44,690 nt of DNA from contig CANQYW010000012.1 in assembly GCA_947628185.1 (NCBI GenBank), forward strand, positions 1 through 44,690, written 5' to 3'. Positions 1 through 44,690 of this stretch are shown piece after piece; within the stretch, counting starts at the first letter, position 1, and each line of letters starts with the position of its first letter. The translations under genes were made by a program, and so were the position numbers. Source of the DNA: an uncultured Oscillospiraceae bacterium. GTDB lineage: Bacteria; Bacillota; Clostridia; Oscillospirales; Oscillospiraceae. Below the pieces are notes generated by a model. It did not search any database. It was given only the letters and a program-made list of their open reading frames with translations, and was not told the origin of the DNA.

Positions 1-307
1 TCTCAAAGACGGGTATGCCGTTATCCCGGGCGTACTGGACCTCGGGGTTATCGTCCCTGGCGGCGGCTGTGCGGATGACGTACCCCGCCCCCAGCACGTT
101 CTCGCTGCGGTGGCCGATGTAGATCTCTATCCCCATCCCCTTGAGCTCCAGGACGGAGGCACCCTCGTTGATGTCCGAGCCCGTTATGGGCACGCCGTTG
201 GAGTGCAGGACCTTGGCGAGAGGCGACATGGACACGCCGCCTATGCCAATGAGGTGACAGCGTTTCCCTGAGTGGATGTAATTATCAAGTTCGGTAATTC
301 TGTCCAT
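1..307 (-). CDS. murC: UDP-N-acetylmuramate--L-alanine ligase, 5' part only
   Basis: This cytoplasmic ligase adds L-alanine to UDP-MurNAc in peptidoglycan precursor synthesis. Only the first 102 codons are present; the gene runs off the left edge. The visible part is the N-terminal nucleotide-binding domain of Mur ligases. It starts MDRITELDNYIHSGKR and continues with the glycine-rich HLIGIGGVSMSPLA motif, then GSDINEG and a RTAAARDDNPEV stretch, all in the order expected for MurC. The ATG at 307 has a GGAG ribosome site about six bases upstream. It is divergent from cca, and their promoters overlap. The catalytic ATP-binding centre lies outside the window, so activity cannot be judged here. 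Confidence 0.93.
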   Translation of the reverse strand, partial: MDRITELDNYIHSGKRCHLIGIGGVSMSPLAKVLHSNGVPITGSDINEGASVLELKGMGIEIYIGHRSENVLGAGYVIRTAAARDDNPEVQYARDNGIPVFE

Positions 308-326
308 AACTTCTCCGATAATGTTA

Positions 327-355
327 TTGATATTGACACACCCCGATATTATAAT
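327..355 (+). promoter_or_regulatory. Sigma-A-type promoter for cca
   Basis: TTGATA (327-332), a 17-base spacer and TATAAT (350-355) form a strong consensus promoter. The transcript would start near 362. That puts the leftward TTG at 361 outside the transcript and supports the ATG at 424 as the start of cca. Confidence 0.7.
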
Positions 356-376
356 ACTCTTTGAAGGATAATACAA
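348..376 (-). promoter_or_regulatory. Sigma-A-type promoter for murC
   Basis: On the minus strand there is a TTGTAT -35 box (371-376), a 17-base spacer and a perfect TATAAT -10 box (348-353). It lies about 40 bases upstream of the murC start. Its -10 overlaps the -10 of the opposing cca promoter. Confidence 0.6.
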
Positions 377-423
377 CCTTTTTTGGTACATTCCAGTCTA
401 TTTTTTCTCGATGGAGCATAAAA

Positions 424-1581
424 ATGGCAAACGCACATCCAATGCCGGAACATATCATCCGCATACTCCGCGCCCTCTCTGAGGCGGGTTTTGCGGCCTA
501 CGCCGTGGGCGGGGCTGTGCGGGACACCCTCCTCGGCCGCGAAGTCCACGACTGGGACGTGACCACCTCCGCCCCGGCGGAGGTGACGATGGGTCTCTTC
601 GAGCGGACAGCCGCCACGGGCATAAAGTACGGGACCGTCACCGTCCTCTCCCCCCAGGGCCCGGTGGAGGTGACCACATTCCGCCGGGACGGGCCCTACC
701 TCAACGGCAGGAGCCCTGAGAGCGTGGAGTTTTTGGGCTCTCTCCGGGAGGACCTTGAGCGCCGGGACTTCACCGTGAACGCCATGGCCATGGACGCCCA
801 GGGGCGCGTCACCGACCTATTCGGGGGCCGGGAGGACCTATCCCGCCGCCTCATCCGCGCCGTGGGGGACCCGGAGCGTCGGTTTGAGGAGGACGCGCTC
901 CGCATGTTTCGCGCTCTCAGATTTTGCGCGGAACTTGATTTCACGCTGGACGCCCCCACCCTCGCGGCCATAAAGTCCCGGGCGCGCCTCGCCTCCAAAC
1001 TCTCCCCGGAGCGGGTACGGGGCGAGCTCCAACGCACCCTCGACTCCCCGAGGCCCGAGACCGCGCTCCTCATGGTAGAATATGCGCTTATGAGTCAATT
1101 TATTTCAAATTCCGGCGAAAAATTTCCTCTCTCGGACCTCGCCCTCCTCCCCCCAGGGGACGTGCGGCTGGGGGTGATGGCTTTGAGGCTAAAAACTGCT
1201 GGATTTATCTCCAGCGCCGGGGAGTTTCTCGCCGCCCTTCGGTGTACATCCCGCCTTGTGCGGGATGTGAGCGAGGCGGAGGGGCTGGACCTCCAGTCCC
1301 TCGGTGTCCCCTGCGCCCTCGCCGCCCACTCCGTCCCCTCTGTCCTCATGGCCGCGGGGGCGGCGGGGAGATACGATGAGGCGGCGGAGGCCGCAAAGGA
1401 GCACAGGTACGTCTCTATCGCGGACCTTGAGCTCCGCGGGGCGGATCTCAAAAATATGGGGTTCAAAGGTCCCGGCATTGGCCGGGCGCTCTCCCGGCTA
1501 TCCTCAATGGCCACGCGGGGGGAAGTGGAGAACACCAGGGGGGCCCTACTCCTTGCTGCCAGCGAATTTCCACTGGAATAA
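424..1581 (+). CDS. cca: CCA-adding enzyme / poly(A) polymerase family tRNA nucleotidyltransferase
   Basis: This enzyme adds or repairs the 3' CCA end of tRNAs. The 385-residue protein is a class II nucleotidyltransferase. It shows the nucleotide-binding AVGGAVRDTLLG loop, the HDWDVTT catalytic carboxylate pair, the RRDFTVNAMAM motif, DLFGGREDL, and the tRNA-binding ERRFEEDALRMFRALRF helix, all within the first 190 residues. The C-terminal half is poorly conserved and shows no HD phosphohydrolase domain. The ATG at 424 has GGAG at 413-416. A longer reading frame opens with TTG at 361 but adds a low-complexity, non-homologous N-terminus upstream of the likely transcription start. Whether it adds CCA or only A cannot be told from sequence alone. 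Confidence 0.92.
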   Translation: MANAHPMPEHIIRILRALSEAGFAAYAVGGAVRDTLLGREVHDWDVTTSAPAEVTMGLFERTAATGIKYGTVTVLSPQGPVEVTTFRRDGPYLNGRSPESVEFLGSLREDLERRDFTVNAMAMDAQGRVTDLFGGREDLSRRLIRAVGDPERRFEEDALRMFRALRFCAELDFTLDAPTLAAIKSRARLASKLSPERVRGELQRTLDSPRPETALLMVEYALMSQFISNSGEKFPLSDLALLPPGDVRLGVMALRLKTAGFISSAGEFLAALRCTSRLVRDVSEAEGLDLQSLGVPCALAAHSVPSVLMAAGAAGRYDEAAEAAKEHRYVSIADLELRGADLKNMGFKGPGIGRALSRLSSMATRGEVENTRGALLLAASEFPLE

Positions 1582-1612
1582 AGCGTCTCACACGCATTTT
1601 TTCCAAATACAT

Positions 1613-1641
1613 GTATAAAATCTCTCCCGCCGGGAAAAGAT
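1613..1641 (+). promoter_or_regulatory. Candidate sigma-F (forespore) promoter
   Basis: GTATA (1613-1617), then 14 bases, then GGGAAAAGAT (1632-1641) resembles the sigma-F pattern of a GTATA-like -35 and a GG-rich, A-rich -10. It lies about 50 bases upstream of a SpoIIQ-like gene, and spoIIQ is a sigma-F target in known spore formers. The spacer is one or two bases short of the usual value. Confidence 0.4.
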
Positions 1642-1688
1642 ACCACCGTAAGACAAGCGGGTGACCGCAAATTATGGAGGTAACTTGA

Positions 1689-2552
1689 ATGCACGAGAAG
1701 AAGAGCTTTTCTCAGCGGGCAGACGAGTTCCTGAGCGGAAAGGGCTTTTACATAGTCCTTTTCGTGTGCATCGCCGTTATCGGGGTCTCGGCGTGGCTGC
1801 TGCTTTTCTCGCAGTACTCGCCCCTGCTCCCCGGCGATGAAGGGGACTATCTTGACGTATTTGGTGACAGCTCAGTGAACCAGCCGAAGGACGATGAGGC
1901 GAACAAGGGCACAAATAACGCCCCCGCGACCACGCCCCAGAAACCCGACACGACGCCCACCGAGCCCAAGAAGGACGACACCGGCAAGGAGAGCGGAGGC
2001 GCCTCCACCGGCGACAAGGACACCCTTGTCCTCCAGGACAAGCCCACGAAACCAAATGAGCCCACAGCCGACACGCCCCCGGAGCCCGAGGATGAGGGCC
2101 CCGGCGAGGACGGCGGGGACCGGGTCTCCGAGCCCGGGGACATCTCCTTCATCTGGCCCGTCACCGGGGCGGTCATAATGGAGTACTCCCCCGACGCCCT
2201 CATCTACAATAGGACTATGGCGGACTGGCGCACCCACGAGGGCATAGACCTGGGGGTCCAACTGGGCACCAAGGTCATGAGCGCCGCCAACGGCACCGTG
2301 AAGGAGGTCTATGAGGACGACTTCCTGGGCACAACTGTGGTCATCGACCACGGCGCGGGGGTAGTTATGAACTACTCAAACCTCGCCGCCGTACCAACGG
2401 TGGCGGCTGGGGACTCCGTGACGGCGGGGTCTGTCATTGGCTCCGTGGGCAATACTGCCCTCTATGAGGCCGGGGACACCCCGCATCTCCACCTCTCCAT
2501 GACCATCGACGGCGAGACCGCCGACCCCGGCAAATATCTGCCCAAGCGATAA
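1689..2552 (+). CDS. spoIIQ: SpoIIQ-like membrane-anchored M23 (LytM) peptidase
   Basis: In spore formers SpoIIQ sits in the forespore membrane and pairs with SpoIIIAH in the mother cell during engulfment. This 287-residue protein has a short cytoplasmic N-terminus, one membrane anchor at about residues 20-40, a long Pro/Glu/Lys/Thr-rich linker at about 55-150, and a LytM domain at about 155-285. The domain opens with MEYSPDALIYNRTMADWRTH, which resembles clostridial SpoIIQ. Metal-binding positions look intact: His and Asp in THEGIDL, and HLHL near the end. In Bacillus subtilis SpoIIQ the site is degenerate. A GGAGG site lies eight bases before the ATG, and a sigma-F-like promoter lies upstream. 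A general cell-wall M23 endopeptidase is the alternative. Confidence 0.72.
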   Translation: MHEKKSFSQRADEFLSGKGFYIVLFVCIAVIGVSAWLLLFSQYSPLLPGDEGDYLDVFGDSSVNQPKDDEANKGTNNAPATTPQKPDTTPTEPKKDDTGKESGGASTGDKDTLVLQDKPTKPNEPTADTPPEPEDEGPGEDGGDRVSEPGDISFIWPVTGAVIMEYSPDALIYNRTMADWRTHEGIDLGVQLGTKVMSAANGTVKEVYEDDFLGTTVVIDHGAGVVMNYSNLAAVPTVAAGDSVTAGSVIGSVGNTALYEAGDTPHLHLSMTIDGETADPGKYLPKR

Positions 2553-2566
2553 CTCAAAAGCCAAAA

Positions 2567-2603
2567 ACTGGGCTGTGAGGCGTACAAAACCTCACAGCCC
2601 AGT
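2567..2603. terminator. Bidirectional intrinsic terminator
   Basis: Perfect 14-bp arms (2567-2580 and 2590-2603) surround a 9-base loop. The hairpin is T-rich on the right for the plus strand and has TTTTGGCTTTTG on the other side for the minus strand. It separates the convergent SpoIIQ-like gene and the large surface-protein gene. Confidence 0.85.
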
Positions 2604-2634
2604 CACTTTATTTACTTATGTGCTTTGTGGTCAA

Positions 2635-5600
2635 TCAGTTCCTGCGCCGGCGCTTGAGGACCATGGCGCTGATGGCTCCGGCCAGGATGATGCAGATGGA
2701 GAACACCACGATGGTGGGCATGTTGTCGTCCGTTGCCGGGGACTGGGGGGTATTGGCGGGCTCCTTCTCGCCGCAGACGTTGCACTTGCCGTCCACGTAG
2801 AAGTGCTTGCCGGTGGCGGGGATCTTCTCGGTCCTGGTGGCGCCGCAGACGGTGCAGGTGTAGGTGAAGACGCCCTCGTGTACGCAGTCAGGGGATGTGG
2901 TGACCTTGCCCTGGTCCCAGGTGTGGACGCCGGTGGCGGGGATGTCCTCTATTTCCTTGACGCCACACTCCGTGCAGACCCGGTACTTGACGCCGGTGTC
3001 AACGCATGTGGGCTCCTTCTCGACGGTGTAGTCGCTCCACTTGTGCTCGTGGCCACGGAACGGGTCGGTGGCGCCGCAGGTGGTGCATATGCCGTCGCCA
3101 TTGTACTGGTGATGGCCGAAGGAACCCTCCTCGCGCTGTCCGCAGCGGGGGCAGGCCCTCCAGTGGTTGAGGTCGTCGTACTCCCACTGCCAGTCGTGCT
3201 CACGCTCACCGGCGGGGATCTCGGTGCCCTTGGTCAGGACGGCTCCGCAGCCCAGGCAGACAACGTCTCCGGTGTATCCGGGCTCGGTGGCGGTGGCGTC
3301 CTTGTAGCCCACAACGGTCTCGCCGCCGGCGTGGTTATTGGGGTCAAGCGCGCCGTAGACGGTGGCGCAGGTGGAGCAGATGGCCTGGGTGTAGCAGGTG
3401 GCGGTGCCGCCGGAGTGGGTCTCGGTCTCGCTCTTCACGGAGCAGCCGGGGTTCTGGCAGAGGTGATAGTGTCCCTCGGCGGCGCCAACGGGTATGCCGC
3501 CAAAGTCATGGGCCTTGGCCTCGACCACGGTATCCCTGCAGATATCGCAGAGCACCGGGGTGGAGCAGTCGCCGTCGTCAGCCTGGGGAACGTGGTCCTC
3601 GGTGGCGGTGTGGCCGCAGACGGTGCACTTGTGGGTGTGGCCGTCGGCGCCGGGAGCCCAAGAATCGAAGGTGTGGGTGGTGTAGGAACTCTCATCCCGC
3701 GCGCCGCACTTCGTGCACTCGTGCCAGTGGTGGGTGCCGTCGGACTTCCACTCATCGCCGAAGGTGTGAACGTGGTCGGCCTTGGGAAGCTCGTGTCCCT
3801 CCTCAACGACTTTGTCACAGCCGGTGCAATAGTAGTCGCCGGAGTAGCCGGCCTCGTCCTCGGTGGGGGCCTTGTAGTTCCTAAGCTCGGTGGGGTGATT
3901 ACCGTGGTTCTCGGGGTCGAGCTCACCGTACTTGGCCTGGCAGTCCTGGCAGACGGCCTTGTCGGTACAGGTGGCGGTGCCGCCGGAGTGTTCCTTGGTC
4001 TCGGTGGCCTCGCAGCCATCGTTTATGCAGTGACGGCTGTGGGTTCCGTTGCCGTTGTCTTCCCAAGCGGACCAGTTGTGATCCTTCTGGCCCTCGTAGA
4101 ACACGTATCCGCAGCCCTCCTGCTGGCAGTGTACGCCGGTGAGGCAGCTGCCGTCGTCAGTCACGGGCATATGGGGATAGCTCTCGGTGTGGGTGCAGGG
4201 GTTGCCGTCATGGTCTTTGTTCGTACAAGTGTGGAAATGTGCGCTCTCGTTCCACTCCCACTTCGTGTCATAGGTATGGGTCGTGCCGGACACGAACACA
4301 AGGCCGCATACTTCGCACTCAACGGGGGTCTCGCAGTTCTGATCGTCTTTGCCGCTGTGGGGCTGTGCCTCTTTCACCGTACAACCTTCGTTCTGGCAGG
4401 CGCGGTGGTGATTCGAGTAATCCGCCTCAGACGCTGTCCAAGGTGTGAAGTTATGTTCTGCCTTTGCGGGCGTTACTTCCTTACCGCAGACGGTGCAATA
4501 ATCAGGAGTTGTGCAGTCTCCATCCTCTTTAACTTTATGCTCACCAGTCATGGGAATGGTCTCGGTCTTGGTCACGCCGCACTTGGTGCAAGTGTAGGTC
4601 TTTACACCATCCTCGCCGCAACTGGGCTCCTTAGTGACTTTGCCATTATCCCAGGTGTGATCACCGATGGCGTCTCTGTAGGACTCAGTCTTCTTCGCGC
4701 CGCAGACGGTGCAAGTGTACTCTTTCTGGCCGTCGTGTCCGCAGTTGGCAAGTTCGGTGACAATGCCGTCGTCCCACTCGTGAGCATCAGCGCCATTGGG
4801 ATGGATATCACGACCGCACTTGACGCACTTGTTGTTCACATAGGTGTGGCCCTGGGCGGTGATGGTCTGAGCCTCGGCGATAGTCTGACCGCACTTGGAG
4901 CAGACCTTCGCGGTAATGTGACCGTCATGAATGCAAGTTGCATCAGTGACTACACCGCCAGTAACGTTCTCATGTGTGCAGACTGTAACAGCAGCAACTT
5001 CTTCGCCGCGCTCCTTCTCCCCCTCAATGAGAGTCGTGGGGGCGAAATCTGCGGAGAGCAGAGAGCCGTCGGAAACCTGATCATAAGTCAGCGTGAAAGT
5101 ATTATCTTTTACTTCTATGGTGCTGTCGCTGAAGGTGATCTTATCGAGCTCGTACCCATCCTCGGGAACAACTGTGAATGTAATGCTGTCATTGGGCCCA
5201 AACTTCACCATGCCGTCAGCGCCAGCAGCAGTAACTTCAGCGCCGTCCTTCTTGTAGCTCAGATGGCCGTTGCCGTTGGAGGCGACAACCAGGGTGTGGG
5301 TCTCGTTCTCAGCCGCGGCGGCGGGGGTGTCAGTCTTCTTCTCCGCCACTATCTCGAAGGGTGAGAAGTTGTTGACCACGATTATGAGGCCGTATGGGGT
5401 GACGGTGATGGGTATCTCCTCGACCTTATAGATCTCGCCGGTGTGCTCATGGTTGGGATTATTGGGGTCGGGGCAGTGGGCCTCCTCGTCCCTCAAGAAG
5501 TGGTAGACCTTGAAGGTCACCTCGTCGAGGTCGGAGGCGTCAAAACCGGCGGGGAAACCCATGCAGAGGCGCAGGGACTGGCCCGGGTTCACTATGGTCT

Positions 5601-7896
5601 TGCCGCAGATACGAACGAAGTCTATTTCATAGAGGAGGGAGCTGATGATGTCCTCAACGTTCTGACCGTCCTTCTCAAGGGCCTCCTCGGCCTCCTCGCT
5701 TTTCGCGCGGCCCTCGCCGGTGGGGGTCACGGAGATGGCGAGACGCCCATTCATGCCGTAGGGGTCAAGGTGCATCTCTTCGGTGAGCTGCTGGAGGTTC
5801 TCGCGCTCGCCGTCGGTGCCCTCGAGGATCATCTTATCGAGGTCCAGGTCGCCCACGTTGTCAAGGAGCGAGGGCTGGCCCCAGAGGTTCCAGTCTATGC
5901 CCTGGGAGCGCCAGCAGGCGGGGCAGCCGCTGCTGTTCTGGAAACAGTAACCCCAAGTGCCGGGGATCTTGTTGGACTGGGTACCCACGAGGCCGTAGAG
6001 CGTGAAAATGTACATGACGCTGTCGTCGGCCCACATGGGGCTGGGGGTGAAGTTGAACTCTACACCGTAGATACGGCACTTGTCTATGCTGTGCTCGTGA
6101 TCCTCTTCGCAATGATAAAGATAGGTAAGGTTTGTGATATCAGGTCTCTGGGCGAACTGGTGGAACCCGCCGGATTCCACGTGGTAGCCCCAGTTGTAGT
6201 TCATGCCCACGAAGTCCACATGGGGGGTCTGACTGAGCACCTTGGCAATGTCGCCGGCATCAGAGCCGGGGAACCGCGCAAGATCCTCCTCGGTGGGACG
6301 ATAGAGGTCCTGGGTGAACTCCACGTGGCAGCGGTAGTTCTGGCCCACAGAGGCGCTGGAGGTGAGGGATGGATACACGTTGCAGACGTAGGGGGGGCCC
6401 TCGTAACCGCCGTTCTCATTATAGATGACGCCGGTCTCCGCCACGATGTCGGAGAAGTCGCCGTTATAGTAACCGCTGGCGAAGGGGTCGGTGGAGTCAT
6501 AGAAGTCGGGGCGCCTTGTGGTGACGGCGTACTCCAGATACTCGCACTGGGAGAGTTTCATGACGAGATAGTCATCAGTGTCATAGAAATCAGTGCCGTG
6601 CTGGTACGCATAGCCGTGCTCCACATAGTACCACTCCTCTATGGCGTCCAGGGAGCCGTCCAGGTGGACGCTCTCCGCCTTGAAGAGGAAGTAGTAACCG
6701 GCCTCTTTAGCCTTGAAGAGCCCCATGTCCTTGTAGCTTATCCTGTACTCGGTGGCGACGGTGCCGCTGGTGGAACTGGGGACGGTCTCAACCTTGAGGT
6801 CGCCGCGGCTTATGTTGCGCTTAAAATAGGAGGTGTAGGTGATGGTGGGGTATGTAAACTCCTTGCTGCTGGTGGATACAAACCCGGAGGGCTGCCACTT
6901 GCCGTCAAGGGTGTCCTCGCCCACGAGGAAATACCTCTCGTGCTCCGCGCCGTCAACGCCGTTCTGGCTTACGACAACGTTGCCTTCCTTATCTAACTTT
7001 ATGGGGTCGTCCCAGGTGGCATCGACGGCGTACCAGGCCTTATCCTCGGCGGCGGCGGCGATGCCGGCCTCGGCGTCGTCACTGGGGACGTCGAGGTACA
7101 CGGCGTTCCACATATGGGCCTCGGGGTCGCCGGAGTTCTGGGTGCCGTGGATGAGCACGCAGGGGATATTAAGTTTCTGCATGCAGAGCTGGAAGGCGCG
7201 GGAGTAGCTCTCGCAGACGCCCTCATGGGTCACAAGGGCGTAGACCGTGCGGATATAGCCCTCGTTGCCGGGGGTGCACTCGTTCTCGAAACGGTAGCTG
7301 ATGCTCTCCGTTATGCTCTTGTGGACGGAGCGGATCTTCCCGAGGGTCGAATTTTCAGACTGGGCCTTCTTGACTATCTCATTAACAGCATTATCAAGCG
7401 TGGCAGTCTTGGACTCTACGTCCTCTTTGTTCTGTATCCCCTTAACATAATAGTTAAGGCCGCGGCCGGTGCCGCAGTAGGCGTGAAGTTTGCCATCCGC
7501 CTCCGTCGTCACGCGGAAGGTGAGATAGGAGGAATCTATGTACCACGCCTCGGGGTGCTCCAGGTCGAAGGCGTCCTTGGCGGCGGCAAAATCGTTGAAG
7601 AGCGTGGTGTTGCCGCCAAGATAAGCTGTAATTGAATCTTGGGGAACGGCATCAGTGCCTTCGGCAAGATCAACATCGGACGTGCCGTCCTTCATCTTGC
7701 CGTCTTTGAACGCTTTTTCAATGGTGTTATAAATCTTCTTTGCCTGGTCATTGAGCTGGTCATAGAACCAGTGGTTTGCCGAGCTGCTCGTCACCTCGGC
7801 GGCATCGGCGTGGTCGTGGTCGTGCACCGGCGGGAGTACCACCAGCGAGGTGACCATCACCAGCGCCAGGAGGATGCACATAAAGCGTCTTTTCAT
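2635..7896 (-). CDS. Giant secreted transglutaminase-like protein with Cys-rich zinc-ribbon-like repeats and C-terminal anchor
   Basis: A 1753-residue surface protein of unknown role. It has a signal peptide (about 1-32, then HDHDHADA) and a transglutaminase/protease-like domain with a visible triad: Cys228 in GVCESYSRAF, His261 in EAHMWNAV and Asp292 in DATWDDP. Then come about 600 residues of uncharacterised beta-rich sequence, a short repeat of the VVPEDGYELDKITFSDS type, and from about residue 970 a region with 18 CxxC motifs and several CxxxGC motifs, spaced by HTWDNGKVT-like and HSGGTATC-like units. The end is PQSPATDDN, a hydrophobic segment and RRRRN, like a sortase-type or membrane anchor. 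The ATG at 7896 follows GGAG with a 6-base gap; upstream ATGs lack such a site. Enzyme activity and metal binding are inferred, not shown. Confidence 0.85.
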   Translation of the reverse strand: MKRRFMCILLALVMVTSLVVLPPVHDHDHADAAEVTSSSANHWFYDQLNDQAKKIYNTIEKAFKDGKMKDGTSDVDLAEGTDAVPQDSITAYLGGNTTLFNDFAAAKDAFDLEHPEAWYIDSSYLTFRVTTEADGKLHAYCGTGRGLNYYVKGIQNKEDVESKTATLDNAVNEIVKKAQSENSTLGKIRSVHKSITESISYRFENECTPGNEGYIRTVYALVTHEGVCESYSRAFQLCMQKLNIPCVLIHGTQNSGDPEAHMWNAVYLDVPSDDAEAGIAAAAEDKAWYAVDATWDDPIKLDKEGNVVVSQNGVDGAEHERYFLVGEDTLDGKWQPSGFVSTSSKEFTYPTITYTSYFKRNISRGDLKVETVPSSTSGTVATEYRISYKDMGLFKAKEAGYYFLFKAESVHLDGSLDAIEEWYYVEHGYAYQHGTDFYDTDDYLVMKLSQCEYLEYAVTTRRPDFYDSTDPFASGYYNGDFSDIVAETGVIYNENGGYEGPPYVCNVYPSLTSSASVGQNYRCHVEFTQDLYRPTEEDLARFPGSDAGDIAKVLSQTPHVDFVGMNYNWGYHVESGGFHQFAQRPDITNLTYLYHCEEDHEHSIDKCRIYGVEFNFTPSPMWADDSVMYIFTLYGLVGTQSNKIPGTWGYCFQNSSGCPACWRSQGIDWNLWGQPSLLDNVGDLDLDKMILEGTDGERENLQQLTEEMHLDPYGMNGRLAISVTPTGEGRAKSEEAEEALEKDGQNVEDIISSLLYEIDFVRICGKTIVNPGQSLRLCMGFPAGFDASDLDEVTFKVYHFLRDEEAHCPDPNNPNHEHTGEIYKVEEIPITVTPYGLIIVVNNFSPFEIVAEKKTDTPAAAAENETHTLVVASNGNGHLSYKKDGAEVTAAGADGMVKFGPNDSITFTVVPEDGYELDKITFSDSTIEVKDNTFTLTYDQVSDGSLLSADFAPTTLIEGEKERGEEVAAVTVCTHENVTGGVVTDATCIHDGHITAKVCSKCGQTIAEAQTITAQGHTYVNNKCVKCGRDIHPNGADAHEWDDGIVTELANCGHDGQKEYTCTVCGAKKTESYRDAIGDHTWDNGKVTKEPSCGEDGVKTYTCTKCGVTKTETIPMTGEHKVKEDGDCTTPDYCTVCGKEVTPAKAEHNFTPWTASEADYSNHHRACQNEGCTVKEAQPHSGKDDQNCETPVECEVCGLVFVSGTTHTYDTKWEWNESAHFHTCTNKDHDGNPCTHTESYPHMPVTDDGSCLTGVHCQQEGCGYVFYEGQKDHNWSAWEDNGNGTHSRHCINDGCEATETKEHSGGTATCTDKAVCQDCQAKYGELDPENHGNHPTELRNYKAPTEDEAGYSGDYYCTGCDKVVEEGHELPKADHVHTFGDEWKSDGTHHWHECTKCGARDESSYTTHTFDSWAPGADGHTHKCTVCGHTATEDHVPQADDGDCSTPVLCDICRDTVVEAKAHDFGGIPVGAAEGHYHLCQNPGCSVKSETETHSGGTATCYTQAICSTCATVYGALDPNNHAGGETVVGYKDATATEPGYTGDVVCLGCGAVLTKGTEIPAGEREHDWQWEYDDLNHWRACPRCGQREEGSFGHHQYNGDGICTTCGATDPFRGHEHKWSDYTVEKEPTCVDTGVKYRVCTECGVKEIEDIPATGVHTWDQGKVTTSPDCVHEGVFTYTCTVCGATRTEKIPATGKHFYVDGKCNVCGEKEPANTPQSPATDDNMPTIVVFSICIILAGAISAMVLKRRRRN

Positions 7897-7931
7897 AAAA
7901 ATCTCCATTCTGCCGCCTCGTCTGAGCGGGG

Positions 7932-7967
7932 AAAAATAAGCCTCCATCAAGCGGCTGGATGGAGACT
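7932..7967 (-). terminator. Intrinsic terminator inside the leader of the giant surface-protein gene
   Basis: Read on the minus strand, a 10-bp stem (7958-7967 pairing with 7939-7948, one G-U pair) has a 9-base loop and is followed by TTATTTTT. It lies downstream of the gene's own promoter and about 36 bases before its start codon, so it would stop most transcripts unless it is disrupted. This is the arrangement of an attenuator or riboswitch expression platform. I do not recognise a known aptamer in the preceding 45 bases. Confidence 0.65.
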
Positions 7968-8015
7968 TAGTTACTTGCCCAGGCCGCGGGTGGCCCCGCG
8001 CCGCCGGACACTCAA

Positions 8016-8044
8016 AATATAACACGGATTGCTAATTATGTCAA
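8016..8044 (-). promoter_or_regulatory. Strong sigma-A-type promoter for the giant surface-protein gene
   Basis: On the minus strand there is a consensus TTGACA (8039-8044), a 17-base spacer and TATATT (8016-8021). The transcript would start near 8009 and carry a leader of about 110 bases. That leader holds a GC-rich hairpin (CGCGGG/CCCGCG) and then the intrinsic terminator. Confidence 0.8.
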
Positions 8045-8068
8045 CAAAAAACTGCGCACAATGAATAG

Positions 8069-8098
8069 CCGGGAGACGGCGAATTATCCGTCCCCCGG
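8069..8098 (-). terminator. Possible terminator hairpin after the two-component operon
   Basis: Eleven-base arms (8069-8079, 8088-8098) pair with one mismatch on one strand or a G-U pair on the other. The hairpin lies just after the last gene of the minus-strand operon. No T-run follows directly on the minus strand, so termination is uncertain. Confidence 0.4.
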
Positions 8099-8105
8099 TA
8101 CTATG

Positions 8106-8918
8106 CTATTTATACTTCACCACATTCATGCCGAGATACTCAAAGGGCGCCTCGTAATCGTCATTTACGAAGTAGTCCACATGGAACATGGCGGAGTTGG
8201 TGGTGTCCTGCTCGTAGAACCACCACATGGTGTCGTTCACCGGCGTGGCGGAGGCGTCCCACATGAGCTCGGTGTACAGGAAGGTGGTGACGAGGGTGCT
8301 TATGCGGTCGAACCGCTCCTGTGTTGAAAAGTATTCCCAATCCTCCGGGTCCGCCGGGGGGTCAAGTGCGGCGGAATTCTCCGGGGCATCGCCTATGCCG
8401 TTCTTTGACAGGTACTCCCGCACCATGTCCTCCGTGCCGTAGGCGAACTGGGCCATCTCAAAGCCCAGCACGGCGTATGTGCCGGTGTAGACGTCCGCGT
8501 CCACGGTGAAGTGTCCGAAGAACTCGGGGTCGGCCACGTCCACGTACCACACCACCATGGAGTTCCCATCGGAGTCCACCAGCAGTTCCCGGGTGGCGGT
8601 GAGGGGCTGCCAGCTATTGTAGTCGTGCTCCACGCCGAATAGATTCCTGACCACCCGCATGACGCACTCTATTAGCTCCAACTCGGTGACCTCGTCGGGG
8701 GCGCTGTCAAGTTTCACGGAGGTGGTGAAGTCGGAGGACAGTATCTCCAGCTTTTGGAATGTGGTCAGCCCCTGACTTATAAGCGTGAGGCCGGCGGGGT
8801 CCATCTCCACGGACTCCGTGAGCTCGTCCCCGGCGGCGGAGAGCATTATCTGGGGCAGGAAGAAACTCAGGGCGCAGACGGCCAGGGCGAATATTATGAG
8901 AAGTACGCTTTTCTTCAT
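8106..8918 (-). CDS. Membrane-anchored protein of unknown function, third gene of a two-component operon
   Basis: I do not recognise the family of this 270-residue protein. It has a positively charged N-terminus and a hydrophobic segment at about residues 4-28, which could be an uncleaved anchor or a signal peptide. There is a Cys at residue 15, but VCA there does not fit a lipobox. The rest is acidic and rich in aromatic residues and looks extracytoplasmic, with a WYVDVADPEFFGHFTVDAD stretch near the middle. Its ATG shares one base with the kinase stop (TAATG), so translation is probably coupled. Such third genes beside an OmpR/VanS-type pair are often ligand-binding accessories or targets of the sensor. 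That role is an inference from position only. Confidence 0.75.
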   Translation of the reverse strand: MKKSVLLIIFALAVCALSFFLPQIMLSAAGDELTESVEMDPAGLTLISQGLTTFQKLEILSSDFTTSVKLDSAPDEVTELELIECVMRVVRNLFGVEHDYNSWQPLTATRELLVDSDGNSMVVWYVDVADPEFFGHFTVDADVYTGTYAVLGFEMAQFAYGTEDMVREYLSKNGIGDAPENSAALDPPADPEDWEYFSTQERFDRISTLVTTFLYTELMWDASATPVNDTMWWFYEQDTTNSAMFHVDYFVNDDYEAPFEYLGMNVVKYK

Positions 8919-10303
8919 TAGTTTCCCCCCAGTCCCCCACAGAGCTCCGCCGTGACGCTTGTGCCCTTGCCCTCGATACTCCTGAACACGAGCCGGCCGA
9001 AGTGGAGCCGGACGATCTCGGCGCAGAGCGCGAGGCCCAGTCCCGCGCCGCCCTGGGCCCGGGAGCGGGATTTGTCCACCCGGTAGAATGCCTCCGTTAT
9101 CTTGGCGAGCTCCGCCTCAGGTATGCCCCGGCCCGTGTCCGCCACGGTGAGGGTGCAGCCGGTGGGCGTCATGTCCGCCACTATGAATATGAGCCCGCCG
9201 GAGTCCATGGCCTTGCGGGCGTTGTCGATGAGGTTTATTATGAGGGACTTAACAAGGTCCGGCTCCATGAGGCACACCCCGGGGGAGGTGCGGGACCTCA
9301 GATCTATGCCCTGTTTTTGGAGTATGGGCCGCATCACCCGCACGACGCCGGAGACGATGGTGGCCGGTGAGGCCGGCACGAGCTCCACGCTCTCCTTCTT
9401 TAAGACCAGGAGCTCTAAGAGCTTCAGCGACAGGCTCTCGAGCCGCCGCCCCTCGGTGAAAATGTAGTTCGCCGCCTCCTGCTGTTCCTCCGCCGTCAGG
9501 GACTGCCCCCGCAGCAGGTCCGCGTAGCCAATTATGGATGTCATGGGTGTCTTGAGCTCGTGGGCGAAACTGCCCATGAACTCAGTCTGCCGCCGGACGG
9601 AGTCCTGGAGCTCGCCGATGTTCTCCTCCAGCCGCTGGGCCATGGTGTTGAAGTCATGGGCGAGAGCCTCGATCTCGTCCCCGGAGTGTACCTCCGCCCG
9701 GCAGGAGAGATCCCCCTCCGCTAAGCGTTTCGTGGCCCGGGAGAGCACCCGCAGGGAGCGGGTCAGCACCCAGGCTATGAGCACCGAGCCCAGTGTCCCC
9801 AGGGCCAGGGACCCCAAGAGGAGCCAGCGGAAGATGGAGAGCTGGGAGTCCCGGAGCTCGTAGATGAATGTGATGTCGCTCACTATATATAGCGACATAT
9901 CCCTGCCGTTAGCTAAGATGTACCCGGCGGTCATGACGAACCGCCGGTCCCCGGACCGGAAGGTGGTTATGAGGCATGTATTAGGTTTCGTCTCCACCTT
10001 CTTCGGCGAAACGCCGGTGGAGTAGAGGGCGCGGCCATCGGTCTCCAATGTCACGCCGTCCCAGAGGGCCCCGGCCTCCAATTTTTCCAGTATGCCCGTG
10101 AGGTCGCTGTAGTTCCCCGGGTCCCCGCCGTCGTTCACAAGTAAGAGCGCCGACTGGACCGTATTGTAGATCCTGAGGGCGCTGTCCCTCTCCCGCTCGA
10201 TGTTCGCGTTGAAGGACACGGTTATGAGGAGGCCCCCGCATATGCCGCAGATGAGGGCAATGAGCGACACCACCCCCAGGCCGATCTTTACCCCCAGTTT
10301 CAT
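8918..10303 (-). CDS. Sensor histidine kinase, HAMP / HisKA / HATPase type
   Basis: This 461-residue inner-membrane sensor would phosphorylate the regulator encoded just upstream. A first membrane segment (about 5-32) is followed by an extracytoplasmic domain of about 130 residues and a second membrane segment (about 165-190). A HAMP linker comes next, then the H-box in FAHELKTPMTSIIGYADLLR. The ATPase domain has the N-box INLIDNARKAM, the G1 box VADTGRGIP and the GGAGLGLAL G2 box. All catalytic motifs look intact. The ATG at 10303 is one base after the regulator stop. A longer open frame to 10570 only runs back into the regulator gene and is not used. The ligand of the sensor is unknown. Confidence 0.92.
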   Translation of the reverse strand: MKLGVKIGLGVVSLIALICGICGGLLITVSFNANIERERDSALRIYNTVQSALLLVNDGGDPGNYSDLTGILEKLEAGALWDGVTLETDGRALYSTGVSPKKVETKPNTCLITTFRSGDRRFVMTAGYILANGRDMSLYIVSDITFIYELRDSQLSIFRWLLLGSLALGTLGSVLIAWVLTRSLRVLSRATKRLAEGDLSCRAEVHSGDEIEALAHDFNTMAQRLEENIGELQDSVRRQTEFMGSFAHELKTPMTSIIGYADLLRGQSLTAEEQQEAANYIFTEGRRLESLSLKLLELLVLKKESVELVPASPATIVSGVVRVMRPILQKQGIDLRSRTSPGVCLMEPDLVKSLIINLIDNARKAMDSGGLIFIVADMTPTGCTLTVADTGRGIPEAELAKITEAFYRVDKSRSRAQGGAGLGLALCAEIVRLHFGRLVFRSIEGKGTSVTAELCGGLGGN

Positions 10304-10304
10304 G

Positions 10305-10964
10305 CTACTCCGTGGCCTCCAGCCGGTAGCCCACCTTGTGGACGGAGACGAGAAGTCCCTCCCACCCCACCTTCTTGCGGAGGCGCTGGATGTGCAGGTC
10401 CACCGTGCGGCTGCCCACGTTGTAGTCCCCGCCCCAGACCCGCTCGTAGATGGTCTCCCTGTATAGCGCAACGCCCGGGTTCTGGGCGAAGAGCAGCAGC
10501 AGGCCGTACTCCTTATTCGTGAGGGGGATGGTCTCCCCATCCCGGGAAACCCGCATGGAGCGGGTGTCAATTGAGAGGCCGCCTATCTCGATGACGCTCG
10601 CCAGCTTATTATAACGGCGGAGCACCACCTCCACCCGGGCCAGGAGCTCAACGACCTCAAAGGGTTTCACGATGTAGTCCTCCGCCCCGAGTTTCAGCCC
10701 CTTGACCCGGTCGTTCACGTCGTTCTTGGCGGTGAGAAATATGACGGGTATCTGCATGGGTCGGATGTAGTCCAGCAGCTCGAAACCGTCCGCCCCCGGG
10801 AGCATTATGTCCAGGAGCACCAGGTCGAAGACCTCCTTCTCTATGAGGTCCGCCGCCGCAAGGCCGTCATAGGCGCAGGTACAGCTGTACCCCGCCCTCG
10901 TGAGACTCATCCGCACCAGGTTCGCTATGGGTTTTTCGTCGTCAACTATGAGTATCCGTATCAT
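10305..10964 (-). CDS. OmpR-family response regulator
   Basis: This 219-residue DNA-binding regulator is the partner of the sensor kinase one base downstream. The receiver domain (about 1-120) has the acidic pair in VDDEKP, the phospho-acceptor Asp in LVLLDIMLPGADG, the switch Thr in FLTAK, and Lys in YIVKPFE. The C-terminal winged helix (about 125-219) carries the usual LTNKEYGLLLL, WGGDYNVGSRTVDLHIQRLRKK and GVGYRLE-like (HKVGYRLEATE) segments. It resembles PhoB/VanR-type activators. A 17-bp palindrome upstream (11012-11028) could be its own operator. The regulon cannot be read from this window, but the neighbouring anchored protein is a likely member. Confidence 0.95.
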   Translation of the reverse strand: MIRILIVDDEKPIANLVRMSLTRAGYSCTCAYDGLAAADLIEKEVFDLVLLDIMLPGADGFELLDYIRPMQIPVIFLTAKNDVNDRVKGLKLGAEDYIVKPFEVVELLARVEVVLRRYNKLASVIEIGGLSIDTRSMRVSRDGETIPLTNKEYGLLLLFAQNPGVALYRETIYERVWGGDYNVGSRTVDLHIQRLRKKVGWEGLLVSVHKVGYRLEATE

Positions 10965-11011
10965 AGGTCTACCGCCTCGAGAAAACTTTTGACTATTGGA
11001 ATAGCGCGATT

Positions 11012-11028
11012 ATACATCAGCGATGTAT
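11012..11028. promoter_or_regulatory. Palindrome upstream of the response regulator
   Basis: ATACATC-AGC-GATGTAT is a perfect 7-3-7 inverted repeat that overlaps the DUF1294 stop. On the minus strand it is joined to a TATAAT box that would serve the regulator gene, with no good -35 at the right distance. This fits an activator-dependent promoter. A weak terminator for the upstream genes is the alternative. Confidence 0.45.
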
Positions 11029-11327
11029 CAAAGTTGCATCATAAGATATATTTTCACCCCAAAAAAGGCCAGGATGAGCAGTACGTGGGCCAGGAACATG
11101 AGCGGCACCCCGCGCCTAAAGCGGCGGTGTTTCGTCTTGTGGCGGAAGAGTTTCATGGCCGCGAGGGCCCCCAGGGAACCCCCCAGCGCCGAGAGGCACA
11201 GGAGGGACTTCTCCGGGATGCGCCACATGCGCCGCTTGGAGAAGTCCTTATCCGCCCAGAATGTCAGGAATGTCACCACGTTTATGACTACAACGTAGGC
11301 TATCAATATCTTAGTTGCATCGTCCAT
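11028..11327 (-). CDS. DUF1294 family small membrane protein
   Basis: A 99-residue integral membrane protein of unknown function. It has three hydrophobic segments (about 6-24, 42-60 and 75-95). It carries the family's conserved core: ADKDFSKRRMWRIPE, then ALGGSLGA, then LFRHKTKHRRF. It starts eight bases after mtaD on the same strand with an AGGTGAG ribosome site, so it is probably the last gene of the punA-mtaD operon. Nothing in the sequence links it to nucleoside metabolism, and such genes are often found in unrelated contexts. Confidence 0.85.
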   Translation of the reverse strand: MDDATKILIAYVVVINVVTFLTFWADKDFSKRRMWRIPEKSLLCLSALGGSLGALAAMKLFRHKTKHRRFRRGVPLMFLAHVLLILAFFGVKIYLMMQL

Positions 11328-11335
11328 TTCTCACC

Positions 11336-12634
11336 TCAGGCGTAGAGCCTCTTCACCGCCTCCCGGGCATGGGCCATCACGGCCTCCCGGTCCAGCGTGA
11401 GGTACTCGCCGTTTTCATATAGTATTTTTCCGTCCACCATCGTCATGCGGACGTCGCTGGCCTGGGCGCTGTATGTCACCAGCGCCAGGGGGTCGAGACA
11501 GGGGTACATGTGGGGGGCATCGAGGCTGAGAGCGGCGATATCCGCCCTCATACCCACCGCGAGCTTTCCCGTGTCGCCCCGTCCCTGGATCTTCGCGCCG
11601 CTGGCTGTGGCCATCGTGATGGCATCAGCCGGCGTGAGGACGGCGGGGTCCCGGGACACGCCGGAGTGGATAAGGCTCGCAAGGCTCAGCTCCTCCAGCA
11701 TGTTTAAGTTGTTATTCGACGCGGCGCCGTCCGTGCCCAGACCCACGGTTATCCCCCGGCGCAGCATCTCCGGCACCGGCGCGAACCCGCTGCCAAGTTT
11801 TAGGTTGCTGGTGGGGTTGTGGACCGCCGCCACACCCAGCTCCGCCATGAGCTCCATGTCCTCCTCCGTAACCCACACCGCGTGGGCGGCGAAGGCGCGT
11901 GCGTCCAGGGCCCCCAGGTCGTAGAACCACCGAAGGGGCGTCTTGCCGAAAGTCTCCAGGCACTCCCTGTGCTCCCGCTCCGTCTCGGAGAGGTGTATGT
12001 GCAGATTCCCTCCCCTGCGGCGCACTATGTCCCCGTAGTAGCGGGTGACGGCCTCGGTGCAGGTGTACTGGGCGTGGATGCAGAAGTCCACCAGTATGCG
12101 CCCATCCGCCGCGCCGTTTAGGTCGTCGTAGAGCTCCAGGGACTCCCGGACCCGGAAGTTGTCCTCCGGCCGCTCGTTGGGGTCAAAACTCTGCACCGGG
12201 CGGCAGATATTGGCCTTCATGCCGGAGGCCGCCACCGCCGCCGCCGTCTCCCGGGGCTCCATGTACATGTCCGAGAAACTTGTGACGCCGGAGGCCAGCA
12301 TCTCAAGTATAGCAAGCTCGCTTCCGGCCCGGATGTCCTGGGGGGTGAGACGGTCCTCAATGGGGAAGACCCGGTCAAAGAGCCACTCCTGCAGCGGCAG
12401 GGCGCTGCCCACGCCCCGCAGGAGCGTCATGGGCGTGTGGGTATGGGCGTTCACGAGCCCGGGGATAAGGAGCGTGCCGGTCATGTCCTTCTTAGCGTCG
12501 TACTCCCCGGCGGGCCGCTCGGGGCCTATATAGTCTATGGTATCGCCGTCTATCCCTAAGTATCCATTCTCAATATAGCGGAACCCGCCGCCCTCCGAGG
12601 CCAGGATATTGGCGTTCTCTAAAAGTGTCCTCAT
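11336..12634 (-). CDS. mtaD: 5-methylthioadenosine / S-adenosylhomocysteine deaminase
   Basis: This zinc-dependent amidohydrolase deaminates the adenine of MTA, SAH or adenosine to the inosine form. The 432-residue protein has the metal motif NAHTHTPMTLLRG, then HIHLSET, a further His in AAHAVW, and the catalytic TDGAASNN segment. These match the MtaD/SsnA-like branch rather than guanine deaminase. It follows punA by 10 bases and faces ahcY across a short intergenic region. This grouping suggests a route in which SAH becomes S-inosylhomocysteine, which AhcY splits, and the inosine is taken by PunA. Substrate preference within the family varies, so that route is an inference. Confidence 0.88.
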   Translation of the reverse strand: MRTLLENANILASEGGGFRYIENGYLGIDGDTIDYIGPERPAGEYDAKKDMTGTLLIPGLVNAHTHTPMTLLRGVGSALPLQEWLFDRVFPIEDRLTPQDIRAGSELAILEMLASGVTSFSDMYMEPRETAAAVAASGMKANICRPVQSFDPNERPEDNFRVRESLELYDDLNGAADGRILVDFCIHAQYTCTEAVTRYYGDIVRRRGGNLHIHLSETEREHRECLETFGKTPLRWFYDLGALDARAFAAHAVWVTEEDMELMAELGVAAVHNPTSNLKLGSGFAPVPEMLRRGITVGLGTDGAASNNNLNMLEELSLASLIHSGVSRDPAVLTPADAITMATASGAKIQGRGDTGKLAVGMRADIAALSLDAPHMYPCLDPLALVTYSAQASDVRMTMVDGKILYENGEYLTLDREAVMAHAREAVKRLYA

Positions 12635-12644
12635 GCAGGCGCCC

Positions 12645-13466
12645 TCATATGCGGGATATGATGTGGGTGACGTACTTCGTGAAGGGCTCCTCTATGGCGG
12701 CGGCGGTGTCGATAACCTCCTGGGCGGTGAGGGGTTTCTCCAGCACCCCGGCGGCCATGTTTGTCATGACGGAGAGGGCCAAAAGCGGCAGGCCGCAGTG
12801 GGAGGCCGTCAGCGCCTCCGTCACGGTGGACATGCCAACGGCGTCGCCCCCCAGGGCGCGGATGGCCCTTATCTCCGCCGGGGTCTCGTACTGGGGGCCC
12901 GGGGAGAAGTAGTAGACGCCCTCGTGGACCGTGAGGGTGGACTCCTCGGCGCACTCCAGGGCTATACGGCGCAGCTCCGGTGTGTATGCGCGGGTCATGT
13001 CAAAGAACCTGGGGCCGAACTCCTCCACATTCGGGCCCCGCATGGGGCTGCCGCCCATGAGCTTTATGTGGTCCGAGATGACCATCACGTCCCCGGCCCT
13101 GTAGGCGGTGTTCACCGCCCCGGCGGCGTTGGTGAGTATGAGGGCCCGTATGCCCAGGAGTTTCAGCACCCTCACCGGGATGGAGAGCTCCTCGAAGTCG
13201 TACCCCTCATAGTAGTGGAACCGGCCGGACATGCAGACCACGCGCCTACCCGCCACGCTGCCGAAGATCATCTTCCCCGCGTGGCCGATGGCCGTGGAGG
13301 TGAGGAAGTTCGGGATGTCGCCGTAGGGGATGACCACCGGGTCCTCCACCCGCTCGCCGAAGTGCCCGAGACCGGAGCCCAGTATTATGCCGATCTCCGG
13401 CGGGCCGCCGCAGCGCTCCAATAGATAGTCCGCGCTCTTTTTAAAATGGTCGTAGGTGTATTTCAA
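12645..13466 (-). CDS. punA: Purine nucleoside phosphorylase, trimeric type
   Basis: This enzyme splits inosine or guanosine with phosphate to give the base and ribose-1-phosphate. The 273-residue protein matches the trimeric PNP-I family. It has ILGSGLGHFGE with the phosphate-binding Ser, GRFHYYEGY, LTNAAGAVN, the GPQYETPAEIRA motif, GMSTVTEA, and the purine-recognition Asn in VMTNMAAG. Trimeric PNPs with this Glu/Asn pair prefer 6-oxopurines and use adenosine poorly, which fits the deaminase gene next door. The start is TTG at 13466 with AAAGGAG eight bases upstream; the nearby ATG is out of frame. MTA phosphorylase is a less likely alternative, because that family usually has a different base-binding segment. 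Confidence 0.9.
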   Translation of the reverse strand: MKYTYDHFKKSADYLLERCGGPPEIGIILGSGLGHFGERVEDPVVIPYGDIPNFLTSTAIGHAGKMIFGSVAGRRVVCMSGRFHYYEGYDFEELSIPVRVLKLLGIRALILTNAAGAVNTAYRAGDVMVISDHIKLMGGSPMRGPNVEEFGPRFFDMTRAYTPELRRIALECAEESTLTVHEGVYYFSPGPQYETPAEIRAIRALGGDAVGMSTVTEALTASHCGLPLLALSVMTNMAAGVLEKPLTAQEVIDTAAAIEEPFTKYVTHIISRI

Positions 13467-13529
13467 TTCATCAACTCCTTTGACGCTATTTTACAATCTC
13501 AGGGGCGGTATGTAAAGTGAAATTTCATC

Positions 13530-13559
13530 TTTACTCAGACGGGGTCTTTGTGTTACACT
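13530..13559 (+). promoter_or_regulatory. Weak candidate promoter for ahcY
   Basis: TTTACT (13530-13535), 18 bases, then TACACT (13554-13559) lies 28 bases before the ahcY start. Each box matches four of six consensus bases. No known SAH or SAM riboswitch is visible in this 120-base region. Confidence 0.35.
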
Positions 13560-13586
13560 ATCTTCAACTGAGATTGGAGGCGCGAT

Positions 13587-14834
13587 ATGAGCGAAATTCG
13601 TGACATCACCCTCGCCCCCTCCGGGGAGCGGAAGATAGCCTGGGCAAAGCGTTATATGCCGCTCCTGCGGGGCATCGAGGAGGAATTCATCCGGGAGAAA
13701 CCCTTCAAGGGGGTCAAAATGACGGCCTCGCTCCACTTAGAGGCCAAGTCCGCCGTCCTGTGCCGGGTGCTGATGGAGGGCGGGGCGGAACTTAGGATCA
13801 CCGGCTGCAACCCCCTCTCCACCCAGGACGACGTGACGGCGGCGCTGGTCTCCGGCGGCGCGGAGGTATACTCCGTCCACGGCTGCACCATGGAGGACTA
13901 CGACCGCCACATGGCGATGGCCCTGGAGTTCGGGCCCAACATCATAATTGACGACGGCGGGGACCTGGTCTCCATGCTCCACCGGGACATGCCCCAGCTC
14001 CTGCCGGGTGTGCTGGGGGGCTGTGAGGAGACCACCACCGGGATAATAAGGCTCCACGCCATGGCCCGGGAGGGGGCTCTAAAGTTCCCCATGCTCACGG
14101 TGAACGACGCCCGCTGCAAGCACTTCTTCGATAACCGCTACGGCACCGGCCAGTCGGTGTGGGACGGTATAAACAGGGCCACGAACCTCGTCGTTGCCGG
14201 GAAGAACGTGGTGGTGGCCGGTTACGGCTGGTGCGGGCGGGGCATCGCCATGCGGGCAAAGGGCCTCGGGGCACGGGTGACCGTCACGGAGGTGGACCCG
14301 GTGAAGGCCCTGGAGGCCATGATGGACGGCTACGCCGTGAAGACCATGGACGAGGCCGCGCCGGAGGGCGACATATTCGTCACCGCCACGGGCTGCAGGG
14401 ACGTCATCGTGGAGCGGCACTTCCTCAAGATGCGGGACGGGGCCATCCTATGTAACGGCGGCCACTTCAACGTGGAGGTGGACGTGGACTGGCTGGAGCG
14501 CAACGCATTAGATAAGTCCCAGGGCCGCACAGACGTCACCCGGGGTTACACCCTAAATAACGGCAAGACGCTATTCGTGCTGGCGGAGGGGCGGCTCGTG
14601 AACCTCGCCTCCGGCGACGGGCATCCGGTGGAGATCATGGACATGAGTTTCGCCATCCAGGCTCTGGCGGCGAAGTACCTCGCCCAGCACCGGGACTCCC
14701 TCCCCTGCCAGGTATTGGAGATACCCGACGAGATAGATTACGACGTGGCGCGCCGGAAACTCGCCTCCTGCGGCATGACCATCGACACCCTGACCGACGC
14801 CCAGAGGGCGTACCTGGAGTCCTGGGCGCTGTGA
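13587..14834 (+). CDS. ahcY: Adenosylhomocysteinase, short archaeal/Thermotoga type (possibly S-inosylhomocysteine hydrolase)
   Basis: This NAD-dependent enzyme splits SAH into homocysteine and the nucleoside, removing the product that inhibits methyltransferases. The 415-residue protein has KMTASLHLEAKSAVL, the substrate-binding CNPLSTQDDV, the NDARCKHFFDNRYGTGQS region and the Rossmann motif VAGYGWCGRG. It ends LTDAQRAYLESWAL and lacks the KxxxYRY tail of the usual bacterial and animal enzymes. A similar short enzyme in Methanocaldococcus acts on S-inosylhomocysteine made by a partner deaminase. Here mtaD and punA lie divergently 120 bases away, so the same chemistry is plausible. A GGAGG site lies six bases before the ATG. 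Confidence 0.9.
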   Translation: MSEIRDITLAPSGERKIAWAKRYMPLLRGIEEEFIREKPFKGVKMTASLHLEAKSAVLCRVLMEGGAELRITGCNPLSTQDDVTAALVSGGAEVYSVHGCTMEDYDRHMAMALEFGPNIIIDDGGDLVSMLHRDMPQLLPGVLGGCEETTTGIIRLHAMAREGALKFPMLTVNDARCKHFFDNRYGTGQSVWDGINRATNLVVAGKNVVVAGYGWCGRGIAMRAKGLGARVTVTEVDPVKALEAMMDGYAVKTMDEAAPEGDIFVTATGCRDVIVERHFLKMRDGAILCNGGHFNVEVDVDWLERNALDKSQGRTDVTRGYTLNNGKTLFVLAEGRLVNLASGDGHPVEIMDMSFAIQALAAKYLAQHRDSLPCQVLEIPDEIDYDVARRKLASCGMTIDTLTDAQRAYLESWAL

Positions 14835-14936
14835 TTAATTGGTAAATTTATCCTCGGCGACCCATTTCGACCTACAATGACCACCCCCTTGTGTTATTAT
14901 GGCCCAAAAGCCACAAAACCTTGGGGGTGTTAATTT

Positions 14937-15764
14937 ATGCTTTTGGACAAGCTGAAAAGATCCGCCGCGCGCCGGGGTACCCGGCGCAAGTCACTGAGGG
15001 TTACGCTCATCACCGACCCCTGGGCTGAGAGCGTTCCGGGGGACGACAGGCTCGACCCGGCCCTCGCCGCCAGTATTTCCGCTCACGGGATATTAAATCC
15101 TCTGCTGGTGCAAAAATCCGAGGGCGGTACATACGAGCTCATATGCGGCTCCCGGCGCCTCGCGGCGGCAAAATCTCTCGGCATGGGGACGGTGCCCTGC
15201 GCCGTCATACCGCCCGTCACCCGGGAGGAGGCGGAGGCCATACGCCTCGCGGAGAACCTCATGCGCCACGAGCCGGACTTTATAGAGGTGGGAAGGGCAC
15301 TAAAAAGCCTCACGGCCCTGCCCGGCGTCACACTCCAGAAAGCCGCCGCCTACGCGGGGCTCACGGAGCAGGAGGCCACCAGCTCCCTCCGTGTGCTGGC
15401 CCTGCCGGAGAGGATACTCTACGCCATACGGGACTCCGGCCTCACAAAGCGCCACGCCCTGGCGCTCCTCCGGCTCTCCAACGACGAGATACGCGAGGCC
15501 GCCCTCTACGAGATGGCCTACCGGGACATGGGGCCCGAGGCGGCGGAGCGGTACGTGAACCGCCTGCTGCGGCTGCGTCCCCAGGACCTGGTGCCGGGCC
15601 AGAGGCCAATTTACGTTGTGAAGGACGTGCGCATGTTCCTAAACTCCGTCAGTCACGGCATGGACATGATGCGCGGCGGCGGCATAGACGCCGAGTGCAT
15701 CCGGGAGGACGCGGACAACTGCATAAAGCTCACCATACGCATACCCCAGAAGAGGGTGGGATAA
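14937..15764 (+). CDS. ParB/Noc-family DNA-binding protein
   Basis: ParB-type CTP-dependent clamps bind short palindromes near the origin in chromosome segregation or nucleoid occlusion. The 275-residue protein has the N-terminal nuclease-like fold with GSRRLAAAKSLG (the GxRR CTP-binding motif) and RLAENLMRHE. A helix-turn-helix follows at about 135-175 (LQKAAAYAGLTEQEATSSLRVLALP), then a RHALALLRL segment. The C-terminal half is less conserved. There is no ParA gene beside it, and the flanks are ordinary metabolic genes, so it looks more like Noc or a stand-alone ParB paralogue than a plasmid partition gene. The ribosome site is a weak GGGGGTG, and the start at 14937 is the first ATG in frame. 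Confidence 0.85.
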   Translation: MLLDKLKRSAARRGTRRKSLRVTLITDPWAESVPGDDRLDPALAASISAHGILNPLLVQKSEGGTYELICGSRRLAAAKSLGMGTVPCAVIPPVTREEAEAIRLAENLMRHEPDFIEVGRALKSLTALPGVTLQKAAAYAGLTEQEATSSLRVLALPERILYAIRDSGLTKRHALALLRLSNDEIREAALYEMAYRDMGPEAAERYVNRLLRLRPQDLVPGQRPIYVVKDVRMFLNSVSHGMDMMRGGGIDAECIREDADNCIKLTIRIPQKRVG

Positions 15765-15768
15765 ATGC

Positions 15769-15796
15769 TTGAAACTTTTCTCATACGTGATATAAT
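15769..15796 (+). promoter_or_regulatory. Sigma-A-type promoter for the acyltransferase operon
   Basis: TTGAAA (15769-15774), a 16-base spacer and a perfect TATAAT (15791-15796) lie about 40 bases upstream of the condensation-domain gene. The promoter begins five bases after the parB stop, so the two genes are probably separate units. Confidence 0.65.
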
Positions 15797-15836
15797 GGGC
15801 GTGTAAGTTAAGGTACATGACGATCTCGAGGCGCGT

Positions 15837-17366
15837 ATGGGAAAATCACAGGATCCGAATTCTAAATACTCAAAATCACAGCACTCAAGTGCTTTTGACG
15901 GCTACCTCTACTCCCTCCCCGAAGGGGAGAGGGCGGAGCTCGCCGTCTTTTTCCGTGTCCTTGACCAGCATCTACAGCTCGGCGGCAAGTGGAAGAGGGA
16001 GATAGTCCGGGATTTCGAGCGGGCGCTCCTCTGGTACAGCCGCTCCGGCGTGCCCCTGGGCGAGGCGCTGGAGCGTCTCGCCCCCGCGAAACTTGGCGGG
16101 TTCTACTCCCGCCCCGCGGACACCTGGTACCCCCTCGACAACGCTGCGAAGGTCTACCCGCTCTCCATGAGCCACAACCAGATGTCCGTATTTAGGCTCT
16201 CAGTCTACCTCGACTCCGACGTGGCCCCGGAGCTCCTTCAAATGGCGCTGACATTCACGGTGAAACGGTTCCCCTTCTTCGCCACATCAATAAAGAAGGG
16301 CGTATTCTGGCACTACATCGACTCCGCCAAGAGGCGTTTCCCCGTGGAGGCGGAGAGCACCGTCCCCTGCGCGGACATGAACGTCTCCGTCACCGGCGCG
16401 CCCTCCTTCCGGGTCATATACTATAAAAATAGGATAAGCGCGGAGTTTTTCCACATCCTCACCGACGGCACCGGCGGCATGGTGTTCCTCAAGAGCCTGA
16501 CGGCGGAGTATCTGCGCCTCCGGGGCGTGAACGTGCCCTGCGGGAGGGGCGTTCTGGACATCGACGCCATCCCCGACGCCCGGGAGTCGGCGGACGACTT
16601 TGATAAGTACGTCTCCGGGAAGAAGTCCTCGGGCTTTGTGGACAAACCGGCGTTACAGATGGGTGGCCGCCTCTCAAAGATAAAGCCCTGCCAGATAATC
16701 CACTTCGACGTGGCGAGCTCAGCCCTCCGGGAGGCCGCCCGGGAGCGGGGCGTGACGGTGACTGCCCTCGTGACCTCCATGATGTTCATCGCCTCCAAGG
16801 CCGCCACTGACCGCCAGCACGGGGACATACACATCCAGGTGCCGGTGAACATGCGAAAGTACTTTGAGTCGAGGACGCTCCGCAACTTCTCCCTCTACGC
16901 CAACATACATCTGCCGCTGGAGAGGATAACGACGCTGGACGCCATAATCCCCGACGTGGCCGCGCAGCTCCGGGCCGGGTTCTCCGCCGAGGCCATGCAG
17001 GAGATGATGAACGGGGCGGTGAAACTTGTGAAGTCCGTGCGGCTCGTGCCGCTCTTCATAAAGTGCCCCGTGGCCCGGGTGGTCTACGGTTTCCTGGGGG
17101 ACAGGGCCTTCACCACCACCCTCTCGAACCTGGGCGTGGTGGAACTGCCGGAGGAGATGCGGGGGCACATTGAGAAGATGGACTTCGTGCTGGGCACAAT
17201 GGCTCTCGCCCGGGCCGCCTGCTCCATGGTGACGGTGGGCAACACGGCCACCCTCTCCATTGCGAAACTCACCACCGATCCCTCCTTCGAGGAGCGCATG
17301 TACACACTATTTTGCGACGTGGGCCTCAAACCCCGCGTCTCTGGGAGCGATATATATGGATTTTGA
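15837..17366 (+). CDS. NRPS condensation-domain-like acyltransferase (alcohol acetyltransferase type)
   Basis: A 509-residue protein with the two-lobed chloramphenicol-acetyltransferase fold. The N-lobe has the active-site His and Asp in FFHILTDGTGG, matching the HxxxDG motif of condensation domains at about residue 205. The C-lobe has the NMRKYFESRTLRNFS segment and the TTLSNLG stretch near residue 425, typical of stand-alone condensation-like proteins. No carrier or adenylation domain is present, so it would transfer an acyl group to a small molecule or lipid rather than build a peptide. The next gene overlaps it by 11 bases and encodes a polytopic membrane protein, so the two probably act together at the membrane. 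The substrates are unknown. Confidence 0.78.
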   Translation: MGKSQDPNSKYSKSQHSSAFDGYLYSLPEGERAELAVFFRVLDQHLQLGGKWKREIVRDFERALLWYSRSGVPLGEALERLAPAKLGGFYSRPADTWYPLDNAAKVYPLSMSHNQMSVFRLSVYLDSDVAPELLQMALTFTVKRFPFFATSIKKGVFWHYIDSAKRRFPVEAESTVPCADMNVSVTGAPSFRVIYYKNRISAEFFHILTDGTGGMVFLKSLTAEYLRLRGVNVPCGRGVLDIDAIPDARESADDFDKYVSGKKSSGFVDKPALQMGGRLSKIKPCQIIHFDVASSALREAARERGVTVTALVTSMMFIASKAATDRQHGDIHIQVPVNMRKYFESRTLRNFSLYANIHLPLERITTLDAIIPDVAAQLRAGFSAEAMQEMMNGAVKLVKSVRLVPLFIKCPVARVVYGFLGDRAFTTTLSNLGVVELPEEMRGHIEKMDFVLGTMALARAACSMVTVGNTATLSIAKLTTDPSFEERMYTLFCDVGLKPRVSGSDIYGF

Positions 17367-17931
17367 GGTAGTGTACCCGAAGGTCAAAAATAAGTCCATC
17401 TTCATGTCGTACTTCAGGTACGTCTGCGGCTGGCTCTTCCTGACCGCGGGCGTTGTCTGCCCGGTGGTGAATCTCGTGCTGGGCGGGCAAGCCTGGAGCG
17501 TCATCGTCCTCTGGAGCATGTACATCGTCTGGACCATCGTTTTGAAACAACCCCTGGTGGAGCGGAACCTCATAAGTCTCGGCGTCAGGGCCCTTGTGAT
17601 GGTGGGCATACTCCTGGTGCTCATAGATAGGCTTATATTCCCCGGCTGGGCCGCCTTCGTGCTGCCCATCTTCATCTACGCCACCCTCATCGCCTTGGCG
17701 GTGGTGTTCTTCTCCAATATATCCGAGCAGCGCCACAACGTCATGCCCCTAATTACGGTGATCGTCCTCACGGTCATTGGCGCCGCCATCGCGCTGACGG
17801 TCTACTCCGAGACCCGCTGGCCCATGATAGTCCTGGAGTGCGTGGCCTCGGCGCTGCTCATCATAACCATCTTTATCCTTCGCATGAGGCTCCTGACGGA
17901 GCTCAGGAAACGTTTCCACATCGAGAAGTAG
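17356..17931 (+). CDS. Polytopic membrane protein, partner of the condensation-like acyltransferase (DUF6320-like)
   Basis: A 191-residue protein with six likely membrane segments between about residues 20 and 178 and a basic C-terminus (RMRLLTELRKRFHIEK). The ATG at 17356 lies inside the end of the acyltransferase gene and has GGAG eight bases upstream. Similar proteins often follow condensation-like alcohol acetyltransferases in Clostridia and are grouped as DUF6320. The zinc-ribbon seen at the N-terminus of some members is missing here. Its overlap with the upstream gene suggests translational coupling. It could anchor the enzyme or move its lipid-like substrate, but no residue proves either. 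Confidence 0.68.
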   Translation: MDFEVVYPKVKNKSIFMSYFRYVCGWLFLTAGVVCPVVNLVLGGQAWSVIVLWSMYIVWTIVLKQPLVERNLISLGVRALVMVGILLVLIDRLIFPGWAAFVLPIFIYATLIALAVVFFSNISEQRHNVMPLITVIVLTVIGAAIALTVYSETRWPMIVLECVASALLIITIFILRMRLLTELRKRFHIEK

Positions 17932-17963
17932 ACCCACAAAAATAATCTATAGGAGGAATTACA

Positions 17964-18488
17964 ATGCAGGAAGTATTGAAGGCCATCCGGGAGCGCTCCT
18001 CTACGAGGGGCTACACCCAGGAGAAACTGACAAAAGAGGAGCTGGACGCCGTCCTCACCGCGGGGCTCCAGGCGCCCACTGCCGCCAATAGGCAGGAGAT
18101 CCACTTCACAGTCCTGGACGGTGGCGACCCCATCCTCGCGGAGATCGACGCCGCCCTCACCGGCGGCTCCGCCAAAAAGGAGCACAACTTCTACTACGAG
18201 GCCCCAACCGTCGTCATACTCAGCGGCAACGAGAGTTTCCGCTGGAGCGCCGTGGACGCCGGCATAGCCGTGGAGAACATGGCCCTTGCCGCCGAGGCCC
18301 TGGGCCTGGGCAGTCTCATAATCGGCTGCGTGAGGGACACCCTCACTGGCGAGAGGCGTCCCCACTTCGACGCCGCCCTCCGTCTCCCCGAGGGTTACGT
18401 CTTTGAGGTGGCCATAGCCCTGGGGCACAAGGCCGTCACCAAGGCACCCCACGAGTACAGCGCCGAGAAGAACGTGACCATCCTCTAA
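17964..18488 (+). CDS. Nitroreductase-family flavoprotein
   Basis: A 174-residue FMN-binding oxidoreductase of the nitroreductase superfamily. The N-terminus has RERSSTRGYTQEKL, the Arg-Ser-x-Arg phosphate-binding pattern, followed by LQAPTAANRQ. A later VDAGIAVENMALAAEALGLG helix lines the flavin pocket. It is a short single-domain member and lacks an attached ferredoxin. A very strong AGGAGG site lies just before the ATG, and a clear terminator follows. It comes 32 bases after the DUF6320-like gene and may share its transcript. Substrates in this family range from quinones to nitro compounds and iodotyrosine, so no specific reaction can be named. Confidence 0.87.
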   Translation: MQEVLKAIRERSSTRGYTQEKLTKEELDAVLTAGLQAPTAANRQEIHFTVLDGGDPILAEIDAALTGGSAKKEHNFYYEAPTVVILSGNESFRWSAVDAGIAVENMALAAEALGLGSLIIGCVRDTLTGERRPHFDAALRLPEGYVFEVAIALGHKAVTKAPHEYSAEKNVTIL

Positions 18489-18504
18489 GCACTGCAGTGC
18501 CAAA

Positions 18505-18536
18505 CCGGGCGGGCCGCCGCCCGCCCGGAAATTTTT
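18505..18536 (+). terminator. Intrinsic terminator after the nitroreductase gene
   Basis: A perfect 10-bp GC stem (18505-18514 with 18519-18528) has a four-base loop, followed by AAATTTTT. This is a strong Rho-independent terminator. Confidence 0.9.
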
Positions 18537-18557
18537 CCGAAATCCTAAAGTTTTATC

Positions 18558-18585
18558 TTTACATTTTCAGAAAATGTGGTACAAT
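18558..18585 (+). promoter_or_regulatory. Promoter for tRNA-Ala
   Basis: TTTACA (18558-18563), a 16-base spacer and TACAAT (18580-18585) lie about 55 bases upstream of the tRNA gene. Confidence 0.6.
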
Positions 18586-18641
18586 AGTAAAGCTGTATTC
18601 CCCGAGTGCGCGGCGTGAAAAGTGAATATGTGGAAATACAT

Positions 18642-18717
18642 GGGCCTGTAGCTCAGCTGGGAGAGCGTTCGGTTCGCATCCGAGAGGTCGAGGGTTCGAG
18701 TCCCTTTAGGTCCACCA
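18642..18717 (+). tRNA. tRNA-Ala (anticodon CGC)
   Basis: A 76-base cloverleaf with encoded CCA. The acceptor stem GGGCCTG pairs with TAGGTCC and contains the G3-U70 pair that marks alanine tRNAs. The D arm is GCTC/GAGC, the anticodon stem TTCGG/CCGAG with loop TTCGCAT gives anticodon CGC (positions 34-36) for codon GCG, and the T arm is GAGGG-TTCGAGT-CCCTT. A defence-like gene cluster begins right after it. Confidence 0.95.
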
Positions 18718-18718
18718 A

Positions 18719-18753
18719 AAAATGGATGAATACGTTTTGTGTTCATCCATTTT
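18719..18753 (+). terminator. Hairpin after tRNA-Ala
   Basis: Twelve-base perfect arms (18719-18730, AAAATGGATGAA, and 18742-18753) surround an 11-base loop and end in TTTT. It starts one base after the tRNA 3' end and probably terminates the tRNA transcript. Confidence 0.65.
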
Positions 18754-18848
18754 GAGTATCAGCGGCATTTTTCTATCTCGAACAGAGTAACTTGTCCGGC
18801 GGGGACCGGCGAATACAGCTTTGCGTTTTTTGGGAAGGGGCGAACATT

Positions 18849-20039
18849 GTGCAAATTGAGTCCTTACGAATTTGTAATTATCGCGTTTTTAAAGATGTTC
18901 GCGTGGAAAACATCCCTCAAATGGCCGTATTTTTAGGTCAGAACGGCGCGGGCAAGACTACATTTTTTGACGTGTTCGGTTTCATGCACGATTGTCTGAA
19001 CAGCAACGTCCGTTCGGCATTGGCGAAACGCGGCGGGTTCGACGAGGTCATATCCCGCGGACAGACCGGCGACTTGATATTTGAGGTCAAGTTCCGCCCC
19101 TCACCCGAGGAACCCATTATTACTTATGAGCTGACGATCGGCAAAAACGAGAGATCTCTCCCCATTGTGAAGAAAGAAGTCATGAGATTCCGCCGGGGCC
19201 AACATGGTGCCCCGTGGAAGATACTTGACTTTTCAAACGGCGAAGGTGTCGCCGCCGAGGGGGATCTACAGTCATACGAAGATGTACAGCGCGCGGCACG
19301 GACTTCTCAGAAGGTCTCGGCCCCCGATATTCTGGCGGTGAAGGGCCTGGGGCAATTTGAGAATTTCCCCGCGATATCCTCGTTGCGCCGACTGATCGAG
19401 GACTGGTACGTCTCCGATTTTCATATTGAGAGAGCGCGCACCCGTCAAGAGGCGTCGTACAGTGAAACTCTCTCCACAACGGGGGATAACCTCACGCAAG
19501 TCACAAAATACCTCTACGACAATCATAGGGACCGTTTTGATTCAGTATTGTCGGCTATGAGGGAACGGATCCCCGGCGTGGACAACGTGGAGGCAAAAGT
19601 AACCGAGGACGGCTATGTCGTTCTCAGATTCCAGGACAGCGTGTTTAAAAATCCATTTTCCTCAAAATTTGTCTCTGACGGCACGCTCAAAATGTTCACG
19701 TATCTGATTTTGCTGAGTGAGCCGAACCCCCACGCGCTCCTTTGCGTTGAGGAGCCGGAGAACCAGCTTTACCCAGAGCTGCTCGCCCAGCTCACCGAGG
19801 AGTTCAGGCGGTATTCCAATATCGGCGGGCAGGTGTTTATCTCCACCCATTCGCCCGATTTTTTGGACGCCGTCAGGCTCGAAGAACTGTACTGCCTCAT
19901 AAAAATTGACGGCTACACCAAGATAATCAAAGCGACGGACATCCCGATAGTCGTCTCCCTGTACAAGGAGGGGGAGCTCTTGGGCTCTCTGTGGCGTCAG
20001 GGTATTCTTTTGCAGGAAGCGGCCAGGGCAGGTGTCTAA
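18849..20039 (+). CDS. OLD/RecF-like AAA family ATPase
   Basis: A 396-residue ABC/SMC-type ATPase of the group often annotated as AAA_21 or AAA_15. The N-terminus has IESLRICNYRVFKDVRVENI, then Walker A GQNGAGKTTFFDVF. Near the C-terminus come SDGTLKMFTYLILLSEP (signature-like), Walker B LLCVEEPENQLYP and the H-loop region QVFISTHSPDFLDAV. No TOPRIM nuclease domain is attached, unlike OLD proteins. The GTG at 18849 has a GGAAGGGG site eight bases upstream. An open frame reaches back to 18792 but has no site. Such ATPases occur in defence systems beside a nuclease or toxin partner. Here the next genes are a DUF4258/zinc-finger pair 40 bases away, so a joint role is possible but unproven. Confidence 0.83.
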   Translation: MQIESLRICNYRVFKDVRVENIPQMAVFLGQNGAGKTTFFDVFGFMHDCLNSNVRSALAKRGGFDEVISRGQTGDLIFEVKFRPSPEEPIITYELTIGKNERSLPIVKKEVMRFRRGQHGAPWKILDFSNGEGVAAEGDLQSYEDVQRAARTSQKVSAPDILAVKGLGQFENFPAISSLRRLIEDWYVSDFHIERARTRQEASYSETLSTTGDNLTQVTKYLYDNHRDRFDSVLSAMRERIPGVDNVEAKVTEDGYVVLRFQDSVFKNPFSSKFVSDGTLKMFTYLILLSEPNPHALLCVEEPENQLYPELLAQLTEEFRRYSNIGGQVFISTHSPDFLDAVRLEELYCLIKIDGYTKIIKATDIPIVVSLYKEGELLGSLWRQGILLQEAARAGV

Positions 20040-20079
20040 AATGGTGATATATACTATAAAAAAGAGGCGGTGACACGCG

Positions 20080-20397
20080 GTGGATATCGTGACCCTCAAA
20101 GCCCTCTGCAAGCCAGAGCGGATAGCGATAACGGAACACGCCCGTCTTCGGCTCTTTGAACGCGGGATCATGGTTTCGGATATTATAAGCTGTATAGCGT
20201 CAGGTGAGATCATTGAGCAGTATGAGGATGATAAACCTTTTCCCAGTTGCTTGATTCTTGGCGTTTCCGCACAGAATAAGCCTATCCACGTGGTTGTGAG
20301 CGAGGACGGTGAGTTTATCTATCTAATCACCGCCTATTTCCCGGACGAAAGTGTATGGAAATCTGATTACAGGACAAGAAAGGAGCGGTCACTATGA
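20080..20397 (+). CDS. DUF4258 protein, likely toxin of a toxin-antitoxin pair
   Basis: A 105-residue protein matching DUF4258: ITEHARLRLFERGI, then SGEIIEQYEDDKPFPSCLILG, then PIHVVVSEDGEFIYLITAYFPDESVW. The His/Arg-rich N-terminal helix and the beta-strand core resemble the RelE/BrnT-like fold of mRNA-targeting toxins. The start is GTG at 20080 with a GAGGCGG site. Its stop overlaps the ATG of the zinc-finger gene by four bases (ATGA), so the two are translated together. Toxin-first order is known for some pairs such as MqsR/MqsA. Toxicity is inferred from family and context only. Confidence 0.75.
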   Translation: MDIVTLKALCKPERIAITEHARLRLFERGIMVSDIISCIASGEIIEQYEDDKPFPSCLILGVSAQNKPIHVVVSEDGEFIYLITAYFPDESVWKSDYRTRKERSL

Positions 20398-20621
20398 AAT
20401 GTTCATCCTGCGGCGCAGCCGCTGAAAAGGGGTTCACTACCAGCGTCACGGACCTCGGGAAGTGTCTTATTATCGTCCGCAATGTTCCCTGCTACAAATG
20501 CACCCAATGCAACGAGGTCATCTACACCGCCGATGTAGTCCAGAAACTGGAGCAGATCATTGAAACGGCTAAAAAGCTGATGCAGCAGATCTCTATCATC
20601 GACTACTCCGAGGCGGCGTAA
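20394..20621 (+). CDS. YgiT-type zinc-finger protein, likely antitoxin
   Basis: A 75-residue protein with two CxxC pairs (CSSCG near the start and CYKCTQC in the middle) that form the YgiT/MqsA-type zinc-binding domain, and a C-terminal helix KLEQIIETAKKLMQQ. It lacks the helix-turn-helix DNA-binding half found in full-length MqsA, so it may neutralise its partner without acting as a repressor, or need another factor. It overlaps the DUF4258 gene by four bases and is followed by an intrinsic terminator. The arrangement fits a compact toxin-antitoxin module. Confidence 0.82.
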   Translation: MKCSSCGAAAEKGFTTSVTDLGKCLIIVRNVPCYKCTQCNEVIYTADVVQKLEQIIETAKKLMQQISIIDYSEAA

Positions 20622-20655
20622 CTGAGACTTCTCTTGCCCTTTTTCAAGACAGTTA

Positions 20656-20686
20656 ACGGGAGTGCGGTTTTGCGCTCCCGTTTTTT
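20656..20686 (+). terminator. Intrinsic terminator after the zinc-finger gene
   Basis: A 10-bp stem (20656-20665 with 20672-20681, one G-U pair) with a 6-base loop ends in a run of six T. From here to 20867 I see no convincing gene. A short minus-strand frame crosses this hairpin and looks spurious. Confidence 0.85.
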
Positions 20687-20867
20687 GCGTCTCAAGACGT
20701 AGAACGCGCCCGGCGGGCGTTTCAGATTGTAGGCAACCCACGATTCAACATTTTTTCGGCTCATGTACACCGGAAAGCTACGTTTGATTTTGAGTTTTTT
20801 GACAAACTGAAACCACCCCATACTGACCTGGCAGTACAGAGCGGTTTCGTATAGGATAAAATGTTTT

Positions 20868-21296
20868 TCAGTTTTCCCCTTCCTGGGCGTCCTCGATGAT
20901 GATGTCCAGCATCTCCCTTGGCGTCACCACGAATGATTTCGCGGGGAAGTGGCGCAGATTACCGGTGACGAGATAGGCGTCCTCTGACTTGCGCTCCTCC
21001 ATGACAACCTCGTAGAACACCTTGTCATTGTCGTCAGGCAAATCCCATTCCAACGTCTCCGCGTCCACAAAAACGCCGTGCTCCTCAATGCCGGCGATAA
21101 CGTCCTCAATGATTTCCGCTGTCAGGTGAAATTTCGGCCGTGCCAGGACATTGCGGTATTCCCTCACGATCTCCTCATTCAAAACCGGGACGATCACGCT
21201 CTCAAAGGCCAGCTCCAGCACACTTCCGGGGACAGATTGCGGGCGCAGCATGGCGGAGACAACGACGTTAGTGTCCAGAACGGCGTAATATTTCAC
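20868..21296 (-). CDS. PIN-domain ribonuclease toxin
   Basis: A 142-residue PIN-domain protein of the family annotated as putative toxin-antitoxin system toxin component. Metal-binding acids are visible: Asp in AVLDTNVVVSAML, Glu in VLNEEIVREYRNVL, Asp in SEDAYLVTGNLRHF, and further acids in the middle. The DTNV start and the VTGN motif are hallmarks. It starts with GTG at 21296, which overlaps the antitoxin stop by four bases (GTGA), so synthesis is coupled to the antitoxin. PIN toxins cleave tRNA or rRNA; the target here is unknown. Its pairing with a RelB/DinJ-type antitoxin is less common than with VapB. Confidence 0.87.
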   Translation of the reverse strand: MKYYAVLDTNVVVSAMLRPQSVPGSVLELAFESVIVPVLNEEIVREYRNVLARPKFHLTAEIIEDVIAGIEEHGVFVDAETLEWDLPDDNDKVFYEVVMEERKSEDAYLVTGNLRHFPAKSFVVTPREMLDIIIEDAQEGEN

Positions 21297-21586
21297 CTTG
21301 TGCCCTCCGTGCGTGCGGCGTCGATTTCGGCGTTGATCTCGTTGAGCGTCATCTCCGCGCTCCCGCACGCCTCCGCTATCCGGCCAGCCTCCCTCATGGC
21401 CCGGAGACCGCGGTTCTCTCTCTTGTCCTCCAAAACCATGCTGAACGGGATACCGTTTTCCTCGATAAGTCTCGCCATGCAGATTCGCAGATATGTGGGG
21501 ACGTCGATCCCCAGCCGCTCACAAATGTCCGCCGCCTTGATGCGGGCCGTCTCCTCCATGCGGAATTGTACAAGCGTGTTTGCCAT
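21293..21586 (-). CDS. RelB/DinJ-family antitoxin
   Basis: A 97-residue ribbon-helix-helix antitoxin. The N-terminus MANTLVQFRMEETARIKAADI is the classic RelB/DinJ DNA-binding strand and helix, followed by CERLGIDVPTYLRICMARLIEENGIPF. The rest is a charged helix that would wrap the toxin. The ATG at 21586 has a long GGAGGGAG site. A perfect 22-bp palindrome lies 41 bases upstream and is the expected operator for self-repression. The partner toxin is a PIN protein instead of the usual YafQ/RelE. Confidence 0.88.
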   Translation of the reverse strand: MANTLVQFRMEETARIKAADICERLGIDVPTYLRICMARLIEENGIPFSMVLEDKRENRGLRAMREAGRIAEACGSAEMTLNEINAEIDAARTEGTR

Positions 21587-21609
21587 ACCGCTCCCTCCTT
21601 CCTTTTGTG

Positions 21610-21648
21610 AGTATAGTATAGCACATGTTGATTGCAGATGCAATCAAC
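21610..21648 (-). promoter_or_regulatory. Promoter and 22-bp palindromic operator of the RelB/PIN module
   Basis: On the minus strand there are two overlapping TATACT boxes (21615-21620 and 21610-21615). Upstream is a perfect inverted repeat (21627-21648: arms GTTGATTGCA and TGCAATCAAC around two bases). The repeat covers the -35 region, so a ribbon-helix-helix dimer bound there would block transcription. Confidence 0.7.
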
Positions 21649-21708
21649 TGTTTTTGGATATAAAATATCTCCGGCAGCATCGGAGCGCTTGCAGGGGTTG
21701 TGCACACC

Positions 21709-21737
21709 TTGAATTTTGCTCCGCTGTATGATAAAAT
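21709..21737 (+). promoter_or_regulatory. Promoter for the GNAT gene
   Basis: TTGAAT (21709-21714), a 17-base spacer and TAAAAT (21732-21737) lie about 65 bases before the GNAT start. Confidence 0.6.
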
Positions 21738-21801
21738 AAGTAATATAAGTTCGTAAAATCGTGATTTATCGCGTTGAAAACGTACAACAGGAGGAAAAAC
21801 A

Positions 21802-22647
21802 ATGCTGACGCCACTCAAGAGAGAGGAATTTGATAAGTACATAGATTTTATATACGCTCTCGCTCTGGATCCGGCCAAGTCCGGCTATCCCACCTATACG
21901 GACGGGATCAAGACCAAGGCGGATCTTGTGGAGCGGTCTCTGCGGGCCTTTGAGCGGGAGAACGAGGACATTCTGCTCTATGAGCGGGAGGGAAGGGTAG
22001 CCGGGTGGATACACTATTATTACCTGTCCGAGGACAAATATCTTGACACCTGCTCCTTCTGTATCGCGGAAGGGATGGGCGACGCTATAAGAGAATTCAC
22101 CGCTTTTGCCCGTGAGCGCTTTCCCGGGAGCCAGCTCTATCTGGGTTTCCCCGGAGAGAACCCCCAAGTGGAAGAGGCGCTTAAGTCCGGCGGTTTCACC
22201 TGCATCGAGCGGGACTTCAATGACGTGTTCGACCTGGACCGTTACGAGTCCCGGCAGCCGGACCCGGATGTGGCGCCGGTGACAATGGAGAATTTTGACC
22301 TGTTCCGCGCTCTCCACGCCCAGCATGAGGAAATGTACTGGAACTCGGACAGGCTGCTGGCGGACATGGACGAATGGCGGCTGCTGCTGTATATGCCCCA
22401 CGGTGTGCCGATGGGAGCCCTCCAAGCACGGAAGGACAGCGAGATGGGGGAGATATTCGGCATATTCTTCCCAGCCGGCTATGACGCCGGGGCGTACCGG
22501 GCGCTGGTGACGGCGGCACTGAACGGGGCAAAGGCTGACGGGGCCGGATCCATGGTGTTTTTTAATGACAGCGAGAGTCAGGCGGATGCTCTGGCCTTGG
22601 GTTTCAGGTGCGTGGGGGAGTACATGTGCTATCAAACGGCGCTGTGA
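21802..22647 (+). CDS. GNAT-family N-acetyltransferase-like protein
   Basis: A 281-residue protein that looks like two acetyltransferase-type halves. The first half (1-150) has a GRVAGWIHYYYLSEDKYLDT strand pair and then LYLGFPGENPQVEEALKSGGFTCIERD, the usual GNAT end motif of a helix, GF and a strand. The second half (150-281) has MGALQARKDSEMGEIFGIFF, AYRALVTAALNGAKADGAGSM and ALALGFRCVGEYMCY, again a GNAT-like ending. The classical acetyl-CoA loop (Q/RxxGxG/A) is not clear in either half, so activity is uncertain. A strong AGGAGG site precedes the ATG. It has its own promoter and a terminator follows. The substrate cannot be predicted. Confidence 0.78.
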   Translation: MLTPLKREEFDKYIDFIYALALDPAKSGYPTYTDGIKTKADLVERSLRAFERENEDILLYEREGRVAGWIHYYYLSEDKYLDTCSFCIAEGMGDAIREFTAFARERFPGSQLYLGFPGENPQVEEALKSGGFTCIERDFNDVFDLDRYESRQPDPDVAPVTMENFDLFRALHAQHEEMYWNSDRLLADMDEWRLLLYMPHGVPMGALQARKDSEMGEIFGIFFPAGYDAGAYRALVTAALNGAKADGAGSMVFFNDSESQADALALGFRCVGEYMCYQTAL

Positions 22648-22756
22648 CCGGCGGAGGACAGTTGGAGCGATGTTGTATTGTTGTGTGGCTTGCAAGAACG
22701 GCAAAGCCCCTTTTTGCCCGTTGACAACGGCCCACGTGCCTTTGTCTGAAAGTATG

Positions 22757-22793
22757 AAAACTGCCAGTCCCAGGACGGGGCTGGCAGTTTTTT
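22757..22793. terminator. Bidirectional intrinsic terminator between GNAT and hybrid-kinase genes
   Basis: AAAACTGCCAGTCC (22757-22770) pairs with GGGCTGGCAGTTTT (22779-22792) with one G-U pair. The right side ends in TTTTTT, and the minus strand also has a T-run. It serves two convergent units. Confidence 0.85.
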
Positions 22794-22799
22794 GAACGC

Positions 22800-25454
22800 T
22801 TACAGGAACTGTTTCATCACCTGATAAAGTTTCTCGATTTGGAACGGTTTCCCGAGGTGATAATTCATGCCCGCCTCGATGGCCGCTATCTTGTCCTCCT
22901 CGAAGGCGTTTGCCGTCATTGCGATGATGGGGATGTTCGCAAGGGCGGGGTCGCTGAGCTTTCTTATTTCTCTCGTGGCCTGGTAGCCGTCCATGACGGG
23001 CATCATGATGTCCATCAGCACGAGGTCAATGTCCCCGTTGCTGTTCTTCACGGCGTCAACAGCCTCCTGCCCGTTGACTGCCGTCTCCACGATGAATCCC
23101 GCCTCCTCCAATATGACGGCCGCGATCTCGCGGTTGAGCTCCACGTCATCAACAAGCAGCACTTTCTTGCCCGCGAACTCCTCGGGGATGGTCTCCTGCG
23201 CCTGCGGCTCCAAATCGCCGCTGTCCGTGGCCCTCTGCAAGACGCTGTAGAGCTCAGAGAGGAAAAGCGGTTTCGCGCAAAACGCCGTCACGCCCGCCTC
23301 CCGCGCCTCGGATTCAATATCCGTCCAGTCGTAGGCGGTCAGGATGATGATCGTGGCCGTCTGACCCACCTCCTGACGTATCCGCCGGACCACCTCGATG
23401 CCGTTTAGGTCCGGCATCAGCCAGTCGATGATATACACCTGGAACGGCTCGTTCTCCTGCATGGCGTACTTTGCGCGGTAGACCGCCTCCGCGCCGGAGG
23501 TCGTCCACTCCGGCCTCAGGCCGATGACACGCAGCATCTTCTCTACGCTGGTGCAGCTGTCCATGTTGTCGTCGGCGATCAGCGCGCGGAACCCCTCCAG
23601 GTTCTTTATGACTTTAACGCCCTGCTCTTTTCCGCTCACAGCGAATCTGAGCGACACGGTGACCTCCGTGCCCTCCCCCACCTTGCTCTTTACGTCGATG
23701 GCGCCGTTCATCATATCCACGATATTCTTCGTGATCGCCATTCCGAGCCCCGTCCCCTGGATCCCGCTGACGGTCGAATTCTCCTCCCGCGTGAAGGGCT
23801 CGAAGATTTTCTGGATGAAATCCTCCTGCATGCCGATGCCGGTGTCCCGCACCACAAATTGGTAGTCCGCGTACCCCTCCGGCGCGTTCGGTTTCTCCAC
23901 GATGCGCAGCGCCACAGTCCCGCCCGGGCGCGTGAATTTCATGGAATTCGACATGATGTTTAAAAGCACCTGATTCAGACGAAGCTTGTCGCAGACGATA
24001 TTCTCATGTTCCACGTCCACCGTGTCAATGTACAGGTTCAGGCGTTTCGCTTTGACATCGGACTGGAGGATATTTCTCAGGTCATGGGTGATAGTCGAGA
24101 GGGAGCACTCCCGCTCCTCTATTTTGACTTTGCCGCTCTCGATGCGGCTCATGTCGAGGACGTCGTTTATAAGGGAGAGAAGATGCTCGCTGGAGGTCAT
24201 GATCTTGCCGAGATAACTCTTTACGGCCTCTTTCTCGTCGATATGCGTGGCGGCGAGGGTGGTGAACCCTATGATGGCGTTCATGGGCGTGCGTATATCG
24301 TGGGACATGTTGTTGAGGAAGGCGGTCTTCGCGTGGTTGGCGCGCTGTGATACGAGATACGCCTCCTCCGCCTCCTGCTTTGCCTGCTCAAGCTGTTTAT
24401 TGAGCTCCTGAAGTTCCCTTCCCGCCTCAGTTTCCGCCTTCAAAAGGCTCCTCATGTGCATGGCCCTCGCCATACACAGCATGACGATTATTGTGGCGGC
24501 CAGGAAAAATACCGCTGTCAGGACGGCGGTCTGAAGCGCCGAATCGACGACCGCCACCGTCCCCCGAGCCACCTCCTGCGCTGGATTTATATACATGGCG
24601 ATCCAGTCGTTATCCTGTATTTTACGCATGGCGTAAAAACAGTCCACGCCCCCTATCGTCACATGGGAGAGGACCAGCCCCTCCCTCTCCAGCGTCTCCA
24701 ACTGTTCACCGAAATCAATGTCCTGCTCCTCACAGGCCTTCTCCATGACGTTGAAGACATTGTACCCCGGCACCAGATTCTTATATTTCGTCTCGTCCAC
24801 GTAGAGTTTCGAGCCGTCGCTGCTGAGGATATAGGTGCTGTTGTTGCCGCTGTATGTAGGGCTGCGGAAATTGGCGCCGATGGTCTCCATGTCTATTAGG
24901 ACCCCGGCAAAGTAGATGTCCTCCCCCGTGTCCGCCATCAGGATGGGGGCGTCCAGCTTGTAGATGAAGACCATATCGTTTTCCACGTTCATCGTGTTGT
25001 ATTTTATGAAACTGATACGGTCCGTACACTCCACAAGGGGGTCGATGTCGCTGATTATCCCCCTGTCGCCGTCCGGCGCGTACATCCTCCCGTCCTCGTC
25101 GAACACGAAGGGGATCTCCGCGCTCTCCGCGTAATGCCCGGTGTTATTCTCCTTCTTTAGGAAGTCCGTCAACTCGACGGTGGTACGGGGACTGGCGTCG
25201 TCGAGGCGTCTCGTGACCTCCAGCGCCTCATTCCAGTACTGGGAGATCTTCCACTCGGTACTGTTGAATATCTGCGCGGCGATCTCGGAGAGCTGATTTA
25301 TCCTCTCCGAGTACACCGTGTTGTTCAGAGACGAACTGAGCCCCCTGATGACGAAGACACCGCAGACCGATAAGATCACGACCACGACCGTGACGAACAG
25401 GAATAACCTCTGGTATTTTCGCCAGTCATGATCCTTTTTCTCCATATCACTCAT
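22800..25454 (-). CDS. Hybrid histidine kinase with extracellular sensor and two receiver domains
   Basis: An 884-residue membrane sensor. Domains in order: membrane segment (about 17-36), extracytoplasmic Cache-like region (about 40-305), second membrane segment (about 308-330), coiled coil (about 335-375), HisKA with H-box NMSHDIRTPMNAIIGF, HATPase with MSNSMKF, DTGIGM and GTGLGM, then receiver 1 (Asp in IIDWLMPDLNG) and receiver 2 (Asp in LVLMDIMMPVMDG, KPF at the end). No DNA-binding output domain follows, so it signals to a separate protein or through phosphate transfer. The gene overlaps the upstream binding-protein gene by eight bases. A second ATG at 25445, one base after that stop, has a better ribosome site (GGGATGAG) and may be the real start. 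Confidence 0.92.
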   Translation of the reverse strand: MSDMEKKDHDWRKYQRLFLFVTVVVVILSVCGVFVIRGLSSSLNNTVYSERINQLSEIAAQIFNSTEWKISQYWNEALEVTRRLDDASPRTTVELTDFLKKENNTGHYAESAEIPFVFDEDGRMYAPDGDRGIISDIDPLVECTDRISFIKYNTMNVENDMVFIYKLDAPILMADTGEDIYFAGVLIDMETIGANFRSPTYSGNNSTYILSSDGSKLYVDETKYKNLVPGYNVFNVMEKACEEQDIDFGEQLETLEREGLVLSHVTIGGVDCFYAMRKIQDNDWIAMYINPAQEVARGTVAVVDSALQTAVLTAVFFLAATIIVMLCMARAMHMRSLLKAETEAGRELQELNKQLEQAKQEAEEAYLVSQRANHAKTAFLNNMSHDIRTPMNAIIGFTTLAATHIDEKEAVKSYLGKIMTSSEHLLSLINDVLDMSRIESGKVKIEERECSLSTITHDLRNILQSDVKAKRLNLYIDTVDVEHENIVCDKLRLNQVLLNIMSNSMKFTRPGGTVALRIVEKPNAPEGYADYQFVVRDTGIGMQEDFIQKIFEPFTREENSTVSGIQGTGLGMAITKNIVDMMNGAIDVKSKVGEGTEVTVSLRFAVSGKEQGVKVIKNLEGFRALIADDNMDSCTSVEKMLRVIGLRPEWTTSGAEAVYRAKYAMQENEPFQVYIIDWLMPDLNGIEVVRRIRQEVGQTATIIILTAYDWTDIESEAREAGVTAFCAKPLFLSELYSVLQRATDSGDLEPQAQETIPEEFAGKKVLLVDDVELNREIAAVILEEAGFIVETAVNGQEAVDAVKNSNGDIDLVLMDIMMPVMDGYQATREIRKLSDPALANIPIIAMTANAFEEDKIAAIEAGMNYHLGKPFQIEKLYQVMKQFL

Positions 25455-27246
25455 CCCAAATCAGCAGTTTCTCGGACATCGGCGGATTACCCCTCCCGTC
25501 AAAGAAATCCTTGAAGGCCTTCAATCCCTGTACGCCGCCGTCCTGGATGTTTCCGGCTGTGCTGAGTTCCTCGTCCGCGCCGCACACCACAACGGTATAC
25601 TCGGCGTCGTCCACCAGTTCTTTCCCGCCTTTTACGATGAGCTCATAGGGGAAGACGGCTTTCTTCCCGCCGGCCTCTATGGTATATCCCTTCTCGGCGT
25701 ACTCCTTCACCTGGCTGCCGGTGAGAGTCAATGTCCTTATCGTGTTATTCCATCCCGTGGGGATCACGGAGACGATCCTCTCGTCCGTCAGTGGGAGGGG
25801 CATCATGTATCCGCTGATCCCGGCGCTATTTTGGATGGAGCAGTCGTCAATGGCCGCGTTCAGCGATATCATGGCGCAGTCGGCGCCCACGGCGTCGCCG
25901 AAGATCCTCCCCACGAGCTGCGCCGTCTCTCTCTGGTCGTACACCCTGTCCACCTCAGAGAAGACGGTCGCGCCGTTGGTGAGCCAATCCTGGCACAGGG
26001 CGTCCATGTGCTCCAGGACGTACTCCTTTGTGCAGCCGCCGTTCAGATAATTGAGCGCGTCCTCGCCGATCCTCGCGAGGATGCTCTCCCACCCGGTATA
26101 CAATAGTGGCGCGGTGTGCCCGTTCCTCATCTCCTCAAGACAGGGCGCGTAGGGACTTGTGGGGTCGATCTCCCACTCGCGCAGCGAGGAGATATATGTG
26201 GTGCTGGCGTCGAAAAACGTGCTCTGTCCCTCTATGGTGGAGAGCACCTCCATGACGTGGAGCGCGTCCTCAAGTTTCTGCTCGTTCCCCTTCTCGGCCA
26301 GTTTCTTGCTGAGTCCGAAATTCTTTGACGGGAATGTGATATACATGTTCTTTGAGCCGTCCCGGGAGAGATAGGGCATGGGGGCGTAGACGTCGCCGGT
26401 GCCGTCCGCATTCTGGGTCCAGCGGTCTATCCCGCCGACGGTAAAGGCAGTGTTGCCCTCCATAAACACCTCAAAGGAGCGCTTTCCGCCAAGGGAATCC
26501 TTCCCCTGGAGGAGGCCAAGTTCGATCCACTCCTCCATGTAATCCATGGCCTCGCCAAAGCCCTGGGCCGCGGTGGCCTTCCCAGAGAGGAAATCTCTCT
26601 GCCACTGGACGCCGCCGACCGACGTGAGGTCGATGGTATCGGCGAGGTCGCAGATGTACTGGAACCCGTAACCCGCCGCGGAGCTGTCCGTTACGGCCAG
26701 GCGCACCCCCGCCTCTTCGATCTCGGGGGCCAGCGCTTTCAGCTCCTCAAAGCTCTCCGGCGCCTTCCACCCGTGCTTGTCAAAGAGGGTCTTATTGTAG
26801 GCGCACGAGAAGACGGAATACCTGGAGGGCAGCAGATAGATACCGCCGTCGATCTCCTGCTGGGCCAGGAGCGTCGGGTCATAGTTGTCCGTGAAGTCGT
26901 AGCTGGAGAGCTCCAGCAGATTCTCCCTCATCGCGTCGGGGTAGTTCGTCCAGGCGTATGTCGTGTTGTAGATATCCGGCATATCGCCGGTTATCAACTG
27001 GTCGCAGGTAAAGCGGGACCAGTTCTTACCGGTGTAGGGAATGACCTCGATTTGGATCTCGGGGTATTTTTCAGCCACAAGCTTTTTGAGCCGATTCACA
27101 TCCGAGCTATATAGTATTGTCAGGGGTTCATGGGCGCCGTCAGAGCCTGGCTTCACATCGCCGCTTGAATCGCAGCCGCACAGTAAAATTGCGATAAGCG
27201 CCAAGGCCAGCGCGCACACTGTGTACTTCCTCGTTTTACTCCTCAT
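25447..27246 (-). CDS. Lipoprotein: extracellular solute-binding domain fused to a 5'-nucleotidase C-terminal domain
   Basis: A 599-residue lipoprotein with a signal ending LLCGCDS (lipobox Cys). Residues about 30-430 form a family-1 binding protein: EPLTILYSSDVNRLKKLVAEKYPEIQIEVIPY, GDMPDIYNT, and a NTAFTVGGIDRW segment. Residues about 440-590 match the C-terminal domain of 5'-nucleotidases: ETAQLVGRIFGDAVGADCAMISL, LTDERIVSVIPTGWNNTIRTLTLTGSQVKEY and YTVVVCGADEE. The metallophosphatase half is absent, so the domain probably binds ligand rather than cleaving it. No ABC permease is adjacent; instead it overlaps a hybrid histidine kinase gene. A role as ligand receptor for that kinase is likely but inferred. 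The ATG at 27246 has a GGGGGAG site. Confidence 0.86.
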   Translation of the reverse strand: MRSKTRKYTVCALALALIAILLCGCDSSGDVKPGSDGAHEPLTILYSSDVNRLKKLVAEKYPEIQIEVIPYTGKNWSRFTCDQLITGDMPDIYNTTYAWTNYPDAMRENLLELSSYDFTDNYDPTLLAQQEIDGGIYLLPSRYSVFSCAYNKTLFDKHGWKAPESFEELKALAPEIEEAGVRLAVTDSSAAGYGFQYICDLADTIDLTSVGGVQWQRDFLSGKATAAQGFGEAMDYMEEWIELGLLQGKDSLGGKRSFEVFMEGNTAFTVGGIDRWTQNADGTGDVYAPMPYLSRDGSKNMYITFPSKNFGLSKKLAEKGNEQKLEDALHVMEVLSTIEGQSTFFDASTTYISSLREWEIDPTSPYAPCLEEMRNGHTAPLLYTGWESILARIGEDALNYLNGGCTKEYVLEHMDALCQDWLTNGATVFSEVDRVYDQRETAQLVGRIFGDAVGADCAMISLNAAIDDCSIQNSAGISGYMMPLPLTDERIVSVIPTGWNNTIRTLTLTGSQVKEYAEKGYTIEAGGKKAVFPYELIVKGGKELVDDAEYTVVVCGADEELSTAGNIQDGGVQGLKAFKDFFDGRGNPPMSEKLLIWDE

Positions 27247-27303
27247 TTTGTCTCCCCCTCGCAAACATGATGAGCCGGGTCCCGTGATTCGGCGAACAAT
27301 ATA

Positions 27304-27332
27304 ATTACACCATATTTGCAAAAACTTGTCAA
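27304..27332 (-). promoter_or_regulatory. Strong promoter for the binding-protein / hybrid-kinase operon
   Basis: On the minus strand, consensus TTGACA (27327-27332), a 17-base spacer and TGTAAT (27304-27309). The start codon lies about 57 bases downstream of the -10 box. Confidence 0.75.
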
Positions 27333-27361
27333 GATGGCGCGCATAAAGGCTTGCGGCTTTT

Positions 27362-28222
27362 TTAAAAGCTTTCGGGACCGAAGAGGGAGGCCACCTTCTC
27401 GCGCATGTCGGCGTACTTTAAGTAGACTATGTTGAACTCGCGCACCACCGTCTCCCCCGCTATCGTGAACTTCGCAAGTTCCGGGTCGGAGTCCGCCAGG
27501 ATGTTGTACACGAAGGATATCCCGAACCCCCGCCGCACCAGGTCCATTATGAGGCGGAAACTCGATATACATATCTGCCGCCGAAACCGCTGCAGCGACT
27601 CGTTATAGCCGCTGAGGAGCCGCTCCAATATTGCCCTGGTGCCGGAGCCGGACTCCCGGTATATGACCGTCTCCCGCAGAAGTTCCTCTATCGTCACCTC
27701 CCGGCCGGCGAAGGGGTGGTCCCGGCGGCATATTCCCACGAAGGGCTCCCGCCGCAGGAGGATGTTCTCAAAGCTGTCCTTATCGAAAAAGCCCTCTATC
27801 ACGGCAAAGTCCAGCTCGTTCTCCACGAGGGACTTTAGAAGGTGCTCGGTGTTGTCCACGATGAGCGTCAGGGCGTTCCGCCCGTCCTCCAGGAACCGGC
27901 AGACGTACTCCTCTAAAAAGTAGTCCCCGATGGTCTTCGTGGCGCCCACCCGGAGGACGCTCATCTCCTTGCCCTCCAGTTTCTCCCGCAGCGCCCCCTC
28001 CTGCTGCAGGGCCGCCCGGGCGTGGTGCTCGAGGATGAGACCGCCCTCGGTCTTTGTGAGCCTGTGGTTCTCGTAGGTGAAGAGCCTCCGGCCGTACAGC
28101 CGCTCCAGGTACTGTATCTGCTGCGTCACCGCCGGCTGAGAGAGATGGCATAGCTCCGCCGTCCGGCGGTAGCTCATGCAGTCGCAGAGCGTCAGGAACG
28201 TCTTTATCCTGTAGTCTATCAT
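27362..28222 (-). CDS. LysR-family transcriptional regulator
   Basis: A 286-residue regulator. The N-terminal winged helix-turn-helix is typical: FLTLCDCMSYRRTAELCHLSQPAVTQQIQYLERLYGRRLF. A linker helix and a two-lobed effector domain (about 90-286) follow, with the VIYRESGSGTRAILERLL segment found in the CysB/CysL/CbbR-like branch. It is divergent from the sulfur-type fusion gene, the usual layout for a LysR protein and its target. The ATG at 28222 has AAAGGAG six bases away; an upstream in-frame ATG at 28255 lacks a site. The effector is unknown, but the neighbour suggests a sulfur compound. Confidence 0.9.
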   Translation of the reverse strand: MIDYRIKTFLTLCDCMSYRRTAELCHLSQPAVTQQIQYLERLYGRRLFTYENHRLTKTEGGLILEHHARAALQQEGALREKLEGKEMSVLRVGATKTIGDYFLEEYVCRFLEDGRNALTLIVDNTEHLLKSLVENELDFAVIEGFFDKDSFENILLRREPFVGICRRDHPFAGREVTIEELLRETVIYRESGSGTRAILERLLSGYNESLQRFRRQICISSFRLIMDLVRRGFGISFVYNILADSDPELAKFTIAGETVVREFNIVYLKYADMREKVASLFGPESF

Positions 28223-28237
28223 CTGTTCTCCTTTTTC

Positions 28238-28252
28238 ATAAGCTGTGCTTAT
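28238..28252. promoter_or_regulatory. Inverted repeat in the LysR / fusion-gene intergenic region
   Basis: ATAAGC-TGT-GCTTAT is a perfect 6-3-6 repeat that contains a T-N11-A-type spacing, as in LysR sites. It lies close to the start of the lysR gene and about 20 bases upstream of the -35 box of the fusion-gene promoter. Confidence 0.45.
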
Positions 28253-28273
28253 CATATAATAAAAACTTTTAAG

Positions 28274-28302
28274 TTGATTTTATCACATGCGGGCGCTATA
28301 AT
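28274..28302 (+). promoter_or_regulatory. Promoter for the sulfur-type fusion gene
   Basis: TTGATT (28274-28279), a 17-base spacer and TATAAT (28297-28302), about 54 bases before the start codon. Confidence 0.7.
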
Positions 28303-28355
28303 CAACATAAATAAATGCGGGACCAAATCCCGGATGGACAGGAAGGAGCACACAC

Positions 28356-30914
28356 ATGAACATTGTCGTAATCGGCGGGGTCGCCGCCGGCACCAAGACC
28401 GCCGCGAAACTTCTGCGGCAGGACCGGGGCGCGAAAGTCACCGTGTACACGAAGGGCAGTGACATATCCTACGCGGGGTGCGGTCTGCCCTACTATGTGG
28501 GCGGCAGCATTGAGAGCCGGGACGAGCTCATCGTCAACACCCCGGCGAAGTACACCGGCCTCACGGGCGTTGAAGTGCAGACTGGGATGGAGGCCGTGTC
28601 TCTTGACGCCGCGGCCAAGACCGTGCGGTTCGCGGACGGCCAGGAGATAAGCTACGATAAGCTGGTCATAGCCACGGGCGCGGAGCCCTTTGTGCCGGAT
28701 GTCCCGGGGACGGACCTACCCGGGGTCTTCACCATGCGCACCCCTGACGACGCCATTGGACTGCGGGCGTACATAGATGAGCACGCCTGCCGCAGCGCCG
28801 TTGTGGTGGGGGGAAGTTTCATCGGCCTTGAGATCGCGGAGAACCTTATGGCGAAGGGTGTCAGCGTCACAGTAGTAGACATGGCCGCCCAGGTACTGCC
28901 GGGGCTCGTGGACCCGGAGATTGCCGACTACATACGCCGCCAGCTCCAGGCCCGGGGGATGCGCATCGTCACCGGCGCGGCCCTCACGGGCGTACTGGGC
29001 GGCGAGAGCGCCAGGGGCGTCAGCACCTCCGTGGGCTCCTTCCAGGGGGATCTTGTGGTTCTGGCAATAGGCATACGCCCCGCCACATCCTGGCTCCAGG
29101 GCTCCGGCGTGGAGCTAAACCGAGGGGCCGTGGTGGTGGACAGGTACCAGAGGACGAATCTGGCGGACGTCTACGCCGTGGGCGACTGCGCCCAGGTGTT
29201 CCACCGCGTGACGGGCGGCGGCCACTACTCCGCCATGGGCTCCACCGCCAACATAACCGGCAGGCTGCTGGCCATGAATTTGACCGGCACCGACTCCCCC
29301 TACGGGGGGTGCCTGGGCACGGGCGTCGTGAGACTCGCCTCCGACCTCAACGCCGGCCGCACGGGCCTCACGGAGCTCCAGGCCAAGGCCGCGGGCTACG
29401 AGGTCATAACGGACGTCTGCGTCACCGACGACAAGGCCCACTACTACCCCGGCTCCGGCGCGTTCATCACGAAACTGGTGGCGGACAAGGTGAGCCACCG
29501 GCTGTTGGGAATACAGGTGCTGGGCTCCGGGGCCGTTGACAAGATGGTGGACATAGCCGTCACCGGCATATCCGCCGGTCTCAAGGTGGAGGACTTTGAC
29601 ACCCTTGACTTCGCCTACGCCCCGCCCTTCTCCACCGCCATACACCCCTTCGTGCAGGCCTGTTACATACTTGAAAATAAGATGAACGGCTCCTACAAGA
29701 GCATGACACCCGCTGAGTACATCGCCACCAAGGCCGCCGGGTACAAGGTCATAGACGTGTGTCCCGAGCCCAAGATCCCGGGGGCGAAGTGGGTGGACCT
29801 CGCCAAAGTGACGGGGCCCATCGAGGGTCTTGAGCTCGATGACAAGCTCCTTTTGGTGTGCGTCCGGGGCAAGCGGGCATACTTCCTGCAAAATAGGCTC
29901 AAGTTCTACGGCTACACCAACACCCTGGCGCTGGAGGGCGGCCTCACGGTGAACGACGTAAAGGTGGACTTCACCGGCGCGGCCCTGCCCCCGGAGGAGA
30001 TAAAGCGCGTCAAGGGCCTGGGGTGCCTCCAGGACAAGCGCTACCCGGACGTCTTCAACGTGCGCATCATAACCCGCAACGGGAAGATAACCTCCGAGGA
30101 GCAGCGGGTGATAGCGGAGGCCGCCGATAAGTACGGCTCCGGCGAGGTCACCATGACGACGCGCCTGACGCTCGAGATCCAGGGCGTGCCCTACGCCAAC
30201 ATCCAGCCGATCATCGACTACCTCAACCAGTACGGGCTCTCCACCGGCGGCACTGGGAGCCTTGTCCGGCCTGTGGTCTCCTGCAAGGGCACCACCTGCC
30301 AGTACGGCCTTGCGGACACCTTCGGCCTCAGCGAGAAACTCCACGAGCGGTTCTACGTGGGCTACCACAGCGTCACGCTACCCCACAAATTCAAGATATG
30401 CGTGGGCGGGTGCCCCAACAACTGCGTGAAACCGAGCCTCAACGACATCGGCATCATGGGCCAGAAGGTCCCCATGGTGAATCACGCCCTCTGCCGGGGC
30501 TGCGGCAAGTGCCAGGTGGCGGAGGCCTGCCCCGTGGGCGTGGCGAAACTCAAGGACGGCCGGATACACGTGGACGCGGGCGCCTGCAACAACTGCGGAA
30601 GGTGCGTCGGAAAGTGCCCCTTCGGGGCCTTCGACGAGTCCCAGACCGGTTTCAAGGTGTTCATCGGTGGCCGCTGGGGCAAGAGGATAACCCACGGCCA
30701 GCCCCTCACCAAGATATTCACCTCCGAGGAGGAGGTCATGGACGTGGTGGAGAGGGCCATCCTGCTCTTCCGGGACGAGGGCGTCACCGGCGAGCGCTTT
30801 GCCGACACCATAGATAGGCTCGGTTTCGACTACGTGAACGACAAGCTCATAAACGGCGGCATGGACAAGGACGCCATACTCGCGAAGACCGTGAAGGGCG
30901 GCGCCACCTGCTGA
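28356..30914 (+). CDS. Fusion of CoA-disulfide-reductase-like flavoprotein, rhodanese, sirohaem sulfite/nitrite reductase and 2x[4Fe-4S] ferredoxin
   Basis: An 852-residue multidomain redox protein. Residues about 1-445 form an FAD/NAD(P)H disulfide reductase: VVIGGVAAGTKTA, redox Cys42 in SYAGCGLPYY, VVVGGSFIGLEIAENL, and VYAVGDCAQ. Residues about 455-540 form a rhodanese with Cys502 in VCVRGKRA. Residues about 550-710 resemble a sulfite/nitrite reductase repeat with TTRLTLEIQGV, Cys643 and Cys648, and Cys682 and Cys686 (CVGGCPNNC). Two ferredoxin motifs follow (CRGCGKC, CNNCGRC). NAD(P)H electrons could pass to sulfane sulfur or sulfite held on the rhodanese, but this is inference. The first Cys pair is CX4C, not the usual CX5C, and the first ferredoxin motif has an X5 gap before its last Cys. 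AGGAAGGAG precedes the ATG. Confidence 0.88.
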   Translation: MNIVVIGGVAAGTKTAAKLLRQDRGAKVTVYTKGSDISYAGCGLPYYVGGSIESRDELIVNTPAKYTGLTGVEVQTGMEAVSLDAAAKTVRFADGQEISYDKLVIATGAEPFVPDVPGTDLPGVFTMRTPDDAIGLRAYIDEHACRSAVVVGGSFIGLEIAENLMAKGVSVTVVDMAAQVLPGLVDPEIADYIRRQLQARGMRIVTGAALTGVLGGESARGVSTSVGSFQGDLVVLAIGIRPATSWLQGSGVELNRGAVVVDRYQRTNLADVYAVGDCAQVFHRVTGGGHYSAMGSTANITGRLLAMNLTGTDSPYGGCLGTGVVRLASDLNAGRTGLTELQAKAAGYEVITDVCVTDDKAHYYPGSGAFITKLVADKVSHRLLGIQVLGSGAVDKMVDIAVTGISAGLKVEDFDTLDFAYAPPFSTAIHPFVQACYILENKMNGSYKSMTPAEYIATKAAGYKVIDVCPEPKIPGAKWVDLAKVTGPIEGLELDDKLLLVCVRGKRAYFLQNRLKFYGYTNTLALEGGLTVNDVKVDFTGAALPPEEIKRVKGLGCLQDKRYPDVFNVRIITRNGKITSEEQRVIAEAADKYGSGEVTMTTRLTLEIQGVPYANIQPIIDYLNQYGLSTGGTGSLVRPVVSCKGTTCQYGLADTFGLSEKLHERFYVGYHSVTLPHKFKICVGGCPNNCVKPSLNDIGIMGQKVPMVNHALCRGCGKCQVAEACPVGVAKLKDGRIHVDAGACNNCGRCVGKCPFGAFDESQTGFKVFIGGRWGKRITHGQPLTKIFTSEEEVMDVVERAILLFRDEGVTGERFADTIDRLGFDYVNDKLINGGMDKDAILAKTVKGGATC

Positions 30915-30940
30915 CATCCAGCAAAACATAATAATACACT
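30911..30940 (+). promoter_or_regulatory. Candidate promoter overlapping the fusion-gene stop
   Basis: CTGACA (30911-30916), which includes the TGA stop of the fusion gene, then 18 bases and TACACT (30935-30940). A TAATAC at 30932-30937 is an alternative -10. It would start a transcript that carries the structured leader of the next transporter operon. Confidence 0.45.
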
Positions 30941-31042
30941 CTCGGGATCCTGCCGGACTGCGCCGGAGCAGTTAAAGGGCCTTAAAACGAGATCCCCCAC
31001 AGTGCGAATTTTGCGTCTGCGGGGGTCTCTGCGCCCTTTTTT
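30941..31042 (+). promoter_or_regulatory. Structured leader with large terminator hairpin before the first ABC transporter
   Basis: GAGATCCCCCACAG (30989-31002) pairs with CTGCGGGGGTCTC (31017-31029). An outer stem AAAGGGC/GCCCTTT (30974-30980, 31033-31039) ends in six T, giving a two-tier terminator about 50 bases before the transporter start. Upstream, GGGATC (30944-30949) can instead pair with GATCCC (30991-30996), which would break the terminator. A small hairpin CTGCCGG/CCG..GCAG lies between. This looks like an attenuator or riboswitch of a class I do not recognise. It may simply be the fusion gene's terminator. Confidence 0.55.
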
Positions 31043-31093
31043 GCCCCGGCGCGGTCTTTATTTTACCTATTTTTACAAAAAGGAGCGGATGAA

Positions 31094-32023
31094 ATGAAAA
31101 AGACGATCGTTGCCCTTGTGTGCCTCACGGCGATCCTCTCAGGTTGCGCCGCCGAGGGTACACCCAGCGGCGGGGGCGTCACCTTCACCGACGCCCTGGG
31201 GCGGAGCGTCACGGTGGAGCGGGAGCCGGAGCGGGTGGCCTCGCTTCTGGGTAGTTTCGCGGACGTGTGGGTCCTGGCCGGTGGGGACCTCTGCGCCGCC
31301 GCCGAGGACGCCTGGGAGGACTTCCGCCTGGAGCTCCCTGACGCCGTCAATTTAGGCGGGGCCCACTCTCCGAGCCTTGAACTGCTGCTCTCCTCGGACC
31401 CCGACTTCGTCATCGCCAGCGCCTCCACCGCCGGGGACGTGGAGATGCTGGATACCCTGGAGGCGGCCAAAATAACTGTGGCCTACTTTGACGTGGATAA
31501 CTTTGAGGACTACTTGGAGATGCTAAAGATCTGCACGGACATAACTGGGCGCGAGGACCTATACGAGAAAAATGGCCTCGAGGTGAAGGCCCAAATAGAG
31601 TCCGTGAAGGCGCGGTACGCAGAACTCCAAATTCCCGAGGAGCAGCGGTCGGTGCTCCTCATCCGGGCCTCCGAGAGCTCCATAAAGGCCAAGGGCAGCC
31701 GGGGCACGATCCTCGGGGAGATGCTCGCCGACATGGGGTGCCTCAATATTGCGGACTCTGAGAGCTCCATCTTGGAGGATCTGAGCGTGGAGGCCGTCAT
31801 CGCCGCGCGGCCCTACAGGGTGTTCGTTGTGACCATGGGCGACGACGCCGAGGCGGCGGCGGGTGTGGATGTCATGTTCCGGGAGGATCCCGCCTGGGGC
31901 TCCCTGGAGGCCGCGAGGGAGGGGCGGGTGTACATCATGGATAAGTCCCTATTTAACCTTAAACCCAACGACAGGTGGGGTGAGGCATATGAGAAACTCT
32001 ACGACGCGCTCACGGAGGAATAA
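31094..32023 (+). CDS. FecB/BtuF-type ABC transporter substrate-binding lipoprotein
   Basis: A 309-residue lipoprotein: signal with lipobox LSGCAAE, then a two-lobed helical-backbone binding fold. FTDALGRSVTVEREPERVASLLGSFADVWVLAG is the usual start of the family, with DPDFVIASAST in the first lobe. The C-terminal LFNLKPNDRWGEAYEKLYDAL is common in clostridial members. It would deliver an iron chelate, haem, corrinoid or similar metal complex to the permease and ATPase encoded next. It overlaps the permease gene by 35 bases. The substrate cannot be read from sequence. A structured leader upstream suggests ligand-responsive control, and a cobalamin riboswitch controls the next transporter but not this one. 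Confidence 0.86.
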   Translation: MKKTIVALVCLTAILSGCAAEGTPSGGGVTFTDALGRSVTVEREPERVASLLGSFADVWVLAGGDLCAAAEDAWEDFRLELPDAVNLGGAHSPSLELLLSSDPDFVIASASTAGDVEMLDTLEAAKITVAYFDVDNFEDYLEMLKICTDITGREDLYEKNGLEVKAQIESVKARYAELQIPEEQRSVLLIRASESSIKAKGSRGTILGEMLADMGCLNIADSESSILEDLSVEAVIAARPYRVFVVTMGDDAEAAAGVDVMFREDPAWGSLEAAREGRVYIMDKSLFNLKPNDRWGEAYEKLYDALTEE

Positions 32024-33008
32024 AGTTGCCCTCTACTTCGCCCTCTCGGCGCTGACGCTCCTCTCCGCCGTGACGGGCCTCCTATTGGGGGCGGCGGAGC
32101 TGAGTCTCGGTGACCTATTTGGGGCTCTCCGGGCCGGGATGGGCTCCAGGACGCCGGAGGCCCTTATCCTCTGGTACGCCAGGATGCCCCGGGTGCTGGG
32201 GAGCCTCCTCTCCGGGGCGGCACTGGCGGTCTCCGGGGCCGTCATACAGGGCGTGCTCTCAAACGGCCTCGCCTCCCCCAGCGTCATCGGGGTGAACGCC
32301 GGGGCGGGCCTCGCGGTGACGGCCTGCGCGGCGGCGGGAGTCATGGGCGGGTGGAGGCTCTCCCTCGCGGCCTTCGCCGGGGCTTTCGCGGCGGTGATGG
32401 CTGTGAGCCTCGGGGCGCGGCGTTTCGGGGCCTCCCGGGGGACGGTGATACTCATGGGCGTCGCCATGAACAGCCTCTTGGGGGCCTTCTCCGACGCCAT
32501 AACCGTCCTCGCGCCGGAGGTCGCCGTCCAGCGCAACGGCTTTCGCATCGGGGACTTCTCCGCCGTCACCTACCCGAAACTCATCCCCGCAGCCGCCGTC
32601 ATACTCCTCTCATTACTCATAATATCCACGCTGACAAATGAGCTGGAAGTTCTCTCCCTGGGGGAGGACGGCGCCCGGGCGCTGGGGCTCAACACCGGGG
32701 CCGTGCGGACGCTCCTCCTCATGCTGGCGGCGGCGCTGGCGGGGGCGGCGGTGAGTATGGCGGGGCTTCTCTCCTTCGTGGGCCTCATGGTGCCCCACGC
32801 CCTCCGGCTGCTCTCCGGCGGGGAGGCCCGGCGCCTCATACCCCTCTGCGCCCTGGCGGGGGCGGGGTTCGTCACCGCCTGCGACACGCTCTCCCGCGTC
32901 ATCCTCGCCCCCTACGAGTTCCCAGTGGGGATAGTCATGGCGTTCCTGGGCGCGCCATTTTTCCTCTTCATACTAATACGCGGCAAGGGGGGTCACGGCC
33001 GTGCTTGA
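31989..33008 (+). CDS. FecCD-family ABC transporter permease
   Basis: A 339-residue permease with about nine to ten membrane helices. Family motifs are clear: RMPRVLGSLLSGAALAVSGAVIQGVLSNGLASPSVIGVNAGAGL near the start, and SFVGLMVPHALRLLSGGEARRLIPLCALAGAGF near the end, which contains the coupling helix that meets the ATPase. The start is taken as ATG 31989, inside the end of the binding-protein gene. The sequence before it in the longer open frame does not fit the family. The substrate type (chelated iron, haem or corrinoid) is open. Confidence 0.88.
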   Translation: MRNSTTRSRRNKVALYFALSALTLLSAVTGLLLGAAELSLGDLFGALRAGMGSRTPEALILWYARMPRVLGSLLSGAALAVSGAVIQGVLSNGLASPSVIGVNAGAGLAVTACAAAGVMGGWRLSLAAFAGAFAAVMAVSLGARRFGASRGTVILMGVAMNSLLGAFSDAITVLAPEVAVQRNGFRIGDFSAVTYPKLIPAAAVILLSLLIISTLTNELEVLSLGEDGARALGLNTGAVRTLLLMLAAALAGAAVSMAGLLSFVGLMVPHALRLLSGGEARRLIPLCALAGAGFVTACDTLSRVILAPYEFPVGIVMAFLGAPFFLFILIRGKGGHGRA

Positions 33009-33768
33009 AGTCACAGGACTATACGGCGGCTACCCCGGAAAGATCGTTCTGCGGGACGTATACCTCACCGCCCGGGCCGGGGAGATAACGGCCCTCATGG
33101 GCCCCAACGGCTGCGGGAAGTCAACGCTCCTCAAGACCATCTGCGGGATACTGCCTGTCAAAGCCGGGCGCGTGACGCTGGGCAACACGGACCTCACCGC
33201 CCTACCCCGGAGGGAGCTCTCCCAGCGGGCGGCGTACCTCGCCCAGAGCCGGGAGACCCCGGAGCTCACCGTGGAGCGTCTGGTGCTCCACGGGCGGTTC
33301 CCATACCTCGGCTACCCCCGGCGGTATAGGCGGGAAGATCTTGAGGCGGCGCGGCGGGCTATGGGGGAGATGGGCGTCCTCGGCCTCGCCGCAACGCCCC
33401 TGGGCCAACTCTCCGGCGGGCAGCGGCAGAACGCCTACATCGCCATGGTCTTGGCCCAGGACACGGACCTCGTGCTCCTCGACGAGCCCACCACATACCT
33501 TGACGTCTCCTGCCAGCTCCAATTTCTGCGCCTCGCCCGGCGCCTTGCGGACTCCGGAAAACACGTGCTCCTGGCGATACACGACCTCTCCCACGCTCTG
33601 AAGGTTGCGGACTCGGCGGCGCTCATGCGCGATGGCGCCCTGGTCCTCCAGGGGACGCCGGAGGAGGTCTTTGCCTCCGGCGTCCTCGAGGATGTCTTCA
33701 ACGTCAGGGTCATGCGGGTGGAGACCCCCGGCGGATGGTACTACTTTGCCGTGGAGCTTGAGGCTTGA
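33001..33768 (+). CDS. FepC/BtuD-type ABC transporter ATPase
   Basis: A 255-residue ATPase that powers the upstream permease. Walker A GPNGCGKST, Q-loop QSRETPE, signature LSGGQRQNAYIAMVLAQD, Walker B LVLLDEPTTYLD and H-loop AIHDLSHAL are all present. It starts with GTG at 33001, overlapping the permease stop by eight bases. Its own stop overlaps the -35 box of the next promoter, so the two transporter operons are very tightly packed. Confidence 0.93.
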   Translation: MLEVTGLYGGYPGKIVLRDVYLTARAGEITALMGPNGCGKSTLLKTICGILPVKAGRVTLGNTDLTALPRRELSQRAAYLAQSRETPELTVERLVLHGRFPYLGYPRRYRREDLEAARRAMGEMGVLGLAATPLGQLSGGQRQNAYIAMVLAQDTDLVLLDEPTTYLDVSCQLQFLRLARRLADSGKHVLLAIHDLSHALKVADSAALMRDGALVLQGTPEEVFASGVLEDVFNVRVMRVETPGGWYYFAVELEA

Positions 33769-33793
33769 CGTGGACAAAGCGTCATGGTATAAT
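33765..33793 (+). promoter_or_regulatory. Sigma-A-type promoter for the riboswitch-controlled cobalamin operon
   Basis: TTGACG (33765-33770), which includes the stop of the preceding ATPase gene, a 17-base spacer and a perfect TATAAT (33788-33793). The transcript would begin near 33800, right at the start of the cobalamin riboswitch. Confidence 0.8.
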
Positions 33794-33799
33794 AACCGC

Positions 33800-33957
33800 C
33801 GTTGAAGAACTTAATATCTACAGGGACTGCGGTTTGAAAGGTTGCATACTGAATAGATCAAACGGGGAAGTCGGTTTGAATCCGACGCAACTGCCATTAC
33901 TGTAACTGACGTCCGATTACACCTCTGGGGCGTCTCAAGTCAGAATACCGGCCCGGT
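33800..33957 (+). ncRNA. Cobalamin riboswitch
   Basis: The core of the B12 aptamer is recognisable. GGGGAAGTCGGTTTGAATCC (33864-33883) forms a hairpin with CCGAC (33870-33874 with 33882-33886). This is followed by GCAACTGCCATTACTGTAAC (B12 box-like) and, near the end, CAAGTCAGAATACCGGCC. It sits between a strong promoter and a binding-protein gene of the FecCD transporter class, and the whole cbi/cob operon follows. Peripheral stems differ from the longest forms, so it may be a compact subtype. Confidence 0.88.
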
Positions 33958-33984
33958 TCTTTATCGCCATCATTCCTGGGTATA

Positions 33985-34053
33985 GAGGAGTGCAGCGTTT
34001 GCCTTTGCCAAGGGGGGAACTGCGCTCTTTTGTGCCCTTTTTCGTTTTTGGCA
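33985..34053 (+). terminator. Candidate expression platform of the cobalamin riboswitch
   Basis: GAGTGCAG (33988-33995) pairs with CTGCGCTC (34020-34027, one G-U pair), followed by TTTT. A second, overlapping choice is TGCCAAGGG (from 34006) with CCCTT and TTGGCA (to 34053), rich in T. The two hairpins compete, as expected for a ligand-dependent terminator. From here to 34143 I see no gene. Confidence 0.55.
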
Positions 34054-34156
34054 GGGGTGGATCTGCTGCACATTTTTTGCGGTGACGCAAGGGATGTGCC
34101 TTTATTTTATCCCGGGGGCGGCGCTGAGAAAATACACATTTTTAAGGAGAAAAACA

Positions 34157-35407
34157 ATGAAAAAAAGGATCCTACCCCTGCTGCTCTCGCTTATTTTGCT
34201 CGTCTCCATCCTCGCCGGGTGCTCCCGCCCCGCGGATGAGGGCTCCAAGGCCCCGGATGGGGAGAACAACGCTGAAATGAACTCCCCCCAGGAGGGGGAG
34301 AACAACGCGGACAACACCCAGCCCCCGGAGGGGACAGACGGCGGCGGCGAAAATCAATCCCCGGAGGAGAACTACGACGGCAAGCTCGTCTTTGACCACT
34401 CCATGGAGCTCTCCTACGCCAAGTGTTTCACCATTGACTACTATAAGGGCGGCTACAAGCTGGCAACTATCTCCGACGGCACAAAACTTCTCACTGTGCC
34501 GGAGGGCATGAGCGTCCCCGCCGATGTGCCGGAGGGCACCATAGTCCTCCAGGAGCCCCTGGGGCACATACTTGTGTCCTCCGCGCCGGTGGTGTCGCTA
34601 ATTAGCGCCGTTGGGGCCTTAGACGCCGTGTCCCTCACCACGAACGACGTGGACACCTGGTACATAGACGAGGTGAAGGATGCCATAAACTCCGGCTCCC
34701 TCACCTATGTGGGCGAGTACGACGCGCCGGACTACGAGAAGATAACAGCCGACGGCACCCGCCTTGCCGTCTACTCCGCCATGCTCACCGAGGACGTGGA
34801 GGCGGAGCTCAAATCTCTCGGCGTCGGCGTCATGGTGGATAGGTCCTCCGACGAGGACCACCCCCTGGGGCGGGCCGAGTGGATAAAGTTCTACGGGGCG
34901 CTTCTCGGACGGGAGGAGGCCGCCCAGGAGGTATTCAGCGGCCAGGAGGCCATAATAAACGAGCTCTCCGAGGTCCCCAGCACCGGCAAGAGCGTGGCGG
35001 TATTCTACATAACCTCCAGCGGCTCCCTCTACGCCCGCAAGGCCGGCGACTACATGGCCAAGATGGTGGAGCTGGCCGGCGGCGTGTACGTGCCGGGTGA
35101 CGTGGGCGTCGGTGAGTCCGGCACCTCCAAGATGGAGTACGAGGCCTTCTATGACGCCGCGAAGGACGCGGACTACATAATCTACGTCTGGTCCATGGGC
35201 GGCAAGCCCGAGACGCTTGAGGACTTCCTCGGCCGTGCGGACATCCTCTCGGAGTTCAAGGCCGTGAAGGAGGGGAACGTCTGGTGCACCACCCCCGACT
35301 TCTTCCAGATACAGGCCACCATCGGCAGCATGGTCAATGACATCCGCCTCATGCTGGAGGCCGACGGGACCGTGGACGCCCTGACATACTTAACCAAACT
35401 CAAGTGA
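34157..35407 (+). CDS. ABC transporter substrate-binding lipoprotein, corrinoid type
   Basis: A 416-residue lipoprotein: signal ending ILAGCSRP, a low-complexity Glu/Asn/Pro/Gly linker (about 25-75), then a BtuF/FecB-like binding domain. The domain shows FTIDYYKGGYKLATISDGTK at its start, and AVFYITSSGSLYARKAGDYMAKMVELAGGVYV in the second lobe. It is the first gene after the cobalamin riboswitch, so it most likely binds cobalamin or an incomplete corrinoid. The ATG at 34157 has AAGGAG seven bases away; the open frame upstream to 34082 is not used. The long linker would extend it from the membrane. Confidence 0.87.
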   Translation: MKKRILPLLLSLILLVSILAGCSRPADEGSKAPDGENNAEMNSPQEGENNADNTQPPEGTDGGGENQSPEENYDGKLVFDHSMELSYAKCFTIDYYKGGYKLATISDGTKLLTVPEGMSVPADVPEGTIVLQEPLGHILVSSAPVVSLISAVGALDAVSLTTNDVDTWYIDEVKDAINSGSLTYVGEYDAPDYEKITADGTRLAVYSAMLTEDVEAELKSLGVGVMVDRSSDEDHPLGRAEWIKFYGALLGREEAAQEVFSGQEAIINELSEVPSTGKSVAVFYITSSGSLYARKAGDYMAKMVELAGGVYVPGDVGVGESGTSKMEYEAFYDAAKDADYIIYVWSMGGKPETLEDFLGRADILSEFKAVKEGNVWCTTPDFFQIQATIGSMVNDIRLMLEADGTVDALTYLTKLK

Positions 35408-36453
35408 TGGGTCGCGGGGACGTTCTTCGCCGGGGCGCGGTATTCGTCTCTCTGGCAGTGCTCTTCCTGCTGGCGGTGGTATGGAACATAAATACCGGCA
35501 GCGTGGACATACCCGTCCGGGAGATATGGCGTATCATCTTCCTCCGGCGGGAGATAGAGAGCGGCGCGGTACCGGCGGACGCCGCGGCCTTCAATATTAT
35601 ATGGAAACTCCGTCTAAAACGGGTGCTCCTCTCGGCGGTGCTGGGGGGCGCCCTGGCGCTCTCGGGTTTCCTCCTGCAGACCTTCTTCCGCAACCCGATA
35701 GCGGGCCCCTTCGTGCTGGGGATATCCTCTGGGGCCAGGATGTTCCTGGCCCTGGTGACGATTGCCCTGGGCGCTTACATTCCCTCCCTTCCGGTGGCGG
35801 TGACTGTGGCGGCGGCGTTTTTGGGGTCCATGCTCTCAATGCTATTGGTGCTGGCCTTTAGCGGGCGGGTGAGGAACATGTCGATGCTCCTTGTCATCGG
35901 CATTATGATAAGCTACATCTGCTCCGCAGTGACGGACTTCCTCATTAATTTCGCAAAAGAAGCGGAGATAGTGAACCTCACCCACTGGTCCATGGGCAGT
36001 TTCTCCGGGGGGAGTTGGCGGGACGTGGGTGTCTCGGCCCTTGTGGTCCTCCCGGCGGCGCTGGGGGTATTTCTCCTCGCGAAACCCATCTCGGCCTACG
36101 CCCTGGGGGAGGGCTACGCCCAGAGCCTGGGGCTGGACGTGCGGCGGTTCCGGGTGGTGCTCATAATCCTCTCCAGCGTCCTCTCGGCGTGCGTCACGGC
36201 CTTCGCGGGGCCCATATCCTTCGTGGGGATCGCCGTGCCCCACATTTTGAGGGTCCTTTTAAAGTCCTCAAAGCCCATACTCATGATCCCCGCCTCGTTC
36301 CTCGGCGGGGCGGTCTTCTGCATGGTCTGCGACCTCATAGCCAGGACCGTCCTCTCCCCCACCGAGCTCTCCGTTGGGACGGTGACAAGCGCCCTGGGCG
36401 CGCCGGTGGTCATATGGCTCATGGTCTCCCGCCGGCGGGAGCAGTCGGAGTGA
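35407..36453 (+). CDS. FecCD-family permease, corrinoid transporter
   Basis: A 348-residue permease with about ten membrane helices. Motifs: LRLKRVLLSAVLGGALALSGFLLQTFFRNPIAGPFVLGISSGARMF at the N-terminal side and GPISFVGIAVPHILRVLLKSSKPILMIPASFLGGAVFCMVCD toward the end, the latter including the coupling helix. Its start shares one base with the binding-protein stop (TGATG). An in-frame GTG three bases earlier is possible. It is paired with the ATPase that follows. Cargo is inferred from the riboswitch and the operon. Confidence 0.88.
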   Translation: MGRGDVLRRGAVFVSLAVLFLLAVVWNINTGSVDIPVREIWRIIFLRREIESGAVPADAAAFNIIWKLRLKRVLLSAVLGGALALSGFLLQTFFRNPIAGPFVLGISSGARMFLALVTIALGAYIPSLPVAVTVAAAFLGSMLSMLLVLAFSGRVRNMSMLLVIGIMISYICSAVTDFLINFAKEAEIVNLTHWSMGSFSGGSWRDVGVSALVVLPAALGVFLLAKPISAYALGEGYAQSLGLDVRRFRVVLIILSSVLSACVTAFAGPISFVGIAVPHILRVLLKSSKPILMIPASFLGGAVFCMVCDLIARTVLSPTELSVGTVTSALGAPVVIWLMVSRRREQSE

Positions 36454-36464
36454 GGAGGTCTGAG

Positions 36465-37592
36465 ATGTCAGAGGCGTACTTTGAAACGAATGGCCTCACC
36501 GTGGGCTACGGCGGGAGGCCCCTGATCCGGGACATTTCCCTCTCCCTCAAGCGGGGCGGGATAATGACGCTCATCGGCCCCAACGGCGCGGGGAAGTCCA
36601 CCATACTCAAGACCGTCACCCGCCGCATACCCGCCATATCCGGCGACGTTCTACTCGGAGGCCAGTCCCTCCTTCGCATGCGTGGCCGGGACCTTGCGCG
36701 AAAGATGGCCGTTGTGCTGACGGACCGCCTGCGGCCCGAGCTCATGACGTGCTTTGACGTGGCCGCCGCCGGGCGCTACCCCTACACAGGGAGTTTCGGC
36801 CTCCTCTCCGCAAGGGACAAGAGCATAGTCCTCGACTCCCTCGCCCAGGTGAACGCCTCAAACCTCGCGGGGGCGGACTTTAACTCCGTGAGCGACGGCG
36901 AGCGCCAACTCGTCTTACTCGCTCGTGCCATAGCCCAGGAGCCGGAGATAATAGTCCTTGACGAGCCCACATCATACCTCGACATACGCCACAAGATAGA
37001 GCTCCTTGAGGTGCTGCGGGGGATGGCAAAGGCGCGGGGCGTCACAGTCCTCATGAGTCTCCACGAACTCGATATGGCCTCCAAGGTCTCAGACGTAATG
37101 GTCTGCGTGGGGGACGGGGCCGTGGCGGCCTCCGGCCCCCCGGAGGACGTCTTCTCAGATGAGCTGGTGCGGCGGCTCTACCACTTAGAGCGCGGCTCCT
37201 ACAGCGTGGCCCTCGGCAGCGCGGAGCTCCCGAGGCCCGAGGGTCAGCCCCGGGTATTCGTCCTGGGGGGCGGGGGGCGCGGGATACCCCTCTACCGGGG
37301 CCTACAGAGGGCGGGCGTGCCCTTCAGCGCCGGGATACTCCCGGAGAATGACTTAGATCTCGCCGTGGCGGGGCCCCTCGCGGCGGAAGTCGTCACCTCG
37401 CCTCCCTTCGCCCCCGCGGGTCCCCGGGAGATGGAGGCCGCCCGGGCGCTCATATCCTCATCGAAGGCGGTGATCGACGCCGGGGCGCCGGCGGAACACT
37501 ACCCCGCGAGGGACGAGCTACTAAAATACGCCCGGACCCTCGGGATACCCATTATCGAGAGTTTAGAGCACATCACGGAGGTGTTAAGATGA
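36465..37592 (+). CDS. BtuD-type ATPase with a C-terminal extension of unknown function
   Basis: A 375-residue protein. The first 255 or so residues are a standard ABC ATPase: GPNGAGKST, signature VSDGERQLVLLARA, Walker B IIVLDEPTSYLD and H-loop SLHELDMA. About 115 extra residues follow, with the start VFVLGGGGRGIPLYRGLQRAGVPFSAGIL, a DLDLAVAGPL segment and an end AEHYPARDELLKYARTLGIPI. Similar tails occur on archaeal and clostridial corrinoid-transporter ATPases. The glycine-rich opening suggests a nucleotide- or corrinoid-binding module. A GAGGAGG site precedes the ATG. The gene overlaps cbiA by four bases. Confidence 0.9.
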   Translation: MSEAYFETNGLTVGYGGRPLIRDISLSLKRGGIMTLIGPNGAGKSTILKTVTRRIPAISGDVLLGGQSLLRMRGRDLARKMAVVLTDRLRPELMTCFDVAAAGRYPYTGSFGLLSARDKSIVLDSLAQVNASNLAGADFNSVSDGERQLVLLARAIAQEPEIIVLDEPTSYLDIRHKIELLEVLRGMAKARGVTVLMSLHELDMASKVSDVMVCVGDGAVAASGPPEDVFSDELVRRLYHLERGSYSVALGSAELPRPEGQPRVFVLGGGGRGIPLYRGLQRAGVPFSAGILPENDLDLAVAGPLAAEVVTSPPFAPAGPREMEAARALISSSKAVIDAGAPAEHYPARDELLKYARTLGIPIIESLEHITEVLR

Positions 37593-38962
37593 ACGTCCCG
37601 AGAGTCATGATAGCCGGCACGAGAAGCGGCTGCGGCAAGACCACCGCCGTCTGCGCGTTGCTGGCGCTCATGCGGGAGCGGGGACTCCAGGTCTCGGCCC
37701 TCAAGTGCGGGCCCGACTACATTGACCCCATGTTCCACCGGGAGGTGCTGGGGGAGGACTCGGCGAACCTCGACCCATTCTTCTGTGATGGTGAGCTCCT
37801 GCGCTCCACCCTCGCACGCAGCGCCGGACGCGACGCCGCGGTCATTGAGGGCGTCATGGGCTACTACGACGGCACTGGCCCCGACGGGCTCCAGAATAGC
37901 TCCTGGACCGTGGCCCGGTCAACGGACACCCCAGTGGTACTCCTAATAGAGGGGCGGGGCGCCGCCGCATCGGCGCTGGCGATCTTGGAGGGGTTTCTTG
38001 GTTTCGTGCCGGAGAGCGGCATTATGGGCGTCATCATAAGCGGCGTCTCCCAGGGGAACTACAATAACATTGAGCGGCTGATGGCCCGGCGTCTCGGGGA
38101 TAGGGTGCGTCCCCTCGGTTTCATCCCCCGCCTCCCGGAGGGGTGCGTCCTCCCCTCCCGGCACCTGGGCCTCACAGTGCCGGAGGAGCAAGGGGACCTC
38201 CCCGGGAAACTTGCGGGCATCACGGACATCTGCCGGGAGACGCTGGACATCGAGGGGCTCCTCTCCCTCGCCCGCAGCGCCCCGGAGCTCCGGGCCTCCG
38301 TCGTGCCTCCCCCGAAACTCCCGTCCGTCAAGGTGGCTGTGGCCCGGGACGCGGCCTTCTCCTTCATATATCCCGACACAATAAAGCTCTTTTGCGAGAT
38401 GGGCGCGGAGATAGTCTACTTCTCTCCACTCGCCAACGACCCGGTGCCGGAGGGGGCGGCGGGGCTCTACCTCCCCGGTGGCTACCCGGAGCTCTGCGCC
38501 CCGGCGCTCATGTGGAATAGGCGCTCGGCGGAGAGCGTGTACTCCGCCGTCACCTCCGGGATGCCCACCATCGCCGAGTGCGGCGGGTTCCTGTACCTCG
38601 GCGAAATGCTCGAGGGCTGCCGGATGTGCGGCGTCCTCCCCATGGAGGGCTTTGACGCCGGGAACTCCGCCCACTTAGGGTATGTGACGCTCACAACGAG
38701 CTCCCCGGGACTATTCGGCGGGGCGGGGATCCGTCTGCCCGCCCACGAGTTCCACTACTGCGGCTGCACGGACCACGGCCATGATCTCACCGCCCTGAGG
38801 CCCGACGGCTCCAGCCGCCCCACGGGGTTCTATTCTGACACCCTCTACGCCGGGTTCCCCCACCTCTACCTCCCGGCGTGCGTCCCGGCGGCGGAGTCGT
38901 ACCTCAGAAAATGCGCCGGGTTTCGTGAAAAACTCTCAATCGGAGGCGCGGCGGATGGCTGA
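37589..38962 (+). CDS. cbiA: Cobyrinic acid a,c-diamide synthase
   Basis: This enzyme converts two side-chain carboxylates of cobyrinic acid (a and c) to amides, using glutamine and ATP. The 457-residue protein has the P-loop GTRSGCGKTTAVCALL, the KCGPDYIDPMFH motif that is typical of CbiA, and the EGVMGYYDG segment. The C-terminal glutamine amidotransferase domain has catalytic Cys in AECGGFLYLGE and His in PAHEFHYC. It starts four bases before the end of the ATPase gene and overlaps cbiB by eight bases. Its presence means the cell can begin from cobyrinic acid, although no earlier genes are in the window. Confidence 0.95.
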   Translation: MNVPRVMIAGTRSGCGKTTAVCALLALMRERGLQVSALKCGPDYIDPMFHREVLGEDSANLDPFFCDGELLRSTLARSAGRDAAVIEGVMGYYDGTGPDGLQNSSWTVARSTDTPVVLLIEGRGAAASALAILEGFLGFVPESGIMGVIISGVSQGNYNNIERLMARRLGDRVRPLGFIPRLPEGCVLPSRHLGLTVPEEQGDLPGKLAGITDICRETLDIEGLLSLARSAPELRASVVPPPKLPSVKVAVARDAAFSFIYPDTIKLFCEMGAEIVYFSPLANDPVPEGAAGLYLPGGYPELCAPALMWNRRSAESVYSAVTSGMPTIAECGGFLYLGEMLEGCRMCGVLPMEGFDAGNSAHLGYVTLTTSSPGLFGGAGIRLPAHEFHYCGCTDHGHDLTALRPDGSSRPTGFYSDTLYAGFPHLYLPACVPAAESYLRKCAGFREKLSIGGAADG

Positions 38963-39923
38963 GCTCATATTTCTGGACTCCTGCGCCCTCCTCTTAGGGT
39001 TCATAATTGACTTCTTCCTCGGCGACCCCCGCTCCCTCCCCCACCCGGTGGTGGGTATGGGGAAACTCATAACGCTCTGCGAGGACCATCTGCGGCGGGG
39101 GAACGGCGGCGACCTCAGGCGCGGCGTCCTCACGGCGGCGGCGGTGACATTTATCTCAACCGCCCTCCCAACCGCCATACTTTGTCTCCTCAGGCGTCTC
39201 GGGCCCTTGGTGTACACGGCGGCGGAGGCCATAATGTGCTGGCAGCTCCTGGCGGCCCGAGATCTCCTCCGGGAGAGCCGCCGGGTGGAGGACGCCCTAA
39301 ATGACGGCGACATTGAGGCCGCCCGTGGGGCCGTCTCCATGATAGTGGGCCGGGACACAGCGAACCTTGACCCTGAGGCTGTCTGCCGCGCCGCCGTGGA
39401 GACGGTGGCGGAGAACACCTGTGACGGCGTGGTGGCGCCGCTCTTCTGGATGGGCCTTTTCGGCGCGCCGGGCGGGTTCTTCTACAAGGCCGTCAGCACC
39501 ATGGACTCCATAATAGGCTACAAAAACGAGAGGTACCTCCTCTTTGGCCGGGCGGCGGCGAAGATGGACGACTTTATGAATTTCCTCCCGGCGCGGCTCT
39601 CGGCCATTCTCATGGTAGCCCTGTGCCCCCTCTTAGTGCTTGACGGCGCCGGGGCGTGGCGGATATTCCTTCGGGACCGCCTAAAGCACGAGAGCCCCAA
39701 CTCCGCCCAGACGGAGTCCGTCTGCGCCGGGGCCCTGGGGGTGCGGCTGGCGGGGGACGCATACTACGGCGGCGTCCTCCACAGGAAGGAATTTATCGGC
39801 GACCCCGCAAGGCCCATTGAGCCCCGGGACATAACCCGCGCGGGGCGCCTCATGTACGTATCCTCCGCCGCCATGCTATTGGCGGTACTGATCCTCAGAT
39901 GGGCGGTGATACTGTGTATTTAG
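38955..39923 (+). CDS. cbiB: Adenosylcobinamide-phosphate synthase
   Basis: This membrane enzyme attaches the aminopropanol (or its phosphate) arm to adenosylcobyric acid. The 322-residue protein has several membrane segments and the family's LGDPRSLPHPVVGMGKLI start, then VGRDTANLDPEAVCRAAVETVAENTCDGVVAPLFW, and HESPNSAQTESVCAGALGVRLAGDAYYGG. All are diagnostic for CbiB/CobD (aerobic nomenclature). A GGAGG site lies eight bases before the ATG at 38955. It overlaps the next gene by 25 bases. Confidence 0.95.
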   Translation: MAELIFLDSCALLLGFIIDFFLGDPRSLPHPVVGMGKLITLCEDHLRRGNGGDLRRGVLTAAAVTFISTALPTAILCLLRRLGPLVYTAAEAIMCWQLLAARDLLRESRRVEDALNDGDIEAARGAVSMIVGRDTANLDPEAVCRAAVETVAENTCDGVVAPLFWMGLFGAPGGFFYKAVSTMDSIIGYKNERYLLFGRAAAKMDDFMNFLPARLSAILMVALCPLLVLDGAGAWRIFLRDRLKHESPNSAQTESVCAGALGVRLAGDAYYGGVLHRKEFIGDPARPIEPRDITRAGRLMYVSSAAMLLAVLILRWAVILCI

Positions 39924-40948
39924 CGAAAGACAACCCCCACGGCGGCGACATTTACGGAGAGCCGCCGAAAATCGACTTCTCCGCCAGCCTCAACCCCCTG
40001 GGTATGCCGCCGGAGGTGCGGCGGGCGCTATCTGAGTGCGCCGAAACTTGCGCCGCCTACCCGGACCCCTACTGTCGGGCCCTGCGGGAGGCCATCGGGC
40101 ATTTTGAGGGCGTCCCCGCCGGAAACATCCTCTGCGGGGCCGGGGCCTCGGAGCTCATCTACCACTACGCCGCCGCCCTCACCGGGGAGGGCCCGGGGCT
40201 CATCCTGGCGCCGGCCTTCTCGGAGTACGCCCTGGCCCTGGAGCTCGCCGGGCGGGGGGCGGAGTACCGGGTCCTCACGCCGGAGGAGGGTTTTCACCTC
40301 GCCGGGGGCCTCGGGGACCTGGGGCGGTACTCGGCGGTGTTCCTCTGCTCCCCCAATAACCCCACGGGCCTTGCCCTGGAGCCGGAGGTCATATGGGAGA
40401 CCGCCGGGAGCGGCGCGAATATACTCCTCGATCTCTCCTTTTTGGACCTCACCCTCTCACCGGGCCGCTACCGGGTGCCGGAGCTCACGGCCCGGTACCC
40501 CAACGTCACAGTTCTGCGCTCGCCGGGAAAGAGTTTCGCCGTGCCCGGCGTGCGGCTGGGGTACGCCATATCCTCGGACCGCGCCCTACTTGAGCGAATG
40601 TCGGAGCGGGGCCAGTGCTGGAATGTCTCCGTCCCCGCCGCCGCCGCAGGCGAGGCCGCCATGGGCTGCGGGGAGTGGCTGCGCCGCTCAGCGGTCATTA
40701 TTGCGGAGGAGCGGGAGAGATTGACTCGTGAACTAAAAAATTTGGGCCTCACCGTCTACCCCGGCGAGGCAAATTTCCTGCTTATGTATTCCGCTGCGGA
40801 CATCGTGACACCCCTAAAAAGATCCGGCCTCGCCCTCCGGGACTGCCGGAACTTCGTGGGGCTGGGGCCGGGGTATGTCCGGGCGGCGGTGCGCCGGAGG
40901 GAGGAGAACGACGCCCTCCTCCGGGCTTTAAGGGAGGTCATAGCATGA
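39899..40948 (+). CDS. cobD: L-threonine-O-3-phosphate decarboxylase
   Basis: This PLP enzyme makes (R)-1-amino-2-propanol phosphate, the arm used by CbiB. The 349-residue protein is a class I aminotransferase-fold enzyme. It has [42 protein letters not shown] and the PLP-binding Lys in [16 protein letters not shown]. The usual DEAFIDF segment is DLSFLDL, with the Asp kept but the Glu replaced. Histidinol-phosphate aminotransferase is a close relative, but the operon context favours CobD. Confidence 0.9.
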
Positions 40949-42402
40949 GTAGAGCGAGACCCATAATGGTCCAGGGCACCATGTCGAGCGCCGGAAAGAG
41001 CCTCATATGCGCCGCGCTCTGCCGGATATTCAGGGACGCGGGATACTCAGTCGCGCCATTTAAGTCCCAGAATATGGCCCTCAATTCCTACATAACCCAT
41101 GAGGGGCTGGAGATGGGCCGCGCCCAGGTGGTGCAGGCCCAGGCCGCCGGGAAGGCCCCCTCCGTGCTCATGAACCCCATACTGCTAAAGCCCACGTCGG
41201 ACGTGGGCTCCCAGGTCATTGTGAACGGCGAGGTCCGGGGGAACATGCGGGCCTCGGAGTATTTTAAGTATAAAAAATCCCTCATCCCGGATATAATTGC
41301 CGCCTACGATGCTCTCGCGGCGGCGAACGACATCATCGTCATAGAGGGCGCCGGAAGCCCGGCGGAGATAAACCTAAAGTCCGAGGACATAGTGAACATG
41401 GGCATGGCGAAGATGGCCTCCGCGCCGGTACTGCTGGTTGGGGACATAGACCGGGGCGGCGTCTTTGCCCAGCTCTACGGCACCCTGGCCCTCTTAGAGC
41501 CGGAGGAGCGGGCAATGGTGAAGGCCACGGTCATAAATAAGTTCCGTGGGGATGTGACCATCCTCACCCCGGGCCTCCGGGACCTTCAGCGTCTCGTGGG
41601 CGTCCCCTGCGCCGGGGTGGTGCCCTACACCCGGGTGGACATCGACGACGAGGACAGCCTCTCCGAGAGGCTCACCTCCGGCGAGAGGCGGGACATCGAC
41701 ATCGCCGTCATACTCCTCCCCAGGATCTCGAATTTCACCGACTTCTCCGTCTTCTCTCGGTTCTCCACCGTCTCCCTGAGGTATGTGCGGAGCGTCCGGG
41801 AGCTGGGGGAGCCCGACATGGTGATCATCCCCGGCACCAAGAGCACCATGGCGGACCTCCTGTGGATGCGGGAGAGGGGCATGGAGGCCCGGATAATACG
41901 CGCCGCCGGCGCGGGGGTGCCCGTCTTTGGCATATGCGGCGGGTTCCAGATGCTGGGGCGCAAACTCTCCGACCCGGAGGGGGCGGAGGGCGGCGGCGAG
42001 GTATCCGGCATGGGCCTTCTGCCCATCGACACCGTATTCTCCCCCCGCAAGACAAGGGCACAGCGCGAGGGGGTCTTTACCGGCCTCGAGGGCGTATTCT
42101 CCGGCCTCAATGGCCTTAAATTTTCCGGCTACGAGATACACATGGGCCGGAGCGGTAAGGAGGGGGACGTCCTCGGGCGCGGGAACGTCTACGGAAGCTA
42201 CATCCACGGCCTCTTTGACGGCCCCGGCGCGGCGGAGGCCATGATCTCCGCGCTCTGCCGCCGGCGGGGAATGGAATTTACCCCCGGGGCGGTCTTCGAC
42301 CCCATAGCCTACCGGGAGGGACAGTACGACAAGCTGGCGGACACCGTGCGCCGGGCGCTGGACATGGAACTTATTTACAGGATAATTGAGGAGGGCATAT
42401 GA
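40945..42402 (+). CDS. cbiP: Cobyric acid synthase
   Basis: This enzyme amidates four side chains of adenosylcobyrinic acid a,c-diamide with glutamine and ATP. The 485-residue protein has [18 protein letters not shown], the [14 protein letters not shown] motif, [12 protein letters not shown] and [13 protein letters not shown]. The C-terminal amidotransferase domain has catalytic Cys in [10 protein letters not shown] and His in GSYIHGLFD. Length and order match the CbiP/CobQ family. It is joined to both neighbours by four-base ATGA overlaps. Confidence 0.96.
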
Positions 42403-42908
42403 TACACATCTACCACGGCGACGGCAAGGGCAAGACCACCGCCGCCTGCGGCCTTGCGCTGCGTATGGCGGGCCGGGGCGGGAGGGTCCTATTTACACAG
42501 TTTTTTAAGGACGGCTCCTCCGGCGAGATAGCGCCACTATCGTCCCTGCCCCTCATCGAGGTCCGCCGCCCCGACTGCCCCAGCGGAAGATTCAGAAATC
42601 TCTCTCCCACGGAGCGGGAGGAGGTCTGCCGGGGCCACCGGGAATTTCTCTCCCAGATATCCCGCCGCGCCGGGGAGTACGAGCTAATAGTCCTCGACGA
42701 GGCGATCTCCGCCTATAACTACGGCACCCTGGACCGGGACGGGTTCATGGAGCTCCTCGCCGCCTGGGGAGGGAGCCGGGAGATCGTCCTCACAGGCCGC
42801 TCCCCCGCGCCGGAGCTCCTGGAGGCTGCGGACTACATAACCGAGATGCGCAAAATAAAGCACCCCTTTGACTCCGGCACCCCCGCCCGCCGGGGGGTGG
42901 AATTCTGA
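42399..42908 (+). CDS. cobA: Corrinoid adenosyltransferase, BtuR/CobO type
   Basis: This enzyme transfers the adenosyl group from ATP to Co(I) corrinoids. The 169-residue protein has the P-loop [21 protein letters not shown] at the N-terminus, the [14 protein letters not shown] motif in the middle, and [24 protein letters not shown] near the end, as in the CobA/BtuR family. The C-terminal [18 protein letters not shown] matches as well. It is the last gene of the plus-strand operon and is followed by the palindromic terminator. Confidence 0.93.
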
Positions 42909-42939
42909 TGACAACGGCGTGCTTTGATCATGATAAGTC

Positions 42940-42981
42940 CTATTTCATTTTTTCGCCTATATAGTCGAAAAAATGAAATAG
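42940..42981. terminator. Bidirectional terminator, near-perfect 42-base palindrome
   Basis: Perfect 16-bp arms (42940-42955 with 42966-42981) contain T6 on one side and A6 on the other. The 10-base loop holds a further CTATATAG palindrome. It lies between the convergent cbi/cob operon and cobC, and would stop transcription from both directions. Confidence 0.85.
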
Positions 42982-42988
42982 CCATTAC

Positions 42989-43555
42989 CTAAATCTCCCT
43001 GTAGGCCAAATGGTCGGTGTCCACATCGTAGCCGCGGCCGGGGGCGGGCTGCCACTGGTAGCGGTTCCTCCCCTCGCCGGGGAAGAGGTGGTCCATCACC
43101 GCCGCGATTACGCCGCCGTGGGTCACGATGAGGGTGGGGCGGCCCTCCGCTATGACCCGCTCCAGCGCCTCGAGGACCCTTGCGCGCATAATTTCACCGC
43201 TCTCGCCGCCGGGGGCGGTGTTTTTTTCGTTGTCGCCGGTTATCCAGGCTATGTAGCTGGGGTCCCGCCGCAACTCCTCGTAGGAGCGCATCTCGAAGTC
43301 CCCGAAGTCCATCTCCCGGAAACCCGGCTCCCTCTTGTGTGGGACTGGGCCGTAGAGTGCAAAAAGCGTCTCCTCGCACCGCCTCGCGCCGCTGGTGAGG
43401 ACCCTGAGCCCGTCGATGGGCATGACGTCGCCCTTTTTCCGTCGCTCCTCCAGCGCCAGCCTCCCCCCGGGGGAGAGGGGCAGGTCGGTACTGCCGCAGT
43501 AGAGATGGCGCTCATTGGCCTCCGTGAGGCCGTGGCGTATGAGCAGGAGCCTCAT
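42989..43555 (-). CDS. cobC: Histidine phosphatase, probable alpha-ribazole phosphatase
   Basis: This phosphatase would remove the phosphate from alpha-ribazole-5'-phosphate or adenosylcobalamin-phosphate in the nucleotide-loop pathway. The 188-residue protein has the catalytic LIRHGLTEANE motif, then CGSTDLPLSPGGRLALEERR, the TSGARRCEETL segment, the conserved Glu in FREMDFGDFEM and the second His in LIVTHGGVIAAVM. It shares a four-base overlap with cobU. The function is assigned by context; the same fold includes phosphoglycerate mutases. Confidence 0.87.
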   Translation of the reverse strand: MRLLLIRHGLTEANERHLYCGSTDLPLSPGGRLALEERRKKGDVMPIDGLRVLTSGARRCEETLFALYGPVPHKREPGFREMDFGDFEMRSYEELRRDPSYIAWITGDNEKNTAPGGESGEIMRARVLEALERVIAEGRPTLIVTHGGVIAAVMDHLFPGEGRNRYQWQPAPGRGYDVDTDHLAYREI

Positions 43556-43929
43556 TTTAGCCTCTGGGCGAGGCCGCAGAACACCCGGGTGACGCTCTCC
43601 GCCTCCGTTGCGAGGAACGCCGAGAGCCTCCCCGCCGCCTCCCGCCAGGCCCGGTTCTCCTCCCCCAGGGGCACCACGCCGCAGGATATGTCCGTCATGA
43701 TGATAACGCTCCGCTCCCACTCTCCCCTGTGGGCGCGGAGGGCCTCCACCGGGTCCGCGCCCTCCCGGACGCACAGGAGCGCGAACTCCTCAAGCCCCTC
43801 TATGCAGCGGCTCGTGAAGTCCGGGACGCTCTCTAAATTGCATGTGTAGATGTCCCCCGAGGCCAGGGAGAAGGCCCTCACGGCGTAGTCCCTCTTTCCC
43901 TGATACGCCCCGCCAATTATAAGATCCAT
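43552..43929 (-). CDS. cobU: Short CobU-like protein
   Basis: CobU phosphorylates adenosylcobinamide and then transfers GMP to it. This 125-residue protein is much shorter than the usual 180. The start IIGGAYQGKRDYA is a P-loop variant in which the usual SGKS is QGKR. The GMP-attachment His region expected after the first domain is missing. The middle has IIMTDISCGVVPLGEENRAWREAAGRLS and the end is TRVFCGLAQRLK, as in CobU. Short relatives of this kind seem to be common in Clostridia. It may keep only part of the activity. The ATG at 43929 has GGAGG five bases upstream; a GTG at 43935 is less likely. Confidence 0.75.
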   Translation of the reverse strand: MDLIIGGAYQGKRDYAVRAFSLASGDIYTCNLESVPDFTSRCIEGLEEFALLCVREGADPVEALRAHRGEWERSVIIMTDISCGVVPLGEENRAWREAAGRLSAFLATEAESVTRVFCGLAQRLK

Positions 43930-43951
43930 CCGCACCTCCGAAAGTAAAAAT

Positions 43952-44690
43952 TTATATTAGCGCGTACACCGCTATCCCGCAGGTCTCCGCGAATGTGAGG
44001 GCATAGCCCGCTATGTCCCCGGACATGCCCCCGAGGTTCCGAAACGCCTTCGCGAGGTGGTGCCCGTAGCCGAGGACCACCGCGAGTCCCGCAAGGCCCC
44101 TGAGCCCAAGGAGAGCGAACCCGGCGATGAGCTCCGCCGCCAGGAGGAGGGAGAGCGCCACAATGTACCCCCGACTCACACCCCGCCGGTACGCCCCCGC
44201 GTACTCGCTCTCGCCCATGGGCCGGAGTATAGTCACCGCCAGCGCCGAGGATGTCCTGGAGACCACCGGGATGAGCACCAGCGCCCCCCACCGGGCCCCG
44301 TCCCCCGCCGAGGCGAAGAGGGCGAACTGGGTGAGGATGAGGAGCACCGCCGCGAGGACCGCAAAGGAGCCCACGTTGGGGTCCTTCAATATTTTCCGCC
44401 GCTCGCCGGCGTCCCGCCAGGACTTCACGGCGTCCGTCACATCGAGGTAACCGTCCATGTGTATCCCGCCTGTCACAAGGAAGGGGTAGGCGCTAAGGAC
44501 GAGCGCCGAAATTAGTTTTGGCGCGCCGGCAAGCTTGAGCCCCAGCTCCAGCGCCGCCCAGACCCCGCCGATGAGAAGTCCCACCGCCGGGAGGCATGCC
44601 GTCATGAGGGGCCGGGCCGCCTCGTCCCAATAATTTCCCGGCACCGGCACGCCCGTGATCCAGTAGTAGACCAGGCTGAAAAGGCATGTT
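43952..44690 (-). CDS. cobS: Adenosylcobinamide-GDP ribazoletransferase, 5' end beyond the window
   Basis: This membrane enzyme joins alpha-ribazole to adenosylcobinamide-GDP to finish the nucleotide loop. The visible 245 codons lack the first few residues, since the frame stays open to the right edge (…SLVYYWITGVPVPGNYWDE). It has the TGGIHMDGYLDVTDAVKSWRD motif, the ERRKILKDPNVGSFA segment and several hydrophobic helices, and ends GIAVYALI. It lies 22 bases upstream of cobU on the same strand. A cobT gene could follow beyond the right edge but is not seen. Confidence 0.9.
   Translation of the reverse strand, partial: TCLFSLVYYWITGVPVPGNYWDEAARPLMTACLPAVGLLIGGVWAALELGLKLAGAPKLISALVLSAYPFLVTGGIHMDGYLDVTDAVKSWRDAGERRKILKDPNVGSFAVLAAVLLILTQFALFASAGDGARWGALVLIPVVSRTSSALAVTILRPMGESEYAGAYRRGVSRGYIVALSLLLAAELIAGFALLGLRGLAGLAVVLGYGHHLAKAFRNLGGMSGDIAGYALTFAETCGIAVYALI

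Follow-up and report, generated by a model that had tools for sequence, protein, structure and literature searches.

The fusion gene and its domains

The window, as we call the whole stretch of 44,690 nucleotides analysed here, derives from an uncultured Oscillospiraceae bacterium and carries on its forward strand, at 28,356–30,914, an open reading frame of 852 residues. Pfam, phmmer and alignment divide its product into a CoA-disulfide reductase (CoADR), a rhodanese, a sulfite reductase module with an inserted ferredoxin and a short GGATC tail. A LysR-type regulator, found as an ORF and by family profiles, lies divergently on the reverse strand (27,362–28,255), an intergenic promoter region of 100 nt (28,256–28,355) separating the two genes, and an ABC importer follows downstream. 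Both the domain order and the divergent regulator had been proposed in an earlier sequence-only reading, and both are borne out.

The CoADR-type flavoprotein part (residues 1–446; 28,356–29,693, forward) has its active-site Cys42, and the rhodanese part (residues 447–546; 29,694–29,993, forward) has Cys502 inside the loop CVRGKRAY, which is the architecture of the CoADR-rhodanese persulfide reductases. The Dsr-like sulfite reductase module (residues 547–852; 29,994–30,911, forward), delimited by Pfam and by alignment to Fsr, holds a 2x[4Fe-4S] ferredoxin insert (residues 708–759; 30,477–30,632, forward; Fer4 models and alignment) and ends in the tail (residues 848–852; 30,897–30,911, forward; alignment), whose terminal Cys852 we propose as a sulfur-carrying arm. 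In Pfam, Pyr_redox_2 covers residues 1–282, Pyr_redox_dim 329–429, NIR_SIR_ferr 565–625 (57.1 bits, cut-off 24) and NIR_SIR 634–826 (98 bits, cut-off 27), with Fer4 models between residues 708 and 768. The Rhodanese model (463–531) stays slightly below its cut-off, at 20.7 against 22.2 bits; nevertheless, the rhodanese part is real, as phmmer aligns the fusion up to residue 511–530 with the CoADR-rhodanese structures 6pfz, 8a56, 3icr and 3nta, and as Cys502 is invariant.

The more specific models stay below their cut-offs or give no match. The CoA-disulfide reductase equivalogs NF007123 and TIGR03385 reach 353 against 458 and 339.1 against 578.8 bits, and the AsrC equivalog TIGR02912 reaches 106.7 against 324.1, the partner being a CoADR-rhodanese instead of AsrAB. 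No DsrC family match appears at E up to 0.1, the terminal Cys arm being the sole analogous trait. NirB has the same flavoprotein-then-siroheme order, and TIGR02374 matches the fusion in three stretches with 223.8 bits. This raises the alternative of a NirB-like chain, in which electrons would run from NAD(P)H via flavin and the ferredoxin clusters to siroheme, a single site would give sulfite (or nitrite) all six electrons, the rhodanese would be structural and the tail would aid assembly. However, the score is far below the cut-off of 578.35, and Pfam finds no BFD/[2Fe-2S] domain in the fusion protein.

A fused family in Clostridia

The same domain order was sought in other genomes, and the fusion is not a one-off but common in Clostridia: 80 near-full-length loci were kept, 69–80% identical to the window protein. 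All 80 match at least 811 of its 852 residues, so that a misassembly or a fortuitous ORF can be rejected. They include isolate records of Parablautia, Pseudoflavonifractor, Flavonifractor and Ructibacterium, and 23 of the 31 genomes having the fusion encode no other NIR_SIR protein. In the titles and abstract beginnings of the open literature searched, no protein of this architecture is named.

Residues were counted in 78 aligned proteins, the window protein and 77 loci; the partial matches L010, L033 and L064 were left out of the 80 beforehand, and L015 was counted despite an internal stop in its DNA. C42, C502, the cluster pairs C643/C648 and C686/C690, the eight ferredoxin cysteines (713, 716, 719, 725, 744, 747, 750 and 754) and the last residue, C852, are each conserved in 78/78. 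The key residues picked out from the single sequence, namely Cys42, Cys502, two cluster pairs and the ferredoxin motifs, are thus family traits, and the sequences lend good support to the accompanying idea of a single chain uniting NAD(P)H, the carriage of sulfane sulfur and the reduction of sulfite. The terminal Cys tail, the most informative feature, was absent from that earlier list.

The sulfite reductase module

The anion-binding Arg, Arg, Lys and Lys of the sulfite pocket are present as R570, R638, K678 and K680, which align with R355, R423, K460 and K462 of Fsr, described as sulfite-binding in the account of that enzyme (PMC10229431); R603 aligns with Fsr R388. Every one of these five residues is present in no fewer than 37 of the 38 rows with tail and partner, no fewer than 46 of the 47 other CX4C rows and 11/11 CX5C rows.

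The cluster ligands are C643-X4-C648 and C686-X3-C690, the latter a canonical CX3C and the former departing from CX5C. The sequence-only reading had noted this spacing and suspected an unusual cofactor site. The spacing stands, as a true one-residue deletion relative to the CX5C of Fsr; the suspicion does not, as CX4C is found in 89/89 rows of a clade of small Dsr-like sulfite reductases, and CX5C in 11/11 rows outside it. We therefore reject CX4C as the mark of a broken or special site in the window protein.

The flavoprotein-rhodanese part and its split partners

Y363/Y364, which we take to be the CoADR Tyr by role, are kept in the flavoprotein part, and Cys42, Cys502 and the Tyr pair are common to the fusion and the seven generic CoADR-rhodanese relatives aligned. 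C436 was rejected as a shared active residue, being Val in 18/18 split partners and Gly in 7/7 generic relatives.

Elsewhere, the CoADR-rhodanese and the sulfite reductase module are neighbouring separate genes. These split partners, 47–58% identical to the window protein, lie upstream of the module in 18/18 loci and, where they cover the residue, keep C42 in 15/15 and C502 in 18/18. As both cysteines are conserved in fused and split forms alike, this part is presumably more than a mere electron donor, which would not need them. Could the fusion instead combine two independent activities, a CoA-persulfide/polysulfide reductase and a ferredoxin-dependent sulfite reductase, both making sulfide and fused for co-expression only, with the terminal Cys as a redox switch or dimer contact? 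Both halves are known as separate genes, the solved CoADR-rhodanese proteins stand alone, and tailless modules exist without a partner. Against this speaks the rhodanese loop, which in the dedicated partner type reads C-x-[KR]-G-[KR], whereas the seven generic ones examined have CQSGLR or CHSGLR. Moreover, the partner type (at least 48% identity) occurs in 7 of 45 genomes, each with a fused gene or an adjacent pair, while the CoADR-rhodanese matches of the remaining genomes are at most 40% identical. Since, in addition, tail and partner change together, as detailed below, we consider independent activities improbable.

The C-terminal tail

In the fused proteins, GGATC has a mean conservation of 98.5%, compared with 75% for the preceding 18 residues, some of which are fixed. 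Its distribution was then counted in 68 stand-alone CX4C loci, to which the genomes G179, G208, G382 and G387 contribute two each; the count leaves out 11 CX5C rows and L174, a fused row. The tail is present in 17 of 18 modules that immediately follow a dedicated CoADR-rhodanese gene and in 3 of 50 without such a partner (Fisher p 4e-12, relatedness not corrected); when GGA[TSQ]C is strictly required, the figures are 17/18 and 1/50. We discount the tailless partnered locus, L161, as a true exception: it lies at the end of a contig, and its reading frame diverges ahead of the tail, about 40 residues short of where it should finish, and stops 39 nt from the contig edge. Three tailed modules without a partner speak against a dependence of tail on partner: L126 (GGATC; fused to a C_GCAxxG_C_C redox domain), L139 (SGATC) and L162 (TTATC).

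Relatedness was addressed on a tree of 100 rows (80 loci, the window protein and 19 of the 77 fused proteins), computed from an alignment without the last 14 residues, so that the tail could not shape it. Tail and partner changed together in a mean of 4.5 of 5 independent supported pairs and in the opposite sense in 0.0, one opposite pair appearing in 2 of 200 random pairings. The sign test gives a median p of 0.0625, ranging to 0.625, and with only five independent pairs it cannot pass p = 0.06. Taken together, the pattern suggests that the modules relay sulfur to one another and do not simply form an electron chain. A NirB-like chain would need none of C42, C502 and C852, yet all three are invariant, and the tail tracks the presence of the CoADR-rhodanese partner.

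Siroheme supply and the downstream importer

Searches of the window genome, an 83% complete MAG, gave no HemB, HemC or SUMT, which counts against the siroheme enzyme proposed below; none of the three was found in Ructibacterium gallinarum either, and several fusion hosts, the window genome included, are apparently without siroheme synthesis. Genomic support for a bound siroheme comes from Met8-SUMT-HemD protein matches at 14 of 81 fused loci, and the genomes G080–G082 have HemB, SUMT and HemC together, with no other SUMT. Several genomes keep a Met8-SUMT-HemD gene though HemB and HemC were not found there.

Directly behind the fusion, and on the same strand, family profiles identify the parts of an ABC importer: a Peripla_BP_2 substrate-binding protein (31,094–32,023), a FecCD permease (31,863–33,008 as listed, its real start probably lying further down) and an ATPase (33,001–33,768). 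Such an importer adjoins the fusion in 19 of 24 genomes without siroheme synthesis, against 1 of 15 with de novo synthesis; these figures exclude six genomes with less than 3 kb downstream and no match, the full table of 45 genomes giving 19/28 against 1/17, with HemC searched in 36 genomes and HemB in 41, so that not every tabulated genome was covered for both. On the tree, four independent pairs are available, of which 2.5 go the expected way, 0.0 go against and 1.5 show no difference. The association is thus strong by count and weak on the tree. The downstream importer may bring in the siroheme cofactor; in the window genome siroheme is probably imported, perhaps by this route. An import of B12 is less likely, as the cobalamin riboswitch at 33,812–33,970 follows this importer and precedes a second one and the corrinoid genes. 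In the literature on siroheme import, as covered by titles and abstract beginnings, no siroheme importer appears.

The regulator, its neighbours and the substrate

Among the best NCBIfam matches of the LysR protein, the top one is a selenium-metabolism LysR (129.8 bits, cut-off 250), and YeiE also appears (104.2 bits, cut-off 480), both under cut-off. The likeness to YeiE is thus loose, a matter of similar place and neighbours. A YeiH-like gene (PF03601) lies in the fetched flanks of 7/18 split, 5/81 fused and 0/50 partnerless loci; LysR matches also occur near 10 of the 50 partnerless loci. In Salmonella, YeiE is described as binding sulfite and controlling yeiH, leading to sulfite resistance, and under aerobic sulfite stress the sulfite reductases reportedly added nothing to growth (PMC12880088). 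The LysR and YeiH-like neighbours point to sulfite as the substrate. Nitrite, selenite, thiosulfate or another sulfur oxyanion in its place would have a precedent in the Fsr of M. thermolithotrophicus, for which reduction of nitrite, with a lower Km, and of selenite is described (PMC10229431), and the top LysR match would suit selenium. However, the rhodanese, the CoADR and the YeiH-like neighbours fit sulfur, and no nitrate or nitrite gene was found among the window neighbours scanned or in the ten scanned proteins of relatives, which makes a different substrate very unlikely.

A two-stage sulfite reductase?

What can be proposed about the function of the fusion? Building on the domains, the conserved residues and tail, and the co-occurrence of tail and partner, we give an even chance to a cytoplasmic sulfite reductase whose two stages would share one chain or one dimer. 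In this scheme, we infer the persulfide chemistry of Cys852, the electron donor and the sequence in which sulfur is passed on. In the first stage, the Dsr-like module would bind sulfite on its siroheme-[4Fe-4S] centre and, with electrons arriving via the two ferredoxin clusters, reduce it to the zero-valent level. In the second, Cys852, which ends a more variable linker, would take up the half-reduced sulfur as a persulfide and carry it from the siroheme to Cys502 of the rhodanese, from where it would pass to CoA and Cys42 of the flavoprotein, sulfide being freed with NAD(P)H. Turned on by the LysR regulator, the system could detoxify sulfite or use it to dispose of electrons.

A residue of the R603 type is an assimilatory trait, which the Fsr authors read as complete six-electron reduction without intermediates (PMC10229431). 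This may count against the two-stage reading, although a 2026 abstract describes assimilatory enzymes as yielding zero-valent sulfur directly (PMC13188885). The same residue favours the NirB-like chain, as would the fusion itself, by direct electron transfer; against the invariant cysteines and the behaviour of the tail, we hold that chain to be a rather doubtful account, if a serious one.

Extending the two-stage reading, it is conceivable, with somewhat less assurance than the scheme itself, that one soluble chain does the work of DsrAB, DsrC and the trisulfide reductase, with a persulfide (or trisulfide) relay on a terminal-cysteine swinging arm handing zero-valent sulfur to a rhodanese/CoA-persulfide reductase, and that in hosts without tetrapyrrole synthesis a dedicated adjoining importer of siroheme, or a precursor, loads the enzyme. 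If true, gut Clostridia would reduce sulfite without DsrAB through an uncharacterised enzyme, and a single gut-bacterial protein would appear to perform both stages where other organisms use several separate proteins. As its halves match the CoA-disulfide reductase, NirB, AsrC and Dsr models below cut-off, one origin of intestinal sulfide may have been missed. The tail would offer a simple handle on how siroheme hands over its sulfur, which until now has been a question about the membrane-linked Dsr system, and on the importer pattern we propose that gut bacteria share siroheme or a late precursor of it.

Comparison with known systems

The solved CoA-disulfide/CoA-persulfide reductase-rhodanese proteins (3icr, 8a56, 3nta; NoxA-3, 6pfz), with which residues 1 to 511–530 of the fusion align, are chains of 551–588 residues ending after the rhodanese; the fusion has a changed rhodanese loop and then continues into a sulfite reductase module with a tail. 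This module resembles the Dsr-like proteins, AsrC and the C-terminal half of Fsr, the F420-dependent sulfite reductase (7np8, 7npa), in being a single siroheme module with an inserted 2x[4Fe-4S] ferredoxin and in sharing all five pocket residues; AsrC has been classed as a group III Dsr-like protein (PMC3448663). It differs in having CX4C where Fsr has CX5C, in its CoADR-rhodanese partner, where Fsr has an F420H2 oxidase and AsrC has AsrAB, and in the terminal Cys arm, which extends beyond the Fsr-aligned part and is lacking in 47 of 50 partnerless relatives. Like NirB, the fusion places a flavoprotein and then a siroheme module in one chain, but it lacks the BFD domain and has the CoADR Cys, the rhodanese, the ferredoxin insert and the tail in addition.

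In the system of DsrAB, DsrC and DsrMKJOP, DsrC has a C-terminal Cys arm. As in the logic proposed here for the fusion, partly reduced sulfur leaves the siroheme on a cysteine carrier, a role described for DsrC (PMC10229431), and is reduced elsewhere. The fusion differs in having one terminal Cys without a DsrC fold, and a single module rather than A plus B; its arm and second reductase reside in the same chain or an adjacent gene, in a form that would be soluble and NAD(P)H-linked.

Results

The 852-residue fusion protein, encoded at 28356-30914 on the forward strand, comprises a CoA-disulfide-reductase (CoADR)-like flavoprotein (residues 1 to about 430), a rhodanese (463-531, which falls slightly short of the Pfam threshold) and one siroheme reductase module into which a 2x[4Fe-4S] ferredoxin is inserted (565-826), all as delineated by Pfam and NCBIfam. 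In phmmer comparisons with solved structures, residues 1 to 511-530 align along the CoADR-rhodanese proteins 6pfz, 8a56, 3icr and 3nta, and residues 562-825 along the C-terminal half of the F420-dependent sulfite reductase (Fsr). Pfam, NCBIfam and phmmer bear out the CoADR, rhodanese, siroheme module and ferredoxin parts proposed in the sequence-only reading, whose LysR gene is likewise found, diverging from the fusion across 100 nt (27362-28255, reverse strand). Opposite the fusion gene, on the reverse strand, 29115-30368 holds a 417-residue open frame. A family of long open frames, one of them likewise antisense to the fusion gene, was seen in 19 relatives; the frame probably results from high G+C codon use. 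Judged from translations only, 22800-27321 (reverse strand) holds an 884-residue hybrid sensor kinase-like frame beside a 624-residue lipoprotein-like solute-binding one.

A scan of one genome each for 84,980 species yielded 411 stretches encoding a relative of some part of the fusion. Of these, the 80 best were retained, and every one matches at least 811 of the fusion's 852 residues at 69-80% identity, so that the same domain order, which the earlier reading had proposed to search for, does recur in the databases; the records carry the names of Lachnospiraceae, Oscillospiraceae and further Firmicutes, mostly from the gut, and include isolates. The fusion was seen in none of the 33 other genomes of the window's own genus, occurs in 6 of 391 genomes (window counted) sampled evenly from the class, judged by open-frame length, and is present in a one-contig genome of a different class (G716). 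With so patchy a distribution, it must often have been lost or moved.

In an alignment of 78 fused proteins (the window and 77 loci, three incomplete loci omitted), C42, C278, C436, C502, C643, C648, C686, C690, the eight ferredoxin cysteines and C852 are invariant. R570, R603, R638, K678 and K680 align with Fsr R355, R388, R423, K460 and K462, of which R355, R423, K460 and K462 are described as sulfite-binding and R388 as an assimilatory trait (PMC10229431); as the pocket residues match these sulfite binders, the module appears equipped for sulfite. The CX4C spacing of C643 and C648 had been taken to hint at an unusual cofactor site. The spacing stands, but it is no oddity of one protein: it occurs in 89/89 clade rows (38 have both tail and partner, 47 lack both and 4 are mixed), with CX5C in 11/11 rows from the next clades out, and is an old clade trait.

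The fusion ends in GGATC, its final residue being the cysteine. This tail is conserved at 98.5% on average versus 75% for the preceding 18 residues, some of them also fixed, and so reads as a constant tip borne by a linker that varies more. Stand-alone CX4C modules have a CoADR-rhodanese gene directly upstream on the same strand at 18 of 68 loci (upstream in 18/18). This dedicated partner is 47-58% identical to the window, generic relatives about 40% at most, and its rhodanese loop reads C-x-[KR]-G-[KR]; the seven generic ones compared have CQSGLR or CHSGLR. The tail is present in 17 of 18 modules with a partner, the 18th being damaged at a contig edge, and in 3 of 50 without. In a maximum-likelihood phylogeny of 100 modules, built without the tail, an average of 4.5 out of 5 independent supported pairs show partner and tail changing jointly and 0.0 show the opposite, a test of about five independent events in which a five-pair sign test can do no better than 0.06. 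Among tailless relatives, the nearest (L131-L134, L144; 61-68% identical) fall between the fused L174 and the remaining fused proteins. This position is most simply read as loss of the flavoprotein, the rhodanese and the tail together, although the tree cannot separate gain from loss. L143 ends in GGAASL, with no cysteine, and no partner was found in its genome with an E-value limit of 1e-60. Three modules have the tail alone: L126, which has acquired an N-terminal, redox-active C_GCAxxG_C_C domain, L139 and L162. Such a fusion to the reductase module is seen at L126:3268-4614, with GGATC kept, and at L135:6633-8036, without it.

The fusion is the sole NIR_SIR protein in 23 of 31 genomes encoding it, and G080-G082 have one SUMT-sized TP methylase alongside HemB and HemC; on these grounds siroheme seems to be made for the fusion. 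Met8-SUMT-HemD matches (domains seen in L052) occur at 14/81 fused, 1/18 split (module beside partner) and 6/50 partnerless loci. At L052:11353-13644 and similar loci, this gene lies beside the fusion in genomes without HemB/HemC matches. Five of the 31 genomes (G000, G066, G078, G085 and G086) have a single TP methylase, read as RsmI-sized, and neither HemB nor HemC was found in them. The window genome is 83% complete and that of Ructibacterium gallinarum (G086) 99%. Immediately downstream of the fusion, the ABC importer at 31094-33768 is a fair candidate for the import of siroheme, a precursor or a tetrapyrrole. This importer lies within 3 kb in 19/24 genomes without HemB/HemC matches versus 1/15 with them (Fisher p 1e-5, kinship uncorrected), or 19/28 versus 1/17 without the flank filter (p 4e-5, kinship uncorrected); the tree gives four independent pairs, none of them opposed, which is not significant. 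A cobalamin riboswitch (33812-33970) separates this importer from 34082-44650, which encodes a second FecCD-type importer, CobD/CbiB, CobQ/CobB-type amidotransferases, an aminotransferase, BtuR and CobS, a predicted corrinoid salvage set behind the riboswitch.

Discussion

What can be discerned about the substrate? YeiH-like genes occur in the fetched flanks of 7/18 split, 5/81 fused and 0/50 partnerless loci (the representative L125 called by PF03601, the others by tblastn with its protein), and LysR matches, where the flank is long enough, at 43/81, 12/18 and 10/50. In Salmonella, the LysR protein YeiE is reported to bind sulfite and control yeiH, the main sulfite-resistance gene, the sulfite reductases themselves giving no added benefit under aerobic sulfite stress (PMC12880088). 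Given these neighbors and this precedent, sulfite is likely both substrate and signal of the fusion. The YeiH-like genes near split pairs (L125:8482-9516, PF03601; L124, L127, L142, L145, L147, L155) would suit a sulfite-stress operon. Directly downstream of another split pair, in a one-contig genome, L123:4963-6830 encodes an ArsP_1 permease and a DUF1980 protein.

Each part of the fusion is already known. In the 1980s, an inducible, ferredoxin-linked sulfite reductase was reportedly purified from Clostridium pasteurianum. For the union of the parts, the dedicated partner type and the tail with its co-variation, we found no description in open papers, a search largely outside subscription journals.

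Since the tail co-varies with the partner, the simplest reading of the sequences is that Cys852 would contact both the siroheme and the rhodanese halves. Electrons would reach the siroheme by way of the ferredoxin clusters, and the flavoprotein would not be its donor. Zero-valent sulfur may be released from the siroheme site. Assimilatory enzymes are reported to release it (PMC13188885); against this, Fsr, which has the same arginine, is described by its authors as reducing sulfite completely without intermediates (PMC10229431). Cys852 would accept this sulfur and hand it to Cys502, and the flavoprotein, as a second reductase, would use NAD(P)H to reduce CoA persulfide, yielding sulfide. Such a relay would follow the same logic as DsrC, but without DsrC.
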